Positions 1 to 64,000 of a stretch of 64,000 nucleotides of DNA are shown in pieces; the first letter of the stretch is position 1; every line of letters starts with the position of its first letter. A program made the translations under genes and the position numbers. Below the pieces are notes generated by a model that saw only the letters and a program-made list of their open reading frames with translations, did no database searches and was not told the DNA's origin. Source of the stretch: Polaribacter sp. SA4-10 (GTDB taxonomy: Bacteria > Bacteroidota > Bacteroidia > Flavobacteriales > Flavobacteriaceae); the NCBI RefSeq assembly GCF_002163835.1, contig NZ_CP019331.1:310001-374000 (forward strand). The letters run 5' to 3'.

Positions 1-490
1 TTTCAGCAATATCATCAAATTGTCCGTTGTCTTTTTCTAAATGATTAAAAACACGTCCCCTACAATAAGGATACCCAAATAAATCTACAAAACCACCAGC
101 AGCACCAGCATATTCAAATTTGGTTTTGTCTTTATAATCTAATATTTTTGGTTGAATAATAGCCGTTTTGTCATCATTCTTAAAAGTATCTAAAATTGGT
201 TTTAACCAATTTTTTGTTACTTCAACATCAGAATTTATAAGGCAAAAAATATCTGCTTCTATCTGTTGTAAAGCATCATTATAACCTTTTGCATAACCAC
301 CATTAATTGTATTCTCTATAATTTTTACTGAAGGAAAAAATTCTTTAACGTACTTTATAGAGGTGTCTGTAGACGCATTATCAGCAACATAAATTTCTGC
401 TTCTTGCAAAGTGAAATTCACGATTGAAGGCAAAAACTGTTCTAAGAGTTTTTGTCCGTTCCAATTTAATATGACAATGGCTGTTTTCAA
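1..490 (-). CDS. Glycosyltransferase family 2, C-terminus cut off by the window edge
   Basis: The reverse strand encodes a protein opening KTAIVILNWNG, the usual start of flavobacterial GT2 enzymes of the rhamnosyltransferase type. It continues with VADNASTDTS (nucleotide-sugar binding), NGGYAKGYNDAL and CLINSDVEV, where the SD(V) Asp sits in the DxD-like position. About 163 residues are visible and the rest lies before base 1. No in-frame ATG exists between the upstream stop and this motif, so TTG at 488-490 is the likely start. It should transfer a sugar from a nucleotide donor to a cell-envelope glycan. The acceptor cannot be told from the sequence. Nothing visible links it to neighbours. 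Confidence 0.85.
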   Translation of the reverse strand, partial: MKTAIVILNWNGQKLLEQFLPSIVNFTLQEAEIYVADNASTDTSIKYVKEFFPSVKIIENTINGGYAKGYNDALQQIEADIFCLINSDVEVTKNWLKPILDTFKNDDKTAIIQPKILDYKDKTKFEYAGAAGGFVDLFGYPYCRGRVFNHLEKDNGQFDDIAE

Positions 491-564
491 GGGTGCGAAT
501 TTACATTTTAATAAATTATTCTCTTATAATTTTTTCTTAATAATAAATGAAGTTTTTTAAATAT

Positions 565-616
565 TGTCAGTTCAAGACAAGTTCTTTTTTAAGAATTTTG
601 TATTGAGAACTGATTT
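565..616. repeat. Palindromic intergenic repeat
   Basis: TCAGTTC at 567-573 and GAACTGA at 607-613 form a perfect 7-bp inverted repeat. Inside it TTCTT (582-586) pairs with AAGAA (591-595). This resembles the short GTTCGAG/GAGAACT palindromes I recall scattered between genes in many Flavobacteriaceae. A related half-site (GTTCAGGACAAGT) lies near 11418. It contains no coding potential. It could form a hairpin in read-through RNA, but there is no T-tract that would make it a convincing terminator. Confidence 0.5.
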
Positions 617-660
617 AGAGTTTATGATTTCTATTAAAAAAGAAGACTACTTCAAAAAAT

Positions 661-686
661 GATTTCTGTTTTCACTGGAATGACAA
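661..686 (+). repeat. Degenerate dispersed repeat (GATTTCTG...GGAATGAC), copy 1
   Basis: A 26-bp stretch running GATTTCTG, a short middle, then GGAATGACAA. It is related to the common element GATTCCTGCC...GGAATGAC found between flavobacterial genes. A second copy lies at 62220-62245 in the opposite orientation. Function is unknown. It sits just outside the stop codon of the gene at 690-1133. Confidence 0.45.
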
Positions 687-689
687 TTA

Positions 690-1133
690 TTATTTATAAT
701 TAGGAACTTCTTTTAAGAAAATATAGGTTTCATTTTTAAAATCCATTTTACAATAAAAATGTTCTAAACCATTGGTAACAATAATAAAATTAGCTTTCAG
801 TTCTAAATTATACCGTGCAATTTGATCAAAAGTATCTTGCGTTATTTTAACTTTAGGCGCCTTGCATTCTACTAATATTTCTGGTTTTCCTTCAGAATTA
901 AAAACTAAAATATCACTTCTTTTTTTTAAATTATTTACTGTAAGTTGCTTTTCTATAGCGATTAATGACGATGGATATTTTTTTTTATCCATTAAAAAGA
1001 GTACAAAATGCTGACGAACCCATTCTTCTGGAGTTAAAACCATATATTTTTTTCTAATTATATCAAAAATAAGCGTCTTATTTTCGTTACTTTTGAGTTT
1101 GAAATTATATGTTGGTAGATTGAGTTTTAGCAT
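690..1133 (-). CDS. Type I restriction HSDR_N-like (PD-(D/E)XK) domain protein
   Basis: A 147-residue protein that matches the N-terminal nuclease-like domain of type I restriction R subunits (HSDR_N_2 family) and has no helicase part. The nuclease-fold signature is visible: an Asp in KRSDILVF, then the Glu and Lys of ILVECKAP, followed by a conserved TFDQIARYN helix. Proteins of this size next to holA are common in Flavobacteriia and are probably not part of a restriction system, since no M or S subunit is nearby. TTG at 1136 is directly followed by ATG at 1133. A TACTTTTG -7 box at 1145-1138 would place transcription at about 1132, so ATG 1133 is favoured and the mRNA may be leaderless. The true substrate is unknown. 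Confidence 0.75.
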   Translation of the reverse strand: MLKLNLPTYNFKLKSNENKTLIFDIIRKKYMVLTPEEWVRQHFVLFLMDKKKYPSSLIAIEKQLTVNNLKKRSDILVFNSEGKPEILVECKAPKVKITQDTFDQIARYNLELKANFIIVTNGLEHFYCKMDFKNETYIFLKEVPNYK

Positions 1134-1137
1134 CAAT

Positions 1138-1145
1138 CAAAAGTA
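1138..1145 (-). promoter_or_regulatory. -7 box for the HSDR_N protein gene
   Basis: The minus strand reads TACTTTTG, an exact TAnnTTTG Bacteroidota -7 element, 4 bases upstream of the ATG at 1133. No clear -33 element is seen in the expected place, which lies inside holA. It implies a leaderless or nearly leaderless message. Confidence 0.5.
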
Positions 1146-1150
1146 AGAAA

Positions 1151-2152
1151 ATGAACGAAATAAGAACGATTGTTTCAGATATTAAAAGTGGAAATATAAA
1201 ACCTATTTATTTTTTAATGGGTGAAGAAGCATATTACATTGATAAAATATCTGATTTTATTGAAGAAAACATCTTAGATGAAGCAGAAAAAGGCTTTAAT
1301 CAACAAGTAATGTATGGTAGAGATGCTACAATTGAAGATATTGTTTCTTCTGCTAAACGGTATCCAATGATGGCAGAAAGACAGGTTCTTATTGTTAAAG
1401 AAGCACAAGATTTAAGTAGAAATATAGAGCAGTTAGTTGCTTATGCAGAAAACCCACAACCAACAACTGTACTCGTTTTAAACTATAAATACAAGAAATT
1501 AGACAAGCGCAAAAAATTGCATAAAGCAATTGCTAAAACGGGTTTAATTTTTGAAAGTAAAAAACTATATGAAAATCAGGTTTCTGATTGGATTAGAAGA
1601 GTTTTAGGCGGTAAAAAATATCAAATTGAGCCAAAAGCAGCTCAAATGTTAGTAGAATTTTTAGGAACTGACTTAAGTAAAATCAGCAATGAATTAGACA
1701 AATTAATGCTGATTCTACCAAAGGAAACTATTATAAATGATCATCATATAGAAGATAATATTGGAATTTCTAAAGATTTTAATAATTTTGAATTAAGAAA
1801 AGCAGTAGGAGAGAAGAATATTTTAAAATCGAATAGAATTATTAACTATTTTGCAGAAAACCCTAAGAATAATCCGTTGGTAATGACTATTTCTTTATTG
1901 AATAGTTTTTTTACACAATTACTAATGTTTCATGGTTTAAAAGATAAATCTAAAAGCTCTGTAGTAAAAGCGTTAGGTGTTAACCCTTATTTTGTTGATG
2001 AATATTTTTTAGCAGGAAGAAATTACCCGATGCGTAAAGTTGCACAAGTAATTGCTTTTTTACGAGATGCAGATGTTAAAAGTAAAGGTGTTGGAGCAAG
2101 CCAATCTGATGAAGATATTTTAAAAGAATTATTATTTAAAATTTTACATTAG
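1151..2152 (+). CDS. holA: DNA polymerase III subunit delta
   Basis: The 333-residue product has the features of the clamp-loader delta subunit. It begins NEIRTIVSDIKSGNIKPIYFLMGEEAYYIDKI, split here as the family's PIYFLMGEE motif and a downstream YPMMAERQVLIVKEAQ segment. It continues with the small lid domain (LGTDLSKISNELDKL) and the C-terminal collar helices. Delta opens the beta sliding clamp during loading in the replisome. The length is normal for the family. It starts only 17 bases from the divergent HSDR_N start, so its promoter must lie within that gene's 5' end. The next gene follows after 48 bases. Confidence 0.93.
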   Translation: MNEIRTIVSDIKSGNIKPIYFLMGEEAYYIDKISDFIEENILDEAEKGFNQQVMYGRDATIEDIVSSAKRYPMMAERQVLIVKEAQDLSRNIEQLVAYAENPQPTTVLVLNYKYKKLDKRKKLHKAIAKTGLIFESKKLYENQVSDWIRRVLGGKKYQIEPKAAQMLVEFLGTDLSKISNELDKLMLILPKETIINDHHIEDNIGISKDFNNFELRKAVGEKNILKSNRIINYFAENPKNNPLVMTISLLNSFFTQLLMFHGLKDKSKSSVVKALGVNPYFVDEYFLAGRNYPMRKVAQVIAFLRDADVKSKGVGASQSDEDILKELLFKILH

Positions 2153-2192
2153 AATCAAACTTAAAATTGTTCTACAAACCCAACGCTTTATC

Positions 2193-2200
2193 TATCTTTG
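2193..2200 (+). promoter_or_regulatory. -7 box upstream of HMG-CoA lyase gene
   Basis: TATCTTTG is an exact TAnnTTTG match. A TTG at 2167-2169 could serve as the -33 element, although the 23-bp spacing is slightly long. Transcription would start close to 2206, at or next to the ATG at 2207, which suggests a leaderless message starting there instead of at ATG 2201. Confidence 0.5.
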
Positions 2201-3064
2201 ATGACAATGAACAAAAAAGTCAAAATTATAGAATGCCCCCGTGATGCAATGCAAGGAATAAAATCTCATTTTATTTCTACAGAAAAAAAAGCGTTGTACA
2301 TAAATTCTTTATTAAAAGTTGGTTTTGATACCATTGATTTTGGCAGTTTTGTATCGCCAAAGGCAATTCCGCAAATGCGAGATACAGCAGATGTTTTAGC
2401 AAAACTAGACTTATCTAGAACGAACAGTAAATTGTTAGCAATTATAGCAAATGTTCGTGGCGCAAATGATGCTTCTAAATTTGAAGAAATCGATTATTTA
2501 GGGTATCCTTTTTCTATTTCAGAGAATTTTCAAATGCGTAATACGCACAAAACAATAAAAGAATCTATAGAAGCTTTAGATCAAATTTTAACAATTGCAG
2601 ATAAAACGAACAAAGAAGTTGTTGCCTATTTATCTATGGGATTTGGAAATCCTTATGGAGATCCTTGGAATGTGGAAATAGTAGGTGAGTGGACAGAAAA
2701 ATTGTCTAAAATGGGTGTAAAAATATTATCACTTTCAGATACCGTTGGAAGTTCTACACCAAAAGTAATAGATTATTTATTTTCTAATTTAATTTCACAG
2801 TATCCAGAGATAGAATTTGGTGCACATTTGCATACAACTCCAGATAAATGGCACGAAAAAGTGGATGCAGCTTATAAAGCAGGTTGTTTGCGTTTTGATG
2901 GAGCAATAAAAGGGTATGGAGGTTGCCCAATGGCAAAAGACGACTTAACTGGTAATATGCCAACCGAAAAATTAGTATCCTATTTTACAGCGCAAAAAGT
3001 AGAGACTGGAATAAAGCCGATGAGTTTTGAAAGCGCTTACAACAAAGCTTTGGAGGTTTTTTAA
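2201..3064 (+). CDS. mvaB: Hydroxymethylglutaryl-CoA lyase
   Basis: This is a TIM-barrel enzyme of the HMGL-like family. It cleaves 3-hydroxy-3-methylglutaryl-CoA into acetoacetate and acetyl-CoA in the last step of leucine breakdown. The N-terminal VKIIECPRDAMQG carries the substrate-binding Arg-Asp pair, GAHLHTT supplies the metal-binding histidines, and KGYGGCPMAKDD holds the catalytic Cys of the signature loop. The length (286-288 residues) is normal for the bacterial family. ATG at 2201 and ATG at 2207 are both possible and TTG 2198 is unlikely. The -7 box at 2193-2200 favours 2207. The lipoprotein nucleotidase gene follows 9 bases later and may be cotranscribed. Confidence 0.92.
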   Translation: MTMNKKVKIIECPRDAMQGIKSHFISTEKKALYINSLLKVGFDTIDFGSFVSPKAIPQMRDTADVLAKLDLSRTNSKLLAIIANVRGANDASKFEEIDYLGYPFSISENFQMRNTHKTIKESIEALDQILTIADKTNKEVVAYLSMGFGNPYGDPWNVEIVGEWTEKLSKMGVKILSLSDTVGSSTPKVIDYLFSNLISQYPEIEFGAHLHTTPDKWHEKVDAAYKAGCLRFDGAIKGYGGCPMAKDDLTGNMPTEKLVSYFTAQKVETGIKPMSFESAYNKALEVF

Positions 3065-3073
3065 ATCAAAAAA

Positions 3074-4600
3074 ATGAAAAATTTTAAATCACTTTTATAT
3101 CTATTATTAGTAGCATTGCTAATTTCTTGTTCAACTACAAAAAAAGTTGATAAACAAGATGATGGAAAAATTAACTTCACTTTTTTACAGGTAAATGATG
3201 TGTATGAAATTGCCCCAATACAAGGAGGTAAGTTTGGTGGAATGGCAAGAGTAGAAAAGGTTCATAAAGAATTATTAAAAGAGAACCCAAATACAATGTT
3301 GGTAATTGCTGGTGATTTTTTGAATCCGTCTTTATTAGGAACGGTCAAATATAATGGAGAAAGAATTCGTGGTAAACAAATGATTGAAGTAATGAATGCA
3401 ATGAATTTTGATTTAGCTGTGTTTGGTAATCATGAATTTGATTTAGGTAAAAACGATTTACAAAAGCGATTAAATGAAAGTAACTTTAATTGGGTTGCAG
3501 GAAATACAAAACTGAAAACAAAAGAAAAATCAGTCCCTTTTTATAAAGAAAAAAATGGTAAACAATTCCCAATTCCAGAAACATATATTAAAGAGTTTAC
3601 AGATGCTGATGGGACAAAAATAAAAGTAGGTTTTATAAATGTTTGTATTTCTTCAAACCCAAAAGAATATGTAGAATATGGGAACACATTAATTAAAGCA
3701 AAAACATCCTATAATGCTTTAAAAGAGAAGGTTGATGTTGTTATTGGTTTAACACATGTAAAAGTTTCTACCGATATAAAAATTGCAAAAATATTACCAA
3801 ATGTACCTTTAATTATGGGAGGACATGAACATACAAACATGCTAATTCCTGTTGGTAACTCTTTTGTAGCAAAAGCAGATGCAAATGCAAAGACCGTTTA
3901 TATTCATAGAATTTCATTTGATACAAAAACAAAAAAAGCAATTGTAGCATCAGAATTGAAAGTAATAAATGAAAATATAAAGTCTGATGAAAAAGTAGGA
4001 GCAATTGTTGATAAATGGCAAACAATCTTAAAAACTCAGATAAAAAATATTATTCCAAATCCAGATGAAATAATTTACACAGCAAAGATTCCTTTAGACG
4101 CAAGAGATACTCCAATTAGAAGTATACAAACAAATATGGGAAAACTTATAACAGCATCAATGTCTTTTGCTTTTGATGATAAAGTAGATTGTGCTTTGGT
4201 AAATGGTGGTTCTATTAGAATTGATGATCAATTGGAAGGTGCTATTAATGCTGTAGATATTTTTAGAGTTTTGCCTTATGGAGGTGCAATTTTAAAGACA
4301 GAATTAAAAGGAAGTTTATTAAAAAGAGTTTTAGATTTTGGATTAAAAGCAGCAGGAACAGGAGCATACTTGCAAAGACATAATATTTCTTTAGATAACG
4401 GAGTTTGGAAAATTAATAATCAAGATATTAATCTTGATAAAGTGTATACAGTTGCTTTTTCAGATTATCTTTTAAAAGGTTTTGATATTCCTTTTTTATC
4501 TGATAAAAGTGATGGAGTTTTTAAAATCTATACCCCAAGAGAAACCGAGTTAGCTTTTGATATTAGAAAAGCAGTAATTGCTTATTTAAAAACGAAATAA
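3074..4600 (+). CDS. Lipoprotein 5'-nucleotidase / UshA-family metallophosphoesterase
   Basis: The protein has 508 residues. A hydrophobic N-terminus ending LLISC gives a lipobox with Cys19, so a lipid-anchored envelope protein is expected. The calcineurin-like phosphoesterase half shows the metal ligands in LQVNDVYE, IAGDFLNPS, FGNHEFDLG, GLTHVKV and GGHEHTNM. The C-terminal 5'-nucleotidase half shows ALVNGGSIR and the substrate-stacking region near DIFRVLPYGG. It probably dephosphorylates extracellular nucleotides (or 2',3'-cyclic nucleotides) to salvage phosphate and nucleosides. The exact substrate is uncertain. A strong hairpin follows the stop codon. Confidence 0.88.
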   Translation: MKNFKSLLYLLLVALLISCSTTKKVDKQDDGKINFTFLQVNDVYEIAPIQGGKFGGMARVEKVHKELLKENPNTMLVIAGDFLNPSLLGTVKYNGERIRGKQMIEVMNAMNFDLAVFGNHEFDLGKNDLQKRLNESNFNWVAGNTKLKTKEKSVPFYKEKNGKQFPIPETYIKEFTDADGTKIKVGFINVCISSNPKEYVEYGNTLIKAKTSYNALKEKVDVVIGLTHVKVSTDIKIAKILPNVPLIMGGHEHTNMLIPVGNSFVAKADANAKTVYIHRISFDTKTKKAIVASELKVINENIKSDEKVGAIVDKWQTILKTQIKNIIPNPDEIIYTAKIPLDARDTPIRSIQTNMGKLITASMSFAFDDKVDCALVNGGSIRIDDQLEGAINAVDIFRVLPYGGAILKTELKGSLLKRVLDFGLKAAGTGAYLQRHNISLDNGVWKINNQDINLDKVYTVAFSDYLLKGFDIPFLSDKSDGVFKIYTPRETELAFDIRKAVIAYLKTK

Positions 4601-4631
4601 AAAAAGAGCACTTATTTAAGTGCTCTTTATA
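4601..4631. terminator. Bidirectional terminator between convergent genes
   Basis: AGAGCACTTA at 4605-4614 pairs perfectly with TAAGTGCTCT at 4617-4626 around a 2-base loop. A-runs lie to the left and T-rich sequence to the right, so it can act for both the nucleotidase gene (+) and the TonB receptor gene (-). Confidence 0.85.
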
Positions 4632-4648
4632 ATTATAAGAAGAATTTA

Positions 4649-6880
4649 CTAGAATTTAAATTCTAATCCTCCATAAATTCCAAATGGATGTCCTGGTCTT
4701 AAACCAGCAGGAACCCTTGAAACGGCGTAGGTATTGTCTAATAGATTGATGATATTCGCTGTTATATTCAGCTTTTTATTTACAAAATATTTAGCAGAGA
4801 AATCTGCGATGAAGTTAGAAGCTACTTTTTCAGTTTTGGCAATCGTTCCAGTTCCTGCCAGCGTTCTAAATTCACCATTATATCTTCCGGATAAATTTAT
4901 TTCAAAGTCATTGTGCTCAAGTGAAATCGTAGTATTTAGTTGGTGTCTTGGAAGGTATGGCATTTGGTCACCTTTAGAGACAGTACCCCACAAGCCATCA
5001 TCACTTCCAAAACTATTTTGAAATGCTGAGTTGGTAAAAGTGTATCCAAAAGAAAGAGGGATAGATAGTTTTGAATTTTCTGAAGCGATATTGTAATTTA
5101 ATAACACTTCAATTCCGTTTACATTAACCTCACCTGCATTAAACAACTCTAAAGAGCCTGTTCCTCCAGTTGCTGCTAAATCACTTCCCAAAAGGTTTGA
5201 ATAGTCATTAAAAAAACCAACAACTTCTCCTTTTAATTTTCCGAGATTAAAACGAGTACCAAACTCATAATTGATACTTTCTTCCGGTTCTTGCCCGTTT
5301 TGATTTCCAGGAGGAGAGAATCCTTTGTGTATTCCACCAAATAAAGAGAAATCATTATTAAATTTGTAGTTTGTGCCCATTCCAGGAATAAAAATAGCCA
5401 CTGAATTCTCTCTTGTCGCTAAATTAATACCTCCTCTTTTTACATCATTCTTCCCAAAATCTTCTCTCTTTAAGGTGATGTTCTCATATCTAACTCCCGG
5501 TGTAAACGTCCAGTTATTGTATTTTAATTTATAGGTCAGGTAAGATGCAAAGGCGGTAGCACTTGCAATTCTATTTGCATCTGTTCCGGGAACTCCTGCT
5601 GTGGTTAAGTCAAGGGTACTATTGTTTGAGATACGGTACTTATCTACCCATTGAAAGCGATCTTCCTCGTCATAATGTGCGCGAAAACCAATTTCTAAAT
5701 CATGAAAAGCATCGCCTTTATACCAGTGATAGTCTAATTTTGTTTGAATCCCTTGCGCATAATACTTTCTATTGTTAGCCTTTATACCCAAAGCATCTGC
5801 ATCCGAATTTACGGATCCATTTACGATAGAGAAATGATCTGCTAGGGTAGTTGGATCGCTTAAGATAGCTGCAATAGATTTCTTGTTTCCATCAAAAGTA
5901 ACATCATTTAATTTGTACCAATTTCTAGAAAAATTATTCTGATAAGCCGTGGTAGTAATGTGCAAGTTTTTTGTGAATTCTAACGAGTGACTTAGCACGT
6001 ACTGTGTGTGATCTGTAGTCATTTTATCATTATTCGAAGCAGCATATCGATCAAATGGATTGCTGTTAAAATCTGCTTCAGACAGCCCTAAATAGGTTTC
6101 ATTACCCACTTCGTCTGAATATTGAAATTTAAAAGTCAAAGATTGTTGTATCGCAGCTGAAGGGAATAAATTCACTTTGAATTTTGCAACAACGTCATTT
6201 TTATTAAAGCCGGTATTTTTTCCACTAGGTAGTGTTTTGAATCCGTCAGAACCATAGTTTAAGTACTCTAATACATAGCCAAATGTGCTGTTTTCGCCAC
6301 CAATTTTAGCATGTAACTGATTCGAATTAAAACTACCATAACTTGCACGTACCTTTCCACCAAACTCCGATGGTATTTGTGCTGATATCATATTAATAGC
6401 ACCACCAGTTGTAGAGGGGCCATATTGTACTTGGCTACTTCCTTTTAAAACCTCTATAGCTTCCATTCTTGCAATGGTAGGAAAGTAATACGCTGCTGAA
6501 GCAGAGTAGGGCGCAGGTGCAATTAATATGCCGTCTTCCATTAATGTAATTTTAGAACTTCTTTCAGGAGAGGTTCCTCTTAAGCTGATATTTGGTCGCA
6601 GTCCAAAACCATCTTCTTCATAAATACTAACTCCAGGAACAGTACCTAAAATACGATTTACATCTGTAAAACTAAATTTCTGTAATTCTTTTGGAGAAAG
6701 ATAGTACGCGGAACCTGTTCTGTGTTTGGCTACATATTTATTTCCAAAAATCACATTTGTTGAAATAATAATTTCATCTAATTTTTGAATAGAGTCTAGA
6801 GCTCCTTGTTGTTTATCTGTCTGTTGTGCGCTTAATAAGCTGGTGAATAAAGCAGTTACTGCTAGAATTTGCTTGTTCAT
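4649..6880 (-). CDS. FecA-like TonB-dependent receptor
   Basis: The protein has 743 residues with a signal peptide (KQILAVTALFTSLLSAQ), a plug domain and a 22-strand barrel ending GGLEFKF. The plug segment RGTSPERSSKITLMEDG, followed by IAPAPYSASAAYYFP, is characteristic of the FecA (ferric citrate/siderophore) group. The N-terminal FecR-signalling domain is absent and no fecI/fecR pair is adjacent, so it is probably a plain importer. The Leu/Ile-poor, relatively GC-rich coding differs somewhat from its neighbours, which may mean transfer. Two copies of TTATTTAGAATAA flank its promoter and may be a metal-repressor operator. Substrate is inferred, not shown. Confidence 0.87.
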   Translation of the reverse strand: MNKQILAVTALFTSLLSAQQTDKQQGALDSIQKLDEIIISTNVIFGNKYVAKHRTGSAYYLSPKELQKFSFTDVNRILGTVPGVSIYEEDGFGLRPNISLRGTSPERSSKITLMEDGILIAPAPYSASAAYYFPTIARMEAIEVLKGSSQVQYGPSTTGGAINMISAQIPSEFGGKVRASYGSFNSNQLHAKIGGENSTFGYVLEYLNYGSDGFKTLPSGKNTGFNKNDVVAKFKVNLFPSAAIQQSLTFKFQYSDEVGNETYLGLSEADFNSNPFDRYAASNNDKMTTDHTQYVLSHSLEFTKNLHITTTAYQNNFSRNWYKLNDVTFDGNKKSIAAILSDPTTLADHFSIVNGSVNSDADALGIKANNRKYYAQGIQTKLDYHWYKGDAFHDLEIGFRAHYDEEDRFQWVDKYRISNNSTLDLTTAGVPGTDANRIASATAFASYLTYKLKYNNWTFTPGVRYENITLKREDFGKNDVKRGGINLATRENSVAIFIPGMGTNYKFNNDFSLFGGIHKGFSPPGNQNGQEPEESINYEFGTRFNLGKLKGEVVGFFNDYSNLLGSDLAATGGTGSLELFNAGEVNVNGIEVLLNYNIASENSKLSIPLSFGYTFTNSAFQNSFGSDDGLWGTVSKGDQMPYLPRHQLNTTISLEHNDFEINLSGRYNGEFRTLAGTGTIAKTEKVASNFIADFSAKYFVNKKLNITANIINLLDNTYAVSRVPAGLRPGHPFGIYGGLEFKF

Positions 6881-6893
6881 TTATTTAGAATAA
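6881..6893. promoter_or_regulatory. Candidate operator half, copy 1 (TTATTTAGAATAA)
   Basis: This 13-mer sits directly upstream of the receptor's ATG, downstream of the predicted transcription start. It lies in the dyad ATTTA-N9-TAAAT. An identical 13-mer occurs at 6953-6965. Iron-dependent repressor binding is an inference from position and from the receptor type. Confidence 0.4.
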
Positions 6894-6918
6894 TTATAAA
6901 TAGATTTATTTTCGAGTG

Positions 6919-6950
6919 CAAAAATACAACCTCTTTTGTATAAATTCAAA
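6919..6950 (-). promoter_or_regulatory. Promoter of the FecA-like receptor
   Basis: On the minus strand TTTG (6950-6947) is followed by 20 bases and then TATTTTTG (6926-6919). This matches the -33/-7 consensus of Bacteroidota housekeeping promoters with good spacing. Transcription should start near 6912, giving a leader of about 30 bases that contains operator copy 1. Confidence 0.65.
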
Positions 6951-6952
6951 GC

Positions 6953-6965
6953 TTATTTAGAATAA
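6953..6965. promoter_or_regulatory. Candidate operator half, copy 2 (TTATTTAGAATAA)
   Basis: Exact second copy of the 13-mer at 6881-6893, placed immediately upstream of the -33 element. The two copies bracket the promoter at a distance of 72 bases. Confidence 0.4.
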
Positions 6966-7100
6966 ATAAAAATAAAATCATAAGTAACTAATTATTAAAT
7001 TGTTATAAATAAATTTTAACATTTAAAATTATTTAATAAATCTTTTTTTATTGATTCACAATGACTATAAATAAAACACAATAAATTCATATATAAATTG

Positions 7101-7108
7101 TAAATTTG
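7101..7108 (+). promoter_or_regulatory. -7 box of guaB
   Basis: TAAATTTG fits TAnnTTTG exactly. It places the start of transcription near 7114, which is downstream of the upstream in-frame ATG at 7110 and so supports ATG 7134 as the guaB start. Confidence 0.55.
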
Positions 7109-7133
7109 CATGCAATTATACTTTAATTGCAAC

Positions 7134-8609
7134 ATGACAGCACACAACAACAAAATTATAGGTGAAGGATTAACATACGATGATGTTTTATTAATCCCCG
7201 CTTTTTCAGATGTACTTCCAAGAGAAGTAAGTATTCAAACAAAATTTACTAGAAATATTACTATTAACGTTCCAATAGTTTCCGCAGCTATGGATACTGT
7301 TACAGAATCTGCTTTAGCAATTGCTATGGCAAGAGAAGGTGGTATTGGAGTTCTACATAAAAATATGACGATTGAGCAACAAGCTCGAGAAGTTAGAAAA
7401 GTGAAACGTGCAGAAAGTGGAATGATTTTAGATCCTGTAACTTTACCTTTAACAGCAGTAGTGTTTGATGCGAAAGCAAATATGAAGGAGCATAGTATTG
7501 GAGGAATTCCTATTGTTGATGATAAAGGAATTTTAAAAGGTATTGTTACCAATAGAGATTTACGTTTTGAGCATAATAACCAAAGACCAATTGTAGAAGT
7601 AATGACTAGCGAAAATCTAGTTACTGCTGCTGTTGGAACTTCTTTAAATGATGCAGAAAAAATTCTTCAGAATTATAAAATTGAAAAACTTTTAATTGTT
7701 GATGAAGATTATAAGTTAAAAGGATTAATTACATTTAGAGATATTACAAAAGTTACTCAGAAACCAATTGCAAATAAAGATACTTTTGGTAGATTAAGAG
7801 TTGCAGCTGCTTTAGGTGTTACTTCAGACGCAGTTGAAAGAGCAGAAGCTTTGGTAAATGCAGGTGTAGATGCTGTAATTATAGATACAGCTCATGGGCA
7901 TACAAAAGGAGTAGTTACTGTTTTAAAACAAGTAAAAGCTAAGTTTCCAAATTTAGATGTGGTAGTGGGTAATATTGCAACAGGAGCTGCCGCTAAATAT
8001 TTAGTTGAAGCTGGAGCCGATGCAGTAAAAGTAGGAATTGGACCTGGTTCTATTTGTACAACAAGAATTGTAGCTGGAGTTGGTTTTCCTCAATTCTCTG
8101 CAGTTTTAGAAGTAGCAGCAGCTATAAAAGGAAGTGGAGTTCCTGTAATTGCAGATGGAGGAATTAGATATACAGGAGACATACCAAAAGCAATTGCTGC
8201 TGGAGCAGATTGTGTTATGTTAGGTTCTTTATTAGCAGGAACAAAAGAATCTCCTGGAGAAACAATTATCTATGAAGGTAGAAAATTTAAATCTTATAGA
8301 GGAATGGGTTCTGTGGAAGCTATGAAAGAAGGTTCTAAAGACAGATATTTTCAAGATGTTGAAGCGGATATTAAAAAGTTAGTTCCAGAAGGAATTGTAG
8401 GTCGTGTTCCTTATAAAGGAGATTTAGATGAAAGTATTCATCAATTTATTGGTGGTTTACGCGCAGGAATGGGGTATTGTGGAGCAAAAGATGTTGAAAC
8501 TTTAAAAGAAACTGGGCAGTTTATTAGAATTACTGCAAGTGGAATTAACGAAAGTCACCCACACGATGTTGCAATTACTAAAGAAGCACCTAATTATAGT
8601 AGAAGATAA
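7134..8609 (+). CDS. guaB: Inosine-5'-monophosphate dehydrogenase
   Basis: This enzyme oxidises IMP to XMP with NAD+ in guanine nucleotide synthesis. The product is 491 residues, the normal length. The TIM barrel starts [13 protein letters not shown]. Two CBS domains are inserted at about residues 95-205. The catalytic loop [10 protein letters not shown] carries the active-site Cys, and the flap holds RGMGSVEAM and GRVPYKG. An in-frame ATG at 7110 would add 8 residues (MQLYFNCN) not typical of the family and lies at or before the predicted transcription start, so ATG 7134 is chosen. A hairpin terminator follows, so the gene is probably monocistronic. Confidence 0.96.
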
Positions 8610-8630
8610 TATTTTACATATTTAAAAAAT

Positions 8631-8659
8631 AAAAAACCGAGCTTTTGCTCGGTTTTTTT
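8631..8659 (+). terminator. Rho-independent terminator of guaB
   Basis: CCGAGC (8637-8642), loop TTTT, GCTCGG (8647-8652), then seven T. It is a textbook stem-loop with a T-tract, 28 bases after the guaB stop. Confidence 0.92.
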
Positions 8660-8688
8660 GTGGAATATATTTGAAATTTTCTGAAGGT

Positions 8689-8704
8689 TACTATTTAAAT
8701 AGTA
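8689..8704. promoter_or_regulatory. Perfect 16-bp palindrome in an otherwise featureless gap
   Basis: TACTATTTAAATAGTA is fully symmetric. It lies in the 220-base gap between the guaB terminator and the 3' end of the dehalogenase gene, not near any visible promoter. Nothing else was recognised in this gap. It could be a protein-binding site or chance in AT-rich DNA. Confidence 0.25.
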
Positions 8705-8831
8705 GTCTGTTAGGGAAGTATAACCTTTTCAACATAAGATGAAGTTGAAGGGGATTTAGCCATTGAATTTACTACTTTCTTAACTATGTATTTTTTATAT
8801 GCTATATTTAGTTTTTCTTACACCCTAAAAA

Positions 8832-9716
8832 TTATTTTATTTGGTTATACCATTTAGAAATTTCGCTTCCAATTTCATAGGGATAATCTTCTTGTATAAA
8901 ATGTAGCCCTTCTCCAAGGTGAATTGATGTTAAGTTCTTCATCCCTTCCTTAATTATTTTAACATCTTTCTTTTTAATGGCTACGCCTGGAGAAACATAA
9001 AAGAATAGTTTAGGAATTTCAGAACTCATTAACCACTTATGCCAAGATGCAACTGTATTAGCTACTTCTTTTGGGTGACCATTATTAAATGGAACATCTA
9101 ATGGCCATTTTAATAAGGGTTTTCTGCTTTTTACAGTGGAATAAGGACTCGCGTAATAATCCATTTCAGGTTTCGTCATTGTTCTTAAAATCATGTCTGG
9201 TATCATTTTATGAATAAAGATATTCGATACTTGTACCATAAACCACCCTAAAACAGGTGTTCTCATCATTTTCAAAGCCACACGAATTGATGCTGGCATA
9301 TCATGAGTTGTAGGAGCATCATACATAGCTTCCATAAAGACAATGGCTTTGATGTTTTCCTGATGCGTATTTGCATAATGAAATCCTAAGCCTGAACCCC
9401 AATCGTGAAGTACAAGTGTAACATTCTTTAACCCAAGTTGATCTATAAACGAATTCAAGTAGTCATATGAATCTTGAAAACCATAGTTTATATCAGGTTT
9501 GTCGGATTTTCCCATTCCTATTAAATCAGGAGCAATACATCTACCTTGTTTGGTAAGGTAAGGAATGATATTCCGCCATAAATAATTTGACATAGGGTTT
9601 CCGTGAAGAAACAAGATAGGGTCACCTTCTCCTTCATCTATATAATGAACTTTACTTCCTTTTACATTCAGGTATTTTGATTCAAAAGGGAATTCTGATG
9701 AAATATGCTTACTCAT
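8832..9716 (-). CDS. Haloalkane dehalogenase (HLD-II, DhaA-like)
   Basis: This 294-residue alpha/beta hydrolase follows DhaA almost motif for motif. Present are the oxyanion/halide-binding FLHGNPMSNYLWRNI (Asn40), the nucleophile elbow VLHDWGSGLGFH (Asp105, with halide-binding Trp106), the catalytic acid in VFMEAMYD (Glu129) and the base in GLHFIQEDYP (His272). This Asp-Glu-His triad with an Asn/Trp halide pair defines subfamily II haloalkane dehalogenases, which hydrolyse carbon-halogen bonds to alcohols. The cytoplasmic enzyme lacks a signal peptide. It starts 11 bases after the SRPBCC gene stop and shares that gene's ECF-type promoter. The natural substrate is unknown. Marine brominated compounds are plausible only as inference. 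Confidence 0.87.
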   Translation of the reverse strand: MSKHISSEFPFESKYLNVKGSKVHYIDEGEGDPILFLHGNPMSNYLWRNIIPYLTKQGRCIAPDLIGMGKSDKPDINYGFQDSYDYLNSFIDQLGLKNVTLVLHDWGSGLGFHYANTHQENIKAIVFMEAMYDAPTTHDMPASIRVALKMMRTPVLGWFMVQVSNIFIHKMIPDMILRTMTKPEMDYYASPYSTVKSRKPLLKWPLDVPFNNGHPKEVANTVASWHKWLMSSEIPKLFFYVSPGVAIKKKDVKIIKEGMKNLTSIHLGEGLHFIQEDYPYEIGSEISKWYNQIK

Positions 9717-9727
9717 ACTATCTCGTA

Positions 9728-10312
9728 TTAATTGTTCGTATTTAGTTCCTTATTTCTGGGATGCGCTTTTCCAGTTTCCATATAGTATTTTAATTCTTCT
9801 GCGATTTCTTCTGCAGCTTTTCCAATTTTTAATTTAACGAGAGGCGATAATAAATAACCTAGCAGGTTTTTGACTTCCATTTCAAATTCTATAACGACAG
9901 TTGTTTGATTACTTTTTATTGGTTTTAGTGACCATAGTCCACTTGCGCTCTTTGCAATTCCCGGCATTCCTTTCGTTATATGATATGCCAAACTGTAGTT
10001 TTTAGCATCAAAAGCATCCAATAGTTGAATGGTTTCTCCTCTATCTGTTAAGGTAGCTCTATAGGAATAATCAATTCCCTCAAATTGCTTATCGCCTCCT
10101 GGTTTTGAATCTTTAAAATTACTTGACCATAGATGAACATCACCGAATTTTTTGCCCACAACCTCCCATATTTCATCGCTATTTTTATTAATAATTAACT
10201 CTCTTTTAACGTGTATTTTTTTTTGACCAATTATGCTTAAAATAATTAGTGGTATTGCAATAATTAAAACTGTTGCTATCATAATTTTAGTTGTTTTTGT
10301 AAGTGAACTCAT
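9728..10312 (-). CDS. Membrane-anchored SRPBCC (START-like) family protein
   Basis: The protein has 194 residues. One N-terminal membrane helix (IMIATVLIIAIPLIILSIIG) precedes a soluble SRPBCC/polyketide-cyclase-like domain. Visible family features are KNSDEIWEVVGKKFGDVHLWSS near the start, the central GMPGIAKSASGLWSLKP, and a long C-terminal amphipathic helix (KAAEEIAEELKYYMETG). Such domains bind hydrophobic ligands, and the ligand here is unknown. It is the first gene of a two-gene operon with the haloalkane dehalogenase and lies directly behind an ECF-type promoter copy at 10326-10357. A shared role in handling a lipophilic or halogenated compound is inference. Confidence 0.7.
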   Translation of the reverse strand: MSSLTKTTKIMIATVLIIAIPLIILSIIGQKKIHVKRELIINKNSDEIWEVVGKKFGDVHLWSSNFKDSKPGGDKQFEGIDYSYRATLTDRGETIQLLDAFDAKNYSLAYHITKGMPGIAKSASGLWSLKPIKSNQTTVVIEFEMEVKNLLGYLLSPLVKLKIGKAAEEIAEELKYYMETGKAHPRNKELNTNN

Positions 10313-10325
10313 GTTCTTTTTAAGG

Positions 10326-10357
10326 TTAGATACAAAAAGGTGTCATGTGTTACAAAA
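10326..10357 (-). promoter_or_regulatory. ECF-type promoter of the SRPBCC-dehalogenase operon
   Basis: The minus strand reads TTTTGTAACACAT, 7 variable bases, then TTTTGTATCTAA. The GTAAC and GTATC cores are 15 bases apart, as in -35/-10 elements read by ECF sigma factors. The same 13 + 7 + 12 arrangement occurs at 11328-11359 in front of the sigma factor gene itself. No TAnnTTTG box is seen here. Confidence 0.75.
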
Positions 10358-10383
10358 CTCACTACAACTCATAGAATAAAAAG

Positions 10384-10418
10384 AAAAAAGGCCTTTCATA
10401 CTGTATAAAAAGCCTTTT
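10384..10418 (-). terminator. Terminator of the ECF sigma factor gene
   Basis: On the minus strand AAAAGGC pairs with GCCTTTT around a loop of about 20 bases and runs into a T-tract. It separates the sigma gene from the operon promoter at 10326-10357, so the two units are transcribed separately. Confidence 0.65.
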
Positions 10419-10442
10419 CGTGTGCTGATTTTTGTAATTTAT

Positions 10443-11312
10443 TTATTCGAAGTACTTGTGTAAGTCCTTATCGTTTACAATTTCATTTATGACAGTATCG
10501 GTATCAAAATCTTCTTTGGTAGGATGTTTTTGAAAAAAATCGATGTATTTTTTATCTACAATATCGGCTACTTCATCTGCAATACCTTCTGAATAAATGG
10601 CAATAGTGGAACTGTATTTAGGGTCAAAAATTTTTTCATTTATCTTCATTTTACCTGCAGCCTCCATTGCTTTTGCTTTCTTAGAACACCTACACGGGTT
10701 TTCTGTATTTACCAACCCACATTGCTGGTTCATAAATGCATGAAACTCTTTTCTGGTGCGCGATAACTTTACACGATAGTTTTGTTTTGAAAGCCCAAAT
10801 ACCTCGGCACCTATGTTGTGATCTATATTAAAAACATCACCAAGAATGTATATTAATCGTTGTTCGCGAGTTAAACACATTAACATTCCAGACATACACC
10901 TGGTACGCGCTGTTTTTGTCCTTAATTCGTGTTCTATTTCTTCTTCAGCGGATACTTCTGGACTTGGGATGGAGTTTAGTTCACTGGAAAAAGCATCAAA
11001 ACTTTCCCATCGATCTTCCATGGGCTTTCTTTTGGTTTGTAAAAATTGATTAACTACAATTCGATACACCCAAGTTTTAAAAGCACTCTTTCCTTTGAAA
11101 GTAGAAAGCTTGGTAACTACCTTAATTAACACTTCTTGTGTTAAGTCTTTGGCCTCTTCAGGATTGTTGGTGTATTTCCAAGCAACATTATAGATAAATG
11201 GTTCATGTATTTTAATCAGCTGGTTGAGAGCCTTTTTATCTCCTGCTAAGGATTTTTGAACCAACTCAATGCTAGCGGTGTCTGAAAAGTTTGACGAAAG
11301 TGGGTTTGTCAT
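10443..11312 (-). CDS. ECF RNA polymerase sigma factor with a Cys-rich C-terminal extension
   Basis: The protein has 289 residues, about 100 more than a minimal ECF factor. Region 2 is NNPEEAKDLTQEVLIKVVTKLSTF with FKTWVYRIVVNQFLQ. Region 4 is LTREQRLIYILGDVFNIDHNIGAEVFGLSKQNYRVKLSRTRK, seen as the helix-turn-helix. Beyond region 4 come QQCGLVNTENPCRCSKKAKA, three Cys that could bind metal or sense redox state, and a roughly 75-residue helical tail. No anti-sigma gene is adjacent, so the tail may hold the control function. The gene has the same unusual promoter as the downstream operon, so it very probably activates itself and that operon. Confidence 0.88.
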   Translation of the reverse strand: MTNPLSSNFSDTASIELVQKSLAGDKKALNQLIKIHEPFIYNVAWKYTNNPEEAKDLTQEVLIKVVTKLSTFKGKSAFKTWVYRIVVNQFLQTKRKPMEDRWESFDAFSSELNSIPSPEVSAEEEIEHELRTKTARTRCMSGMLMCLTREQRLIYILGDVFNIDHNIGAEVFGLSKQNYRVKLSRTRKEFHAFMNQQCGLVNTENPCRCSKKAKAMEAAGKMKINEKIFDPKYSSTIAIYSEGIADEVADIVDKKYIDFFQKHPTKEDFDTDTVINEIVNDKDLHKYFE

Positions 11313-11327
11313 AATTCTGTTTTTTAA

Positions 11328-11359
11328 TTAGATACAAAATCGAGATATGTGTTACAAAA
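11328..11359 (-). promoter_or_regulatory. ECF-type autoregulatory promoter of the sigma factor gene
   Basis: The minus strand reads TTTTGTAACACAT-N7-TTTTGTATCTAA, matching the promoter at 10326-10357 in every position outside the 7-base middle. Its -10 element ends about 16 bases before the sigma factor ATG. Autoregulation follows by inference from the shared sequence. Confidence 0.75.
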
Positions 11360-11517
11360 GATATTTTTTAATTAAACACAACTTAATACGATTATGTATC
11401 GTTTTAATACTAAATCAAGTTCAGGACAAGTGACTTGTAATCAGTGTTTAGCGAATTTATTTTTTTTTGAGCAGAAAACAAATAGGAGAAAACACCCTTT
11501 TAACCAGTATATAGTTT

Positions 11518-13965
11518 CTAAAACTTTATGCCAACTTTAATGTTTAAAACTCTACCTGTCATGTAATTAGGTATTCCAAATTGCGTTTTAGAATACACAT
11601 CTCTTACCCAAGTATTGGTAATTGAATTTTGGATATCAAACATGTTAAACAACTCTAAACCAGCAGTTAATTCTTTAAATTTTGATAAAAAACCAGTTTT
11701 ATATTGTCTATTCGCATCCGTAAAAACATAAGATATACCTAAGTCTGCACGCTTGTAATCTCTTAACCTTCCTTGAAATTGATATACATCTGCATAAGAA
11801 GGAGAACCTCCAGGAACACCAGAATTATAAACTAGATTTAAATAGGCTTTTAAATTTGGTAAATTAGGAACATAATCTTGAAAAAGAATTCCAAATTTAA
11901 TGCGTTGATCAGAAGGTCTAGAAATAGTACCTCTGTTATCTATGTTTTCTTCAGTTTTTAAATACCCTAAACTTACCCAACTTTCACTACCAGGAACAAA
12001 CTCTCCATTTAAACGAACATCAACTCCATTAGCATAAGCAGTAGTTAAATTATCTGCTCTGTATCTAATTCTAACATTATCTATTGTATAAGCATTTACA
12101 TTAGATAAATCTTTGTGATAAAGTTCTGTAGTCAATTTAAAGGGTCTTCCCCACATATCAAAACTATAATCCATTCCTGCAACAAGGTGAATAGATTGTT
12201 GCGCTTTTACATCTATATTAATATTTCCATCATAATCTTTTAATTCTCTATAAGATGGAGGTTGAGAATACCAACCGCCAGAAACTCTAAATAACATGTC
12301 TTTTTGCCAATTTGGTTTGATTGCAAATTGTGCTCTTGGACTTATTGTTAATTGACTTTTAGAGGTTTCTCCTTCAGATTTTACTGTCCAATTATGAGCT
12401 CTTACTCCAAAGTTATACCAAATTTCATTGTCATTCCAAAAAAGACGTTCAGAATATTGAACAAATCCTGAAAGACGATTTATTTCAACATTATTATCTG
12501 CTCTTATATTTTGATACGGAGTAATTGCGCCTTCAAAAGGTGTATAAGGTTGGTTATTTCCAACATGATTTGGAGGTCTAATAGAAAAGCCAAGAGAATC
12601 TATAACTTCCCATTCTCTTATTCTATCTCTTATATCTTCTTTTTGATATTTTACACCAAAATCCCATTGTTTTCTATCTTTTTTATGTGCTCCTTTTAGT
12701 TGCACGTTTGTTATTAAAGCATCTAAATCATTTCTTGCATGATTTAATTGAGACCCAATTCCTTGTGAAAACTCAACATCACCAAAACTTTCTGAACCAA
12801 CATTCGTATCAACTTCACCTAAATTATAGGAAGCAGCAATATCAAAATGTTCTTCTTCTTGTGTATTATATCTAGAAACAGTTCCTGTAAAAGTTAAATA
12901 TTCATTTGCTTTATAGTTAGTAGATAATGCTCCAAATAACGTTAAATAATTATCTTCTTCTTGTCCGTTATAAAAAACATTTAATTCTAAAGGAGCTGCA
13001 ATAGTTCCAAAACGAGTTCTTCTAGAAATAGGAGTGTAGTTGTAGTTGTTTAATGAGAAATTTCCTAAAAAATTAAAAGTTAGAAAGTCTGATGCTTCAT
13101 AAGATATAAAGGTTTGAACATCTGTAAATTTTGGTTTAAAATTAGTTTCTATCTGTTTGCTGTTCACAAAAAGACTGTTATCTCTATATCTTATTCCTGT
13201 AATTGCACTTAATTTTTTATCTAAAAATTGATTTTCAAAAGTTGCACTTCCTCCTAGTAAACTAAAATCTACGGCAACACCTAATTCCTTAGGTTTTCTA
13301 TACGTAATATCTAAAACAGAAGAAAGTTTATCACCATATTTTGCTTGAAATCCACCTGCAGAAAAATTAATATTTTGAACCATACTAGGATTGATAAAAC
13401 TCAAACCTTCTTGTTGCCCAGATCTAATTAAAAAAGGTCTATAGATTTCAATACCGTTTACATAAACAAGGTTTTCATCAAAATTACCACCACGTACATT
13501 GTACTGCGTACTTAACTCATTATTATTACTTACACCGGGCAATGTCATTAAAACATTTTCTACTCCTGCATTTGCACCAATTAAATTATTAACTTTTTTT
13601 GAATCAATTTTTATAATTCCTTCTGCTTGTTTGTTATTGTCTTTGATAATAATTTCATCTAGTTTTTCTGTATTTAAATATAAAATAGGAGAATATCTAA
13701 TTGCATTTCTACTTTTAGCGGTAATTTTTTTTATAAAAGACCTGTAAGAAACATGACTAAATGTTAAGGTAATTTCTTCGTTAACAGGAATTCTAATTTG
13801 ATAATTACCGTTTTTATCTGTAGCTATACCTTTATTATTATATTTAATAGATACATTTATTATTGGCTCTTTTTTATTGTTTTTTACTGTTCCTTTTAAT
13901 ATTGTCGTTTTTTGAGCAACAAGAAGACTTGGGATTAGAAACAAAAAGAATACTATATTTTTCAC
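11518..13965 (-). CDS. TonB-dependent receptor with carboxypeptidase-regulatory-like domain
   Basis: The protein has 815 residues. After a signal peptide (FFLFLIPSLLVAQ) comes a CarboxypepD_reg-like beta-sandwich (LKGTVKNNKKEPIINVSIKY, ending around residue 100), typical of SusC-type receptors. The plug follows, with YNVRGGNFDENLVYVNG and AGGFQAKYGDKLSSVLDITY, then an outer-membrane barrel ending GRVLNIKVGIKF. Substrate is not evident and no SusD partner is adjacent. The M23 peptidase gene ends 6 bases upstream, so the two are probably one operon with the peptidase gene first. This pairing appears conserved in the family. Confidence 0.88.
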   Translation of the reverse strand: MKNIVFFLFLIPSLLVAQKTTILKGTVKNNKKEPIINVSIKYNNKGIATDKNGNYQIRIPVNEEITLTFSHVSYRSFIKKITAKSRNAIRYSPILYLNTEKLDEIIIKDNNKQAEGIIKIDSKKVNNLIGANAGVENVLMTLPGVSNNNELSTQYNVRGGNFDENLVYVNGIEIYRPFLIRSGQQEGLSFINPSMVQNINFSAGGFQAKYGDKLSSVLDITYRKPKELGVAVDFSLLGGSATFENQFLDKKLSAITGIRYRDNSLFVNSKQIETNFKPKFTDVQTFISYEASDFLTFNFLGNFSLNNYNYTPISRRTRFGTIAAPLELNVFYNGQEEDNYLTLFGALSTNYKANEYLTFTGTVSRYNTQEEEHFDIAASYNLGEVDTNVGSESFGDVEFSQGIGSQLNHARNDLDALITNVQLKGAHKKDRKQWDFGVKYQKEDIRDRIREWEVIDSLGFSIRPPNHVGNNQPYTPFEGAITPYQNIRADNNVEINRLSGFVQYSERLFWNDNEIWYNFGVRAHNWTVKSEGETSKSQLTISPRAQFAIKPNWQKDMLFRVSGGWYSQPPSYRELKDYDGNINIDVKAQQSIHLVAGMDYSFDMWGRPFKLTTELYHKDLSNVNAYTIDNVRIRYRADNLTTAYANGVDVRLNGEFVPGSESWVSLGYLKTEENIDNRGTISRPSDQRIKFGILFQDYVPNLPNLKAYLNLVYNSGVPGGSPSYADVYQFQGRLRDYKRADLGISYVFTDANRQYKTGFLSKFKELTAGLELFNMFDIQNSITNTWVRDVYSKTQFGIPNYMTGRVLNIKVGIKF

Positions 13966-13971
13966 GTAAGG

Positions 13972-15711
13972 TTAGTTTGCTTGTTTTTTATAGAACGAAG
14001 TAGAAAGCTCTTTGGTATTTCCAACATTGTCCGAGACTACAATTTTAAAGATATGTTTGCTACCCACCAATTTTTTATCACTAAATTTATAAGTAAGTAC
14101 TCTTTTTTTATGATTGTATTCCATTAAAATCCATTTTCCATCAATTGTTGCGCTATAATTTTTTATTCCAGAGCCAATATCAGAAATCTCAACTTTTAAA
14201 GTTTTGAATTTTGAAATCCATTGATTGTCTTTTATATATAGTAATTTAATTTTAGGTTTTTCTTTATCGGAAACTAAAGCGTATTTACCCAACGTCTTTG
14301 TAGTTGTATAAAAAGTACTGTCTTTTTTCCTTGTATTTTTATAATATGGATATTTGGGATACGCTACATTGGCAATATATAATTGTTGCTTTTCTGCTTC
14401 AGAATATTTAGAAACATTAAAAGTTAGTGTAAAGTTTTTATCTAAAGGAATCGTTGGTTTGTGAATTTCTGCAATTCCATTTTCTACTTTAAAATCTAAA
14501 AACACATCGTTATAAAAGGTGTTTTTAGGAAAAGCAATTGTTACATTTTCTTTTTGAAATTTATTAAAGTTTTTAGCAATTATTTTATAAGCTGTAGTAT
14601 CCTTTGTTTGAGAAAATAACGCATTACTTTCTTTACCTACAATAGGTATTTTAATAGTGCTTGTATTTCCTTTAAAATCTTTTGCAATAATTTTTACAGA
14701 ATAATTTAAACCATTTTTAATAGTTAACTTTCCGTTATTAACAAGGTTTTCATAAATAGAAAGCTTATTTTTTGTTACTTTATAAGTCTTTTGAATTCTA
14801 CTTTTATATTTTTTATAATACTCATAATCAATATGTAAATTAATAAATTTACTTTTAGAAAATGAAAAAGTTTCTGCATCATGATAATAAAAACGCTTAC
14901 CATTTACTAACATTTCTAAACTAAAAATTCCATTTTTATTAGTTGCTTTATCAAGTTTATCAAAGACATGTACCCCAAAACCAACAACTCCACTTGCAGA
15001 AATTTTGTCTGCTACATAGTTTCCATTTCCACTATTTTTAAATGGGATAGACGTTCTGTTTTTTTGTTGATTTATTCTAGAATCAGTATTTAAAGGGTAG
15101 GCTATTAATGATTTAAAAGTTGGTAATTTTGTGTCCTCAGGAAGCAATCCAAAATACAAAGGATTAATAATTTTTTCTGTTTTTGTATTTCTAAATTCAT
15201 AATGTAAATGTGGTGCTCCAGAACCTCCAGTATCACCAGAAAAAGCAATAATTTCTCCTTTTTTTAGAGGAAATTTATCATTTTTTAAATAAATATTTCC
15301 TGTTTCGTACTTCTCTTTTTTATATTGAATCGTTTTTACATATTTTTCAATTTTATCAGCATATTTACTTAAATGCGCATATACAGTTGTAAAACCATTT
15401 GGGTGCGTAATGTAAATCGCTTTACCAAAACCATACTGAGAAACTTTAATTCTAGAAATATAACCATCTGCAGCAGCATACACATTTAAACCTTCTTTGT
15501 TTTGGGTTTTAATATCTACACCAGAATGAAAGTGGTTGTTTCTTAATTCGCCAAAAGTGCCGGCTAAAACAATGGGTATATTTAAAGGATTTCTAAAATA
15601 TTTTTTTGGGTACTTTTTTTGTGAAAAATTTATAAATGTTACAAAAAGTAACATCAACAACAGGTATCTTTTCAAATTGCAATTATTTTCTGTAAAAATA
15701 CTAAAAATCAT
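13972..15711 (-). CDS. M23 family metallopeptidase (LytM-type)
   Basis: The protein has 579 residues. An N-terminal secretion signal is followed by a LytM/M23 domain at about residues 45-190. The zinc ligands are in NNHFHSGVDI (HxxxD) and GAPHLHYEF (HxH). The rest is a predicted beta-rich extension ending in an Ig-like KHIFKIVVSDNVGNTK motif. Such enzymes cut peptidoglycan cross-links or glycine-rich peptides at the envelope. ATG 15711 gives a long n-region with an internal Cys. A TTG at 15675 would give the cleaner signal peptide LKRYLLLMLLFVTFINFSQ, so the start is uncertain. The TonB receptor gene follows after 6 bases. Confidence 0.85.
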   Translation of the reverse strand: MIFSIFTENNCNLKRYLLLMLLFVTFINFSQKKYPKKYFRNPLNIPIVLAGTFGELRNNHFHSGVDIKTQNKEGLNVYAAADGYISRIKVSQYGFGKAIYITHPNGFTTVYAHLSKYADKIEKYVKTIQYKKEKYETGNIYLKNDKFPLKKGEIIAFSGDTGGSGAPHLHYEFRNTKTEKIINPLYFGLLPEDTKLPTFKSLIAYPLNTDSRINQQKNRTSIPFKNSGNGNYVADKISASGVVGFGVHVFDKLDKATNKNGIFSLEMLVNGKRFYYHDAETFSFSKSKFINLHIDYEYYKKYKSRIQKTYKVTKNKLSIYENLVNNGKLTIKNGLNYSVKIIAKDFKGNTSTIKIPIVGKESNALFSQTKDTTAYKIIAKNFNKFQKENVTIAFPKNTFYNDVFLDFKVENGIAEIHKPTIPLDKNFTLTFNVSKYSEAEKQQLYIANVAYPKYPYYKNTRKKDSTFYTTTKTLGKYALVSDKEKPKIKLLYIKDNQWISKFKTLKVEISDIGSGIKNYSATIDGKWILMEYNHKKRVLTYKFSDKKLVGSKHIFKIVVSDNVGNTKELSTSFYKKQAN

Positions 15712-15762
15712 TTTTGTATAATGGTTTATAATTCAGGATATTATTAAAAAAGCAATTAAATG

Positions 15763-15793
15763 TTGTAAAATTTAAAACAGAACGTTAACTTTG
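15763..15793 (+). promoter_or_regulatory. Promoter of the coiled-coil gene / zapA unit
   Basis: TTG at 15763-15765, a 20-base spacer, then TAACTTTG (15786-15793), an exact -7 element with ideal spacing. It drives the gene at 15821 and, given the 13-base gap, zapA as well. Confidence 0.65.
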
Positions 15794-15820
15794 TACATAT
15801 AGTTTTATTCTAATAGATAA

Positions 15821-16111
15821 ATGAGTAATACAATAGAAGCAATTCATTTACTGGAAGATAAGTTACAAAACTTACTTTCTAACTATGAGTTTTTAAAAAA
15901 TGAAAATGAAATATTGCTTCAAAGTACAACCATATTACAAAATAAACTTTTAGAAAAAGAACAATTACTGGTAAGTCAAAAAAAAGAATATGATTTGCTT
16001 AAAATTGCAAAAACTATTGAAGGCAGTAGTGCAAATAAAAAAGATACAAAGCTCAAAATTAATACGTTAATTAGAGAAATTGATAAATGTATAATGGAAT
16101 TACAAGAATAA
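15821..16111 (+). CDS. Small coiled-coil protein upstream of zapA
   Basis: The product has 96 residues and is almost wholly heptad-patterned (LEDKLQNLLSNYEFLKNENE, continuing with LLEKEQLLVSQKKEYD). The C-terminus is basic-acidic (INTLIREIDKCIMELQE). Genes of this size and shape lie just before zapA in many Flavobacteriia. A ZapB-like role, linking ZapA/FtsZ assemblies during division, is plausible from position and coiled-coil form but is not shown by sequence identity. It is cotranscribed with zapA. Confidence 0.65.
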   Translation: MSNTIEAIHLLEDKLQNLLSNYEFLKNENEILLQSTTILQNKLLEKEQLLVSQKKEYDLLKIAKTIEGSSANKKDTKLKINTLIREIDKCIMELQE

Positions 16112-16124
16112 AGTTCTTTAAATT

Positions 16125-16415
16125 GTGGGAAAATTAAAAATTAATGTTGTTATAGCAGGTAGAACGTATCCTTTAAGTGTAAATAATACACAAGAAGAAG
16201 AAGGTATGCGTAAAGCAGCAAACGCTATAAATAAATTAATTTCTATGTATGAGCAAAATTATGCAGTTAGTGATAAACAAGATGTTTTAGCTATGTGTGC
16301 ATTACAGTTTGCATCAAAAATGGAAATAGCATCAATTGAAAAAGATTCTACTAGTACAGAAGCAATAGAAAAAATAAAAGAGTTAACTAAATTGGTGAAC
16401 TCTCATTTAGAATAA
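16125..16415 (+). CDS. zapA: Cell division protein ZapA
   Basis: The product has 96 residues, the normal size. The N-terminal beta domain reads KLKINVVIAGRTYPLSVN, followed by EEEGMRKAANAINKLI and the long helix used for dimerisation. ZapA bundles FtsZ filaments at mid-cell. The start is GTG at 16125; no ATG is suitably placed, and the first in-frame residues match the family start. Its stop is followed by a structured non-coding region that resembles 6S RNA, echoing the zapA-ssrS order known from gammaproteobacteria. Confidence 0.88.
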   Translation: MGKLKINVVIAGRTYPLSVNNTQEEEGMRKAANAINKLISMYEQNYAVSDKQDVLAMCALQFASKMEIASIEKDSTSTEAIEKIKELTKLVNSHLE

Positions 16416-16439
16416 GTTCTTTAAAATACATTAACAACA

Positions 16440-16627
16440 CACTGCCTACGTTAGTAAATTGTTTATTAAACTCAACACGATTCAATTATGAAGGATGAGT
16501 CTTAATTGTAAAAGCATGCCTTAGCTACTGAATTTTTTTAGTACCAAATAGGATCCTTGATCAATTAGTTAGTCCTATAAGTACCCATAATGGAGTTTAA
16601 AAAACCAAGCTAATGTAGGCTTTTTTT
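16440..16627 (+). ncRNA. ssrS: Probable 6S RNA (6S-Flavo type)
   Basis: The gap between zapA and rny has no coding potential but a clear long-range fold. GCCTACGTTAG (16444-16454) pairs along all 11 bases with CTAATGTAGGC (16610-16620), with one G-U pair, and seven T follow at once. Just inside, AATTG (16457-16461) can pair with CAATT (16562-16566). A roughly 185-base RNA closed by a terminal stem with a large internal region, placed downstream of zapA, fits 6S RNA, which binds the housekeeping RNA polymerase. A 6S-Flavo family has been described in this group. The match here rests on structure and position, since I cannot run a covariance search. Confidence 0.65.
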
Positions 16628-16645
16628 ATATACTAAATTTAAACT

Positions 16646-18214
16646 ATGGATGGAATGATACTTCCCATTATTATGGGAGTTTTAATAGGTATTGCAATTG
16701 GTTTTATTGTTGCAAAAGCTATGGAAAAAGCAAAAGGAAAGAAACTTCTTAACGTTACTAGAAAGGAAGCCGCTACTATTATAAAAGAAGCAAAGATTGA
16801 TGCCGATTCTATTAAAAAAGAGAAAATACTACAAGCTAAAGAAAAATTTATTGAATTAAAATCTGAGCACGAAAAAGTAATTTTAGGAAGAGAAAAAAAG
16901 ATTTCTGATGTAGAAAAAAGAATTAGAGATAGAGAGTCTCAAGTTGCATCTGAAGTTGATAAAAATAAAAAACTTAATAAATCTGTTGAGCAAAAAGAAA
17001 AAGATTACATTTTTAAATTAGACTTTTTAGAGAAAAAAGAAGGTGACTTAGATGTAATGCACAAGCGTCATGTAGATATGTTAGAGCAAATTTCTGGTTT
17101 ATCTGCAGATGAAGCTAAAAAAGAATTAGTTACTTCTTTAAAAGATGAGGCTAAATCAGAAGCAATGGCATTTATTCAAACTTCTATTGAAGAGGCAAAA
17201 CTTTCTGCAGAACAAGAAGCAAGAAAAGTAGTTTTAGGTACAATTCAAAGAGTTGGAGTAGAGCAAGCAGTAGAAAACTGTGTTTCTGTTTTTAACTTAG
17301 AATCTGATGATGTAAAAGGTAGAATTATTGGTAGAGAAGGAAGAAATATTAGAGCTTTAGAAGCTGCAACAGGTGTAGAGATTATTGTAGACGATACTCC
17401 AGAAGCAATTATTCTTTCTTGTTTTGATCCTGTCCGTAGAGAAATTGCACGTTTAGCAATGCATAAATTAGTTACTGATGGAAGAATTCACCCAGCAAGA
17501 ATTGAAGAGGTGGTTCTAAAAACAGAAAAACAAATTACCCAAGAAATTATTGAAGTTGGTAAAAGAACTGTTATTGATTTAGGAATTCATGGATTACACC
17601 CAGAATTAATAAAAACAGTAGGGAGAATGAAGTATCGTTCTTCTTATGGTCAAAATTTATTACAACACTCGCGTGAAGTTGCTAACTTATGTGGAATAAT
17701 GGCTGCAGAAATGGGCTTAAATGCTAAGATGGCAAAACGAGCAGGTTTATTACATGATATTGGTAAAGTGCCAGATACAGAGAGCGAACTTCCTCATGCA
17801 CTTTTAGGAATGCAATGGGCAGAAAAATATGGTGAAAAACCAGAAGTATGTAATGCTATTGGAGCTCACCATGATGAAATAGAAATGAAGAGTATGATTT
17901 CTCCAATTGTTCAAGTTTGTGATGCAATTTCAGGAGCAAGACCAGGAGCAAGACGTCAAGTATTAGATTCATATATACAACGATTAAAAGATTTAGAAGA
18001 AATAGCTTTTGGTTTTACAGGTGTTCAAAAGGCCTATGCAATTCAAGCAGGACGTGAATTACGTGTAATGGTAGAAAGTGGAAAAGTAAACGATACAAAG
18101 GCAGCGGAATTATCATTTAGTATTTCTCAAAAAATTCAAAATGACATGACCTATCCAGGTCAGGTAAAGGTTACTGTAATTAGAGAAACTAGAGCCGTAA
18201 ATGTTGCAAAGTAA
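16646..18214 (+). CDS. rny: Ribonuclease Y
   Basis: The product has 522 residues, with all domains in the usual order. An N-terminal membrane anchor ([19 protein letters not shown]) is followed by a long charged coiled coil to about residue 200. The KH domain has the [19 protein letters not shown] loop. The HD domain carries the metal ligands in [21 protein letters not shown] and [10 protein letters not shown]. RNase Y starts bulk mRNA decay from the membrane. The predicted 6S RNA terminator lies just upstream, so rny may be transcribed partly by read-through. Confidence 0.95.
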
Positions 18215-18251
18215 TACGAGTCAGCTCTAATTGAATAGAGTTACATGTTAT

Positions 18252-18289
18252 AATAAATAGCTTGGTTTTTAATCAAGCTATTTATTTTT
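18252..18289 (+). terminator. Terminator of rny
   Basis: AATAAATAGCTTG (18252-18264) pairs perfectly with CAAGCTATTTATT (18274-18286) around a 9-base loop, followed by T residues. The stretch from here to the next hairpin at 18519 holds no gene or motif that I recognise. Confidence 0.85.
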
Positions 18290-18518
18290 GAAATTACTTT
18301 TTATATTTAAATCAATATGAAAAGCATATGATATTTATATCTAAAAAGGAGGTCTAAAAAGTGTGAAATAGCGTAAAAGCTACTTTAAAATTAAGAACTT
18401 AAATAGTTACTTTAAAAATGATTTAGTAATCTATTCATACAGGGTTTAACTACTTATTAGAAGCGTTTATTTAATACTACAATCTTTATATAGCTAAGAG
18501 TAACAACTCTATTTAAAT

Positions 18519-18553
18519 CAAAAAGCGCATACTTAAAAGTATGCGCTTTTTGA
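18519..18553 (-). terminator. Terminator of the 2111-residue T9SS gene
   Basis: CAAAAAGCGCATACT pairs with AGTATGCGCTTTTTG around a TAAA loop, giving a 15-bp stem. The A-run at its left becomes the T-tract on the minus strand. It lies 18 bases past the stop of the surface protein gene. Confidence 0.88.
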
Positions 18554-18576
18554 TTATTATTATTATTATTATTATT
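18553..18576. repeat. ATT microsatellite, 8 units
   Basis: Eight perfect ATT repeats run from the terminator to the stop codon of the T9SS gene and overlap that stop at 18572-18574. Length changes would fall in the 3' untranslated region and would alter only the last residues, if anything. Confidence 0.8.
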
Positions 18577-21500
18577 GAATAATAATTTTCTTTGAGATAT
18601 TTCCATTCGCTGTTTTCATCTTAACAATGTAGAGTCCGGTAGATAATTTTTTATTAAAAGGTAATGCTGTTTTTTGAGTTTGCTCATTGATATTCCAAAG
18701 ACCTACTTTTTTACCAAGAATGGTATACAAAACAACTTTTTTAATAGTAATTTCTTCATTTTTAGAAATGATTAAATTTTGACTTGTCTTATCAGTAAAA
18801 ATAGTTATATCTTTTATAAGGTTCTCATCTTCTGTACCCAGCACTTTATTTTCTACAAAAGCTAACACAAATCTATCTGAATAAGTTCCTTTATCAAGTG
18901 TTATATTCGCTTTACCATTTTTAATATCATAAGAAATATCTGCCACTTTATCTCTAATATAAACGTTCTCATTTATATTTTTCATTTCATCAATTGTAAT
19001 ATTTATATCACCAGAGTATCCCATTGTAATTTCTAACGGAACTTCTAAATCATCAGAAATTTGTTGAACTCCAGAGATTATATAATTTCTATTATCATTA
19101 GGAAACTTCCAATAGATGTCTGTATTGCCTAAATCATACATTTCAGCATCGTATCCTTTATCATAATTAAAAGAAGTATACTGGCTAAAAGAAACACCAA
19201 TTTGTCTATGATATTCTTTGTTGTCATCCGTACTTTTAAAGTTCATTCCTAATTTAATTGCAGGGGTATTCAAAAGAGAGTTACTATCACTTTTTGATTT
19301 AGTTGCCGATTTGAAGAAGACAGAAGAACCAGCTTCTTCTAATTTATATTCACGTTGACTATTGTTAAATACAACAGCACCACCATCAATATCTCCTTGT
19401 ATAAAGAAACCTTGACCAATAGCTACATAAGGCTCTGGTTCTGTATAGGTAATAGCACTTCCACCTGTACTAGGAGCACAAGTAAGTTGGCCATCAGCAT
19501 CAATAAGATTTAAATAATCAATAAAAGCAATGTTAGTGTCATTAGATTGAAGTGTAATATTATTACCAGCTTCTACACATAATGCAACCTCAAAAATAGC
19601 ATAAGAAGTTCCAACAGAAACGGGAAGTGTAACTTCTAATCTATCTATGTCATTTACTTTTATAATAATACTTTTATCTATTTCTGACTTATATTTGATT
19701 CTTAATGTATCTGCACCTTTTGAGATTGTCGAAAATTTTATGAAATTTGCAATAGTTTCCAATTTTACAACATTAATTGGTAAACTATTTTCTGTTTGCT
19801 CTTCTGAAGTCCCGTTTATGGTAACAGAACTATCTTCAGATTCAATTATTACATCTACAGCACCAGTTGCATCTTTTGCTGTTACTCCCATTGCTATTGT
19901 TCTGGTAGCATATCCACCAATATACCCTGCAAAATTATGGCCAATACTTGAACTTTCAGAAGTTGTTTTTTCACTTGCATGCTCCCAAAAATAAAGTACT
20001 CCGCTCGTAGATGATTTATTATCTTCTATAAATTCTTTTACACTTAAAGCAGATGCAAATGGATTACCCACTAAATAAGATTCATTACCACCAATTGCAG
20101 TTGTAATTTCTCCATCTTTAGGAATTCCTACAAATGTATAATTTTGAGGTCTACCAGGACCTTTAAATATAAAACCATCTGTATTTGGAATAGTACCGCT
20201 GCTAAGTTTTTGCGACCAACTAGCTCTTGTTCCTGCATTGGCAGCATAGGTGTAGATCCAGTATTGAGCAAGAGAGATAGGATCAGAAGTGTCACCATTA
20301 TAGCCAGAAATCCAATTAATATCTTTAGCAATATCTGTATTTACAACACCTGTATGATTTGTAGGAGTAGTACCATCTTTAAAAATAGTAGCGACAGTAT
20401 AATTACTTGCACCAGCAGTATTTATTACGGGAGATCCCATATAATTATATCTGTAAATGCTAGGTACCGTAGAGTTTTGGTCTACCAATAATTGCCCGGT
20501 ACCTGTTACTAAAGAAGCTGTTGTGTGTGTTTGTATTAATTGAGAAGTTCCAATTAAACGAATATCTCCATTAAGTACAATAGTATTAGTAACTGCCAAA
20601 AGGTTATCTGTAACAGACAGTTTTTTAGAAGCATCTACGGTTAATTTTCTAGCGCTTAATCTTGCCGTTGTATGATTGTAATTTTCATCAATCACCACAA
20701 AACGAGATCTATCTGGATATCCATTATCCCAAGCAGCACCATTTCTAGTTGTAATATCTACTCGGTGTAATCCTAATAAAGTATTTGCATCTGTATTGGC
20801 ACTTTCAATTTCAGAAATAAGTGGATCATGAGGGTGTCTTTGAGCACCACCAGCTGCTAATAATCTGTAAGGGTCTAATGTATCATCTATAAATACTACC
20901 CATTCACTAGCTGTATAAGTAGTATTTGGTGTAAATGTTTCATCTATTCTTACTAAAGAAGTTTTATTAGGGATGTTAGCAACAATATCATATCTATTAG
21001 CCCAAGCAGTTGCGTCTGTGGTTGTAGATAAGGAAATCATATCATTACCTCCATCAATATCAGTCAAATTATCGTCAATAAGTGGTGCGCCATTTATATT
21101 TGTAATATTTGTGCTTAATGTATTTTTTATTAAAACGGATTGCCCAGGAGCCAAAACTGAAGTAACAGAATAGGTTGCATCTGGTAGTTTATCAGTTTGA
21201 TCTCTTATTTTATCCTTAAAGAGTATTACTTTAATTTCGTTAGCATTAATTGTATTTGAGCTAATATTAGTTATTTCTATCCATTTTTCATTTCCAAATT
21301 GATAAACCTGTGTTATCATAGGGATACCACTAAGAGTTAAAATAGTAACCGTAATTACATTGCTTTCTGCTGTACAGCTATTGGTAACACTAGTGGCAAT
21401 TCTTTTATAGTAAGTAGCTTGCGTTATTGTTCCTTCATTAAAAGTAGCACTTGTAGCTCCAGAAATATTAGAAAAACCTATAGTAGCACTTGTTGTGCTT

Positions 21501-24500
21501 TTTTGCCATTGATACGTAACACCGCCTAAACCTGAAGCATCTTCTGTAGATGTAAATGCTACTACATCAGTAGTACTCAGAATTATTTGGTTTCCAGCGA
21601 TCACACCAGCGGTTGTTTTTTCTATTTCTATTTCTATTGGGTATTCTTGACTTATGAATCCTGTTGTAGTGTTTTTTAATCGAATAACACCTGTATAAGT
21701 TCCTTCAGCAGGGTTTGTAGGAACCGCTACTGTAATAGAACCAGATCCTGAAAATGTAGCATCTACATCTACTAAATCTGTAAAACCTTGTAAATTTGCA
21801 GCATCACTAAAATCTATGCTATAATTAGTTGGAGCATTCGTTGTTCCATCATATGTGAAATTTACTAATGTTGTTCCAGCACAAATATTTTCATTTTCTA
21901 TAAGGTTCGTAAATGTTGGAGCAGATGGGGCTAAAATTGTAATGGTAATAGGGTAACTTTTAGAACAACTATTAACAAGAACTTCTTGAATTGTAATACT
22001 TCCATTATAAACTCCTATTGGCAAACCAGTAGGAATATCTATATCTATTTGAGATCCAGACAAAGCAGTACTTGAAACATCTAATAAAGATGCTGCGTTT
22101 GCAGCATCATCAAAATCGATACTATAAAGAGAAGGTTGATTTGCAGCACTAGAAAAAGTTACTACTAATTGTTGATTAGCAGTACTATTATCAAAGGTTG
22201 CAGATGGATTTGGTCCAAAAGTAATGGTAGGTGATGGATATACAGTAACACTTACCGAATTAGATTCTACACTTGTACAGGTTCCAAAAATTTTAGATGC
22301 TCTTACTTTAAGAGAATTAGTACCAAATGGTAAAGGGTCTGAATCTATGATTTTATCTGCCGCTATATTTGGTCCTAAAAAACTTGGCCCTACAGAATTA
22401 TTATCTTGATCTAATAATTGATATAGTAAACCTGGTTGTGCATCTGTAACTGTTACCATAAAGATACCGTTTTCACAAATAGGAGATGAAGTAGTTGAAA
22501 TAGTAGGTACAGTAGGTGGATTGCAAATTACTACTTTAGAAGAAGATTGGTCACTCTCACAACTACCTGCTGCAGTAGATGTAGCTGTTACGGTAACTAC
22601 TGCATCTGAGTATAATTCATCAAAAGAACTGCTTCCTAAACTACTATTATCTAAATCATTAATAGTCCAGTTTCCAGCACCGTCTGTTGTTGTAAATTTC
22701 CCATCTATTAAAGAACCATCTAAATAGAGTTGTATTATAGAACCTGTTGCTAAGCCTGAACTTGTACCTATTATACTTATATCTCCTTCTTTAATTGGGT
22801 CTGAGGTTATTACTAAACTAGTAGCAACGGTTTTTGTGTTAATTTGAACATCATCAGAAATATCACTTTCTATTTCATTAGTATTTTGAACAGTGGCTCC
22901 AATCCAATTTCCAGGAGTAATAGATGCGGCTAATGTTAATGACCAAGTACCATTTGATAATACTGTAGCTGTATTTGTATCTAATGCGCTTAATTTAGAA
23001 ATGCCTTGATTTGGTCCGGAATATACTCTTATCGTTCCTCCTAATTCACTAGAAGTACCCGAAACAGTTGAAATGTTAGTTGTAGTACAAAAATCTACAT
23101 CTATTATTGGTGTTAAAGATGTAATTATAGGGCTAACAACAGCAGAAGGTGTACTTAAACAAGCGGTCCCAAAATTTCTATTTGAAACTTTAATAGCATC
23201 TGTAGTTAATAAAGTTAACCCAGTAATATCAATTGAAAAAGTATTAGAACTCCCTGTAGTTGTGGTTATATAATCTGTTGATGAACCATTAATAATTAAC
23301 CTTAAGGTTGCTGATGTAGGCGGAATTCCTCCAAAATTACCGGTAATTGAGGTGTCACCTAATTCAAATGGATCTAAGAAAGGGGTGGCAGAAACTGTAC
23401 CTGAACTACATGTTGAAATTGGTTCACTGCCTAATGATGGGCAACTTGCGGGGTTAGTATCGCTAACAGTATCTATAGTTACAAAAAAGTTAACACTATC
23501 ATCTGTGAATTTATTACCTCCTCCAAGACCTATACTTGTTGGTGATGAAGATGCGTAATTTTGAACATTAGTTCCATCTATAGTAGTTATTTTGGTACCC
23601 GTAGAAGAATCATAAAAATTTAAAAAAAAACTTGTACCTACGGGTACTTCTCCTATAGGATAAGTAAGAGTCAAAGTTTTTCCTCCGTTAGCAAAATTAA
23701 CAAAGACAGGTGTTGCTAAAGGTATACAACTTGTGTCTGTTACCGTTTTTGTGTCACAATTAGCTACAGAAGTACCTTTTATAATTTCAGTACTTTTTTT
23801 TACGGTTGCTGTAGCTGTAATCTTATCTTCTTCATTAATAGGCCCAGGAATTGTAAAACCCCAAGTAGTTGTACTAGTTGTAGATGTACCTACAGAAGCA
23901 CCATTTACAAAGACCTCAATTTCTGTTTCTTCACCAGCTGCTACCGCATTAGTTGTACCTGTAATGGGTACACTAGAACCCGTTGGAATAGTGCCATTTA
24001 TTAGTGGGCAAGCCGCTCTTTCTAAAGGGTCTCCATTGGTTGGTGTTTGGGTATCAATAGCTTCTTCATATAAATTATCTGTTGTATTAGATGAATCATC
24101 TACTCCTGCAACATCAGAAGTTCCATTATTACCCATAATACCCTTGGGGTTGATAGAAGTAACAGAAATCATTCTTAATTTTGTAGCATTATTTATATAA
24201 CCTGTTAAATCTGAAAAAGAAAGATAAAAATCATAAAAATAATCTGGGTCATCACAAACAGTGGTTAATGCCAGAGATTTAATAGCGTGGGTTGTGTATG
24301 GTTGCGTTGTTATGATTGTAGGATTTGTAGTACCATCAATACTATAAGCATCAACAGTAAAATTGGTTCTTAAAACTATTTCAACTTCAAAACCAGGGTT
24401 CCCAACTACTGCATTTGGGTCTTTGTTGGGTCCTGTAAAACCAAATTTTTCATCAGTATCTATAAGTATAGAGTATCCTTTAGAGTTAGATGCAGCGCCA

Positions 24501-24907
24501 CCTAATCGAAATCGAAAGCGCATATTTGTACCGTCTGTGTTGTAATAAGAAGACCTGCTGTTTGCATCTTGTACTAAATCTGTAAAAGCACAACTTGGTC
24601 CTTTATTTAAATCTGATGTAGGTTCTGGAGTTATTTCTGGTATACCAGCATACGCAATTTCACTATATAAAACATCAAAAACATCAGTATCATTTATATT
24701 TGAAGGAAAACCAATATTTGTATACTGACTAGGTGTTTCTGATGGTGGTAAAGATACATAGCCATCCCCATTAGGATCTAGAACAGTGTTAGGGGTTCCT
24801 TGAAAAATTACCCCAGGTGTTTGTGCAGTAATATTATAGGAATTAAAAAGTAGATATAGTGGTATTATAAAACCAATATACCTAAGTATGGAATTATTTT
24901 TTTTCAT
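18572..24907 (-). CDS. Giant T9SS-secreted surface protein with multiple Ig-like domains
   Basis: The protein has 2111 residues. A signal peptide (IPLYLLFNSYNITAQ) is followed by an N-terminal segment with LDPNGDGYVSLP (a Ca-binding-like DxNGDG loop). A long series of Ser/Thr-rich Ig-like or big-domain repeats follows (about residues 300-1150), then a lamin-tail-like stretch around GNEKWIEITNISSN, and an autotransporter-like or passenger region. The C-terminus (KKVVLYTILGKKVGLWN, then LSTGLYIVKMKTANG and KKIIIQ) is a type A sorting domain that directs export by the type IX system and attachment to the cell surface. An adhesin or gliding-associated role is inferred. It is alone in its transcription unit. 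Confidence 0.85.
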   Translation of the reverse strand: MKKNNSILRYIGFIIPLYLLFNSYNITAQTPGVIFQGTPNTVLDPNGDGYVSLPPSETPSQYTNIGFPSNINDTDVFDVLYSEIAYAGIPEITPEPTSDLNKGPSCAFTDLVQDANSRSSYYNTDGTNMRFRFRLGGAASNSKGYSILIDTDEKFGFTGPNKDPNAVVGNPGFEVEIVLRTNFTVDAYSIDGTTNPTIITTQPYTTHAIKSLALTTVCDDPDYFYDFYLSFSDLTGYINNATKLRMISVTSINPKGIMGNNGTSDVAGVDDSSNTTDNLYEEAIDTQTPTNGDPLERAACPLINGTIPTGSSVPITGTTNAVAAGEETEIEVFVNGASVGTSTTSTTTWGFTIPGPINEEDKITATATVKKSTEIIKGTSVANCDTKTVTDTSCIPLATPVFVNFANGGKTLTLTYPIGEVPVGTSFFLNFYDSSTGTKITTIDGTNVQNYASSSPTSIGLGGGNKFTDDSVNFFVTIDTVSDTNPASCPSLGSEPISTCSSGTVSATPFLDPFELGDTSITGNFGGIPPTSATLRLIINGSSTDYITTTTGSSNTFSIDITGLTLLTTDAIKVSNRNFGTACLSTPSAVVSPIITSLTPIIDVDFCTTTNISTVSGTSSELGGTIRVYSGPNQGISKLSALDTNTATVLSNGTWSLTLAASITPGNWIGATVQNTNEIESDISDDVQINTKTVATSLVITSDPIKEGDISIIGTSSGLATGSIIQLYLDGSLIDGKFTTTDGAGNWTINDLDNSSLGSSSFDELYSDAVVTVTATSTAAGSCESDQSSSKVVICNPPTVPTISTTSSPICENGIFMVTVTDAQPGLLYQLLDQDNNSVGPSFLGPNIAADKIIDSDPLPFGTNSLKVRASKIFGTCTSVESNSVSVTVYPSPTITFGPNPSATFDNSTANQQLVVTFSSAANQPSLYSIDFDDAANAASLLDVSSTALSGSQIDIDIPTGLPIGVYNGSITIQEVLVNSCSKSYPITITILAPSAPTFTNLIENENICAGTTLVNFTYDGTTNAPTNYSIDFSDAANLQGFTDLVDVDATFSGSGSITVAVPTNPAEGTYTGVIRLKNTTTGFISQEYPIEIEIEKTTAGVIAGNQIILSTTDVVAFTSTEDASGLGGVTYQWQKSTTSATIGFSNISGATSATFNEGTITQATYYKRIATSVTNSCTAESNVITVTILTLSGIPMITQVYQFGNEKWIEITNISSNTINANEIKVILFKDKIRDQTDKLPDATYSVTSVLAPGQSVLIKNTLSTNITNINGAPLIDDNLTDIDGGNDMISLSTTTDATAWANRYDIVANIPNKTSLVRIDETFTPNTTYTASEWVVFIDDTLDPYRLLAAGGAQRHPHDPLISEIESANTDANTLLGLHRVDITTRNGAAWDNGYPDRSRFVVIDENYNHTTARLSARKLTVDASKKLSVTDNLLAVTNTIVLNGDIRLIGTSQLIQTHTTASLVTGTGQLLVDQNSTVPSIYRYNYMGSPVINTAGASNYTVATIFKDGTTPTNHTGVVNTDIAKDINWISGYNGDTSDPISLAQYWIYTYAANAGTRASWSQKLSSGTIPNTDGFIFKGPGRPQNYTFVGIPKDGEITTAIGGNESYLVGNPFASALSVKEFIEDNKSSTSGVLYFWEHASEKTTSESSSIGHNFAGYIGGYATRTIAMGVTAKDATGAVDVIIESEDSSVTINGTSEEQTENSLPINVVKLETIANFIKFSTISKGADTLRIKYKSEIDKSIIIKVNDIDRLEVTLPVSVGTSYAIFEVALCVEAGNNITLQSNDTNIAFIDYLNLIDADGQLTCAPSTGGSAITYTEPEPYVAIGQGFFIQGDIDGGAVVFNNSQREYKLEEAGSSVFFKSATKSKSDSNSLLNTPAIKLGMNFKSTDDNKEYHRQIGVSFSQYTSFNYDKGYDAEMYDLGNTDIYWKFPNDNRNYIISGVQQISDDLEVPLEITMGYSGDINITIDEMKNINENVYIRDKVADISYDIKNGKANITLDKGTYSDRFVLAFVENKVLGTEDENLIKDITIFTDKTSQNLIISKNEEITIKKVVLYTILGKKVGLWNINEQTQKTALPFNKKLSTGLYIVKMKTANGNISKKIIIQ

Positions 24908-25175
24908 AGTTTTTCATAGCTTTTCATTGCTTCTTTTCTTGAAAGAATACATCTTTAATTTTGTGGTTAAATATTATGTAATAATTCATAACTTCCTAAA
25001 AACACATGGGTAGTTTTTCCCACCCTTAAGGTGTAATTTTCTGGTTTTATATTCTTTAAGGGATATTTATATAGATGAATGTTATGTTGTAAAGTATAAA
25101 ATAAATTAAGTGCTATTATAATTGCATCAATGAAGAAAATTTTTCTGTATTTTCGTTACTCATATTATTTATAAA

Positions 25176-27707
25176 GTGAATTTAAATTACCCAATTACTT
25201 ATATTAATGGAATTAGTGTGCAAAGAGCTTCTCTTCTGTATACAGAATTAGGTATAAAAACATGTAATGATTTATTACACTTTTTCCCATTTAGATATAT
25301 TGATAAAACTGCCTTTTATGCTATAAAAGATTTACAGCCAAATTCTTCTGAAGTTCAAGTTGTTGGTAAAATAACAAGTGTAAAATCTATTGCTCAGAAA
25401 AGAGGAAGTAGGTTAGTGGCAACTTTTCAAGATACTACAGGAACTATGGAGTTGGTTTGGTTTAAAGGTCAAAAATGGATTAAAGATGCACTAAAAATTA
25501 ACGAACCTTATGTGGCTTATGGTAAGTTGAATCATTATAATGGTAATTTTAGTATTCCACACCCAGAAATGGAATTGGTAAAAGAGTACAAGAAAAAGTT
25601 GCAAACAAAAATGCAACCTGTATATCCATCCACAGAAAAATTAACAAATTCAGGAGTTAGTAATAAGTTGATGAGAACGTATGTTCAGAATTTATTACAA
25701 CAGTTTTTTGAAACAATTACAGAAAGTCTATCCAAAGAAATTATGGATGATTTTAAATTGATGGGTAAACGAGATGCGCTGTTGAATTTGCATTTTCCTA
25801 AAAGCCAAGAAAATTTAGCCAAAGCTGAATACAGGTTAAAATTTGAAGAATTGTTTTTTATTCAGTTGCAGTTACTCAGAAAAAAACTCATCAATAAAAC
25901 AAAGATAAAAGGGTTTGTTTTTGGAAATGTAGGCGATTCTTTTAATACATTTTATAAAAACCATTTACCATTCGATTTAACAAATGCTCAAAAAAGAGTG
26001 TTAAAAGAAATTAGAAAAGATGTTGCTTCTGGTGCTCATATGAACCGTCTTTTACAAGGTGATGTTGGTTCTGGAAAAACCATTGTTGCTTTGTTAGCAA
26101 TGCTTTTGGCAATAGATAATGGTTTTCAGGCAACAATAATGGCGCCAACAGAAATTTTAGCAACACAACATTACCACGCAATTTCTGAGTTGTTGAAAGA
26201 CATGGATATAAATGTAGATTTATTAACGGGTTCTGTAAAAATAAAAAAACGGAGAATCATTCATCAAAATTTAGAAGACGGAACATTACATATTTTAATT
26301 GGTACGCATGCTTTGTTAGAAGATAAAGTGAAGTTTAAAAATCTAGGAATTGCAATTATTGATGAACAACACCGATTTGGAGTTGCTCAGAGAGCGAAAT
26401 TGTGGAAAAAAGGAAGCCCATCCCTAACCCTTCCCAAGGGGAAGGGAACTGAAGTTCGGAATCGTTATGAAACTGCGCTTCCATCAGTTTATAAATTGAT
26501 GAAGGAATTACAAAAAGAGAGAAAACAACAAACTACTGAAGCAGAAAAAGTTCTGTGGGAACAATTAAAAACGAAAAAATTAGATATTAAATTTAGAAGG
26601 CAACATGTTGTAGATGAGTTTATTGTTGATTTTATCTGTATTTCTAAAAAACTAATTATAGAAGTTGATGGAAAATATCACAACAAAAAAGAACAACAAG
26701 AAGCAGATAATTTAAGAACTGAAATTTTACAAGAATTAGGTTTTAAAGTGATTCGTTTTACTAATGAAGAAGTTATTGGAAATTCAGAAAATGTAATAAA
26801 CAAAATATCGCAAGCGTTAGAAAGTCTTCCTTTGGTAGAGGTTGAAGGGGTTTCTCCGCCCCATATTTTAGTAATGACAGCAACACCAATACCAAGAACA
26901 TTGGCAATGTCTGTTTATGGCGATTTAGATATTTCTGTAATTGATGAATTACCTCCTGGAAGAAAAGAAGTAAAAACGGTGCATCGTTTTGATAGCAATC
27001 GTTTGTCGGTCTTTAAATTTATGAGAGATGAAATTAAAAAAGGAAGACAAGTGTATGTTGTGTATCCTTTAATTCAGGAATCTGAAGCGATGGATTATAA
27101 AGATTTAATGGATGGTTATGAAAGTATTTCTCGTGATTTTCCAACGCCAAAATATCAAATAAGTATTGTTCATGGACAAATGAAACCCGCTGATAAAGAA
27201 TATGAAATGCAGCGTTTTGTAAAGGGTGAATCCCAAATTATGGTTGCCACAACTGTAATAGAAGTGGGTGTAAATGTGCCAAATGCAAGTGTTATGATTA
27301 TTGAGAGTTCAGAACGTTTTGGACTTTCGCAATTGCATCAATTAAGAGGAAGAGTTGGGCGAGGAGCAGACCAAAGTTATTGTATTTTACTCTCTAGTTA
27401 TAAATTGTCACCAGAAGCTAAAACACGTTTAAAAACCATGGTAGAAACTTCTGACGGATTTAAAATTGCAGAAGTAGATTTAAAGTTACGAGGACCAGGT
27501 AATTTAATGGGAACACAACAAAGTGGCGTTTTAAATTTAAAAATTGCTGATGTAGTAAAAGATACTCAAATTTTAGTAAAAGCAAGAAATACTGCAATTT
27601 CAATTTTGCAAGAAGATGGCAATTTATCAAAACCAGAAAACCAAAATATTAAAAATGCGTATTTAGAATTGTCTAAAACTTCTAAAATTTGGAGTGAAAT
27701 TAGTTAA
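25176..27707 (+). CDS. recG: ATP-dependent DNA helicase RecG carrying an in-frame DUF559 insertion
   Basis: RecG rescues stalled replication forks by branch migration. The wedge/OB domain spans about residues 1-250. Helicase motifs include GDVGSGKTIVALLAM (Walker A), MAPTEILATQH, IIDEQHRFG (motif II), VMTATPIPRTLAM (motif III), and QLRGRVGRGADQSY (motif VI). The total is 843 residues against roughly 700 for the family. The excess is residues 413-560, a DUF559 endonuclease-like domain dropped between motifs II and III, where RecG normally runs straight from RAKLWKK to PPHILVM. The frame is kept throughout, so a functional, enlarged RecG is likely. The start is GTG at 25176, one base after the stop of a 14-codon open frame. 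Confidence 0.93.
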   Translation: MNLNYPITYINGISVQRASLLYTELGIKTCNDLLHFFPFRYIDKTAFYAIKDLQPNSSEVQVVGKITSVKSIAQKRGSRLVATFQDTTGTMELVWFKGQKWIKDALKINEPYVAYGKLNHYNGNFSIPHPEMELVKEYKKKLQTKMQPVYPSTEKLTNSGVSNKLMRTYVQNLLQQFFETITESLSKEIMDDFKLMGKRDALLNLHFPKSQENLAKAEYRLKFEELFFIQLQLLRKKLINKTKIKGFVFGNVGDSFNTFYKNHLPFDLTNAQKRVLKEIRKDVASGAHMNRLLQGDVGSGKTIVALLAMLLAIDNGFQATIMAPTEILATQHYHAISELLKDMDINVDLLTGSVKIKKRRIIHQNLEDGTLHILIGTHALLEDKVKFKNLGIAIIDEQHRFGVAQRAKLWKKGSPSLTLPKGKGTEVRNRYETALPSVYKLMKELQKERKQQTTEAEKVLWEQLKTKKLDIKFRRQHVVDEFIVDFICISKKLIIEVDGKYHNKKEQQEADNLRTEILQELGFKVIRFTNEEVIGNSENVINKISQALESLPLVEVEGVSPPHILVMTATPIPRTLAMSVYGDLDISVIDELPPGRKEVKTVHRFDSNRLSVFKFMRDEIKKGRQVYVVYPLIQESEAMDYKDLMDGYESISRDFPTPKYQISIVHGQMKPADKEYEMQRFVKGESQIMVATTVIEVGVNVPNASVMIIESSERFGLSQLHQLRGRVGRGADQSYCILLSSYKLSPEAKTRLKTMVETSDGFKIAEVDLKLRGPGNLMGTQQSGVLNLKIADVVKDTQILVKARNTAISILQEDGNLSKPENQNIKNAYLELSKTSKIWSEIS
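26412..26855 (+). mobile_element. 444-bp DUF559-encoding insertion inside recG
   Basis: It is exactly 148 codons long. The left end has a perfect hairpin, CCCTTCCC (26428-26435), AAG, GGGAAGGG (26439-26446), GC-rich against an AT-rich gene. The right end (CTTCCTTTGG...GAAGGGG, 26826-26850) is a diverged inverted copy of the left. Between them lies a complete DUF559 (Vsr-like PD-(D/E)XK) domain: TEAEKVLWEQL, KFRRQHVVDEFIVDFIC, LIIEVDGKYH, LGFKVIRFTNEEV. No intein splice blocks are present. This fits an element that inserts in frame and stays in the protein, with the nuclease domain as its possible mobility factor. Mobility itself is inferred. Confidence 0.75.
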
Positions 27708-27757
27708 GTACTTATAATATGCTAACTAAATATTTTAGCTCCTTTTTTTATTGAAGC

Positions 27758-28040
27758 CTAAAGTTCTAATTGTTTTTCTTCTTTTATTAATTGAACCTCT
27801 CCGTTATATAAGTCCTTTAGGGCTTCAATTTATGTAATACCTAAACGTCTTCGGTTGCTAATATCAGATAGCGCATTTTCACTAGCAGAATGTTCACCAT
27901 GAATACCTCTTATTTGTAAATAGTATTTTTTTGTAATTTCTTCTAGTTTATTTTTGTTGTTGCTTATTTGTGGCAAAGAGATGTGAACACTTGCCCTCAT
28001 AGCTGTTCCTAAATTAGTTGGGCAAGAAGAGGTTTAACTT
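27758..28040 (-). pseudogene. Decayed C-terminus of an arginine (phosphagen) kinase
   Basis: On the minus strand one frame reads [20 protein letters not shown], then [20 protein letters not shown] and SNRRRLGIT, then a TAA, then IEALKDLYNGEVQLIKEEK. These are the substrate-Cys motif CPTNLGT, the RASVHI strand, the GEH loop and the DISN(R/K)RR(L/M)G(L/I)T signature of arginine kinases. One TAA replaces a codon just after GIT and another lies just before TSSCPTN. Nothing of the N-terminal two thirds remains upstream. Phosphagen kinases are rare in bacteria, so this is a relic of an unusual gene. The rest of this roughly 400-base gap is featureless. Confidence 0.85.
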
Positions 28041-28112
28041 GCTGTATTAAAATGAGTTATTTTACGATTTTATAATTAAAAAAAACTTTTTTTATTCTCC
28101 CAGATGTACTAA

Positions 28113-28532
28113 TTAATGTGTTTTATCTTGTAGGAATATAGCAATTTCAGGGAGGTGAATTATTAATTCATTAATAACTTTTAAGCCGCTAAAATCTGTA
28201 CTAATCCCAGGGATAAAAATTAATGTAGGATCATCAAAATCTGCACAACCCATTTTCCAGTCCTTAAAGAGGCGATTCTTTATAAAATTATCTTGGATTA
28301 TTTTGAAGTTTTTATGACGCGAATCTCTAATAAGGCGTTCAATAAGATTATCTATAACCTTAGTTTTTCCTTCGAGAACCTGAAGAAAACACCCTTGTTT
28401 GTAGATAAGTACACCAGTGATGTTATCCATCTTATTGAATGCACGTGCTTCATGTAAAAGATCCAGTAAATTGCGTTTACTCAATTCTTTCGTAGCTTTA
28501 CTTGTATAGATAATTCTGCGTAGTTTCATCAT
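28113..28532 (-). CDS. BLUF-domain blue-light photoreceptor
   Basis: The product has 139 residues, a stand-alone BLUF domain with a short C-terminal helix pair. The flavin-site residues are visible: Tyr in RRIIYTSKA, Asn in MDNITGVLIY, Gln in CFLQVLEG, and the Trp/Met switch strand in FKDWKMGCADF. BLUF proteins bind FAD and signal by a hydrogen-bond change on blue light, usually to a partner protein since they have no output domain. No obvious partner (EAL or cyclase) is adjacent; meaB lies upstream with a 26-base gap. Two adjacent Met codons start the protein. Confidence 0.9.
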   Translation of the reverse strand: MMKLRRIIYTSKATKELSKRNLLDLLHEARAFNKMDNITGVLIYKQGCFLQVLEGKTKVIDNLIERLIRDSRHKNFKIIQDNFIKNRLFKDWKMGCADFDDPTLIFIPGISTDFSGLKVINELIIHLPEIAIFLQDKTH

Positions 28533-28558
28533 CTTGTAAATATATTTTAAATAAACTA

Positions 28559-29626
28559 TTAGAGTTCCAATAGCTTCTTTGCAGCATTAAAGGGAGTTGT
28601 TTTCCCGTTTTCTAAATTTTTTATTTCTTTTGATAGCGCTTTTTTAATTTTTGGATTTTGATAAAAATTATCTTTTAATTGTTGATCAATGGTAGATAAT
28701 AACCAGAATTTATTTTGCTCGTTTCTTCTTTTGTTAAAATAATTATTCTCTTTTGTTAAAGAAATATAATTGGTAATCATTGTATTAATTTTTTCAATTC
28801 CTTTGTTATTTAAGGCACTTGCAGTTAAAACTTTGGGTTGCCAATTACTTTCTTTTAAAGGATATAAATGCAACGCTCTATTGAATTCAATTTTTGCGAT
28901 TTTTGCATTTTTTTTATTGTCACCATCAGCTTTATTAATTACAATAGCATCTGCCATTTCTATAATTCCGCGTTTTATTCCTTGTAATTCATCACCTGCA
29001 CCAGCTAATTTTAACAGTAAAAAGAAATCTACCATAGAATGTACTACAGTTTCAGATTGACCAACACCAACAGTTTCAATAATAATAGTATCAAAACCAG
29101 CAGCTTCACAAAGAATAATACTTTCGCGTGTTTTTTGTGCAACGCCACCTAAAGAAGTTCCAGACGGTGAAGGCCTAATATAAGCATTTATATTGGTTAC
29201 TAATTCTTCCATACGAGTTTTATCGCCTAAAATAGAACCTTTGTTAATTGAGCTACTTGGGTCTACTGCTAAAACAGCAATTTTTTTCCCTTGTGAGGTT
29301 AAATGTTTTCCAAAAGCTTCAATAAAAGTGCTTTTACCTACACCAGGAACTCCTGTAATTCCAATTCTAACAGAATTATTAGCATAAGGCAAACATTGGT
29401 CCAAAATTTCGTTTGCTTTTTGTTGATGTTTGGGGTTAGTACTTTCAACCAAAGTTATTGCTCTACTTAAAAATGTAATATTTCCTTCTAAAATTTTAGT
29501 AACAAATTCTTTTACAGAATTTTGCTTGGCTCTATTAATTTTTATTTTTTCTGCAGCAGATTTACTGGTAGTTTCAGGTTTAGAAACACCATCATTTTCA
29601 TGGATTGCAGAAGGTTTTTTATTCAT
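28559..29626 (-). CDS. meaB: Methylmalonyl-CoA mutase-associated GTPase MeaB
   Basis: The product has 355 residues. This G3E-type GTPase protects and reloads the cobalamin cofactor of methylmalonyl-CoA mutase. GITGVPGVGKSTFIEAFG is the P-loop, LAVDPSSSINKGSILGDKTRM the switch region, IIETVGVGQSE the Mg-binding strand, and VINKADG the guanine-specificity motif. The first 35 residues are a variable extension rich in Lys and Ser. The mutase genes are not in the window. It probably shares a transcript with the BLUF gene, which follows it by 26 bases. The intergenic region upstream contains a decayed sigma gene. Confidence 0.93.
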   Translation of the reverse strand: MNKKPSAIHENDGVSKPETTSKSAAEKIKINRAKQNSVKEFVTKILEGNITFLSRAITLVESTNPKHQQKANEILDQCLPYANNSVRIGITGVPGVGKSTFIEAFGKHLTSQGKKIAVLAVDPSSSINKGSILGDKTRMEELVTNINAYIRPSPSGTSLGGVAQKTRESIILCEAAGFDTIIIETVGVGQSETVVHSMVDFFLLLKLAGAGDELQGIKRGIIEMADAIVINKADGDNKKNAKIAKIEFNRALHLYPLKESNWQPKVLTASALNNKGIEKINTMITNYISLTKENNYFNKRRNEQNKFWLLSTIDQQLKDNFYQNPKIKKALSKEIKNLENGKTTPFNAAKKLLEL

Positions 29627-29740
29627 AGTACATGTAATTCATGTAAATCTATAAATAATTATCGAGCTTAAGGCAACACTTCAAAAAATGTGTCGTCTAT
29701 AGGGTAAGAAAGTTTTAATAAAATCAACCAAACAGTTACA

Positions 29741-29923
29741 TCAACCAATCATTGATCAATGCAGAAAGAACAACGCCAAAGCGCAGCTGCTGTTGTGTAA
29801 TTTGTATTGTAATGCAATGTTACAAGTTGCATTTAGATATTTAAAAGAAGGTTTTTGGCTGAAGATGTAATGCAAGGTGCTTTTATGAAGGGGGTTAAGA
29901 GTAGTAATACTTATGAAAACTAA
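29741..29923 (+). pseudogene. Decayed N-terminus of an ECF sigma factor gene
   Basis: One frame reads QPIIDQCRKNNAKAQLLLC, then NLYCNAMLQVAFRYLKEG. After a frameshift near 29851 a second frame reads LAEDVMQGAFMKGVKS before a stop at 29921. Together they rebuild region 2.1-2.2 of a flavobacterial ECF factor (typically YNLYCNAM...RYLK...FLAEDVMQEAF.K). The rest of the gene is missing. The surrounding 29627-30078 gap holds nothing else recognisable except the cysS promoter area (TATATTTA at 30046). Confidence 0.75.
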
Positions 29924-30078
29924 TTGTTATCAACCAAAGTATAGATAAATTACTATTAAAAAATGTTTTATTTATCAATAAAAAACTACTTTTAATTTTA
30001 CCAAATTTCTAACAAATTCAATTTCGCCATTCTCTATAAAGTGCCTATATTTAGCAACTGAAATTAGGCACTATTTTA

Positions 30079-31557
30079 ATGGAATTATACAAAGAAAATA
30101 AACTTAAAGTATATAACTCTTTATCTAAAACAAAAGAGGACTTTAAACCTTTAACAGACGGATATGTAGGTATGTACGTTTGTGGACCTACTGTTTATAG
30201 CAACGCACATTTAGGTAATGTAAGAACGTTTATGTTCTTTGATGTTGTGTATAGATATTTACTTCATTTGGGGTATAAAGTACGTTATGTGCGTAATATT
30301 ACAGATGCGGGGCATTTAGAAAATGATGCAGATGAAGGTGAGGATAGGATTGCAAAAAGAGCAAGATTAGAAGAAATTGAACCAATGGAAGTGGTGCAGC
30401 GTTATACTGTAGACTTTCATGATGTTCTAAAAAATTACAACTTTTTACCACCAAGTATAGAGCCAACAGCAACAGGGCATATTGTAGAACAGATAGAAAT
30501 GATTAAAGAAATCATAGAAAAAGGTTTTGCGTATGAGGTTAATGGTTCTGTGTATTTTGATGTTTTAGAATACAATAAAAATAATCATTATGGAATTCTT
30601 TCAGGAAGAAAAGTGGAAGATTTAATACATAATACACGTTCTTTAGATGGACAATCAGATAAGAAAAATCCACAAGACTTTGCACTTTGGAAAAAAGCTG
30701 ATGAAAGACACATTATGCGTTGGCCTTCTCCTTGGAGTGATGGTTTTCCTGGTTGGCATTTAGAATGTTCTGTAATGAGTACAAAATATTTAGGTGAACA
30801 ATTTGATATTCATGGAGGAGGAATGGATTTAAAATTTCCGCATCATGAGTGTGAAATAGCACAATCGCAAACGTGTAGTGGTGTAAAACCAGTTAGTTAT
30901 TGGCTGCACACAAATATGCTGTTATTAAATAGCCAGAAAATGGCAAAATCTACCGGTAATTTTATTTTACCAAATGAGATTTTATCAGGAGAAAATGAAA
31001 TTTTACCAAAACCATTTTCAGCAAGTGTAGTTCGTTTCTTTAATATGCAAGCCAATTATAGAAGTATTTTAGATTTCTCTGGTGAAGCTTTAGAGGCATC
31101 AGAAAAAGGACATGCTAAATTAATGGAAGCTGTTAATTTCTTGAATAAAATTGAAGCTGGAAAAACATCAACTTTTGATGTTCAAAAATGGAAAACAGCG
31201 TGTTATTCTGCTATGAATGATGATTTTAATACACCTGTTTTAATTTCACATTTGTTTGAAGCTGTAAAAGTTATCAATCAAATAAAAGAACATAATGCAA
31301 GTTTAACTGCAGAAGATTTAATAGCATTTAAAGAAACAATGACTGCATTTGTTTTTGATATTTTAGGATTGATGAGTGAAAGTTCTCAAGACAATTCAGA
31401 AAAAATAAATGGTGTTGTTGCTTTGTTGATTAAATTAAGAAAAGAAGCAAGAGAAAACAAAGATTGGGCATTGTCTGATCAAATTAGAGATGAACTAATA
31501 GCCTTGGGAATTCAGTTAAAAGATGGAAAAGAAGGAACAACTTTTTCAGTCAATTAA
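30079..31557 (+). CDS. cysS: Cysteinyl-tRNA synthetase
   Basis: The product has 492 residues, normal length. Class I signatures are the HIGH-type motif in [14 protein letters not shown] and the KMSKS-type MAKSTGNF. Zinc ligands are the Cys of YVCGP, the Cys of HLECSVMS and the His/Glu of [10 protein letters not shown]. The anticodon-binding helical domain closes the protein. It charges tRNA-Cys. A near-consensus -7 box (TATATTTA) lies 26-33 bases upstream. The gene overlaps or abuts yidD, with lgt further on, and the three may be transcribed together. Confidence 0.96.
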
Positions 31558-31558
31558 G

Positions 31559-31792
31559 TTGAAGAAAATTATAACATATCCATTTATTTTATTAGTACGG
31601 TTTTATCAAACCGCGATTTCACCTTATACACCATCCGCTTGTAGGTACAGTCCAACGTGTTCACATTACACGGTTGAAGCTTTGCAAAAACATGGTTTAT
31701 TTGCGGGAGGTTGGTTGTCTATAAAAAGAATATTTAGTTGTCATCCTTGGGGAGGAAGTGGTTATGATCCTGTTCCAGAAAAGAAAGAATAA
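31559..31792 (+). CDS. yidD: Membrane protein insertion efficiency factor YidD
   Basis: The Cys-rich core [21 protein letters not shown], shown here in part as [19 protein letters not shown], and [15 protein letters not shown] identify YidD. YidD assists YidC in inserting inner-membrane proteins. The TTG at 31559, one base after the cysS stop, gives [17 protein letters not shown], the usual family start (77 residues). An ATG at 31523 inside cysS would add 12 residues without family similarity, so the TTG is preferred with moderate certainty. Confidence 0.88.
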
Positions 31793-31801
31793 ATAAAAGC
31801 G

Positions 31802-31871
31802 GTCATTAAAAGGAAGAATGACGAAGCAATCTGTTTTTAAATAGCGGTTGCTTCATTACATTTGCAATGAC
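31802..31871. repeat. 70-bp palindromic MITE-like element
   Basis: The outer ends GTCATT (31802-31807) and AATGAC (31866-31871) are inverted. Inside, GAAGCAA (31823-31829) pairs with TTGCTTC (31848-31854). The GTCATT...GAAGCAA combination resembles a repeat I recall between flavobacterial genes. It lies between yidD and lgt and could form a hairpin in RNA. Confidence 0.55.
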
Positions 31872-31889
31872 AAAAAAATAAGATAAAAT

Positions 31890-32744
31890 ATGAGTTTTTT
31901 AGCAATAGAGTGGAACCCTTCATTAGGAATAGATTTAGGTTTTTTTGTTATTCGTTGGTATAGTTTAATGTTTGTAACAGCATTTTTATTGGGTTTGCAC
32001 TTAATGAAGAAAATATATATTGAAGATAAAATTCCGTTAGAAAAACTAGATGTATTATTTATGTACACTTTTGTTTCTATGTTAATTGGTATGCGTTTAG
32101 GAGATGTATTTTTCTATAGTTGGGATTATTACCAACATCATTTACTAGAAATAATTTTACCTTTTAAAAAGCAAGTAGGAGCGGATGCTATTTTCGGATT
32201 AATAAAAGACTGGAAATTTACTGGTTTTACTGGTTTTGCAAGTCATGGAGCAGCAATTTCTATTATTTTAACAATGTATTTTTATGCTAAAAAGCATTTA
32301 GATAAACCTTGGTTATTTATTTTAGACAGGTTAGGAATTATGGTTGCTTTGGCAGGGTTTTTTATCCGTTTTGGAAACTTTTTTAATTCAGAAATTTACG
32401 GAAAAGAAACAGGTTCTAGCTTTGGAGTAATTTTTAAAGCAGCAGGAGAAACAGTTGCTAGACACCCAACACAATTATACGAAGCATTTAGTTATTTAAT
32501 CTTGTTTTTTGTTTTATGGCATTTATACTGGAAAACAACTAAAAAAGAACAAGTTGGATACATTTTTGGTTTGTTTATGGTTGTTTTGTGGTCTTTACGT
32601 TTCTTTATAGAGTTCTTAAAAGAAGCACAAGTAGAAAGTAGAGAGGATTGGGTTTTTAATTCTTTAAATACCGGTCAGGTTTTAAGTATTCCATTAGTAC
32701 TAATAGGTTTTTGGTTAATGTTTAGAAAAGTATCAAAAAAATAA
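31890..32744 (+). CDS. lgt: Prolipoprotein diacylglyceryl transferase
   Basis: The product has 284 residues with seven membrane segments. It attaches diacylglycerol to the lipobox Cys of lipoprotein precursors such as the nucleotidase at 3074. Signature stretches are FASHGAAISI, FIRFGNFFNSEIYGKETG (the Lgt signature with its essential Arg) and ARHPTQLYEAFSYL. An insertion around residues 75-105 (QHHLLEIILPFKKQ) is typical of the Bacteroidota branch. The small membrane gene behind it starts 14 bases after its stop. Confidence 0.95.
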   Translation: MSFLAIEWNPSLGIDLGFFVIRWYSLMFVTAFLLGLHLMKKIYIEDKIPLEKLDVLFMYTFVSMLIGMRLGDVFFYSWDYYQHHLLEIILPFKKQVGADAIFGLIKDWKFTGFTGFASHGAAISIILTMYFYAKKHLDKPWLFILDRLGIMVALAGFFIRFGNFFNSEIYGKETGSSFGVIFKAAGETVARHPTQLYEAFSYLILFFVLWHLYWKTTKKEQVGYIFGLFMVVLWSLRFFIEFLKEAQVESREDWVFNSLNTGQVLSIPLVLIGFWLMFRKVSKK

Positions 32745-32758
32745 TATTAAAGAAGATT

Positions 32759-33070
32759 ATGGAAAAATTAAAACAACGTTGGGGGATCGAAAATAATTGG
32801 TCAGTAATTGCAATATTTATTGTTTTTGCAATAAATGGATCCTTTGCCGCTTGGGTTGCAAAACCTGTTACAATATTCTTAGGGTTGTCTCAAGAGACCC
32901 TCTCTCCTTGGTTATTTTGGCCATTAAGAATTTTGCTTATTTTTCCTATTTATCAACTAACTTTACCTGTTGTAGGTTGGTTATTTGGTCAGTTTAAATT
33001 CTTTTGGGCTTTTGAAAAAAAGTTTTTAGGAAGATTAGGTTTGGGTTTTCTGTTTAAAAATAGAAATTAA
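32759..33070 (+). CDS. Small membrane protein after lgt (DUF6787-like)
   Basis: The product has 103 residues with two hydrophobic helices (SVIAIFIVFAINGSFAAWV and PLRILLIFPIYQLTLPVVG) and a basic C-terminus. Proteins of this type follow lgt in other Flavobacteriia. I recall the family as DUF6787, without certainty. No catalytic motif is visible. It is probably cotranscribed with lgt and overlaps the convergent gene at 33067 by four bases. Confidence 0.7.
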   Translation: MEKLKQRWGIENNWSVIAIFIVFAINGSFAAWVAKPVTIFLGLSQETLSPWLFWPLRILLIFPIYQLTLPVVGWLFGQFKFFWAFEKKFLGRLGLGFLFKNRN

Positions 33071-33333
33071 TGATCAATAATAGTTTCAACTTTTTCTTTA
33101 TGAATTAAGTAGGTATACATCCACATAATTGTAAACGTTGGTATGATATCTAAAGGTAATATTTCCTCTATAAAACTAACAATACCTGCAATTTTACCTG
33201 CCTTTCCTTTATACATTTTAGTCATTAGGTATCCAGATAAAGGTGCCCAGGCAATATCTAAAAAAGGAATCGGTACAAAACCAATAATATCTAAAACAAT
33301 ACTTAGTGCTAATTTTTTATATTTTTTATTCAT
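33067..33333 (-). CDS. Small hypothetical membrane protein
   Basis: The product has 88 residues with Gly/Pro-rich hydrophobic segments (LSIVLDIIGFVPIPFLDIAW and FIEEILPLDIIPTFTIMWMY). I do not recognise a named function. The repeated pattern of a hydrophobic strand ending in Pro-Ile-Pro resembles small inner-membrane proteins of unknown role. It lies alone on the minus strand, with its stop overlapping the stop of the lgt-side gene. Confidence 0.6.
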   Translation of the reverse strand: MNKKYKKLALSIVLDIIGFVPIPFLDIAWAPLSGYLMTKMYKGKAGKIAGIVSFIEEILPLDIIPTFTIMWMYTYLIHKEKVETIIDH

Positions 33334-33425
33334 ATTTTATTTTAATTTATATAAATCAAAATTCTTGCCAAAAAATATTGTTTTAAAGTAGAAATTTTTA
33401 TGTTTGTTAAAAGTAATAATTAGTT

Positions 33426-34052
33426 GTGATTTTTCAAGATTTCAAAAAAAAAATAGATTCATTTAAAACGCTAGAATTAGGCGGTTTAGAAGCGCAATTT
33501 AAATTAGCGCCACAACTACGTTTGAGGTATGATGAAAATAAAATAAAAGCGAATAACCCAAGAAAAGCAGCTGTTTTGGCATTGTTTTATCCAAATGATA
33601 AAAATGAAACCTGCTTTTTACTTACAGAAAGAGCAACGTATAAAGGAACACATTCTGCTCAAATAAGTTTTCCTGGAGGAAAAATAGAAAAATCGGATTT
33701 AAGTTTAGAAGAAACGGCATTAAGAGAAACTTTTGAAGAAGTAGGAGTAAAACAATCATCAATAAAAATAATTAGAGAACTTACAGATGTTTACATACCA
33801 CCAAGTAATTTTTTAGCAACCCCTTTTATAGGTTTTATTGATAAAAAACCAGAGTTCATTTTAAATTTAGAAGTAGAAAATATTATAGAGGTTTTAGTAA
33901 ATGATTTATTAAATGATATTAATAGTACCAAAGTAACTCTGAATACATCATATATGAAAAATACTGAGGTACCCTGCTTTAAGTTAAATGATTATATTGT
34001 TTGGGGAGCAACAGCAATGATGCTTTCTGAAATTAAAGAACTCTTAAAATAG
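33426..34052 (+). CDS. CoA pyrophosphatase, NUDIX family
   Basis: The product has 208 residues. The NUDIX box runs FPGGKIEKSDLSLEETALRE and then TFEEVGV, with the preceding THSAQISFPGG and following VYIPPSNFLATPFIGF typical of the NudL/CoAse subgroup that cleaves CoA to 3',5'-ADP and phosphopantetheine. The start is GTG at 33426, in the position expected from family length. It is followed after 56 bases by the PlsC-like gene. The assignment to CoA is by subfamily resemblance. Confidence 0.87.
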   Translation: MIFQDFKKKIDSFKTLELGGLEAQFKLAPQLRLRYDENKIKANNPRKAAVLALFYPNDKNETCFLLTERATYKGTHSAQISFPGGKIEKSDLSLEETALRETFEEVGVKQSSIKIIRELTDVYIPPSNFLATPFIGFIDKKPEFILNLEVENIIEVLVNDLLNDINSTKVTLNTSYMKNTEVPCFKLNDYIVWGATAMMLSEIKELLK

Positions 34053-34108
34053 TGTCTTTATTAATTGTTTTTGTAAGTTTGTTTTTTATCAACTAAAAAT
34101 TAAAGAGA

Positions 34109-34924
34109 ATGCCTTTATTTAAAAGGAATATATTTGGTCAAATTTTATTTCTAAAAAAAATAATAATAAGAATTTTCGGACTTATTTCTCACAGTAGATA
34201 TCGTAAATTTAATAGTTTACAAATAGAAGGGTCAGAAATTTTAAGAAATTTACCAGATAGAAATGTTTTATTTATCTCTAATCATCAAACTTATTTTGCA
34301 GATGTAGCTGCAATGTTTCATGTCTTTAATGCTTCTTTAAAAGGTAGAGATGATAGCATTAAAAATGTTGGATATATTTGGAATCCTAAATTAAACATTT
34401 ACTTTGTTGCAGCAGGAGAAACGATGCGTGCTGGAATTTTACCTAAATTGATGGCTTATGGAGGCTCTGTTTCTATTGATAGAACCTGGAGAAGTGATGG
34501 TAAGAATGTAAACAGGCAGGTAAAAAATTCTGATATTTCTAATATAGGTAAAGCAATAAAAGATGGGTGGGTAATTACGTTTCCTCAGGGAACAACAACA
34601 CCTTTTAAACCAATTAGAAGAGGTACTGCTCATATTATAAAAACATATAAACCAGTTGTAGTACCTATTGTAATAGATGGCTTTAGGCGTTCTTTTGATA
34701 AAAAAGGATTAAATATTAAAAAACGAAATGTTTTACAATCTATGGTTATAAAAGAGCCTTTAGAAATTGATTATGAAAATGATGAAATTGCAGATATAAT
34801 TACAAAAATTGAATATGCGATTGAACAGCATCCTTCATTTTTAAAAGTGCTGTCTGTAAAACAAATTGAAGAATTAGCTAAAGAAGAAGAGGAACTTAAT
34901 AAAAAACGAGAGTTCTGGTCTTAA
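34109..34924 (+). CDS. Lysophospholipid acyltransferase (PlsC-like) with altered motifs
   Basis: The product has 271 residues. It belongs to the 1-acyl-glycerol-3-phosphate acyltransferase superfamily by overall layout: NHQTYFADVAAMFH (block I), SIDRTWRS (block II), FPQGTTTPFKPIRRGTAHI (block III) and VVVPIVIDGFRRSF (block IV). Two features deviate. Block I has five residues between His and Asp instead of the usual four, and block III reads FPQG where most have FPEG. I recall this form as conserved in flavobacterial homologues, so it is probably a distinct active subgroup and not a decayed gene. The acyl acceptor is unknown. Confidence 0.78.
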   Translation: MPLFKRNIFGQILFLKKIIIRIFGLISHSRYRKFNSLQIEGSEILRNLPDRNVLFISNHQTYFADVAAMFHVFNASLKGRDDSIKNVGYIWNPKLNIYFVAAGETMRAGILPKLMAYGGSVSIDRTWRSDGKNVNRQVKNSDISNIGKAIKDGWVITFPQGTTTPFKPIRRGTAHIIKTYKPVVVPIVIDGFRRSFDKKGLNIKKRNVLQSMVIKEPLEIDYENDEIADIITKIEYAIEQHPSFLKVLSVKQIEELAKEEEELNKKREFWS

Positions 34925-34927
34925 TAA

Positions 34928-35464
34928 TTATTTGATTTTAAATAAATTTATTTCAAGCCCAAAGAAGAGGCTAAATCTTATTTCTTTTTTACCATACATT
35001 TTTTCTAAATCTGTTCTTTCTGTAAATTGTACTATAGAACTTAATTTAATACGATTACCTAATTTATAAGCTAACTGTAAAGATCCCGAAAAGCTTAAAG
35101 TATTATTGTCATCTCTTGCAATATTTCCAATTCCTATTGCAGGAGTTAAATATAGCTTAGGGTCACTTAATTGGTTGTTAAAAGTGTAACCAAAAATAGC
35201 ACCATACCTTGTATATCCTTTTGCTATAAGAGCTCTTTCGTACTCCAAGCCAAATACGAAAAAGCCTAATTTTTTCTCTTTACTTTCATATTCTAACCTA
35301 GTAATAATATCTATAGTACCCGCTCTGTTTCCAAGGTTATCTCCAAAAGCCATTAACTTTAAATCTTGGTGAAAAGATACTTTAATAGCGTTTTGTGAAT
35401 AACATAAAATACTACCCATAAAAAATAGCAAGAAAAAATAAGGGAAATTTTTCTTTCTGATCAT
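34928..35464 (-). CDS. Small outer-membrane beta-barrel protein, unknown function
   Basis: The product has 178 residues with a signal peptide (FFLLFFMGSILCYSQ). Alternating hydrophobic strands separated by short turns follow, ending LFFGLEINLFKIK, with a hydrophobic penultimate pattern typical of 8-strand barrels. No closer family is recognised. It converges on the PlsC-like gene with a 3-base gap between stops. Confidence 0.6.
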   Translation of the reverse strand: MIRKKNFPYFFLLFFMGSILCYSQNAIKVSFHQDLKLMAFGDNLGNRAGTIDIITRLEYESKEKKLGFFVFGLEYERALIAKGYTRYGAIFGYTFNNQLSDPKLYLTPAIGIGNIARDDNNTLSFSGSLQLAYKLGNRIKLSSIVQFTERTDLEKMYGKKEIRFSLFFGLEINLFKIK

Positions 35465-35589
35465 AAAAAATAACTGATTGTAAATATTTCATAAATTTAG
35501 TGTTTTATAAGTATAAAAACAAGCTGTTAACACCCTGTTTTTTTAACCATTAAAATAAAAAGCTACTGAAAATTAATTTTTTCTATCTT

Positions 35590-36023
35590 TTTTTTTTTGC
35601 ATATCGACAGCCAATATATAAATGTATAAAAATTACTAGACCAAGTCTGTCTTAAAGCAGTACTTAAATTATATTTTTGATAAGAATGGTGTACAATATG
35701 ACTTGTTTAAAATAACCTACTTTCATATCGTACTCTATGATTCCAATAATATGCTAAATCTTCTGCAAAGAATAATAGAAACCAAGCCCGCCAAGAAAAA
35801 GGAATCTTAAAAAAAAGGATTAGTAGCATAAACTAAATAAAGAGAACTTAAAGTTAATCCTTCTGTTAGCAAACTTATAAACACGTTTCCAAGTCCTATA
35901 ATTATAGATATTGTAGCATCTTTTATATTTAGACTCTTTTATTTTTACTTTAACGGTAAGAATGATTTCAATGATACCTATGAGAATGAAAAAAGGAACG
36001 ACATAATGAATTAAATTAGGCAT
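35590..36023 (-). pseudogene. Decayed sterol desaturase / fatty acid hydroxylase family gene
   Basis: On the minus strand, MPNLIHYVVPFFILIGIIEI starts a membrane protein. The frame shifts near 35915, then reads TISIIIGLGNVFISLLTEGL. Further on come WRAWFLLFFAEDLAYYWNHR, a stop, and TSHIVHHSYQKYNLSTALRQ. These are the WNHR and HHSYQKYNLSTALRQTW di-iron histidine motifs of the sterol desaturase family. At least two frameshifts, one in-frame stop and loss of the C-terminal third show it is dead. An 11-base T run (35588-35598) marks the broken end. The 35465-35590 stretch before it shows nothing. Confidence 0.82.
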
Positions 36024-36125
36024 TTCTTGTCCTTGCTATGTTCTTTATTTTAGAGTTTCAAACTTAAATAAATTTATCTATACTTATTAGTCGTTATAAT
36101 ATAGTAATTTTATATAAAAACATTG

Positions 36126-36133
36126 TATATTTG
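36126..36133 (+). promoter_or_regulatory. -7 box of the rpsF-rpsR-rplI operon
   Basis: TATATTTG matches TAnnTTTG and lies 32 bases before the rpsF ATG. An A/T-rich leader follows. No clear -33 TTG is seen at the usual spacing. Confidence 0.6.
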
Positions 36134-36165
36134 CAGCCTTAAAAATAAACAATAAATATTTAATT

Positions 36166-36507
36166 ATGAATCATTACGAAACTGTTTTCATTTTGAATCC
36201 CGTTTTATCTGATACTCAGGTAAAGGAAACAGTACAAAAGTTTGAGGACTATTTGGTTTCTAGAGGTGCCGAAATGATTTCTAAAGAAGATTGGGGCTTA
36301 AAAAAATTAGCTTATCCAATACAAAAAAAGAAAAGTGGTTTTTATCACTTATTAGAGTACAAAGTTTCTGGACAAGAAATTACAGCATTTGAATTAGAAT
36401 TTAGAAGAGATGATAGCGTTATGCGTTATCTTTCTGTAAGACTAGATAAACATGCTGCAGCTTGGGCAGAAAAAAGAAGTGAACGTGTTAAATCTACTAA
36501 AAAATAA
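36166..36507 (+). CDS. rpsF: 30S ribosomal protein S6
   Basis: The product has 113 residues. It opens MNHYETVFILNPVLSDTQVK and contains GAEMISKEDWGLKKLAYPI and the RRDDSVMRYLSVRLDKH strand, all diagnostic for S6, which binds S18 on the 30S platform. It is the first gene of the operon, 3 bases before rpsR. Confidence 0.97.
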   Translation: MNHYETVFILNPVLSDTQVKETVQKFEDYLVSRGAEMISKEDWGLKKLAYPIQKKKSGFYHLLEYKVSGQEITAFELEFRRDDSVMRYLSVRLDKHAAAWAEKRSERVKSTKK

Positions 36508-36510
36508 GGT

Positions 36511-36813
36511 ATGGCATCAACAACAATAGAGCAACAATCTAAAGGTAGCAAGACCGGTGAAGTAAGATACTTAACTCCTCTTGATATAGACACAAAGAAA
36601 GAAGCAAAATACTGTAGATTTAAAAAGAAAGGTTTTAAATACATCGATTATAAAGATGCAGACTTCTTAATGTATTTAGTAAACGAACAAGGTAAAATTT
36701 TACCAAGACGTTTAACAGGAACTTCATTAAAATATCAACGTAAAGTTGCGCAAGCAATTAAAAGAGCGCGTCATTTAGCGTTAATGCCTTACGTTGGAGA
36801 TATGTTAAAATAA
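36511..36813 (+). CDS. rpsR: 30S ribosomal protein S18
   Basis: The product has 100 residues. [20 protein letters not shown] is followed by [20 protein letters not shown], and [15 protein letters not shown], the S18 signature. The N-terminal extension ([18 protein letters not shown]) is usual in Bacteroidota. It lies between rpsF and rplI in the standard operon. Confidence 0.97.
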
Positions 36814-36828
36814 TTTAGAGGTAGAGAT

Positions 36829-37275
36829 ATGGAATTGATATTAAAACAAGACGTAGATAATTTAGGATTTAAAGATGATGTTGTAGCTGTGAAAAACGGT
36901 TATGGTAGAAACTTTTTAATCCCTACAGGACAAGCAGTTTTAGCTACTTCATCTGCAAAGAAAGTTTTAGCAGAGAATTTAAAACAAAGAGCTTATAAAG
37001 AAGCTAAATTAATTGAAGATGCAAATGTGTTAGCAGAAGCAATTAAAGGATATGAAATTAAGATTACATCTAAAGTTGGTTCAGGAGACAAATTATTTGG
37101 TTCTGTAAACAACATAGATTTAGCTGTAGCTTTAGCAAAAGCAGGAACAGATTTAGATAAGAAATTTATCAAAGTTGTTGGTGGTTCTGTAAAAAGATTA
37201 GGTAAATATGAAGCAGCTGTTCGTTTACACAGAGCAGTAGTTGCAGATATTACTTTTGAAGTTGTTGCTGAATAA
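36829..37275 (+). CDS. rplI: 50S ribosomal protein L9
   Basis: The product has 148 residues. The N-terminal RNA-binding domain starts MELILKQDVDNLGFKDDVVA and contains GYGRNFLIPTGQA. A connecting helix leads to the C-terminal domain with KVGSGDKLFGSVNN. It is the last gene of the S6-S18-L9 operon, ended by a strong terminator. Confidence 0.97.
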   Translation: MELILKQDVDNLGFKDDVVAVKNGYGRNFLIPTGQAVLATSSAKKVLAENLKQRAYKEAKLIEDANVLAEAIKGYEIKITSKVGSGDKLFGSVNNIDLAVALAKAGTDLDKKFIKVVGGSVKRLGKYEAAVRLHRAVVADITFEVVAE

Positions 37276-37301
37276 ATAGTAAATAACTTTAATAATTTTA
37301 T

Positions 37302-37333
37302 AAAAAGCTCGTTAGAAATAACGAGCTTTTTTT
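37302..37333 (+). terminator. Terminator of the rpsF operon
   Basis: AAAAAGCTCGTTA (37302-37314), GAAA tetraloop, TAACGAGCTTTTT (37319-37331), with further T. A 13-bp perfect stem. Confidence 0.93.
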
Positions 37334-37347
37334 AGTTTTACACAATT

Positions 37348-37815
37348 ATGAAATATAGACAACTTACTAAAGAACAATTTGAAAATTTACACGAAGAATT
37401 TGCCCGCTTTTTAGCATCGCAAAGTATAGATGTAATAGAGTGGAAGCAGATTAAGGAAGAAAAACCTCAAGTAGCGGAAGAAGAAATGAATGTTTTTTCT
37501 GATGTTGTTTGGGATGATGTTATTACAAAAACACAATATATAGAACACTTTTCTGAAACTTCTGTAAACCTTTTTAAATGTAACGATGAAGAAATTCATA
37601 GAATAGCAATTAAAATAAATTGGGATATTAATCTTTTAAAACAAGAAGGTTTTGAGTGGTTAATGAAAAACCCAATGGACAATTCTGTAGATGTTTTTAA
37701 AGGTACTAAACCTTATCGTTCAGAAAGAAATACAGAGGTTTTTGATTTAATTGAAAAAGGAAGCGCTATCTCTAAAGGAGAAATTTTCGAGTATTTTAAC
37801 CAGCTAATTTCTTAA
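37348..37815 (+). CDS. Conserved hypothetical protein after rplI (DUF6495-like)
   Basis: The product has 155 residues, acidic and soluble, with no signal or membrane segment. The start MKYRQLTKEQFENLHEEFAR and the motifs IDVIEWKQIKEEKP and YRSERNTEVFDLIEKG are typical of a flavobacterial family that follows rplI and that I recall as DUF6495. No catalytic motif is evident and function is unknown. A promoter is not obvious between the rplI terminator and its ATG. Confidence 0.7.
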   Translation: MKYRQLTKEQFENLHEEFARFLASQSIDVIEWKQIKEEKPQVAEEEMNVFSDVVWDDVITKTQYIEHFSETSVNLFKCNDEEIHRIAIKINWDINLLKQEGFEWLMKNPMDNSVDVFKGTKPYRSERNTEVFDLIEKGSAISKGEIFEYFNQLIS

Positions 37816-37961
37816 TATATTTAAGTTTTTGTCAAAACGCTTTGTCGACACTTTTGTGTATTTCGTCTTTATTTTACGTTTTTTTGTCATTTATAGCAAT
37901 TAATAGATTGTTTTTATTTTGTACTTTGCATACTAAATTTAATTTATAATACCCACATATA

Positions 37962-38375
37962 ATGCCTAAAAAACTTCGTATATTACTTATTGAGGATAAC
38001 TTAATAGAGATTATGAAAATGAAAAGAACTATTTCATTTTTAGAATTAGACCATTCAATACAAGAAGCAAAAAATGGAGTAGAAGCGTTAAAAATTTTAG
38101 AAGATAAAAGTAACTTACCTGATATTATTTTATTAGACTTAAACATGCCAAAGATTAGCGGCATAGAATTTTTAACTTTATTGAGAAATGATGAATACTT
38201 AAAACATATACCTACAATAATATTAACTACTTCTGATAATCAAAAAGATTTGTTTGAGTGTTATCGATTAGGTGCTTCAGGTTATATTTTAAAACCTTTA
38301 AAATATGAAGATTATGTTAATAAGATTAAAATTGTATTGGCCTATTGGAGCGTTAATGAATTAAAAGTACTATAA
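37962..38375 (+). CDS. Single-domain response regulator (first gene of H-NOX/FIST operon)
   Basis: The product has 137 residues, a lone CheY-like receiver. Acidic pocket: Glu11-Asp12 in LLIEDNLIEI. Phospho-acceptor: Asp59 in IILLDLNMP. Switch residue: Thr in IILTTSDNQ. Conserved Lys in YILKPLKYED. The helix after strand 1 (IEIMKMKRT) resembles receivers that pair with phytochrome-type or PAS kinases (Rcp1-like). It has no output domain, so it probably shuttles phosphate or acts by binding a partner. It is one base from the H-NOX gene. The -7 region TACTTTG at 37922 is the nearest promoter candidate, one base short of consensus. Confidence 0.88.
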   Translation: MPKKLRILLIEDNLIEIMKMKRTISFLELDHSIQEAKNGVEALKILEDKSNLPDIILLDLNMPKISGIEFLTLLRNDEYLKHIPTIILTTSDNQKDLFECYRLGASGYILKPLKYEDYVNKIKIVLAYWSVNELKVL

Positions 38376-38376
38376 A

Positions 38377-38916
38377 ATGAAAGGTATAATTTTTACGGAA
38401 TTTTTAGATTTAGTTGAAGAAAAATTTGGGTTAGAAATGGTAGATAAAATTATTACTCAATCTAAATTAAAGTCAGAAGGAGTATATACAGCTGTAGGTA
38501 CATATAGCTTTTCTGAAATGTTACAATTACTAGAAAACTTAAGTAATAATACAGGTGTCTCTATAGATCAATTACTATTAGTATATGCAGAACATTTCTT
38601 TTCTGTAATAGAAACAAACTACCCTGGTCTTTTGAATACCTATAATGACCCAATAGAGATGTTAGCATCTATTGAAGATCATATACATGTAGAAGTTCAG
38701 AAAATATATCCAGATGCAGAACTACCAACTTTTATTGTAGAAGAAAAAACTAAAAACTCTATCGTAATGATATACAAATCTAGTAGAGCAATGCATCATT
38801 TTGGATTAGGATTAATGAATAAAACCTTCGAACATTTTAATAGCACTGCCTCTATAGTTCTTGAAAAAATTAAAGAAGATGGTACAGAAGTGAGGTTTAT
38901 TGTAAATAAAAATTAA
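38377..38916 (+). CDS. H-NOX haem nitric-oxide sensor
   Basis: The product has 179 residues, a complete H-NOX domain. It begins MKGIIFTEFLDLVEEKFGLE. The proximal haem ligand lies in EDHIHVEVQKIYPDAELP (His104 by alignment with IHxEV; His102 is two residues away). The YxSxR haem-propionate clamp is Tyr133, Ser135 and Arg137 in MIYKSSRAMHHF. As in proteobacterial stand-alone H-NOX proteins, it should bind NO on ferrous haem and control a histidine kinase in the same operon. It is followed 13 bases later by such a kinase. NO selectivity is expected because no distal-pocket Tyr is apparent, but this is inference. Confidence 0.93.
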   Translation: MKGIIFTEFLDLVEEKFGLEMVDKIITQSKLKSEGVYTAVGTYSFSEMLQLLENLSNNTGVSIDQLLLVYAEHFFSVIETNYPGLLNTYNDPIEMLASIEDHIHVEVQKIYPDAELPTFIVEEKTKNSIVMIYKSSRAMHHFGLGLMNKTFEHFNSTASIVLEKIKEDGTEVRFIVNKN

Positions 38917-38929
38917 TTACCCAAAATTA

Positions 38930-40915
38930 ATGAGCCAAAATAAAGTAGACATATTAGAACGTGCTCTAAAACGTGAAAAAGCTGCTAGAAAATCTGCGGA
39001 AAAAATTCTTGAAGATAAATCTAGAAAATTATATCTTCTTTCTGAAGAATTAAAGGATACCAATAGTAAGTTAGAAGACTTACTAGATGAAAAATCTTCT
39101 ACTCTAAAAGGGATATTTGAAAACATTAATGATGCCTATTTAGTGATGGATTTGCATGGTAATGTTTTAAAAATGAATGAAGTTGCCATCAATCTTTTTG
39201 GATATAATATAGAAAATGAAAAATTTAATGTTACAGATATTATCTATAAAGATGATTTAGAATATGCTTATAATTCTTTTTCTCAATTAAATGAGCAAGG
39301 ATTTTTTAATGGGTATACAGCTAGAATTATTACTAAAAATAAACAGGTTAAATGGTTGCAAATAAATGGTACACTTATTTATGATAAAAATAAGAAGCCA
39401 ATAGCAGCTCAAGGTATTGTTAGAGATATCACCAAAGACAAAGAAGCTGGAGATTTACTTATGGAATCTAAAAACAGACTCTCTGCTCTTGTTTTAAATC
39501 TAAATAGTGGTGTTATTTTAGAAGACGAAAACAGAAAAATAGTTTTATCTAATACAAAATTTTGTGAATTATTAAATATTGATGCTCAACCTAATGATTT
39601 AATTGGGATGGATTGCAAACTTGCCTCAGAACAAAACAAAGTGCAATTTAAAGAGCCATTGTCTTTTGTAAAGAGAATAAATGAAATAGATGCGGCTAAA
39701 GTAGCCGTGTTTGGAGACCAGTTGGAGATGCTAGATGGTAAGGTGCTAGAAAGAAATTATATGCCAATAATAGTTGGAGGAAAATTAAATGGCTATTTAT
39801 GGACTTTTAGGGATATTTCTCTTGAAAAAAAATATAATTTAAGTCTAGAAGCACAAAAAGAAAAGTATAGTAGCATTATTGCTAATATGAATTTAGGATT
39901 GGTAGAAGTAAACAAAGAAAAAGAAATTTTGATGGTAAATCAAAGTTTTATAGAAATGTCTGGTTATAGTGAAAAAGAATTATTAGGTAAAATTGAAGGA
40001 GATTTTTTTTCATTAGAAAATGCTGTTAAAGTTAGTGAAAACGAACACTTTAGACGCCTTAAAGATGTATCTAGTTCATATGAATTAAAAATAAAAAACA
40101 AAAAAGGAAAAATTAGACATTGGCTTGTAAGTGGTGCTCCAAACTATGATTTATTTGGTAAAGTAATAGGTTCTATAGGAATACATTTAGACATTACTGA
40201 ACTTAAAAAGCTTCAACTACAGAAAGAAAATATTTTAAAAGAATTAGAAAATAGAAACAATGAATTGTCTGAATATGCACATATTGTTTCACATGACTTA
40301 AAATCACCTTTAAGAAGTATAGACGCATTAGTTTCATGGGTAAAAGCAGACAATGAGGGTAAAATTGATGAAGCAACACTTCAAAACTTAGGTCTAATAG
40401 AAACTACACTAGAAACAATGGAAAAGTTGATTTCTAACGTTTTAGAATATTCTAGTGCGGGTACAAATAAACATGAGGCTATAGATGTAGATTTAAATGA
40501 CACTTTAAGTAATTTAAAAAAGGTTTTATTTATTCCTAAGAATATATCTGTTAATGTATTAAAAAGTTTACCTATTATAAAAGGAGACCAAACTAAGTTT
40601 CAACAGTTGTTTCAAAACTTTATTAGTAATGCCATTAAGTTTTGTGATAAAGAAGTAGGGGTTGTAGATATAGATTATATAGATAATAAAACTTTTTATC
40701 AATTTTCTATAAAGGATAATGGTATTGGGATTGAAAAAAAATATCATGATAAAATTTTTAAAATATTTCATGCATTAGATAAAAGAGATGATTCTACGGG
40801 AATTGGCTTAGCCATTGTTAAGAAAATAATTACTTTATATGGAGGAGATATTTGGTTAGAAAGTGAGCCAAATAAAGGAACTACTTTCTATTTTACAATA
40901 AAAAAAATAAAATGA
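38930..40915 (+). CDS. PAS-domain sensor histidine kinase, probable H-NOX partner
   Basis: The protein has 661 residues and is soluble, with no membrane segments. An N-terminal coiled coil (ILERALKREKAARKSAEKIL, to about residue 60) is of the type seen in H-NOX-associated kinases. Three PAS-like domains follow (about 62-175, 180-300, 305-425). The HisKA has YAHIVSHDLKSPLRSI with phospho-His near residue 455. The HATPase has NAIKFCDKE (N box), DNGIGIEKKYHDKIF (G1) and STGIGLAIVKK (G2). Being cytoplasmic, it needs an internal sensor. The H-NOX protein encoded just upstream is the natural candidate. The ATGA overlap with the FIST gene shows translational coupling. Confidence 0.92.
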   Translation: MSQNKVDILERALKREKAARKSAEKILEDKSRKLYLLSEELKDTNSKLEDLLDEKSSTLKGIFENINDAYLVMDLHGNVLKMNEVAINLFGYNIENEKFNVTDIIYKDDLEYAYNSFSQLNEQGFFNGYTARIITKNKQVKWLQINGTLIYDKNKKPIAAQGIVRDITKDKEAGDLLMESKNRLSALVLNLNSGVILEDENRKIVLSNTKFCELLNIDAQPNDLIGMDCKLASEQNKVQFKEPLSFVKRINEIDAAKVAVFGDQLEMLDGKVLERNYMPIIVGGKLNGYLWTFRDISLEKKYNLSLEAQKEKYSSIIANMNLGLVEVNKEKEILMVNQSFIEMSGYSEKELLGKIEGDFFSLENAVKVSENEHFRRLKDVSSSYELKIKNKKGKIRHWLVSGAPNYDLFGKVIGSIGIHLDITELKKLQLQKENILKELENRNNELSEYAHIVSHDLKSPLRSIDALVSWVKADNEGKIDEATLQNLGLIETTLETMEKLISNVLEYSSAGTNKHEAIDVDLNDTLSNLKKVLFIPKNISVNVLKSLPIIKGDQTKFQQLFQNFISNAIKFCDKEVGVVDIDYIDNKTFYQFSIKDNGIGIEKKYHDKIFKIFHALDKRDDSTGIGLAIVKKIITLYGGDIWLESEPNKGTTFYFTIKKIK

Positions 40916-42057
40916 AAACGGTACAACTTAAAAGAAGTAAAAACTCAGGTTGGAAATATTTATCTAAAAAACTTAACTTAAAAAAACCTTTAGTTTTAGT
41001 TTTCGGAAATAGATTTTTATTGGAAGATGAAGCTATTTTTGAAGAAGTAAGAACACTTTTTAAAGAGGGGCATATTGTATTTGGCTCTTCTTCTGGAGAT
41101 ATTTCTTCAGAATCTGTTAATGATGATAGTATAACGATTACTGCAGTAGAATTTGAAAAAAGTAATTTTATAATCAAGACAGCTAATGTTTTAAAAGGAG
41201 CTTTAGAAGCTAAAATAGATAGTTTCTCTATTGGTAAAGAATTAATTAGTCAATTACCACAAGAAGGCTTAAAATATGTTTTTGTGCTTTCTGAAGGAAG
41301 TTTTGTAAACGGAAGTCAATTAACAAAAGGGATGAATGCTACAACTGATGATAATTTATTAATAACAGGTGCATTATGTGGGGATGCAGCAAGGTTTGAA
41401 AAAACCATTGCTTCTTATAATGAAAACCCAAAACCAGGAGAAATAGTTGCCATTGGTTTATATGGAGCATCTTTAGAAGTAACTTTTTCTATTAATGGAG
41501 GTTGGACACCTTTTGGGCCAGAAAGAATGGTTACAAAGTCTAAAGGAAATGTATTGTATGAATTAGATAATTTACCTGCTTTAGATTTATATAAGCAATA
41601 TTTAGGAGATAAAGCAAAAGAATTACCTAGTGCAGCATTATTGTATCCTTTAAAAGTGAAGTCTTCAAATGAAAAACAATCAATAGTTAGAACTATTTTA
41701 AACATAAATGAAGAAGATAATTCTATGATTTTGGCTGGAGATATTTTTGAAAACTCTGTAGTTCAATTAATGATGACGAATGTAGATAGTATTGTTAATG
41801 CAGCTGAAATTGCAGCACAAAATGCAGCAGAATCTAGAGTTGCTAAAGCAGAACTTGCCATTTTAGTAAGTTGTATTGGAAGAAAACTTGTGCTAGATCA
41901 AAGAGTAGAAGAAGAAGTAGAAGAAGTAATAGCGATTGTTGGAAATACAACAACAATAACGGGGTTATATTCTTATGGTGAAATTGCTCCTTTTATAGGA
42001 GAAAAAAGTTGTCAACTTCACAATCAAACAATGACCGTTACATTAATTAGCGAATAA
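40912..42057 (+). CDS. FIST-domain protein (NosP-type candidate NO/haem sensor)
   Basis: The product has 381 residues. FIST_N covers about residues 20-220 and includes FGSSSGDISSE, VLSEGSFVNGSQLTKGM and LITGALCGDAARF. FIST_C covers about 225-375, with WTPFGPERMVTK, LYELDNLPALDLYKQYLG, LAILVSCIGRKLVLDQR, ITGLYSYGEIAPF and CQLHNQTMTVT. Some FIST proteins (NosP) are haem-based NO sensors encoded beside histidine kinases. Location between two kinases and after an H-NOX gene supports that reading. Haem binding cannot be proved from sequence. It overlaps the kinase genes by 4 bases before and 1 base after. Confidence 0.9.
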   Translation: MKTVQLKRSKNSGWKYLSKKLNLKKPLVLVFGNRFLLEDEAIFEEVRTLFKEGHIVFGSSSGDISSESVNDDSITITAVEFEKSNFIIKTANVLKGALEAKIDSFSIGKELISQLPQEGLKYVFVLSEGSFVNGSQLTKGMNATTDDNLLITGALCGDAARFEKTIASYNENPKPGEIVAIGLYGASLEVTFSINGGWTPFGPERMVTKSKGNVLYELDNLPALDLYKQYLGDKAKELPSAALLYPLKVKSSNEKQSIVRTILNINEEDNSMILAGDIFENSVVQLMMTNVDSIVNAAEIAAQNAAESRVAKAELAILVSCIGRKLVLDQRVEEEVEEVIAIVGNTTTITGLYSYGEIAPFIGEKSCQLHNQTMTVTLISE

Positions 42058-43100
42058 TGAATTCTCTGTTAAAAAGACAAATAAGAAAGTTGCTACCTCA
42101 AGAGCTTCACTCTAATAAAGATTTAGAGAAGTTTTTAGATGCTATAGATAGATCTTATACTACTTCAGGAGAACAGTTTTTAATGCTACAAAGAGCAACA
42201 ACTATTAGCTCTGAAGAACTTTTTAACGCCAATAGAAAATTAAAGGAAGAATCAAATTCACAGAAAATAATAATTGACAAGCTTAGAGATTTAGTAGATA
42301 CTTTAAAGTTTTATGATTTAGAAGAGGACAATACAATTGAAAATTTTGATACTTTAAAATTGGTTGATTTTATTGATAATCAAACCAAAGAAATTATTAA
42401 AATAAATAAGCAAAAAGATACCCTTTTAAGAAATTTAAAACTTCAAAATCAAGAACTAAATGATTATACCCATATGGTTTCTCATGATTTAAAGTCGCCT
42501 ATACAAAGTATAGATTTTTTAACTACTTTGATTGAAGAAGATTATAAAGGTGTTTTAGACAGTACTTGTAAAGAACATTTACTACTTATTAGAGAAAATG
42601 TAGAAAAAATGGATACTTTAGTAAAAGGTATTTTAGAATATTCTACAATTGGTAAAGTTGAGAGAGAAAAGTATGATCTAAATTTAGAAGCTATTGTAAA
42701 TGAAATCTTGATTAATAGTAAGAAAACAAAAGATATAAAATATATTATTCCAAATAAGTTACCAATAATTAAAGGAAACCGTTCTAGAATAGAACAATTA
42801 TTTTCACAATTAATAGAGAATGCCATTAAATTTAATGATAAAGAAAAAGGTATTATAGAAATTGGTTTTACTGAAGAAACTAATTTCTGGAAATTTTATA
42901 TTAAAGATAACGGTAAAGGAATTGAGGAACAGTATTTTGATAAAATTTTTATTGCATTTCAAAAATTAGAAAATGATTATAAATCAACAGGAATAGGGTT
43001 AGCTATTGTTAAAAAAATAGTTGAATCATTTAAAGGGAAAATTTGGTTAGAATCTAAGTTAAATGTGGGGTCAACTTTTTACTTTAGCATAAAAAAATAA
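42057..43100 (+). CDS. Second soluble sensor histidine kinase, probable FIST partner
   Basis: The product has 347 residues. A helical N-terminal region (about 1-125, with a coiled coil at EELFNANRKLKEESNSQKII) has no PAS or membrane segment. The HisKA has YTHMVSHDLKSPIQSI, with the phospho-His near residue 142. The HATPase has NAIKFNDKEKG, DNGKGIEEQYFDKIF and STGIGLAIVKK. The kinase core resembles that of the neighbouring PAS kinase, suggesting duplication. The N-terminal layout matches kinases found beside FIST/NosP genes. It starts by TAATG overlap with the FIST gene, so the two are likely produced in fixed ratio. Confidence 0.9.
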   Translation: MNSLLKRQIRKLLPQELHSNKDLEKFLDAIDRSYTTSGEQFLMLQRATTISSEELFNANRKLKEESNSQKIIIDKLRDLVDTLKFYDLEEDNTIENFDTLKLVDFIDNQTKEIIKINKQKDTLLRNLKLQNQELNDYTHMVSHDLKSPIQSIDFLTTLIEEDYKGVLDSTCKEHLLLIRENVEKMDTLVKGILEYSTIGKVEREKYDLNLEAIVNEILINSKKTKDIKYIIPNKLPIIKGNRSRIEQLFSQLIENAIKFNDKEKGIIEIGFTEETNFWKFYIKDNGKGIEEQYFDKIFIAFQKLENDYKSTGIGLAIVKKIVESFKGKIWLESKLNVGSTFYFSIKK

Positions 43101-43102
43101 AT

Positions 43103-43420
43103 ATGGAACAACCTAATTTAGAGTATGTAGATCAATTAGCTAGAGGAGATGAATCTATAAGAAAAACACTAATAGATGTTATAAAAACAGAGTTTCCAGA
43201 AGAGAGAAGTGATTATAACAAAAGTGTAAAAAACAAAGAATTTAAAAAAATAGAAGGAAATGTTCATCGACTTAAACATAAAATTAGTATTTTAGGACTT
43301 CAAAAGAGTTACAAAAGGGCTAATGAATTTGAACATAATCTTAGAAAGCATAGTTTAGAAGGAATTCAAGATTTTGAAAAAATTTTATTAGTTATCTCAG
43401 CATTCCTGAAAACTATATAA
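43103..43420 (+). CDS. HPt phosphotransfer protein
   Basis: The product has 105 residues, all helical. The HPt motif is NVHRLKHKISILGL, with His55 the phosphate acceptor and the HxLK...LG spacing intact. It would carry phosphate from one or both kinases to a receiver in the operon. It starts 2 bases after the kinase stop and is followed after 5 bases by the LytTR regulator, its probable target. Confidence 0.82.
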   Translation: MEQPNLEYVDQLARGDESIRKTLIDVIKTEFPEERSDYNKSVKNKEFKKIEGNVHRLKHKISILGLQKSYKRANEFEHNLRKHSLEGIQDFEKILLVISAFLKTI

Positions 43421-43425
43421 ATTTT

Positions 43426-44133
43426 ATGAATTGTATTATAATTGATGATGAAAAAATGGCAAGAGTTATTGTCAAAACTCTTTGCGATGAAATAGAAACA
43501 TTAGCCATTTTAGAACAGTTTAGTAGTGCAATTCATGCTATAAAATATTTAAATGAACATGAAGTTGATCTAATTTTTTTAGACATACATATGCCAGACT
43601 TTACGGGCTTAGACTTTATTAAAACTTTAAAAAACCCACCAAAAATAATTTTTACTACCTCAGACCCTAAGTTTGCAATTGAAGCTTTTGAGTATGATTT
43701 TATTGTTGATTATTTATTAAAACCAATACAGCTTCCTCGTTTTAAAAAAGCAATACAAAAGGCAGAAAAAGCAGCAATAAATACTTCAGCTAAAAATACC
43801 AGTTTTAATAAAATAGAAAAAGAGAATGATTTTTATGTAAATATAGATCGTCGTTTAATTAAAATAGATCTACCTAGTGTTTATTTAATTGAAGCTAAAG
43901 GAGATTATATTAAAATAAAGACAGAGAATAAAGATTACATAGTACATTCTACACTTAAAAAAATTGAAGAAAAACTACCAGATTCTTTGTTCTTAAAAGT
44001 ACATCGTTCATTTATCATAAATATTAAGAAAATTATAGATATTGAAGATAACAGTGTCTTAATAATGAAAGATGTTGTACCTGTTAGTAGGTCTAAAAGA
44101 CCAGAGTTAATGAAAAGATTAGACTTACTTTAA
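43426..44133 (+). CDS. LytTR-family response regulator (operon output)
   Basis: The product has 235 residues. The receiver has Asp7-Asp8 (IIIDDEKMAR), the acceptor Asp53 (IFLDIHMPDF) and the Lys in DYLLKPIQLP. The C-terminal LytTR DNA-binding domain (about 135-235) reads FYVNIDRRLIKIDLPSVYLI, then YIVHSTLKKIEEKLPDSLFL and VHRSFIINIKKI. LytTR proteins bind tandem short repeats about one helical turn apart. One such repeat (TAAACTACA twice, 11-base period) starts 16 bases after this gene's stop, ahead of the T9SS gene at 44255, which may be a direct target. Confidence 0.92.
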   Translation: MNCIIIDDEKMARVIVKTLCDEIETLAILEQFSSAIHAIKYLNEHEVDLIFLDIHMPDFTGLDFIKTLKNPPKIIFTTSDPKFAIEAFEYDFIVDYLLKPIQLPRFKKAIQKAEKAAINTSAKNTSFNKIEKENDFYVNIDRRLIKIDLPSVYLIEAKGDYIKIKTENKDYIVHSTLKKIEEKLPDSLFLKVHRSFIINIKKIIDIEDNSVLIMKDVVPVSRSKRPELMKRLDLL

Positions 44134-44148
44134 TATTTGGTTTCCATT

Positions 44149-44168
44149 TAAACTACATGTAAACTACA
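44149..44168 (+). promoter_or_regulatory. Candidate LytTR binding site (tandem TAAACTACA, 11-base period)
   Basis: TAAACTACA occurs at 44149-44157 and 44160-44168, identical over 9 bases. Two short direct repeats at roughly one helical turn is the arrangement LytTR domains use. It is centred about 70 bases upstream of the -7 box of the next gene, a usual activator distance. Binding is inference. Confidence 0.45.
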
Positions 44169-44228
44169 ATTCGTCTATAGTTAAAATGTAAATAACGAAT
44201 AGTCAATATTTCATATAGACGTTGTATT

Positions 44229-44236
44229 TACTTTTG
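44229..44236 (+). promoter_or_regulatory. -7 box of the DUF3494/DUF4114 T9SS gene
   Basis: TACTTTTG matches TAnnTTTG, 18 bases before the ATG at 44255. The -33 region (ATATTTC) is weak, as expected for a promoter that needs an activator. Confidence 0.55.
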
Positions 44237-44254
44237 AGGTATAAACCTCATATC

Positions 44255-47200
44255 ATGAAAAAATTATTACTTATTTTTCTCTCAACAGTATTTACAACAA
44301 TAAATGCTCAAAAGAACCAATCATTTGAAAACACCAATCATCGAAGTACTTTAGAAGCAGTTGAAATTGATTTTGGTTCAGCGGCTAATTTTATACTCTT
44401 TACAGGAGCTGGAGCAGTAGCCAATACTGGTATTTCTACATTTACAGGCGATGTTGGATCTCATGTGGGAGCGATTGCTGGTTTTGGAGCCCCTTCAATT
44501 TTAAACGGAACTGTAGAAAGCGCCAACGCAATTACTTTACAAGCTCAAACAGATTTAGCTGCAGCGTGCGTTCAACTTCAAAATATACCAGCAACAATAA
44601 CAGATCACAGTGCAATTTTTGGCAGCATAATTGGGGAAACCATTTTCCCAGGGGTTTATGCTGTTGCAGCAGCTGTAGCTCTTACAGGAACTTTAACATT
44701 AGACGCTCAAGGAGATCCTGATGCGATGTTTATTTTTAAAATTACTGGGGCGCTTACCTCAGTAGCTGGTACTGAAGTTATATTGGCTAATGGAGCTTCC
44801 TCTGATAATGTTTATTGGATCGCTGTTGGTGCTGTTGCTTTGGGGGCTAATACAACAATGATTGGCACTGCAATAGGATATCCAGGGGCAGTTTCATTAG
44901 GAGCTGGAGGTTCTTTAGATGGTAGATTGTATTCTACGGTTGGTGCTATAGCAATTGATAGTACATTAGGTGCAATACCAATAGCCATTCCTTCTTATAA
45001 CTATCTTGGAGAATATACTTCAAATGGTACTCCTCTTTATTTAGAAGCACAAAGTGATGTGGTTTCTATAGAAACTCAAGAAATGATTAGCAATTCTTTG
45101 CCAGAAAGCTACCCGGTACCAGAATATAATCCTCAATATATTACCTCTGGATATGATACAGATTTAAAATTGAATGAAGATGGTGATGTTTGGGTAACTT
45201 TTGTAAGTGAAAGTTCTGATTACAGCAATGTTTTAGGTTTTTATACATATGATTTAAGTAACCCTATTGTATCAGTGCCGTCAAAAGATGATGTTACTAT
45301 TATTTTTCCAAATGTCTCTGCTTTAAATAGTGGAGGGGGGTTACAAATAGGAGATAAAGTAAAAATAGGATCTTTTAAAGCAGGAACTGGAATTGGATGG
45401 GTGCTGCTTAATGATGCTTGGAGTTCAAATGAAGGAAGTGTTGGAGATACTGTATTAGATTTATATTCTGATATTAATTTTAATCCAGAAACCGATGAAA
45501 CTTTAAGAACCCACAACGTTTTATTAAACGATTTAACTGACGAAAGAATTATTCTTGGGTTTGAAGATTCAAGAAGAGATGATGTTGATAATAGCCAAGA
45601 TTTTAATGATGCCGTTTTTTATATAACTGCAAGTCCTTATGAAGCAATTAATACAAATAACTTTGCCGATATGACACAGACTTCGGAAGTTACTTCAGGG
45701 AATGATGGTGGTTTAGAAAGTAATGGTGATTTAGCTAATTTAATTGCAAAGAGAAATTTTACAAGAAAAAAGGAAGGTAATAATATAAATAAAAAAGAGC
45801 AGCAATCTAATTTTAACAAGACGCAATTAAAAAGGAATACAAACACAAACTCATTAATAGGATATTTACCTGAAACAGGTATGTATAAAACAGAAACTTC
45901 TACAGTTTCTAGTCCAAGTGATTTATTAGCAATAACGAATGCTAAAGAAATATTTTCAATAGATTATTACCAAGGAGATGATAGAATTTCTGCTGTATTA
46001 GCGACTTCTACAGAAGGTTCTATATATGATCATTCAAAAGTTATTTGTGATAGATTAAATAATTCTAGTTTAGAAGATGTAAGAACTGTAAGTACTAGAG
46101 GTCATCAAATAATAAGTTCTAAAATTAAAAGAGCAACAGGAGAAATAGAATATACTTTAAGTTTTTCTATTAAAATGGATGGAATAGAAAATGAACTGTT
46201 TAGTTTTTGGAATATAGACCAATATCCAACAGGAGATTACCAAAACTATCAAATTTGGGGAAGTTCTTTTTCTCAAGTATTTTCAATTGCTAATTTTATT
46301 TTAGATAAGCATACAATTTTAAATGGATTAAACAGTACAATAATAGAAGGTGTTTTACCAAATGTATTTGTGAAATCTGGTAGTTATTCTAACGGAGTTA
46401 TTAATTTAAATTTGGTAAATAAAACGCAAGAAAAATCAGTTGATTTTGTAGGGAATATTGCAGAAACAGAAGTTTCTGATCATAACCAAGTATCAAATAC
46501 TTTTACATTGTCTGGTGCTTACAATGAAGTTTTATCAATACAAACAGGCGTTTTATTTGATATAGGTTTCTCTCTACAAACAGCTTCTTCACCTCAAAAA
46601 GATGCATTATATCTAGCAGATGGACCTTGGGGATTAGATTACTTAAAAGAATTTGCTTCTGTAAGTGAGTTTAGTGTAGATATTTCTGAAAGACAATATG
46701 ATGAAAATATTTATGAAGTAGATAGAAATGCAAGTGTATCTGGAGAGGTAAAAGGAAACATCAACTTATTTAGACATCTTTTACCAGGAGATCAAACTTT
46801 AGATGTATTAGATTATAGCTTTTTAAATTTCTTAATCACAAATAATGAAGCTGTAGAAATTGTTATAATGCAAGAAGGAGAAAGAGAATGGGAAAACAGA
46901 ATACGTTACACAGTGCCAGCTAATACAGAAGAAAAAGAATACACGATCTCTTTTAATGATTTTTTAGATGGAGAAGGAAATACTATAGAAATTACAAATA
47001 TTAAGACAATTGTTTTTTCAGTAATTGGAGATTACACAAACTATATACCTTATAGTGTTCAAATAAAAGACATGGCTTTTAAAGCTAGTAATGCTTTAGA
47101 TGTTGAGGATTTTGAAACAGAGGAGAACTTAAAGTTATCTAATTATCCAAATCCATTTTCAAATTCTACAACAATAAGATTACCAATGAACTCTGAATTT

Positions 47201-47377
47201 GCTCAAATCAAAGTATTTGATTTATTAGGAAGAACGGTAGATTTTAAAAAGATATCTACAGAAAACACAAAAAGAAAAATACAATACAATGCGCCACAAT
47301 TAAAAAGTGGTATTTATAAATACATTTTAAAAGACGATACTAACAAATCGTATTCTGGAACTTTTATTATTAATTAG
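44255..47377 (+). CDS. T9SS-secreted protein with DUF3494 (ice-binding-like) and DUF4114 domains
   Basis: The protein has 1040 residues. The start ATG 44255 gives a clean signal peptide (KKLLLIFLSTVFTTINAQ); the upstream TTG at 44222 adds 11 residues and is rejected. DUF3494 covers about residues 35-245: STFTGDVGSHVGAIAGF, ALTGTLTLDAQGDPDAMFIF and LGAGGSLDGRLYS are its beta-helix signatures. DUF4114 lies at about 350-450 (IGWVLLNDAW, FEDSRRDDVDNSQDFNDAVF, a Ca-binding-like acidic run). A large unassigned region follows. The C-terminus (LSNYPNPFSNSTTIRLPM... SGIYKYILKD) is a type A T9SS tail. It may be an ice adhesin or biofilm matrix protein. Its 3' end is duplicated downstream. Confidence 0.85.
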   Translation: MKKLLLIFLSTVFTTINAQKNQSFENTNHRSTLEAVEIDFGSAANFILFTGAGAVANTGISTFTGDVGSHVGAIAGFGAPSILNGTVESANAITLQAQTDLAAACVQLQNIPATITDHSAIFGSIIGETIFPGVYAVAAAVALTGTLTLDAQGDPDAMFIFKITGALTSVAGTEVILANGASSDNVYWIAVGAVALGANTTMIGTAIGYPGAVSLGAGGSLDGRLYSTVGAIAIDSTLGAIPIAIPSYNYLGEYTSNGTPLYLEAQSDVVSIETQEMISNSLPESYPVPEYNPQYITSGYDTDLKLNEDGDVWVTFVSESSDYSNVLGFYTYDLSNPIVSVPSKDDVTIIFPNVSALNSGGGLQIGDKVKIGSFKAGTGIGWVLLNDAWSSNEGSVGDTVLDLYSDINFNPETDETLRTHNVLLNDLTDERIILGFEDSRRDDVDNSQDFNDAVFYITASPYEAINTNNFADMTQTSEVTSGNDGGLESNGDLANLIAKRNFTRKKEGNNINKKEQQSNFNKTQLKRNTNTNSLIGYLPETGMYKTETSTVSSPSDLLAITNAKEIFSIDYYQGDDRISAVLATSTEGSIYDHSKVICDRLNNSSLEDVRTVSTRGHQIISSKIKRATGEIEYTLSFSIKMDGIENELFSFWNIDQYPTGDYQNYQIWGSSFSQVFSIANFILDKHTILNGLNSTIIEGVLPNVFVKSGSYSNGVINLNLVNKTQEKSVDFVGNIAETEVSDHNQVSNTFTLSGAYNEVLSIQTGVLFDIGFSLQTASSPQKDALYLADGPWGLDYLKEFASVSEFSVDISERQYDENIYEVDRNASVSGEVKGNINLFRHLLPGDQTLDVLDYSFLNFLITNNEAVEIVIMQEGEREWENRIRYTVPANTEEKEYTISFNDFLDGEGNTIEITNIKTIVFSVIGDYTNYIPYSVQIKDMAFKASNALDVEDFETEENLKLSNYPNPFSNSTTIRLPMNSEFAQIKVFDLLGRTVDFKKISTENTKRKIQYNAPQLKSGIYKYILKDDTNKSYSGTFIIN

Positions 47378-47462
47378 CCCCTAATCCCTTAAAAGGAAAG
47401 TAGAAGGCAAAAGTTAATTCTTTTGTCTTTTATTTTTTATATAAAGTTTTACTTACTATTAC

Positions 47463-47852
47463 TCATTTAAATTGGAAGCCTAACGCTGTATATGTAAAAC
47501 TTGTATCTACTGCAGTTGCAACAGCAGAAGCTATAATCCTTTTTAAGTCGTAAATATTTATCAGTGCACGTTCAGAGAGTTTGTATCCTAATTTTGTATG
47601 AACGCTATAGGTACTTTGTCCGTCTTGATCTTCTATATATTGCAAACCTATAGCAGCTGTTAATCCATAGAACCCTTCTTTATTTTTAGCAGCAGATTCA
47701 TTTTTATTAGAGTAACAAATACTTTTACAGCATTAAATTGACTAGGACTAAAATAAGTACTTGTTACTAGTAGTTTAAAAGAAAGGTTTTGATAATTAAT
47801 AGTACCTTTTATAGAGGGATTTGCTAAGATGTTATAGTAGAGAGAAGTAAAT
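47463..47852 (-). pseudogene. Truncated duplicate of the 3' end of the TPR/beta-barrel gene
   Basis: This region copies roughly 48058-48455, the last part of the gene at 48032-50107, with the same order of strands (LQYIED.DG.STY, GYK.SERALIN.Y, FTY...GF.FK on the minus strand). It is frameshifted near 47690 and ends abruptly at about 47852. It has no start region. It arose in a tandem duplication of the convergent gene ends. Confidence 0.8.
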
Positions 47853-47854
47853 AA

Positions 47855-47969
47855 TATAGAAATTACAAAAATTCAATACAATGCTCCGTAATTAAAAAGT
47901 GGTATTTATAAATACATTTTAAAAGACGATAAAAACAAATTGTATTCTGGAACCTTTATCATTAATTAG
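47855..47969 (+). pseudogene. Truncated duplicate of the 3' end of the DUF3494/T9SS gene
   Basis: It reads IQYNAP, a TAA, then LKSGIYKYILKDDKNKLYSG and TFIIN-stop, a near copy of the end of the gene at 44255-47377. The first 14 bases (ATAGAAATTACAAA) match 46985-46998 and then jump to the equivalent of about 47275, so this copy has lost about 280 bases internally. It cannot be expressed as a protein. Confidence 0.8.
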
Positions 47970-48031
47970 TCCCCCTAATCCCTAAGTCCCTTAAAAAGAA
48001 AGTAGAAGGCAAAAGTTAATTCTTTTGCCTT

Positions 48032-50107
48032 TTATTTTTTATATAAAGGTTTACTTAAAAAATACCATTTAAATCGGAAGCCAAATTCTGTATATGTAAA
48101 ACCATTTGAACCTGCATTGGCAACTGCAGAAGCAATGTTACTTTGAAGTCCGTATAAATTTATGAGCGCTCTTTCAGAAAACTTATATCCTAAATTAGCT
48201 TGAACTCTATAAGTACTTAAACCATCATCATCTTCTATATATTGCAAACCTGTAGCAGCTGTTAATCCATAAAACCATTCTTTATTTTTAGCAGCAGCTA
48301 CAGGTTTTATAAGATTAATAAATATTTCTACAGCGTTAAATTTACTAGGACTAAAATAAGTATTTGGTACCTGTAGTTTAAAAGATAAATTTTGATAATT
48401 AATACCACCTTTTATTGACGGTTTTGCTAAGATGTTATAATACAAAGAAGTAAACAACAAATTCCTTGCATTTTCATCACTTTGCCATGTATAATAATAC
48501 TGCGTAAACCAACCTAAATTAAAGTTAGTATTTAGGCTGTAATTTAGAATAAGGTTGTTTTGTACAATTTGTTCATCTAATAATGCAGCGTTAAAATTTT
48601 GAATATCTCTTTTATAACCTAACTCTAAATTCTGAAGTTTAAATGGTTTTATGTTAAGAGAAATGTCTGTTAAGAGTTGACTGTATTTACTTTCATCAGA
48701 ATCAGAAGACGTAACTCCAAAACTTCCTTTTAGGGTTAAATTATTTTTTAATTGATAAGAAGCACCTAGTAATAAGTTATTTGTTGTAGCCTTTAAACCA
48801 GTAGTACTATTAGATGTTGTTCTATAATTATAAGTAGCTAAAAGTTTAAATTTAGTTGAAAAAGGAATTTCTGTTTTTACATCGTATGCATCTGCTTCAT
48901 TGTTTCCGTTATCAAAAGAGTGAGAAAATTTTGTTTCTACAAAAGGAGTAAAACTTAAATCTAATTGTTTTATAAAGTTCGTTGCATCTTTTTGTTTCTT
49001 ATAAAAAACTAAAGTGTTTTCAGCACTTTTATAAGCTTCATTAATATAACCAGAAGCTTTTAAAACATTTGCTTTTCCAAGATTACCATCAAAAGAAGCA
49101 CTGTCTTTTTCTAAGATTAAGTTGTAATCCTTCAAACTTTTTTTAAAGTCGCTTTTATAAACATTCAGCGTTGCTCTTAAAGAAAGCATCCAATTTTCAA
49201 GTTCTTTACGAGTATCAAATAATTTATTAATTTCTGCATCTGCTAAAGAATACTTTTTATTCCAAATTAAAGCTTGAACATATCTTTCTATAGCTTGATC
49301 ATTTATAGCTTTAGGAGTCTCTTTATGAACACTTTCTAAGGCTTTTTTACTGTACTCTAAAGCCGTTTTATCATCAGCATTTAAATGATGCACTAAAGAG
49401 ATTCCTATTAATGAACTTATTTTATTTCCAGGTATTTTTCCTATTACATCATATGTTTTTAATGCTTTATCTATCTGTTTAGAAATTAAATACAAATTTG
49501 CAAGGTTTAATAATGTTTCTTTATCCTCTTTAAAAGAGGTGAAATTTTCTTTTAAAATTGTTTCAGCTTCATCATATTTTTGATCGGTTACTTTTGTACT
49601 CGCCAAACCTAATCTCATATATTTTTTAGAAACCAATGCATTTGGATTCCCTGGTAAAACAACCAACGCCTTATCTACAGTAATTAAAGCATCTTCAAAC
49701 TCTTTTAAATTAGACAACGTATTTGCATACCCTAATAGTGCAGCAAAACTTTTATCGTTCTCTTTTAGTAGTGTTTGATAATAGACTTTTGCATCAGGAT
49801 AATTTTTATCCCAAAGCATGGACTCTGCGTAATTTAATTTAACTTCAAAATCGGACGGAAAATCTTTTAGAAGATTTGTAAAAAGAGTTACCGCTTTTTT
49901 TGCCTTACCATTTAAACCAATAGCTCTTCCGTAACAAAGTCTTGCTGTTTTATTTGTTGGGTATGTTTTTAAAATTTCTTTAAAAAAGGTTTCTGCTTGT
50001 TTGTATTTACCAGTTTCTAAATACGTAAAGCCTTCTTTCATATCTTGTGAAAGCACACAAAATGTAGAAAAAAGGAATGATATATATACAAGATACTTCA
50101 ATTTCAT
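48032..50107 (-). CDS. TPR and outer-membrane beta-barrel protein, candidate polysaccharide export component
   Basis: The product has 691 residues. A signal peptide (YLVYISFLFSTFCVLSQ) precedes about ten TPR-like helical repeats from residue 25 to 385 (GFTYLETGKYKQAETFFKEI, LLGYANTLSNLKEFEDALIT and others). The last 300 residues are strand-rich and end FTYEFGFRFKWYF-like, as in a beta-barrel. Periplasmic TPR plus outer-membrane barrel in one chain is the plan of PgaA/BcsC-type exporters of secreted polysaccharides. The adjacent flippase and glycosyltransferases support that, but no sequence motif proves it. It converges on the T9SS gene and its duplicated end. Confidence 0.72.
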   Translation of the reverse strand: MKLKYLVYISFLFSTFCVLSQDMKEGFTYLETGKYKQAETFFKEILKTYPTNKTARLCYGRAIGLNGKAKKAVTLFTNLLKDFPSDFEVKLNYAESMLWDKNYPDAKVYYQTLLKENDKSFAALLGYANTLSNLKEFEDALITVDKALVVLPGNPNALVSKKYMRLGLASTKVTDQKYDEAETILKENFTSFKEDKETLLNLANLYLISKQIDKALKTYDVIGKIPGNKISSLIGISLVHHLNADDKTALEYSKKALESVHKETPKAINDQAIERYVQALIWNKKYSLADAEINKLFDTRKELENWMLSLRATLNVYKSDFKKSLKDYNLILEKDSASFDGNLGKANVLKASGYINEAYKSAENTLVFYKKQKDATNFIKQLDLSFTPFVETKFSHSFDNGNNEADAYDVKTEIPFSTKFKLLATYNYRTTSNSTTGLKATTNNLLLGASYQLKNNLTLKGSFGVTSSDSDESKYSQLLTDISLNIKPFKLQNLELGYKRDIQNFNAALLDEQIVQNNLILNYSLNTNFNLGWFTQYYYTWQSDENARNLLFTSLYYNILAKPSIKGGINYQNLSFKLQVPNTYFSPSKFNAVEIFINLIKPVAAAKNKEWFYGLTAATGLQYIEDDDGLSTYRVQANLGYKFSERALINLYGLQSNIASAVANAGSNGFTYTEFGFRFKWYFLSKPLYKK

Positions 50108-50249
50108 AATATTTTTTTTTATTAATTGCTACTTAAGCAATAGCGTTTGATCATTTATCTAATGTAAATTGTTTTTCATCGAAAAATTAAAAGAGTTATC
50201 TTTTGTGATTGGATATTTGTAATGATATTAACCATAAATATATAACAAA

Positions 50250-50450
50250 ATGTCTTTAAAAATCTTAGAAAGTAACGGAACATTTTATTTAAATGGAAAA
50301 TTAAATACTTCAACGTTAAAATCGCTTAGTTCTTATTTTAAATGTAATTTAATAAAGAAAAAAAATAGAATTGTAAATATTGTTAATGTGATTGAGATTG
50401 ATAGAGAAAGTTTGGCAGCAATGAAAATTTTATACAAATTGCAATTTTAA
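50250..50450 (+). CDS. Small STAS-like protein
   Basis: The product has 66 residues. It starts LKILESNGTFYLNGKLNTST, and continues NRIVNIVNVIEIDRESLAAM. This recalls the N-terminal strands and central strand-helix of STAS (anti-sigma antagonist) domains, but it is about 30 residues short of a full domain. No conserved phospho-Ser is evident at the expected DSS/T position (IDRES is the nearest). It lies between the exporter candidate and the flippase gene. The function is unknown. Confidence 0.5.
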   Translation: MSLKILESNGTFYLNGKLNTSTLKSLSSYFKCNLIKKKNRIVNIVNVIEIDRESLAAMKILYKLQF

Positions 50451-50553
50451 AAGAAAAAATATTTTCTATATTTGGCTAAGAATGTAAAGAAATTTAGGAT
50501 TATTTTAATAAAACCAAAGTAGCTTAATTAACGACCAAACAGAATAGATTATA

Positions 50554-51798
50554 ATGGCAATTTCTTTACCTTTTAAAAATAAAATTTCTCCAGAACAAAT
50601 ATTCATGTTAAGTGTTTTAATTGTTAATGGAGGAAATTATTTATACAATTTAATTTTAGGTAGATTTTTAGGGCCAGAAAAATTTGCAGACGCTGCTATT
50701 ATGGTTACTTTTTTATTAGTACTCTCTTTTGTAGCAATGACTTTTCAATTAGTAACAGCAAAGTTTTCAGTAATTTTTGAAGACACTATTTTTAAAACCT
50801 TTATTTCTAGAGTTTATAAAAATGCTTCTATTGTTGGAGTGATTTTAGGAATAGTAGTTGTTTTATTTTCTTCACAATTACAAGTTTTCTTTAAAACAAC
50901 AACTTCTAATATGTTTGTTATTTTTGGGGTTGGTATTCCTTTTTACTTTTTAATGAGTGTAAATAGAGGTGTTTTTCAAGGTAATAAACAGTTAACATCT
51001 TTGTCTATTACGTATCAATTAGAAATGATTAGTCGTTTACTAATCACCTTTGGTTTATTATATTTTCTAGATGTAGAATCCTCATTATTAATTGCAATAG
51101 GAATTTTATGCTCATTTATAATTGGTCTATTCCCTTTTAAATTTCATAAGTTCTCTCTTTTAAAGAATATTAAATTAGATGTTTCTGAGTCTAAACTCGT
51201 TCGTAATTTTTTCATTATTACTGCATTTTATGAGTTCACTCAGATTATTATTAATAATAGTGATATCCTTTTGGTAAAACATTATTTTGAATCTTACGAA
51301 GCGGGTTTATATGCATCTTTAGCATTAATTGGTAGAGTTGTTTATTTTATAGCTTGGATGTTTGTAATGCTTTTATTACCAACAGTTGTTCAACTAAAAA
51401 AAGATGGAAAACCTACATTACCAATTTTATTAAAATATGTAAGTTATATTGCCATAATAGCTACCACAATCATTTTGGGCTGTTATTTTTTTCCAATTCA
51501 AATTATTAAAGTTTTATTTGGTGACAGCTATTTAGCGATTACTCCATTATTATGGAAATATGCCTTAGCTACAGGAATATTTGCCATCTCAAACATATTT
51601 GCATATTATTATTTGTCTTTAGATAAATATATTCCAGTTGTATTATCTGGTATTTTTGGAATGCTACAAATAGGACTAATTATTCTATTTCATGACTCTT
51701 TAGAACAAGTTGTTCATGTTCAAATTATAGCAATGTTTTTATTGTTATTTGTGCAATTAAGTTTCTTCTTTTTTAAGAATTTAAAAGAAGTAAACTAA
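50554..51798 (+). CDS. Polysaccharide flippase / Wzx-like MATE-fold transporter
   Basis: The product has 414 residues with 12 or more predicted membrane helices, starting MAISLPFKNKISPEQIFMLS and with the LILGRFLGPEKFADAAIM motif after helix 1 that is common to oligosaccharide flippases. It would move lipid-linked sugar units, or assist export of a polymer, across the inner membrane. The glycosyltransferase gene follows after 44 bases in the same direction. Substrate unknown. Confidence 0.83.
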   Translation: MAISLPFKNKISPEQIFMLSVLIVNGGNYLYNLILGRFLGPEKFADAAIMVTFLLVLSFVAMTFQLVTAKFSVIFEDTIFKTFISRVYKNASIVGVILGIVVVLFSSQLQVFFKTTTSNMFVIFGVGIPFYFLMSVNRGVFQGNKQLTSLSITYQLEMISRLLITFGLLYFLDVESSLLIAIGILCSFIIGLFPFKFHKFSLLKNIKLDVSESKLVRNFFIITAFYEFTQIIINNSDILLVKHYFESYEAGLYASLALIGRVVYFIAWMFVMLLLPTVVQLKKDGKPTLPILLKYVSYIAIIATTIILGCYFFPIQIIKVLFGDSYLAITPLLWKYALATGIFAISNIFAYYYLSLDKYIPVVLSGIFGMLQIGLIILFHDSLEQVVHVQIIAMFLLLFVQLSFFFFKNLKEVN

Positions 51799-51842
51799 AA
51801 TTAAAAAAAATAACACCAAATTTATATTATAAATAAAACAGT

Positions 51843-53024
51843 ATGAAATTAGCAATTGTAACAGCATATCCACCAAGTAAAGTTACTTTAAATGAGTATG
51901 CATATCATTTAGTAAAAAGCTTTAGACAAAGTAAAAAAGTAACAGAATTAATTTTGTTAACGGATGAAACTCCAGAAGGAAAAGATATTAATTTCACTGA
52001 AAATGGATGTAAAATTACGGTAAAAGAATGTTGGAAGTTTAATAGCTACTCAAATACTAGAGGCGTTATAAAAGCCGTTAATCAAACAAAACCAGATGCC
52101 ATTCTGTTTAACTTACAGTTTATGAAGTTTGGAGATAAAAAAGTGGTTGCTGCACTAGGTTTAACCTTGCCTTTAATTTGTAAAATGAAAGGGATTCCAA
52201 CAATTGTTTTATTACATAATATTTTAGAACAAGTAGACTTAGATAGTGCTGGTTTTACATCTAATAAATTGGCCCAAAAAGTGTACAATTTGATAGGAAC
52301 ATCATTAACAAAGCTAATTTTAAAGGCAGATTTAGTTGCTGTAACTATGGATAAATATGTTACAACTTTAGAGAATAAATATAAAGTTGATAATGTTAAA
52401 ATGATTCCTCATGGAACTTTTGAAATACCAGAAAATCCATCACAAAAATTACCAGAAGGACCTTTAAAAGTGATGACTTTTGGGAAATTTGGAACTTACA
52501 AAAAAGTGGAGTCTATGATTGAAGCTGTAGAAATTGTAAGAAAAGAAACGGGTTTAGATTTAGAAATTGTAATTGCAGGAACAGACAACCCAAATGTACC
52601 AGGTTATTTAGCAAATGCTAAAGAAACCTATAAAAATGTACCACAACTTACTTTTACAGGTTATGTAGAAGAAGTAGAAGTAGCGCCATTGTTTACTGAA
52701 AGTGCTGTGGTTGTTTTTCCTTATACTTCTACAACAGGAAGTTCTGGAGTTTTACACCAAGCAGGAAGTTATGGTAGAGCAGTAGTAATGCCAAATTTAG
52801 GTGATTTAGCAACTTTAATTGAAGATGAAGGTTATAGAGGTGAGTTTTTTGAGCCAGAAAGTGTAACTAGTTTAGCAAATGCAATTAAAGCAATTGTTAC
52901 TAATGACACGTATAGAATTCAATTAGGTGAAGCCAATTATAAAGCTGCAACTGCTTTTCCTATGGAAAGAATTACCGGTATTTATTTAGACGAATTTGAT
53001 AAGATTATAGCTAAAAATAAATAA
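51843..53024 (+). CDS. Glycosyltransferase family 4
   Basis: The product has 393 residues. N-terminal Rossmann domain with VTAYPPSKVTLNEYAYHLVK. The C-terminal domain shows LKVMTFGKFGTYKKVESMIE, IVIAGTDNPN and FTGYVEEVEVAPLFTESAVV, then FPYTSTTGSSGVLHQAGSYG, the GT4 donor-site region, where Glu is replaced by the TTGSSG loop seen in some members. It should add a sugar to the product handled by the flippase. It converges with the GH5-like gene, 16 bases between stops. Confidence 0.85.
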   Translation: MKLAIVTAYPPSKVTLNEYAYHLVKSFRQSKKVTELILLTDETPEGKDINFTENGCKITVKECWKFNSYSNTRGVIKAVNQTKPDAILFNLQFMKFGDKKVVAALGLTLPLICKMKGIPTIVLLHNILEQVDLDSAGFTSNKLAQKVYNLIGTSLTKLILKADLVAVTMDKYVTTLENKYKVDNVKMIPHGTFEIPENPSQKLPEGPLKVMTFGKFGTYKKVESMIEAVEIVRKETGLDLEIVIAGTDNPNVPGYLANAKETYKNVPQLTFTGYVEEVEVAPLFTESAVVVFPYTSTTGSSGVLHQAGSYGRAVVMPNLGDLATLIEDEGYRGEFFEPESVTSLANAIKAIVTNDTYRIQLGEANYKAATAFPMERITGIYLDEFDKIIAKNK

Positions 53025-53040
53025 TTAATTAAAGAATGTA

Positions 53041-54558
53041 TTACTTAGAAATATATTTATAAGATAATTTTTTCTTACCCGTATTAGAAATAAATCCGAA
53101 TTTTTTTTGAGGATTTGTTCGCCAAGGAAGTCTTCCTAAGACTTCTTTTGGCACTTTATCAAAATCATACAAAGTCCATGAAATAAAGGGGATAGCATCT
53201 TTTGTCAGGATTTTTTGTATTTCTTTATAATAGTTGGCTTGTTTTTCTTCAGAGCCAACAAAAGGTCTCCATAAACCACCATAAGAAGACAATCCAAATT
53301 CTTGTAAAATGATAGGTTTGTTATTTTTAATTTTATTTTTTAATTTGTGATATTCTACATCAAAATCAGCAAGTTTATCATAATAATGAAAAGAAACTAC
53401 ATCTACCTTATCTTGTAAAATAGTAGCACTTCTTGTGTTAGACCAACCAATAGTTACAGGGTGTTTTTTATCTATAGATTTTATTAAAATAATCATAAAA
53501 TCTAACCAAGCAGTTACATTTTCTTTTCCTCTAGAATCAAAATCTAAGTTAGGTTCATTTTTAACATCCCAAGCTAAAATAGCTTCATGATCTTTAAATT
53601 TTTCAACAATTATTTCTGCATGTCTATGGTTTAATGTCCAATCTAAAACATCATAATTACCGTAAAAATCGAATAAAGTGATAACAACTTTTAACTCCTC
53701 TTCTTTTGCTGCATCTAAAACTTTCTGTAGTTTTTCTATCTTATCAAATTTTACATTAGCTTTTCCAAAATCTTCATAAGGCACAAAGATTCTAATTGAA
53801 TTTAAATTAGCTTCTTTAATAATTTTAAAATCGGTTTCAATAATATGAATATCAAATTCATCACCATACATATTCCAAGGTGTTGCCTGTGGATAATAGT
53901 TTATACCTTTTATATCAGTAGTAGCAATTGTTGTTTTTTGAGGTGTTTCTTTATATTTTTCTGAAGCCTCTTTTACCATATGTCTAATTCGCCAAAAACC
54001 ATCTTCTAGCAATAAAACAAATCTATAGGTTGAAACTTCTGTAGCTTCTAAAATTAATTTAGTGTCTTTAAATACTTTTTTATACTCTAAAACATTTGTG
54101 TCTTTTAAGATTATTAATTGTCCGTCTTCACTAAAAAACTCAATATCTAAGTTATGCTGTAGGGTAGTAGATTCTACCGAAATCTTATTAGATTTGTTAA
54201 AATCTAATATATTGTAAATATTTTTTCTTGCATTTTTAGTAAAATAATCTTTTATACCAGCTCTTGTATTTGTTTTGTAGGCAACTTGTTTTACGTACCA
54301 AGCATCTAAATAATCGTTTTCAACAGCATTTATTTTTTGCTGACTTATATTTCTCCCTTCATTTCCATCATTCTTCCAAGAAATTTTCGGTAAATATTGC
54401 TCTACTTTTTTAACTTCTGTGTGCAACATTTTACTTCTATCTGCACCTGTATTTAAAAAACCGTACAAAGAACTTACTAAGAATAAAAGAATACCAATTA
54501 TAAAAAGGTAAGTACCCATTAAAATACCTCTAAGAATTTTTCTATTCGTTTTTACCAT
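53041..54558 (-). CDS. Membrane-anchored GH5-like glycoside hydrolase with NTF2-like domain
   Basis: The product has 505 residues. A single N-terminal membrane helix (GILMGTYLFIIGILLFLVSS) anchors it. Residues about 75-190 form an NTF2/SnoaL-like domain. A (beta/alpha)8 hydrolase fold follows, with GINYYPQATPWNMYGDEFD, the acid/base Glu in AWDVKNEPNLDF and the nucleophile Glu in PIILQEFGLSSYGG, the pattern of GH5/GH-A enzymes. It probably trims or cuts the exopolysaccharide made by this locus, as cellulases and PgaB-like enzymes do elsewhere. It overlaps the upstream gene by 7 bases, so it belongs to the 58855-53041 operon. Confidence 0.83.
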   Translation of the reverse strand: MVKTNRKILRGILMGTYLFIIGILLFLVSSLYGFLNTGADRSKMLHTEVKKVEQYLPKISWKNDGNEGRNISQQKINAVENDYLDAWYVKQVAYKTNTRAGIKDYFTKNARKNIYNILDFNKSNKISVESTTLQHNLDIEFFSEDGQLIILKDTNVLEYKKVFKDTKLILEATEVSTYRFVLLLEDGFWRIRHMVKEASEKYKETPQKTTIATTDIKGINYYPQATPWNMYGDEFDIHIIETDFKIIKEANLNSIRIFVPYEDFGKANVKFDKIEKLQKVLDAAKEEELKVVITLFDFYGNYDVLDWTLNHRHAEIIVEKFKDHEAILAWDVKNEPNLDFDSRGKENVTAWLDFMIILIKSIDKKHPVTIGWSNTRSATILQDKVDVVSFHYYDKLADFDVEYHKLKNKIKNNKPIILQEFGLSSYGGLWRPFVGSEEKQANYYKEIQKILTKDAIPFISWTLYDFDKVPKEVLGRLPWRTNPQKKFGFISNTGKKKLSYKYISK

Positions 54559-55766
54559 AGTTTTAAACTTTTAAATTCTTTCTTAATTCCTGCTGTTTCA
54601 ATAATAATTTTGTACAAATTATTTTCAAAAATATTTGGGTCTAAATAAAAGGTTGAAAAACCATTTTCAGATTCTTTATAAAGCTCTTTAATTAGTACAT
54701 CGTTTTGGTAAATAGATAGTTTTATAGATAATCCATCAGGAATAATTTGTTCCATAAAACTTTTTAAAGGTCCAATTTTTATGCTGCGATTTTGCTCACT
54801 AAAAGAAACACGATACTCTTCAATTACTTTTTTGTAGTTAACTGTTATTGTATTACTTTCTGAAATACCAATAAAGTAAGCTTTTACTTTCCATGTTTCT
54901 TCAAAATCTGGATGCACAATTTTTGAATGTGCAACACCATTTAAAGTAATTCCAGCAGTTTTTAAAATTCCTCCTTTTTTATTGGTAATGTAAAATTCAA
55001 TATAACTACCATCGCTAACAATATTTTTATTTCTGTCTGTTATGGTTGATGTAAAAAAGGTTGTAATTTGATTTCCATCTGCATATTCATGATTTCTATG
55101 TATAAAAATTTCAAAATTTGTACCAATTGCTGGCATAATATTTACATCAAATTCTTTAGAATTTAAACCAAATGATTCTGATGATATAATCATTCTGCCA
55201 CTTTTTTTAGGCGAAAAAATTTTTTTGTATCCAATTAATTTATCTGTTAAAATAGTTGCTGATTTCTCTGATTTTAAAAACTGATGTTTCACTGCAACTT
55301 TACTATTATCTCTAATAGGATTGTCTAAACTATCTGTTGGTATTACCACTAGCATTGTGTAATCTAACCCACCAGCATCCATACTTGGTGGCCCTAAATA
55401 AGTTTCTATTGTTTTTGGTTGTTGTTGAGAAAGAATGAAAATATTCCCAGAAATTTCATCAGGAGCATTTATAATTTTCCAAGATAATGTTCCTCTTTTT
55501 TTTGATAAAAAACTAGGAATTTCAAAGCGCATTTTTTTATCTATAACTTTAGGGTTTACAACAGTAGAACCATAACTATTAGAACAATATAATTGAAAAT
55601 AAGTTTCTTTTTTCACTTTAAATTCGAGTGTAATTTTATCACCTACAACAAATTCGTTTTGTGCAGAAAGTAAAGAAATAGAAGAACTGGTAGAAGTTTC
55701 TTGAGCGAGAAAAGAAACAATTACTAGTTGAAAAAAAAGCAGAAAAAAGTATTGTTTTAACTTCAT
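54552..55766 (-). CDS. Secreted beta-sandwich protein of the exopolysaccharide locus
   Basis: The product has 404 residues with a signal peptide (YFFLLFFQLVIVSFLAQ). Strand-rich throughout, with Ig-like or macroglobulin-like spacing: EFVVGDKITLEFKVKKETYF near the start and SDGSYIEFYITNKKGGIL in the middle. No catalytic motif is recognised. It is joined to the upstream GT-C-like gene by a 1-base TAATG overlap and to the GH5 gene by a 7-base overlap. A structural role in guiding or anchoring the polymer in the periplasm is only inference. Confidence 0.65.
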   Translation of the reverse strand: MKLKQYFFLLFFQLVIVSFLAQETSTSSSISLLSAQNEFVVGDKITLEFKVKKETYFQLYCSNSYGSTVVNPKVIDKKMRFEIPSFLSKKRGTLSWKIINAPDEISGNIFILSQQQPKTIETYLGPPSMDAGGLDYTMLVVIPTDSLDNPIRDNSKVAVKHQFLKSEKSATILTDKLIGYKKIFSPKKSGRMIISSESFGLNSKEFDVNIMPAIGTNFEIFIHRNHEYADGNQITTFFTSTITDRNKNIVSDGSYIEFYITNKKGGILKTAGITLNGVAHSKIVHPDFEETWKVKAYFIGISESNTITVNYKKVIEEYRVSFSEQNRSIKIGPLKSFMEQIIPDGLSIKLSIYQNDVLIKELYKESENGFSTFYLDPNIFENNLYKIIIETAGIKKEFKSLKLW

Positions 55767-58700
55767 TATTTTGGATTACCGATATAACTATTTAATTCTA
55801 TTCTAATATAACTAAATAGTGGATGATTCACTTTTTGTAACTTATTATTTGTATGGTTTTTTATTCTATCTGGTATTATTTTAAATGCAATATCTTTATT
55901 TGGTAAACCATTTACAAAACAGAAGGCCATATCATCATTAACAATTTTTATTGATGGATTTAAAGGTATTGCATACTTAAAACGTAATTTTCGTTCTTGT
56001 CTAATTCCTTCTTTTAAAAATAACTTGTCTACCCAAATCATATCTTTGTCTTCGTTGTAAAAAGTAATAATCAATTGTGGTACAGTTATTTCATGAATTC
56101 CACTATTAAATAGGGTTCCACTTACATTATTAGGTGCTATATTAATTTCACTTAAAACAATGTCTTTAAATAAATCTGAATTAGTGGTGTTTCCTGCTGC
56201 CTGTAAATTAAACTTTGTGGGTTGCTCACTCAATTCTACAGGAGTAAATTCATCTGGATTAAATGTTTTAGGAATAGAATCTTTTGTTTTAGACCATGCA
56301 ATGCCTTCAAAATTAATTCTAAAAGCACTAATTTCTTTAGGCATTAACTTATGTTTTAAAATGTGTTTTGCATTATAAGTTGCTAACTCTTTATTATCAT
56401 CATTGTAAAGTGTTCCTTTTAAAACGACGTCTGCAGGCACATTATCTATATTTTGTACTTCTCCAATAATAGAATATCGTTTATTAAATTTTATTAATTT
56501 AGCAGAAACAATTTCTAAAACAGGTTGCTTTAAAACATCTTCATGATGTGTTTGTTCTGTTGTAATTCTTCTTCTACCTTGGTTAAAATAACCTATAGAG
56601 TTCTTAGAGTATAATTGATCTGGTGGTAAATCTATCGATTTTCTTGTAGGCTTTAAATACCATTTTCCATTTCTTTGAACAGTAGTTTTAAATTCTGTTT
56701 TTGATAACTTTTCAAGTGGAGTAATCCATTTAGTTTCTACTTTTAAAGTAGCTAAACTGTCGGTTTTTTTTAGTATTTCTGTAGTAATAGCATCTAACTT
56801 TGCATACGAACTCAATAAACCATCTGTAACCGATATTTCTAATAAATATTGAGCACGAGAAACATCACTTTTAGGATCTATATAACTGTAACTCTTATTT
56901 AATTCTTTAAAATCGACGGCATCATAATATGCTTTCACTACGTTTTCTGGTGATCTTTGTGTTTCATTCTTAATATAAAATAGATAACAAGCATACCCAA
57001 TAGTTATAATTAATAGCACTGCCCATATATGAAATGCCCTTAAAACAGGTCTAGGAAATTTACTGTAATCATTTTGAAATTTAAAATAGGCAGGTTTTAC
57101 TTTTACTTTTGTTTTTAAACTATGAACAAATAAGGATTGTATATTTAAAATAAAAGCAATTAGTACGGTTAAAAACGGAATTGTTCCCCATATAATTTTT
57201 ACCCAAAGAGGTACATCTTCTTTAGGTAAAATAGAAGAAAGAGGAGGGACGTTTAATTTTTCCCAAACCATAATACCATTTTCTAATTGAGATAAACGTT
57301 GCCATCCACAGAAAAATAAAACGGGATCATAAAATTTATCATTAGAAAAAATATACTTTAAATTATACTTTTCTGGTGTTGTTAGAAATTGCTGTAAAGA
57401 ACCAATACCTGCAACTCCTTTAAATTTTGAGTTCTCTAAACGCTCTATAGGTCTTGTAGTTAATTCTGGTAAACGTCTTGCAGAGTGGTAATTACCATCT
57501 ACACTCATTGCATTAGTTTGTGCTGCTAACCAAGCCATTTGATCACCAAAACCTAATGTTAAATATCTCCATTGGTCATGAGAATCTTGACTCAAAAAAT
57601 TAACAATAGGAAGCATTTTTATTTTTTGAGGTTGAGAGGGTCTAAAATGCCCTAAACTCATTGTAAATATTACCATAGAAATATATAATGTGGCCAAAAG
57701 GCCACCTAATAAACGATGGTAAACTGCACCAAATTTTTCTTGAATTAAAGTCTTTAAATCTCCCTCTACAAATCGGTACATAAATTCACCAAATATAGGA
57801 ATCGACATGATAGAACCCCAAAGCGTAAATCTATCTAAGGTTAATATATTAAAGGCAGTTTCACCTAAAATCATTCTAGGTATCGGTGTTGTGCCACCAG
57901 TTCCTAAAATAACTAACATTGTAAAAGAGAGACCAAAAAATAAATATCTTTTACTAAAATATCTATAAAAAATATAGGGTAGAATAAACAAAAGAAGTCC
58001 CCAAGGAATTGTAAAAAAAACTAAGCCTGAAGAAGTTACATCTAAAAAATCATCTCTAGATCCATGAGGAATTGGAACTTGTGTAATTGGATTTAATTTC
58101 GAATTCATCCAATAAGGAAAAATGCAAAATATGATAAGGAATAATGAAGAAAAACCAAAAGCTAAGTTTCGTTTTAACTGTTTAACAAATGTTTTTATAA
58201 ATAATGAAAAGGTGACTTCTTTGTAGGAGTCTACTTTTTCTCTAGCAACATCCATAATTACAGTACCAATTAATGGGAAAATAAAAAATAACATTCCAAA
58301 AATAGGAGTAACATGATGAGACGTAACTGTAACAGCTATTAAAGAAAGAGATGTAAAAAAGAATTTAAACTTACCTGTTTTAAGCCATAAATAAATTTCA
58401 GGCAAAGAATGCATTAAGATAGAAACACCAATAATACTAGGTAACTGACCAAAAATATGAAGTGTTTCTACAAAAGAAGAAGAAAAAACAGCTAAAATTG
58501 CAGCATAACCAGCAACAGTTCTGTTAGATGTTATTAATAATGAATACCGATAAGCACCTGTAATAAACAGTATAATTGCAATTAAGGCAACTGTAAACAT
58601 TCCAAATTTTAAACCACCAATCAAAGACAGTGCTGCAATAGATTGATGTACTAAAGGAGGATAACTTTGTACGGTAAAACCTGTGTACCACTTATAATTC

Positions 58701-58855
58701 CAAGGTTCAAACCAACTATTCGCATAATGATCTGCAAAAAATAAATGTATTAATGCATCATAAGTTGTTTCTAAAGTAAAAAAAATAGTAGTTCCATGAA
58801 ATATAACCCCTAAAAGTAATGCGGTAATTAGATATTTATTGGAGGTTTCTTTCAT
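55766..58855 (-). CDS. Large polytopic membrane protein, GT-C-like, with C-terminal NTF2-like and beta domains
   Basis: The product has 1029 residues. The first 400 form about ten membrane helices. The first loop carries TYDALIHLFFADHYANSWFE and FTVQSYPPLVHQ, with acidic and aromatic residues where GT-C glycosyltransferases and the PTPS_related membrane family have their catalytic loop. A periplasmic domain follows (GNYHSARRLPELTTRPIERL), then more helices to about residue 630. An NTF2-like domain (SPENVVKAYYDAVDFKELNK) and a beta-rich tail end the protein. It may polymerise or transfer a lipid-linked sugar. The same NTF2-like fold occurs in the GH5 protein of its operon. Confidence 0.68.
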   Translation of the reverse strand: MKETSNKYLITALLLGVIFHGTTIFFTLETTYDALIHLFFADHYANSWFEPWNYKWYTGFTVQSYPPLVHQSIAALSLIGGLKFGMFTVALIAIILFITGAYRYSLLITSNRTVAGYAAILAVFSSSFVETLHIFGQLPSIIGVSILMHSLPEIYLWLKTGKFKFFFTSLSLIAVTVTSHHVTPIFGMLFFIFPLIGTVIMDVAREKVDSYKEVTFSLFIKTFVKQLKRNLAFGFSSLFLIIFCIFPYWMNSKLNPITQVPIPHGSRDDFLDVTSSGLVFFTIPWGLLLFILPYIFYRYFSKRYLFFGLSFTMLVILGTGGTTPIPRMILGETAFNILTLDRFTLWGSIMSIPIFGEFMYRFVEGDLKTLIQEKFGAVYHRLLGGLLATLYISMVIFTMSLGHFRPSQPQKIKMLPIVNFLSQDSHDQWRYLTLGFGDQMAWLAAQTNAMSVDGNYHSARRLPELTTRPIERLENSKFKGVAGIGSLQQFLTTPEKYNLKYIFSNDKFYDPVLFFCGWQRLSQLENGIMVWEKLNVPPLSSILPKEDVPLWVKIIWGTIPFLTVLIAFILNIQSLFVHSLKTKVKVKPAYFKFQNDYSKFPRPVLRAFHIWAVLLIITIGYACYLFYIKNETQRSPENVVKAYYDAVDFKELNKSYSYIDPKSDVSRAQYLLEISVTDGLLSSYAKLDAITTEILKKTDSLATLKVETKWITPLEKLSKTEFKTTVQRNGKWYLKPTRKSIDLPPDQLYSKNSIGYFNQGRRRITTEQTHHEDVLKQPVLEIVSAKLIKFNKRYSIIGEVQNIDNVPADVVLKGTLYNDDNKELATYNAKHILKHKLMPKEISAFRINFEGIAWSKTKDSIPKTFNPDEFTPVELSEQPTKFNLQAAGNTTNSDLFKDIVLSEINIAPNNVSGTLFNSGIHEITVPQLIITFYNEDKDMIWVDKLFLKEGIRQERKLRFKYAIPLNPSIKIVNDDMAFCFVNGLPNKDIAFKIIPDRIKNHTNNKLQKVNHPLFSYIRIELNSYIGNPK

Positions 58856-59036
58856 TTTAATAATTAGGTCTTTTTCAATAGGGTAAATATAAATCTTTTA
58901 AATGATGGTTAAAACTTTATTTGACTTTGGAAAATTACCGTTCATCTATATAAAAATGTATTTAATGAAATAATGTTATTTTTTTTAAATAAACAAAACT
59001 ACTTTTGATGTATATTTAGATTTTTAAAATTTATAT

Positions 59037-60182
59037 ATGAAAGTATTAGCCATAGATGATCAAAGATTAGTTTTAATACCTTTAGAGAGTAGGTTAAAAG
59101 AATTAGGTTATGAAGTCTTAACAGGAGTAAATGCTTTAAAAGGAATAGAGTTATTTGATTCTTTTCAACCAGATTTGGTAATTGTAGATTTAAATATGCC
59201 AGAAGTTTCTGGTATTGAAGTTGTAAAACATATTAGAGAAACTAAAAAGTTAGAGACCCCAATCATGATTTTATCAGGAAATACTGATGATGAAATTATT
59301 ACTGAAAGTTTTGATTTAGGGGTAAATGATTATATGAAAAAGCCTTTAAGTTTAACAGAGGTTTGTGCAAGAGTAAAGAAGTTAATAGGTGTTCCAGAAA
59401 ATTCAAATAAAGATTTAAAGAAAAATAATGTTATTATTCAACAAAGATGTGTTGGAGTTGTAATTCCTTGTTATGATGAAGAGAAAAGGCTGTCTAGTGC
59501 AGAGTTTACAGATTATATTAAGAAAAATTCTGGTTACCATTTATGTTTTGTAAACGATGGAAGTAAAGATAATACCTTACAAGTCTTAAATGACTTAAGA
59601 AAGGGTAGAGAGGAATTTATTACTGTTTATGATTGTGAAAAAAATGGAGGTAAAGCAGAAGCTGTTAGACAAGGAATGTTGTTTATGGCTCAAAAAGAAG
59701 ATTTAGATTACATTGGTTTTTTAGATGCAGATTTATCTACAGATTTAGCAGATTTTGATGATTTAGTAAAAACGATAGAAAAATCAGAATTTAAAATAGT
59801 AAGTGGTTCTAGAATTAGTAGAATGGGCGCAGATATTACAAAAGAATCTGCTAGAAAAATAATAAGTCTAACCATTAATTTTATTATTAGAAAGATTTTA
59901 AAAATGGATTTTAATGACACACAATGTGGAGCTAAAATCTTTCATAAAGATGTAATTGAAATCTCTTTTGGAGACAAATTTATAACGCAATGGATTTTTG
60001 ATGTTGAAATATTTAGAAGAATAACGCATCATTTTGGCTTAAAAAAAGCAAAAGAAATTCTATGTGAGCAACCTTTAAAAAGATGGATTCATGCAGATGG
60101 TTCTAAACTATCTATGAAAGATTCTGTTAAAATTGTTGGTCAGTTAGGACAAATTGCTTGGCATTATAGAAGAAAAAAATAA
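59037..60182 (+). CDS. Response-regulator receiver fused to a GT2 glycosyltransferase
   Basis: The product has 381 residues. Residues 1-120 are a canonical receiver: Asp7-Asp8 (AIDDQRL), acceptor Asp51 (IVDLNMPE), Ser80 (MILSGN) and Lys102 (MKKPLS). Residues 135-381 are a GT2 of the dolichyl-phosphate-mannose-synthase type: VVIPCYDEEKRLS, FVNDGSKDNT (Asp174), NGGKAEAVRQG, FLDADLSTD (Asp230-x-Asp232), SGSRISRMGADITKESAR and NDTQCGAKIFHKD. No membrane anchor follows. A phosphorylatable domain joined directly to a sugar transferase suggests direct two-component control of polysaccharide or lipid-sugar synthesis. No kinase is next to it. Confidence 0.9.
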   Translation: MKVLAIDDQRLVLIPLESRLKELGYEVLTGVNALKGIELFDSFQPDLVIVDLNMPEVSGIEVVKHIRETKKLETPIMILSGNTDDEIITESFDLGVNDYMKKPLSLTEVCARVKKLIGVPENSNKDLKKNNVIIQQRCVGVVIPCYDEEKRLSSAEFTDYIKKNSGYHLCFVNDGSKDNTLQVLNDLRKGREEFITVYDCEKNGGKAEAVRQGMLFMAQKEDLDYIGFLDADLSTDLADFDDLVKTIEKSEFKIVSGSRISRMGADITKESARKIISLTINFIIRKILKMDFNDTQCGAKIFHKDVIEISFGDKFITQWIFDVEIFRRITHHFGLKKAKEILCEQPLKRWIHADGSKLSMKDSVKIVGQLGQIAWHYRRKK

Positions 60183-60240
60183 AGATATTTAATAAAGTGG
60201 GGACTTTATTATTATTACCTAATTTTTAATTTAATTAAAG

Positions 60241-60669
60241 ATGAAAAAAGGAATAATAATAGTGTTTTCAAACGATGAAAATAAAATTGACCAAGATCAA
60301 TTTATAAATTTATTTATTCAGGATGATGTTAAGATTTGTCTTGTAAATAACGGAAGTAAAGACAATACTTTAGAAGTCTTAGAGGCTGTTAAAAGTGAAA
60401 TTAATACAGATATATCTATTTTAGATATAAAGAAAGATAATGGTACAAATGCGGCAGTAAAGGCTGGAGCTAGGTTTTTATTTAGTATTAAAGATTTAAA
60501 ATTTATTCTTTTAATAAAGCCAAATATGTTAACTGATTTTAATGATTTAGAAAATCAATTAGAAATTCTAAAAAAAACAGAAGACACTTTCAAAAGTAAG
60601 TTAAAAAGGAATACTAAAAGAAAAACATTAAAAGAAGTATACTCTTATGATGATCTTTTAGCTATTTAA
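60241..60669 (+). CDS. Short degenerate GT2 paralogue without the DxD motif
   Basis: The product has 142 residues. It aligns with the GT2 half of the preceding protein: CLVNNGSKDNTLEVLEAV against CFVNDGSKDNTLQVLNDL, KKDNGTNAAVKAGARFLFS against EKNGGKAEAVRQGMLFMA. The nucleotide-binding Asp of NDGS is Asn here. The catalytic Asp-Ala-Asp is Lys-Pro-Asn at 93-95, and the acceptor half is absent. It is intact as a frame, 58 bases behind its paralogue. Probably not an active transferase; a regulatory or partner role is possible. It overlaps the sirtuin gene end by 12 bases. Confidence 0.72.
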   Translation: MKKGIIIVFSNDENKIDQDQFINLFIQDDVKICLVNNGSKDNTLEVLEAVKSEINTDISILDIKKDNGTNAAVKAGARFLFSIKDLKFILLIKPNMLTDFNDLENQLEILKKTEDTFKSKLKRNTKRKTLKEVYSYDDLLAI

Positions 60670-61341
60670 TAGCGCTATTAATTTATCTGTACCAGTACTT
60701 GCTACATCCTTAATAATCGTTAAATTATTAAATTCATTTTTAGATACTGATGGTTTAGGGTCTATAAAATAAATAGGAATATTTGGTTTAATATGATTAA
60801 TTAAACTAGCTGCAGGATAGACTTGCATAGAAGTACCTATAATTACTAGAATATTAGCTTTCCTTGTAATTTCTATTGCTTTATCTAACATTGGTACCAT
60901 TTCTCCAAACCAAACAACATGTGGTCTTAATTGGCTTCCTTTTGTACATAAATGTCCTAAATTCAAATCTTTTTTCCAATCTAAAACAATATTTTCATCG
61001 TCAGAACTTCTAACCTTTAAAAGTTCTCCATGTAAATGAGTAATTTTAGTGCTTTTAGCTCTTTCGTGCAAGTCATCTACATTTTGAGTAATAATTTCAA
61101 CATCAAAATATTTTTCTAATGCTACTAAGTTGAAATGACCTTTATTAGGGGAAACGGCTAATAACTGCTTTCTTCTTTGATTATAAAAATCCAAAACTAA
61201 TTCTGAGTTTGCAGCAAATCCTTCAGGAGAAGCTACTTCCATTACATCATGTCCTTCCCATAAACCATCAGAATCTCTAAAAGTTTTTATGCCGCTTTCT
61301 GCAGAAATTCCTGCTCCAGTTAAAATTACAAGTTTTTTCAT
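60658..61341 (-). CDS. cobB: Sir2-family NAD-dependent protein deacylase
   Basis: The product has 227 residues. VILTGAGISAESGIKTFRD binds NAD, TQNVDDLH (85-92) and THLHGEL with catalytic His104 follow, then RPHVVWFGEMVP and VIIGTSMQVYPAASLI. Tyr53 and Arg56 in DFYNQRRKQ match the pair that fits class III enzymes to succinyl-lysine. Three of the four zinc Cys of CobB are missing: the region reads VRSSDDENIVLDW and GHLCTKGSQ. I recall this loss as common in Bacteroidota homologues. It removes acyl groups from lysines in the cytoplasm. Confidence 0.9.
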   Translation of the reverse strand: MKKLVILTGAGISAESGIKTFRDSDGLWEGHDVMEVASPEGFAANSELVLDFYNQRRKQLLAVSPNKGHFNLVALEKYFDVEIITQNVDDLHERAKSTKITHLHGELLKVRSSDDENIVLDWKKDLNLGHLCTKGSQLRPHVVWFGEMVPMLDKAIEITRKANILVIIGTSMQVYPAASLINHIKPNIPIYFIDPKPSVSKNEFNNLTIIKDVASTGTDKLIALLNS

Positions 61342-61375
61342 CTTCAGCTAAAATAATATTTTTTAAGTTTGTTTT

Positions 61376-62056
61376 ATGATTGATGAGAAATTACTTGAAT
61401 ATTTTGAAGGCTATTTAACGGATAAAAGAAAAAACCTTTTTAGAAAAATTTTAGACGATAGAACAAGACATTTTACAGTTGTTTTAGAAGATATTTATCA
61501 GGCTCATAATGCGAGTGCTGTGGTAAGAACTTGTGATATTTTTGGGGTACAAGATGTGCATGCCATAGAAAATAAATATACAAATAAAGTTTCTAGACAT
61601 GTTGCAAAAGGTTCGCAAAAGTGGTTAAATCAATATAGATATAGAACAGATGGTGATAATACCAAGGAATGCTTAGATAATTTACGCAAAAAAGGATATC
61701 AAATTATTGCTACAACTCCTCATAACGATTCTTGTTTACTACAAGATTTTGATGTTACTAAAAAATCTGCATTTGTATTTGGTGTGGAAGCAGAAGGGGT
61801 GTCTGAAACCGTGAAAGAACAAGCAGATGGTTTTTTAAAAATACCTATGGTTGGTTTTACTGAAAGCCTAAATATCTCTGTTGCAGCTGCAATTATCCTT
61901 CAAGATGTAACTACAAAACTTAGAAATTCTGATTTAGATTGGCGTTTATCAAAAGAAGAAAAAGAAATTTTGTATTTTGATTGGGTAAAGAAAACAATAA
62001 AAAATGTTGATAAAATTGAAGCACATTATTATCAAAAACAAAAAGAAGAATCTTAA
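61376..62056 (+). CDS. trmH: tRNA (guanosine-18-2'-O)-methyltransferase TrmH
   Basis: The product has 226 residues of the SpoU family. Motif 1 is AHNASAVVRTCDIFGVQ, motif 2 FVFGVEAEGVSE, motif 3 IPMVGFTESLNISVAAAI, with the trefoil knot typical of the family. An N-terminal helix (EKLLEYFEGYLTDKRKNLF) is as in TrmH, supporting tRNA G18 as target over rRNA. It diverges from the sirtuin gene with 34 bases between starts. Confidence 0.92.
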   Translation: MIDEKLLEYFEGYLTDKRKNLFRKILDDRTRHFTVVLEDIYQAHNASAVVRTCDIFGVQDVHAIENKYTNKVSRHVAKGSQKWLNQYRYRTDGDNTKECLDNLRKKGYQIIATTPHNDSCLLQDFDVTKKSAFVFGVEAEGVSETVKEQADGFLKIPMVGFTESLNISVAAAIILQDVTTKLRNSDLDWRLSKEEKEILYFDWVKKTIKNVDKIEAHYYQKQKEES

Positions 62057-62063
62057 AGTAAAT

Positions 62064-62190
62064 TTGGATCATTTTTCTTTAACTAAACAAAGAGAATACA
62101 CAGATTATATTTCTGGAGCTAAAAGGGAACTGATAAAGCGAAAAAGATTCGAAAAAATGATTGCAATGATATTAAATGGAATAGTACTTC
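62064..62190 (+). pseudogene. Remnant of a YdeI/OmpD-associated family gene
   Basis: In one frame it reads LDHFSLTKQREYTDYISGAK, then RELIKRKRFEKMIAMILNG. This matches the C-terminal helices of YdeI (OmdA) proteins, where a pattern F..L....R.EY..WI..AK..ETR..RI.K.I..L..GK is usual. The N-terminal domain is absent and the tail runs into unrelated sequence, so the gene is dead. It directly follows trmH. Confidence 0.6.
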
Positions 62191-62219
62191 ACGTTAATAT
62201 CAGAATTGTCAAGCTTCAT

Positions 62220-62245
62220 TTGTCATTATTACGAAGGCAGGAATC
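62220..62245 (-). repeat. Degenerate dispersed repeat (GATTCCTGCC...ATGAC), copy 2
   Basis: On the minus strand it reads GATTCCTGCCTTCG followed by TAATAATGACAA. It is the opposite-orientation relative of the copy at 661-686 and closer to the family consensus. It lies in the 260-base gap between trmH and the DUF4258-like gene, next to the YdeI remnant. Confidence 0.5.
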
Positions 62246-62315
62246 AATAGTAAGCATTAAAAGTAGCATAGATTTTTGTCTACACTAGCATTACATTTAT
62301 TATTAAAAGGTAGGT

Positions 62316-62684
62316 TTATTCTACAATTACTTTCTCTATAGTAGCTATAGAATCACAACGTTTTACATATAAACTAACAGATTTTAAATCTCCATTACCT
62401 GTAATATAGTATTCAGGACAAGGTTTTATTCTTTGATTACTTTTTGAAAAATCAACATCACCTTTATACAAAATTGTAGAAATTTTTAGTGTATCAATAT
62501 CGTATTGAAGCATTGCTCTTTTTGCTTCATCAGAAAAAATTCTTTCCTTAATTCTAATTGTTTTTAGAGTTCTTGCATCCATTCCATAATCAAAAGAAGC
62601 ATTTTTCTTTTGCCAAAAGAAGTAAACAGCAATAGAACCTAGAGATAATCCTACTAAATAATAAAAAATTCTTTTTACGAGCAT
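62316..62684 (-). CDS. Membrane-anchored DUF4258-like protein
   Basis: The product has 122 residues with one N-terminal membrane helix (IFYYLVGLSLGSIAVYFFW). The outer part contains DYGMDARTLKTIRIKERIFS, GDVDFSKSNQRIKPCPEYY and a second Cys near the end (YVKRCDSIATIEK), which fits what I recall of the DUF4258 family. The two Cys could form a disulfide. Function unknown. It follows the alanine dehydrogenase gene by 47 bases and may be cotranscribed. Confidence 0.65.
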   Translation of the reverse strand: MLVKRIFYYLVGLSLGSIAVYFFWQKKNASFDYGMDARTLKTIRIKERIFSDEAKRAMLQYDIDTLKISTILYKGDVDFSKSNQRIKPCPEYYITGNGDLKSVSLYVKRCDSIATIEKVIVE

Positions 62685-62731
62685 TGTTAAATTTTGAGTA
62701 GCAAAGGTACTTTTTTTGATAGAAAATATAT

Positions 62732-63928
62732 CTATAAAATTAACAAATTAATATCTCTAAAAGGTAAGTCGAACCAATCTGCCACAGTTCTGTTGGTTAA
62801 AATTCCGTGATAAAAATACATTCCATTTCTAAGGCTTTTATCAAACCTTGCTGTATTTTCAAACCCTCCTTCTTCTGCAATATGCAATAAGTAAGAAGTA
62901 AAAATATTACTGATAGAAACAGAAGCTGTTCTTGCATAACGAGCAGGAATATTTGGAACGCAGTAATGAATTACACCATGTTTTACAAAAGTAGGAGTAT
63001 TATGAGTTGTAACATTAGAAGTTTCAAAACAACCACCTCTATCTATACTAACATCAACAATAATGGCGCCTTCTTTCATTTTTTCTACCATCTCTTCTGA
63101 AGCTACAACAGGAGATCTATTTTTACCTCTAATGGCTCCAATAGCAACATCGCATCGCATTAAAGCTTTTGCTAAAGATTTTGGTTGAATAGTAGATGTG
63201 TAAATAGGAGCGTTTAAACAACGTTGTAGTTTTCTAAGTTTTGTAATAGAATTATCAAAAACTTTTACTCTTGCACCCAAACCAATTGCAGTTCTTGCAG
63301 CAAATTCACCAACAGTTCCTGCGCCTAAAATTACAACGCTTGTTGGTGGAACCCCACCAATGTTTCCAAACAATAATCCATTTCCTTTATTAACGCCACT
63401 CATTAATTCGCCAGCAATTAATACAGAAGCAGTACCCGCAATTTCACTTAAAGATTTTACAATAGGATAGGTGTCATGTTCATCTTTTATAAAATCGAAA
63501 GCAACAGCTGTAATTCTCTTTTTTGCTAAACATTCAAAATATTTTTTAGATTGTGTTTTTAATTGTAAAGAAGAAATTAAAATTGCTTGTGGATTTAAGT
63601 ATTCGATTTCTTTTTCTATTGGTGGCGCCACTTTTAAAACAATATTACACTTAAAAGCTTCTTCAATATTATAAGAAATTTTAGCACCAGCTTCAGAATA
63701 TTCTTTATCTGTATAATTTGCGCCATCTCCAGCTCCAGTTTCTATAACAATTCGATGTCCATGAGCTGTTAAAGCTGCAACAGCATCTGGTGTTAAGCAA
63801 ACACGTTTCTCACTTAAATAAGTTTCTTTAGGTAAACCAATAAATAATTCTCCCTTTCGTTTTTTTATTTCTAGCATTTCTGCTTGGGGTAATAACTCTT
63901 CTTTGCTAAAAGGAGAAAATGAACTCAT
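62732..63928 (-). CDS. ald: Alanine dehydrogenase
   Basis: The product has 398 residues. It interconverts alanine and pyruvate + ammonia with NAD. GLPKETYLSEKRVCLTPDAV is the substrate-binding start, ETGAGDGANYTDKEYSEAGA follows, and VVILGAGTVGEFAARTAIGLGA, written here as GAGTVGEFAARTA, is the NAD-binding turn. The C-terminal VDVSIDRGGCFETS is also typical. The N-terminus is extended by about 25 residues relative to the B. subtilis enzyme, as is usual in Flavobacteriia. The catalytic assignment is by family; related transhydrogenase alpha chains share the fold but are excluded by the length and by RTVADWFDLPF at the C-terminus. Confidence 0.9.
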   Translation of the reverse strand: MSSFSPFSKEELLPQAEMLEIKKRKGELFIGLPKETYLSEKRVCLTPDAVAALTAHGHRIVIETGAGDGANYTDKEYSEAGAKISYNIEEAFKCNIVLKVAPPIEKEIEYLNPQAILISSLQLKTQSKKYFECLAKKRITAVAFDFIKDEHDTYPIVKSLSEIAGTASVLIAGELMSGVNKGNGLLFGNIGGVPPTSVVILGAGTVGEFAARTAIGLGARVKVFDNSITKLRKLQRCLNAPIYTSTIQPKSLAKALMRCDVAIGAIRGKNRSPVVASEEMVEKMKEGAIIVDVSIDRGGCFETSNVTTHNTPTFVKHGVIHYCVPNIPARYARTASVSISNIFTSYLLHIAEEGGFENTARFDKSLRNGMYFYHGILTNRTVADWFDLPFRDINLLIL

Positions 63929-63933
63929 AGGTT

Positions 63934-64000
63934 TTATTTTAGTTGAATATTGCGCGTTCCGTTTTCTAAAGTAGATAGATGTATCTGAACAGCATCTAAA
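63934..64000 (-). CDS. C-terminal end of a probable TsaE gene, cut by the window edge
   Basis: The last 21 codons read LDAVQIHLSTLENGTRNIQL, then Lys and stop. The pattern of a strand followed by LE(N/D)G.R...L resembles the end of TsaE, the ATPase of the tRNA threonylcarbamoyl-adenosine pathway, whose gene often precedes ald in Flavobacteriia. Too little is visible to be certain. It ends 5 bases before the ald start. Confidence 0.4.
   Translation of the reverse strand, partial: LDAVQIHLSTLENGTRNIQLK

What the first reader, a model, noticed from the sequence alone, without database searches (positions are those of the whole stretch)
37922..44133. Seven-gene operon combining two NO/haem sensor types with a full phosphorelay
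Receiver, H-NOX, soluble PAS histidine kinase, FIST (NosP-like) protein, second soluble kinase, HPt and LytTR regulator are encoded with gaps of -4 to +13 bases. H-NOX and FIST/NosP proteins are known separately as NO sensors that control adjacent kinases. Here each is followed immediately by its own kinase, and one HPt and one transcription factor close the operon. The simplest reading is that two independent haem inputs converge through HPt on the LytTR protein, with the stand-alone receiver as phosphate sink or second output. The haem ligand and YxSxR clamp of H-NOX and all phospho-acceptor residues are intact. I know of no description of this exact arrangement in Bacteroidota, but cannot search.
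Basis: partly seen in the sequence, partly recalled or inferred. Interest (0 to 1): 0.88.

Follow-up and report, generated by a model that had tools for sequence, protein, structure and literature searches.

The report
Modular NO-sensor phosphorelay operon
Seven neighbouring genes in a marine flavobacterium appear to plug two separate sensors, one of them probably for nitric oxide, into a single shared signalling relay and gene switch that probably controls its own operon and nearby surface genes.

Summary
The seven genes are present as described: REC, H-NOX, PAS kinase, FIST, kinase, HPt, LytTR regulator. The operon is common. Of 105 H-NOX loci fetched from one family, 51 hold this order and 38 hold R-H-K-P-L without FIST and its kinase. 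Kordia algicida has it, and its H-NOX is the crystallised 6bdd. Elsewhere only F-K, only a PAS kinase, or an extra kinase sits between R and P-L. The sensors look like plug-ins on one trunk.

One relative fuses kinase, REC and HPt, followed by LytTR. That makes the lone receiver the likely middle step, not a sink. Kinases beside FIST share an N-terminal domain (17 of 18; 0 of 103 H-NOX-adjacent kinases).

New: a 21-bp-spaced direct repeat of LytTR type before the operon and, in many loci, before T9SS-adhesin and polysaccharide-type genes. The window's copy is degenerate. The genome has no GGDEF match, arguing against the usual NO/c-di-GMP route. FIST's ligand, phosphate flow and phenotype are untested. 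New variant of a known kind.

The parts
37838..37876 (+). candidate LytTR operator: two 18-nt half-sites at 21-bp spacing, starting 124 bp before the REC start codon
   Evidence: PWM dimer score 18.0, best of the 64 kb; mean 0.00 such sites in 60 shuffled windows. Second half weak (5.5), and missed by the 3-mismatch pattern scan of the own genome
37962..38375 (+). R: stand-alone receiver, probable relay intermediate (D59)
   Evidence: PF00072 82.7 bits; D59 in 100/100
38377..38916 (+). H: H-NOX haem-NO sensor (H102, YKSSR, Ala71)
   Evidence: PF07700 135.5 bits; 85% identical to Kordia algicida H-NOX, PDB 6bdd
38930..40915 (+). K1: soluble PAS histidine kinase next to H-NOX (H455)
   Evidence: PAS, HisKA, HATPase_c; H455 103/103
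40912..42057 (+). F: FIST_N + FIST_C protein, NosP-like, ligand untested
   Evidence: PF08495 130.6 and PF10442 118 bits; best fold match FBXO22 (model pLDDT 70.6)
42057..43100 (+). K2: soluble kinase next to FIST (H143), with an N-terminal domain typical of FIST-adjacent kinases
   Evidence: HisKA + HATPase_c; N-terminal profile hits 17 of 18 kinases beside FIST genes outside this operon and 0 of 103 K1 N-termini
43103..43420 (+). P: HPt phosphotransfer protein (H55)
   Evidence: Pfam Hpt 20.3 bits, below cut-off; AF2 pLDDT 97.2; best PDB matches are HPt domains, TM 0.78
43426..44133 (+). L: REC-LytTR transcription factor (D53)
   Evidence: PF04397 76.9 + PF00072 65 bits; D53 92/92
44167..44184 (+). 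strong single half-site upstream of the surface-protein gene (no good partner at 21 bp)
   Evidence: best monomer score of the window, 19.7; none >= 19 in 60 shuffles
44222..47377 (+). probable output: ice-binding-like / DUF4114 / T9SS-tail surface protein (ATG at 44255 is the likelier start)
   Evidence: Pfam; homologue (single-linkage cluster) in 39 of 105 loci, preceded by a dimer score >= 10 in 34 of 39
50151..50189 (+). weaker dimer site between a TPR gene (48032-50107, -) and a polysaccharide flippase gene (50554, +)
   Evidence: score 12.9; Pfam of neighbours
58917..58955 (+). weak dimer site, essentially one half, upstream of a REC-glycosyltransferase-2 gene (59037)
   Evidence: score 14.7 = 1.1 + 13.6; halves scoring 13 or more occur 0.53 times per shuffled window; Pfam

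Best explanation
A split, multi-input phosphorelay. Input 1: H-NOX binds NO on haem and changes the activity of kinase K1. Input 2: the FIST protein (NosP-like; ligand NO, haem or something else) changes the activity of kinase K2. Both kinases phosphorylate the stand-alone receiver R, R passes phosphate to the HPt protein P, and P passes it to the LytTR regulator L. L binds a 21-bp-spaced direct repeat in front of its own operon (autoregulation) and at nearby genes for a T9SS-secreted surface protein and surface polysaccharide, so the output is probably surface attachment. Shown by sequence: parts, residues, conserved order, interchangeable sensor modules on a constant R...P-L trunk, kinase-REC-HPt fusions in relatives, the conserved repeat and where it lies. 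Inferred: NO as the signal in this species, phosphate flow, L binding the repeat, the sign of regulation, and the attachment phenotype.
For: Trunk and inputs: 51 of 105 fetched H-NOX loci contain R-H-K-F-K-P-L, 38 of 105 R-H-K-P-L. R-F-K-P-L without H-NOX between in L264, L265 and L287, and a second F-K in L295. A third kinase in L196 and L199. R-K-P-L with neither sensor in 9 of 20 loci fetched around HPt matches: 5 in genomes without H-NOX or FIST matches, 4 in genomes with H-NOX elsewhere. Relay order: L188 has H-NOX, then one PAS-HisKA-HATPase-REC-HPt protein, then LytTR at -4; L186 a similar fusion; L062 too, with HPt below cut-off; L143 reads H-K-R-P-L. Co-occurrence: strong HPt match in 99 of 105 H-NOX genomes and 14 of 194 others (my cut-off, related genomes). 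Pairing: 17 of 18 FIST-adjacent kinases share the K2 N-terminus, 0 of 103 K1. K2's best match among its genome's other kinases is K1. Operator: near-identical 8-mers 21 bp apart in 70 of 100 R-upstream regions against 14.7 expected. PWM dimer >= 10 before the surface-protein gene in 34 of 39 and beside the TPR gene in 17 of 27, 0.0 expected; before R in 63 of 68 named R-H loci and, at >= 12, in 5 of 9 R-K-P-L loci. Strict pattern: 12 of 29 H-NOX genomes, 0 of 20 without. LytTR sites: repeats of 9-11 nt separated by 11-13 nt (PMC4847170 passage).
Against: No biochemistry. The strict operator pattern was absent from 17 of 29 H-NOX genomes, the window's own included, and from the R-upstream region of 4 of 9 R-K-P-L loci even by matrix at 12. 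The window's surface-protein gene has only a half-site, and that gene family is near only 39 of 105 operons, so outputs vary. The 94 of 100 matrix count upstream of R is circular in part, as the matrix was trained there. FIST's haem ligand is unknown: H370 is the only well-conserved His, and the model is mediocre (pLDDT 70.6). R-H-K stands without P-L beside it in L164, L165 and L194; P-L lies elsewhere in the genomes of L164 and L194 but no strong HPt was found for L165's genome. Outside the family only 1 of 14 fetched loci (L180) has the seven-gene order. Direct K-to-L transfer is not excluded.
Confidence: 0.7

Rival explanations
1. FIST is not a second NO sensor. It senses another ligand (free haem, an amino acid or another small molecule), so the operon integrates NO with a different cue through the same relay.
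For: No haem-ligating residue could be established; H370 is also kept in 14 of 14 FIST proteins outside the operon, so it marks no special class. No NosP structure is among the PDB rows shown. A paper title has Burkholderia thailandensis NosP detecting haem (reference entry, paper not read). Presence of FIST changes at least 9 times on well-supported branches of the R+P+L tree, which suits a non-redundant input.
Against: Characterised bacterial NosP proteins are described as binding haem and NO and controlling an adjacent kinase (PMC12570481 passages). FIST and H-NOX are linked in 58 of 68 genomes holding both, which suits a shared theme.
Confidence: 0.35
2. Each kinase phosphorylates LytTR directly; R and P form a drain in which P carries phosphate back to R.
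For: REC-LytTR proteins are usually partnered directly with a kinase, and receiver sinks exist in other systems (both recalled).
Against: R and P are kept together with L across R-H-K-P-L, R-F-K-P-L and R-K-P-L operons, and relatives fuse K-REC-HPt in the forward order.
Confidence: 0.15
3. R is a separate output acting on another target, such as gliding or secretion machinery, with HPt only fine-tuning.
For: R is a single-domain receiver; a CheY-like receiver encoded with Legionella Hnox2 has an unknown downstream signal (PMC11237717 passage).
Against: HPt needs an Asp donor and neither kinase here carries a REC; no separate R stands beside H-NOX in L186 and L188, where REC is fused into the kinase.
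Confidence: 0.08

Closest known systems
Vibrio NO/quorum-sensing relay: H-NOX-HqsK (V. harveyi, V. parahaemolyticus) and NosP-VpsS (V. cholerae) to LuxU to LuxO
   Same: An H-NOX or NosP protein controls a soluble hybrid kinase, and phosphate passes through one HPt (LuxU) to a transcription factor (PMC6769237 passages).
   Different: There the kinases are hybrids, and the passages describe H-NOX and NosP inputs in different species, ending in LuxO and quorum sensing. Here REC is a separate gene, both inputs share one operon, and the end point is a LytTR factor with its own local sites.
Kordia algicida H-NOX (PDB 6bdd; Hespen et al. 2018, seen only as a reference entry; paper not held)
   Same: Its gene lies in the same R-H-K-F-K-P-L operon; the window's H-NOX is 85% identical and both have alanine at position 71.
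   Different: I saw no description of its operon, kinase, HPt or LytTR partner in what I could search.
NosP-kinase systems (Legionella NosP-NahK-NarR, Burkholderia NosP-NosK-NosR)
   Same: A FIST/NosP protein encoded with its own kinase (PMC12570481 and PMC11237717 passages).
   Different: Those end in c-di-GMP enzymes or a degenerate HD-GYP regulator; this genome has no GGDEF match.
Spo0F-Spo0B-Spo0A type split phosphorelay (recalled)
   Same: Several kinases feed one stand-alone receiver, then a phosphotransferase, then a DNA-binding regulator.
   Different: P resembles ordinary HPt domains, and L is REC-LytTR rather than Spo0A.
H-NOX genome-neighbourhood network, group 1 (PMC8738867 section 10)
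   Same: Already lists FIST genes near H-NOX.
   Different: That section does not describe the operon, the HPt/LytTR trunk or an operator.

Membership tests
H-NOX | HNOB domain with proximal His and YxSxR haem motif | tested here: met
   PF07700 135.5 bits; H102 and YKSSR
H-NOX | haem and NO binding | not testable with these tools
   85% identical to a crystallised H-NOX, but not measured for this protein
NosP (haem-binding FIST) | FIST_N plus FIST_C domains | tested here: met
   PF08495 and PF10442 above cut-off
NosP (haem-binding FIST) | adjacent dedicated kinase | tested here: met
   K2 N-terminal domain shared with 17 of 18 kinases beside other FIST genes, 0 of 103 K1
NosP (haem-binding FIST) | haem and NO binding with an identified ligand | tested here: inconclusive
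   H370, C321 and C367 are conserved candidates; model pLDDT 70.6; binding itself not testable here
four-step phosphorelay (HK-REC-HPt-RR) | all four phospho-acceptors present and conserved | tested here: met
four-step phosphorelay (HK-REC-HPt-RR) | relay order His-Asp-His-Asp | tested here: inconclusive
   supported by K-REC-HPt fusion plus LytTR in L188; no phosphotransfer data
HPt protein | helix bundle carrying a conserved phospho-His | tested here: met
   AF2 pLDDT 97.2; best PDB matches HPt domains; H55 97/97. Pfam score is below its cut-off
LytTR response regulator | REC + LytTR domains | tested here: met
   both above cut-off
LytTR response regulator | binding to a direct repeat at about two helical turns | tested here: inconclusive
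   a 21-bp-spaced repeat is conserved at the operon; binding not tested
Vibrio LuxU/LuxO NO relay | hybrid kinases carrying their own REC | tested here: not met
   K1 and K2 have no REC domain
NO to c-di-GMP signalling | GGDEF/EAL output enzymes | tested here: not met
   no GGDEF match in the own genome nor in a 39-genome draw that includes it; EAL and HD-GYP not searched

The most novel reading that the evidence does not exclude
Flavobacteria have a c-di-GMP-free route from nitric oxide to surface attachment: a phosphorelay trunk (R...HPt-LytTR) with its own operator and a local surface-protein/polysaccharide regulon, into which sensor-kinase cassettes (PAS kinase, H-NOX-kinase, FIST-kinase) are plugged and swapped as interchangeable inputs, up to three kinases per operon.
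Probability: 0.55. Interest if true: 0.75.

Novelty: new variant of a known kind. Interest (0 to 1): 0.62.

Why it matters
In the papers I saw, NO control of bacterial surface life runs mainly through c-di-GMP enzymes or Vibrio quorum sensing. Here the genome has no GGDEF match, yet H-NOX is kept with a transcription factor whose predicted sites lie at its own promoter and, in many relatives, at surface-protein and polysaccharide-type genes. The constant trunk with swappable sensor cassettes is a natural experiment in how one relay accepts new inputs. It also gives the crystallised Kordia algicida H-NOX (6bdd) a concrete set of partners and a defined DNA site, all testable in vitro.

Tried and rejected
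Rfam and tRNA scans of the window gave nothing. NCBIfam gave no match for H-NOX, FIST or HPt. The generic scan found 53 promoter-like sites against 38.6 (sd 7.2) in shuffles and 1 terminator-like site against 1.2; it does not cover flavobacterial promoters. The TAnnTTTG element (recalled) lay at a fixed 43 bp from the operator in only 5 of 94 loci, so no promoter is claimed. The idea that K1's N-terminal helix is an H-NOX-only docking motif was dropped: by eye a similar helix is present in 8 of 13 kinases of trunk loci without H-NOX in them. FIST haem-site prediction was dropped for lack of a reliable model. The sign of regulation and the NO source were not pursued.

Counting limits. The 299-genome and 395-genome samples are the tool's own draws. 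Of 109 H-NOX rows, one low-scoring row with stops (G076) was left out, and 3 places on short contigs were not fetched, leaving 105 loci. The 58 linked FIST rows were all fetched; of the 59 unlinked, 14 (13 loci). In the phylum draw H-NOX was in 27 and FIST in 89 of 395 genomes, and 20 stretches were fetched. Genes were called by profiles seeded with the window's proteins, not by hand; neighbour families are single-linkage clusters. The 80 named loci are the best of 421, found through FIST, so they cannot give the frequency of FIST. The E cut for a strong HPt match (5e-20 or better) was mine, and 11 further genomes had weaker matches. The matrix was trained on the 100 R-upstream regions; the named loci overlap those genomes in part. 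K1 was tested for the K2 N-terminal domain on its first 190 residues.

Literature: ten searches in an open-licence library; I saw listings, passages and one section, no whole paper. Most subscription papers are missing there.
Full report
WHAT IS THERE. Seven + strand genes, 37962-44133, encode REC, H-NOX, PAS kinase, FIST, kinase, HPt and REC-LytTR, with gaps of -4 to +13. The phospho-acceptor and haem-motif residues are present and conserved in the fetched relatives. The one doubtful gene call, HPt (Pfam 20.3 bits against a cut-off of 24.6), is supported by a confident helix-bundle model (pLDDT 97.2) whose best PDB matches are HPt domains. The FIST model is weaker (70.6), but its best match is FBXO22, which carries a FIST region (recalled; match), and both Pfam FIST domains are above cut-off.

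HOW COMMON. In 299 genomes of the family, H-NOX occurs in 105 and FIST in 87. Of the 68 that hold both, 58 have them within 12 kb on one strand. Of 105 fetched H-NOX loci, 51 contain R-H-K-F-K-P-L, 38 contain R-H-K-P-L, and 16 are cut by contig ends or differ. Outside the family I fetched 14 loci with H-NOX or FIST; one, L180, has the full order. Among the best 80 of 421 named loci found through FIST, 63 read exactly as seven genes. One is Kordia algicida OT-1, whose H-NOX matches PDB 6bdd at 179 of 179 positions. A same-genus genome carries a contig of the same length (148,426), with FIST at the same place, as one titled uncultured Tenacibaculum sp., so the window probably comes from that genus. 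The operon is thus ordinary for these bacteria in presence, though I found no description of it.

MODULAR INPUTS, CONSTANT TRUNK. The end genes R and P-L stay while the middle varies: H-K (38 loci); H-K-F-K (51); F-K only in L264, L265 and L287, the last followed by a separate R-H-K-L set; F-K twice in L295; a third kinase in L196 and L199. Of 20 loci fetched around HPt matches, 9 read R-K-P-L with neither sensor: L324, L326, L327, L332 and L336 from genomes without H-NOX or FIST matches, and L337, L338, L341 and L342 from genomes with H-NOX elsewhere. On a tree of R+P+L, 89 rows, the presence of FIST needs 20 changes, at least 9 forced by well-supported branches; shuffled labels need 29 on average, so the trait is partly clustered. 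A strong HPt match is found in 99 of 105 H-NOX genomes and in 14 of 194 others (related genomes are not independent). Exceptions: R-H-K without P-L beside it in L164, L165 and L194, with P-L elsewhere for L164 and L194.

RELAY ORDER. Neither K1 nor K2 has a receiver domain, and kinase-to-HPt His-to-His transfer is not known chemistry (established knowledge), so a receiver is needed between them. In L188, another family, H-NOX is followed by one protein with PAS, HisKA, HATPase, REC and HPt, then LytTR at -4. L186 has the same fusion, and L062 too with an HPt score below cut-off.

WHO PAIRS WITH WHOM. A profile of the K2 N-terminus matches 17 of 18 kinases beside FIST genes outside the operon, hybrid kinases in other gene orders included, and none of 103 K1 N-termini. 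This ties FIST to K2 and, by exclusion and adjacency only, H-NOX to K1. K2's best match among the other kinases of its genome is K1, 46%, in line with a shared partner. Two more kinases without a receiver gene within 1.5 kb score nearly as high.

OPERATOR AND OUTPUT. Upstream of R, 8-mers repeated at a 21-bp step with at most one mismatch occur in 70 of 100 loci against 14.7 expected; no other step from 9 to 26 exceeds 17. In the same scan the 21-bp step gave 13 of 39 against 5.1 before the surface-protein gene and 9 of 27 against 4.7 beside the TPR gene. The unit is CCATTCRTCKACACTWAA. This is the layout of LytTR sites (PMC4847170 passage; autoregulated LytTR operons in PMC6193735 passages). 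A matrix from the R regions (94 of 100 there, partly circular) finds dimers scoring 10 or more before the surface-protein gene in 34 of 39 loci and beside the TPR gene in 17 of 27, with 0.0 expected; before R in 63 of 68 named loci and before solo F-K pairs in 4 of 5. At 12 or more it finds them before R in 5 of 9 R-K-P-L loci. With a strict pattern, 12 of 29 genomes with H-NOX and 0 of 20 without have a site; by coordinates 12 of the 13 sites lie just upstream of the operon and one downstream of it. In the window the only three dimer sites scoring 12 or more lie before the operon (37838), beside the TPR/flippase genes (50151) and before a REC-glycosyltransferase gene (58917); the best half-site lies before the surface-protein gene (44167). 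Shuffles gave no dimer at 12 and no half-site at 19. These sites are degenerate, the last dimer is essentially one half, and the strict pattern found none in this genome.

WHY NOT c-di-GMP. In the papers seen, H-NOX and NosP systems mostly end in c-di-GMP enzymes or Vibrio LuxU/LuxO (PMC8738867 section 10 and passages; PMC6769237 passages; PMC11237717 passages). This genome has no GGDEF match, nor has any other of a 39-genome draw. EAL and HD-GYP were not searched.

VERDICT. Observation confirmed. Best reading: a two-input, probably autoregulated, split phosphorelay acting on surface genes, 0.7. The least certain steps are the FIST ligand and the phenotype. It is a new variant of known NO-sensing relays.

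Noticed in passing
window 59037-60179: A receiver domain joined to a family 2 glycosyltransferase in one protein, with a weak LytTR-type site 120 bp upstream.
   Followed up: partly
L196 and L199: A third kinase gene between K2 and HPt in two genomes.
   Followed up: partly
L287 1242-8829: Two relays side by side: R-F-K-P-L followed by R-H-K-L cut by the locus end, as if the two inputs had been separated.
   Followed up: partly
L323 (genome G123): An open frame of at least 2331 aa with a kinase core, running off the fetched stretch, directly before HPt and LytTR in a genome without H-NOX or FIST matches; its HPt scores next to the window's own in that sample.
   Followed up: no
window 54552-58855: Two genes (404 and 1029 aa) in the polysaccharide-like region with no Pfam match at 0.001.
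   Followed up: no
genomes G069, G101, G225, G261 (places): Close-set groups of four lower-scoring FIST genes in genomes without an H-NOX match; perhaps another FIST subfamily.
   Followed up: no
L063, L075, L105, L118, L120, L162: A separate receiver plus a 394-413 aa regulator encoded downstream of the LytTR gene; a STAS-domain family lies downstream of it in some loci such as L118.
   Followed up: no
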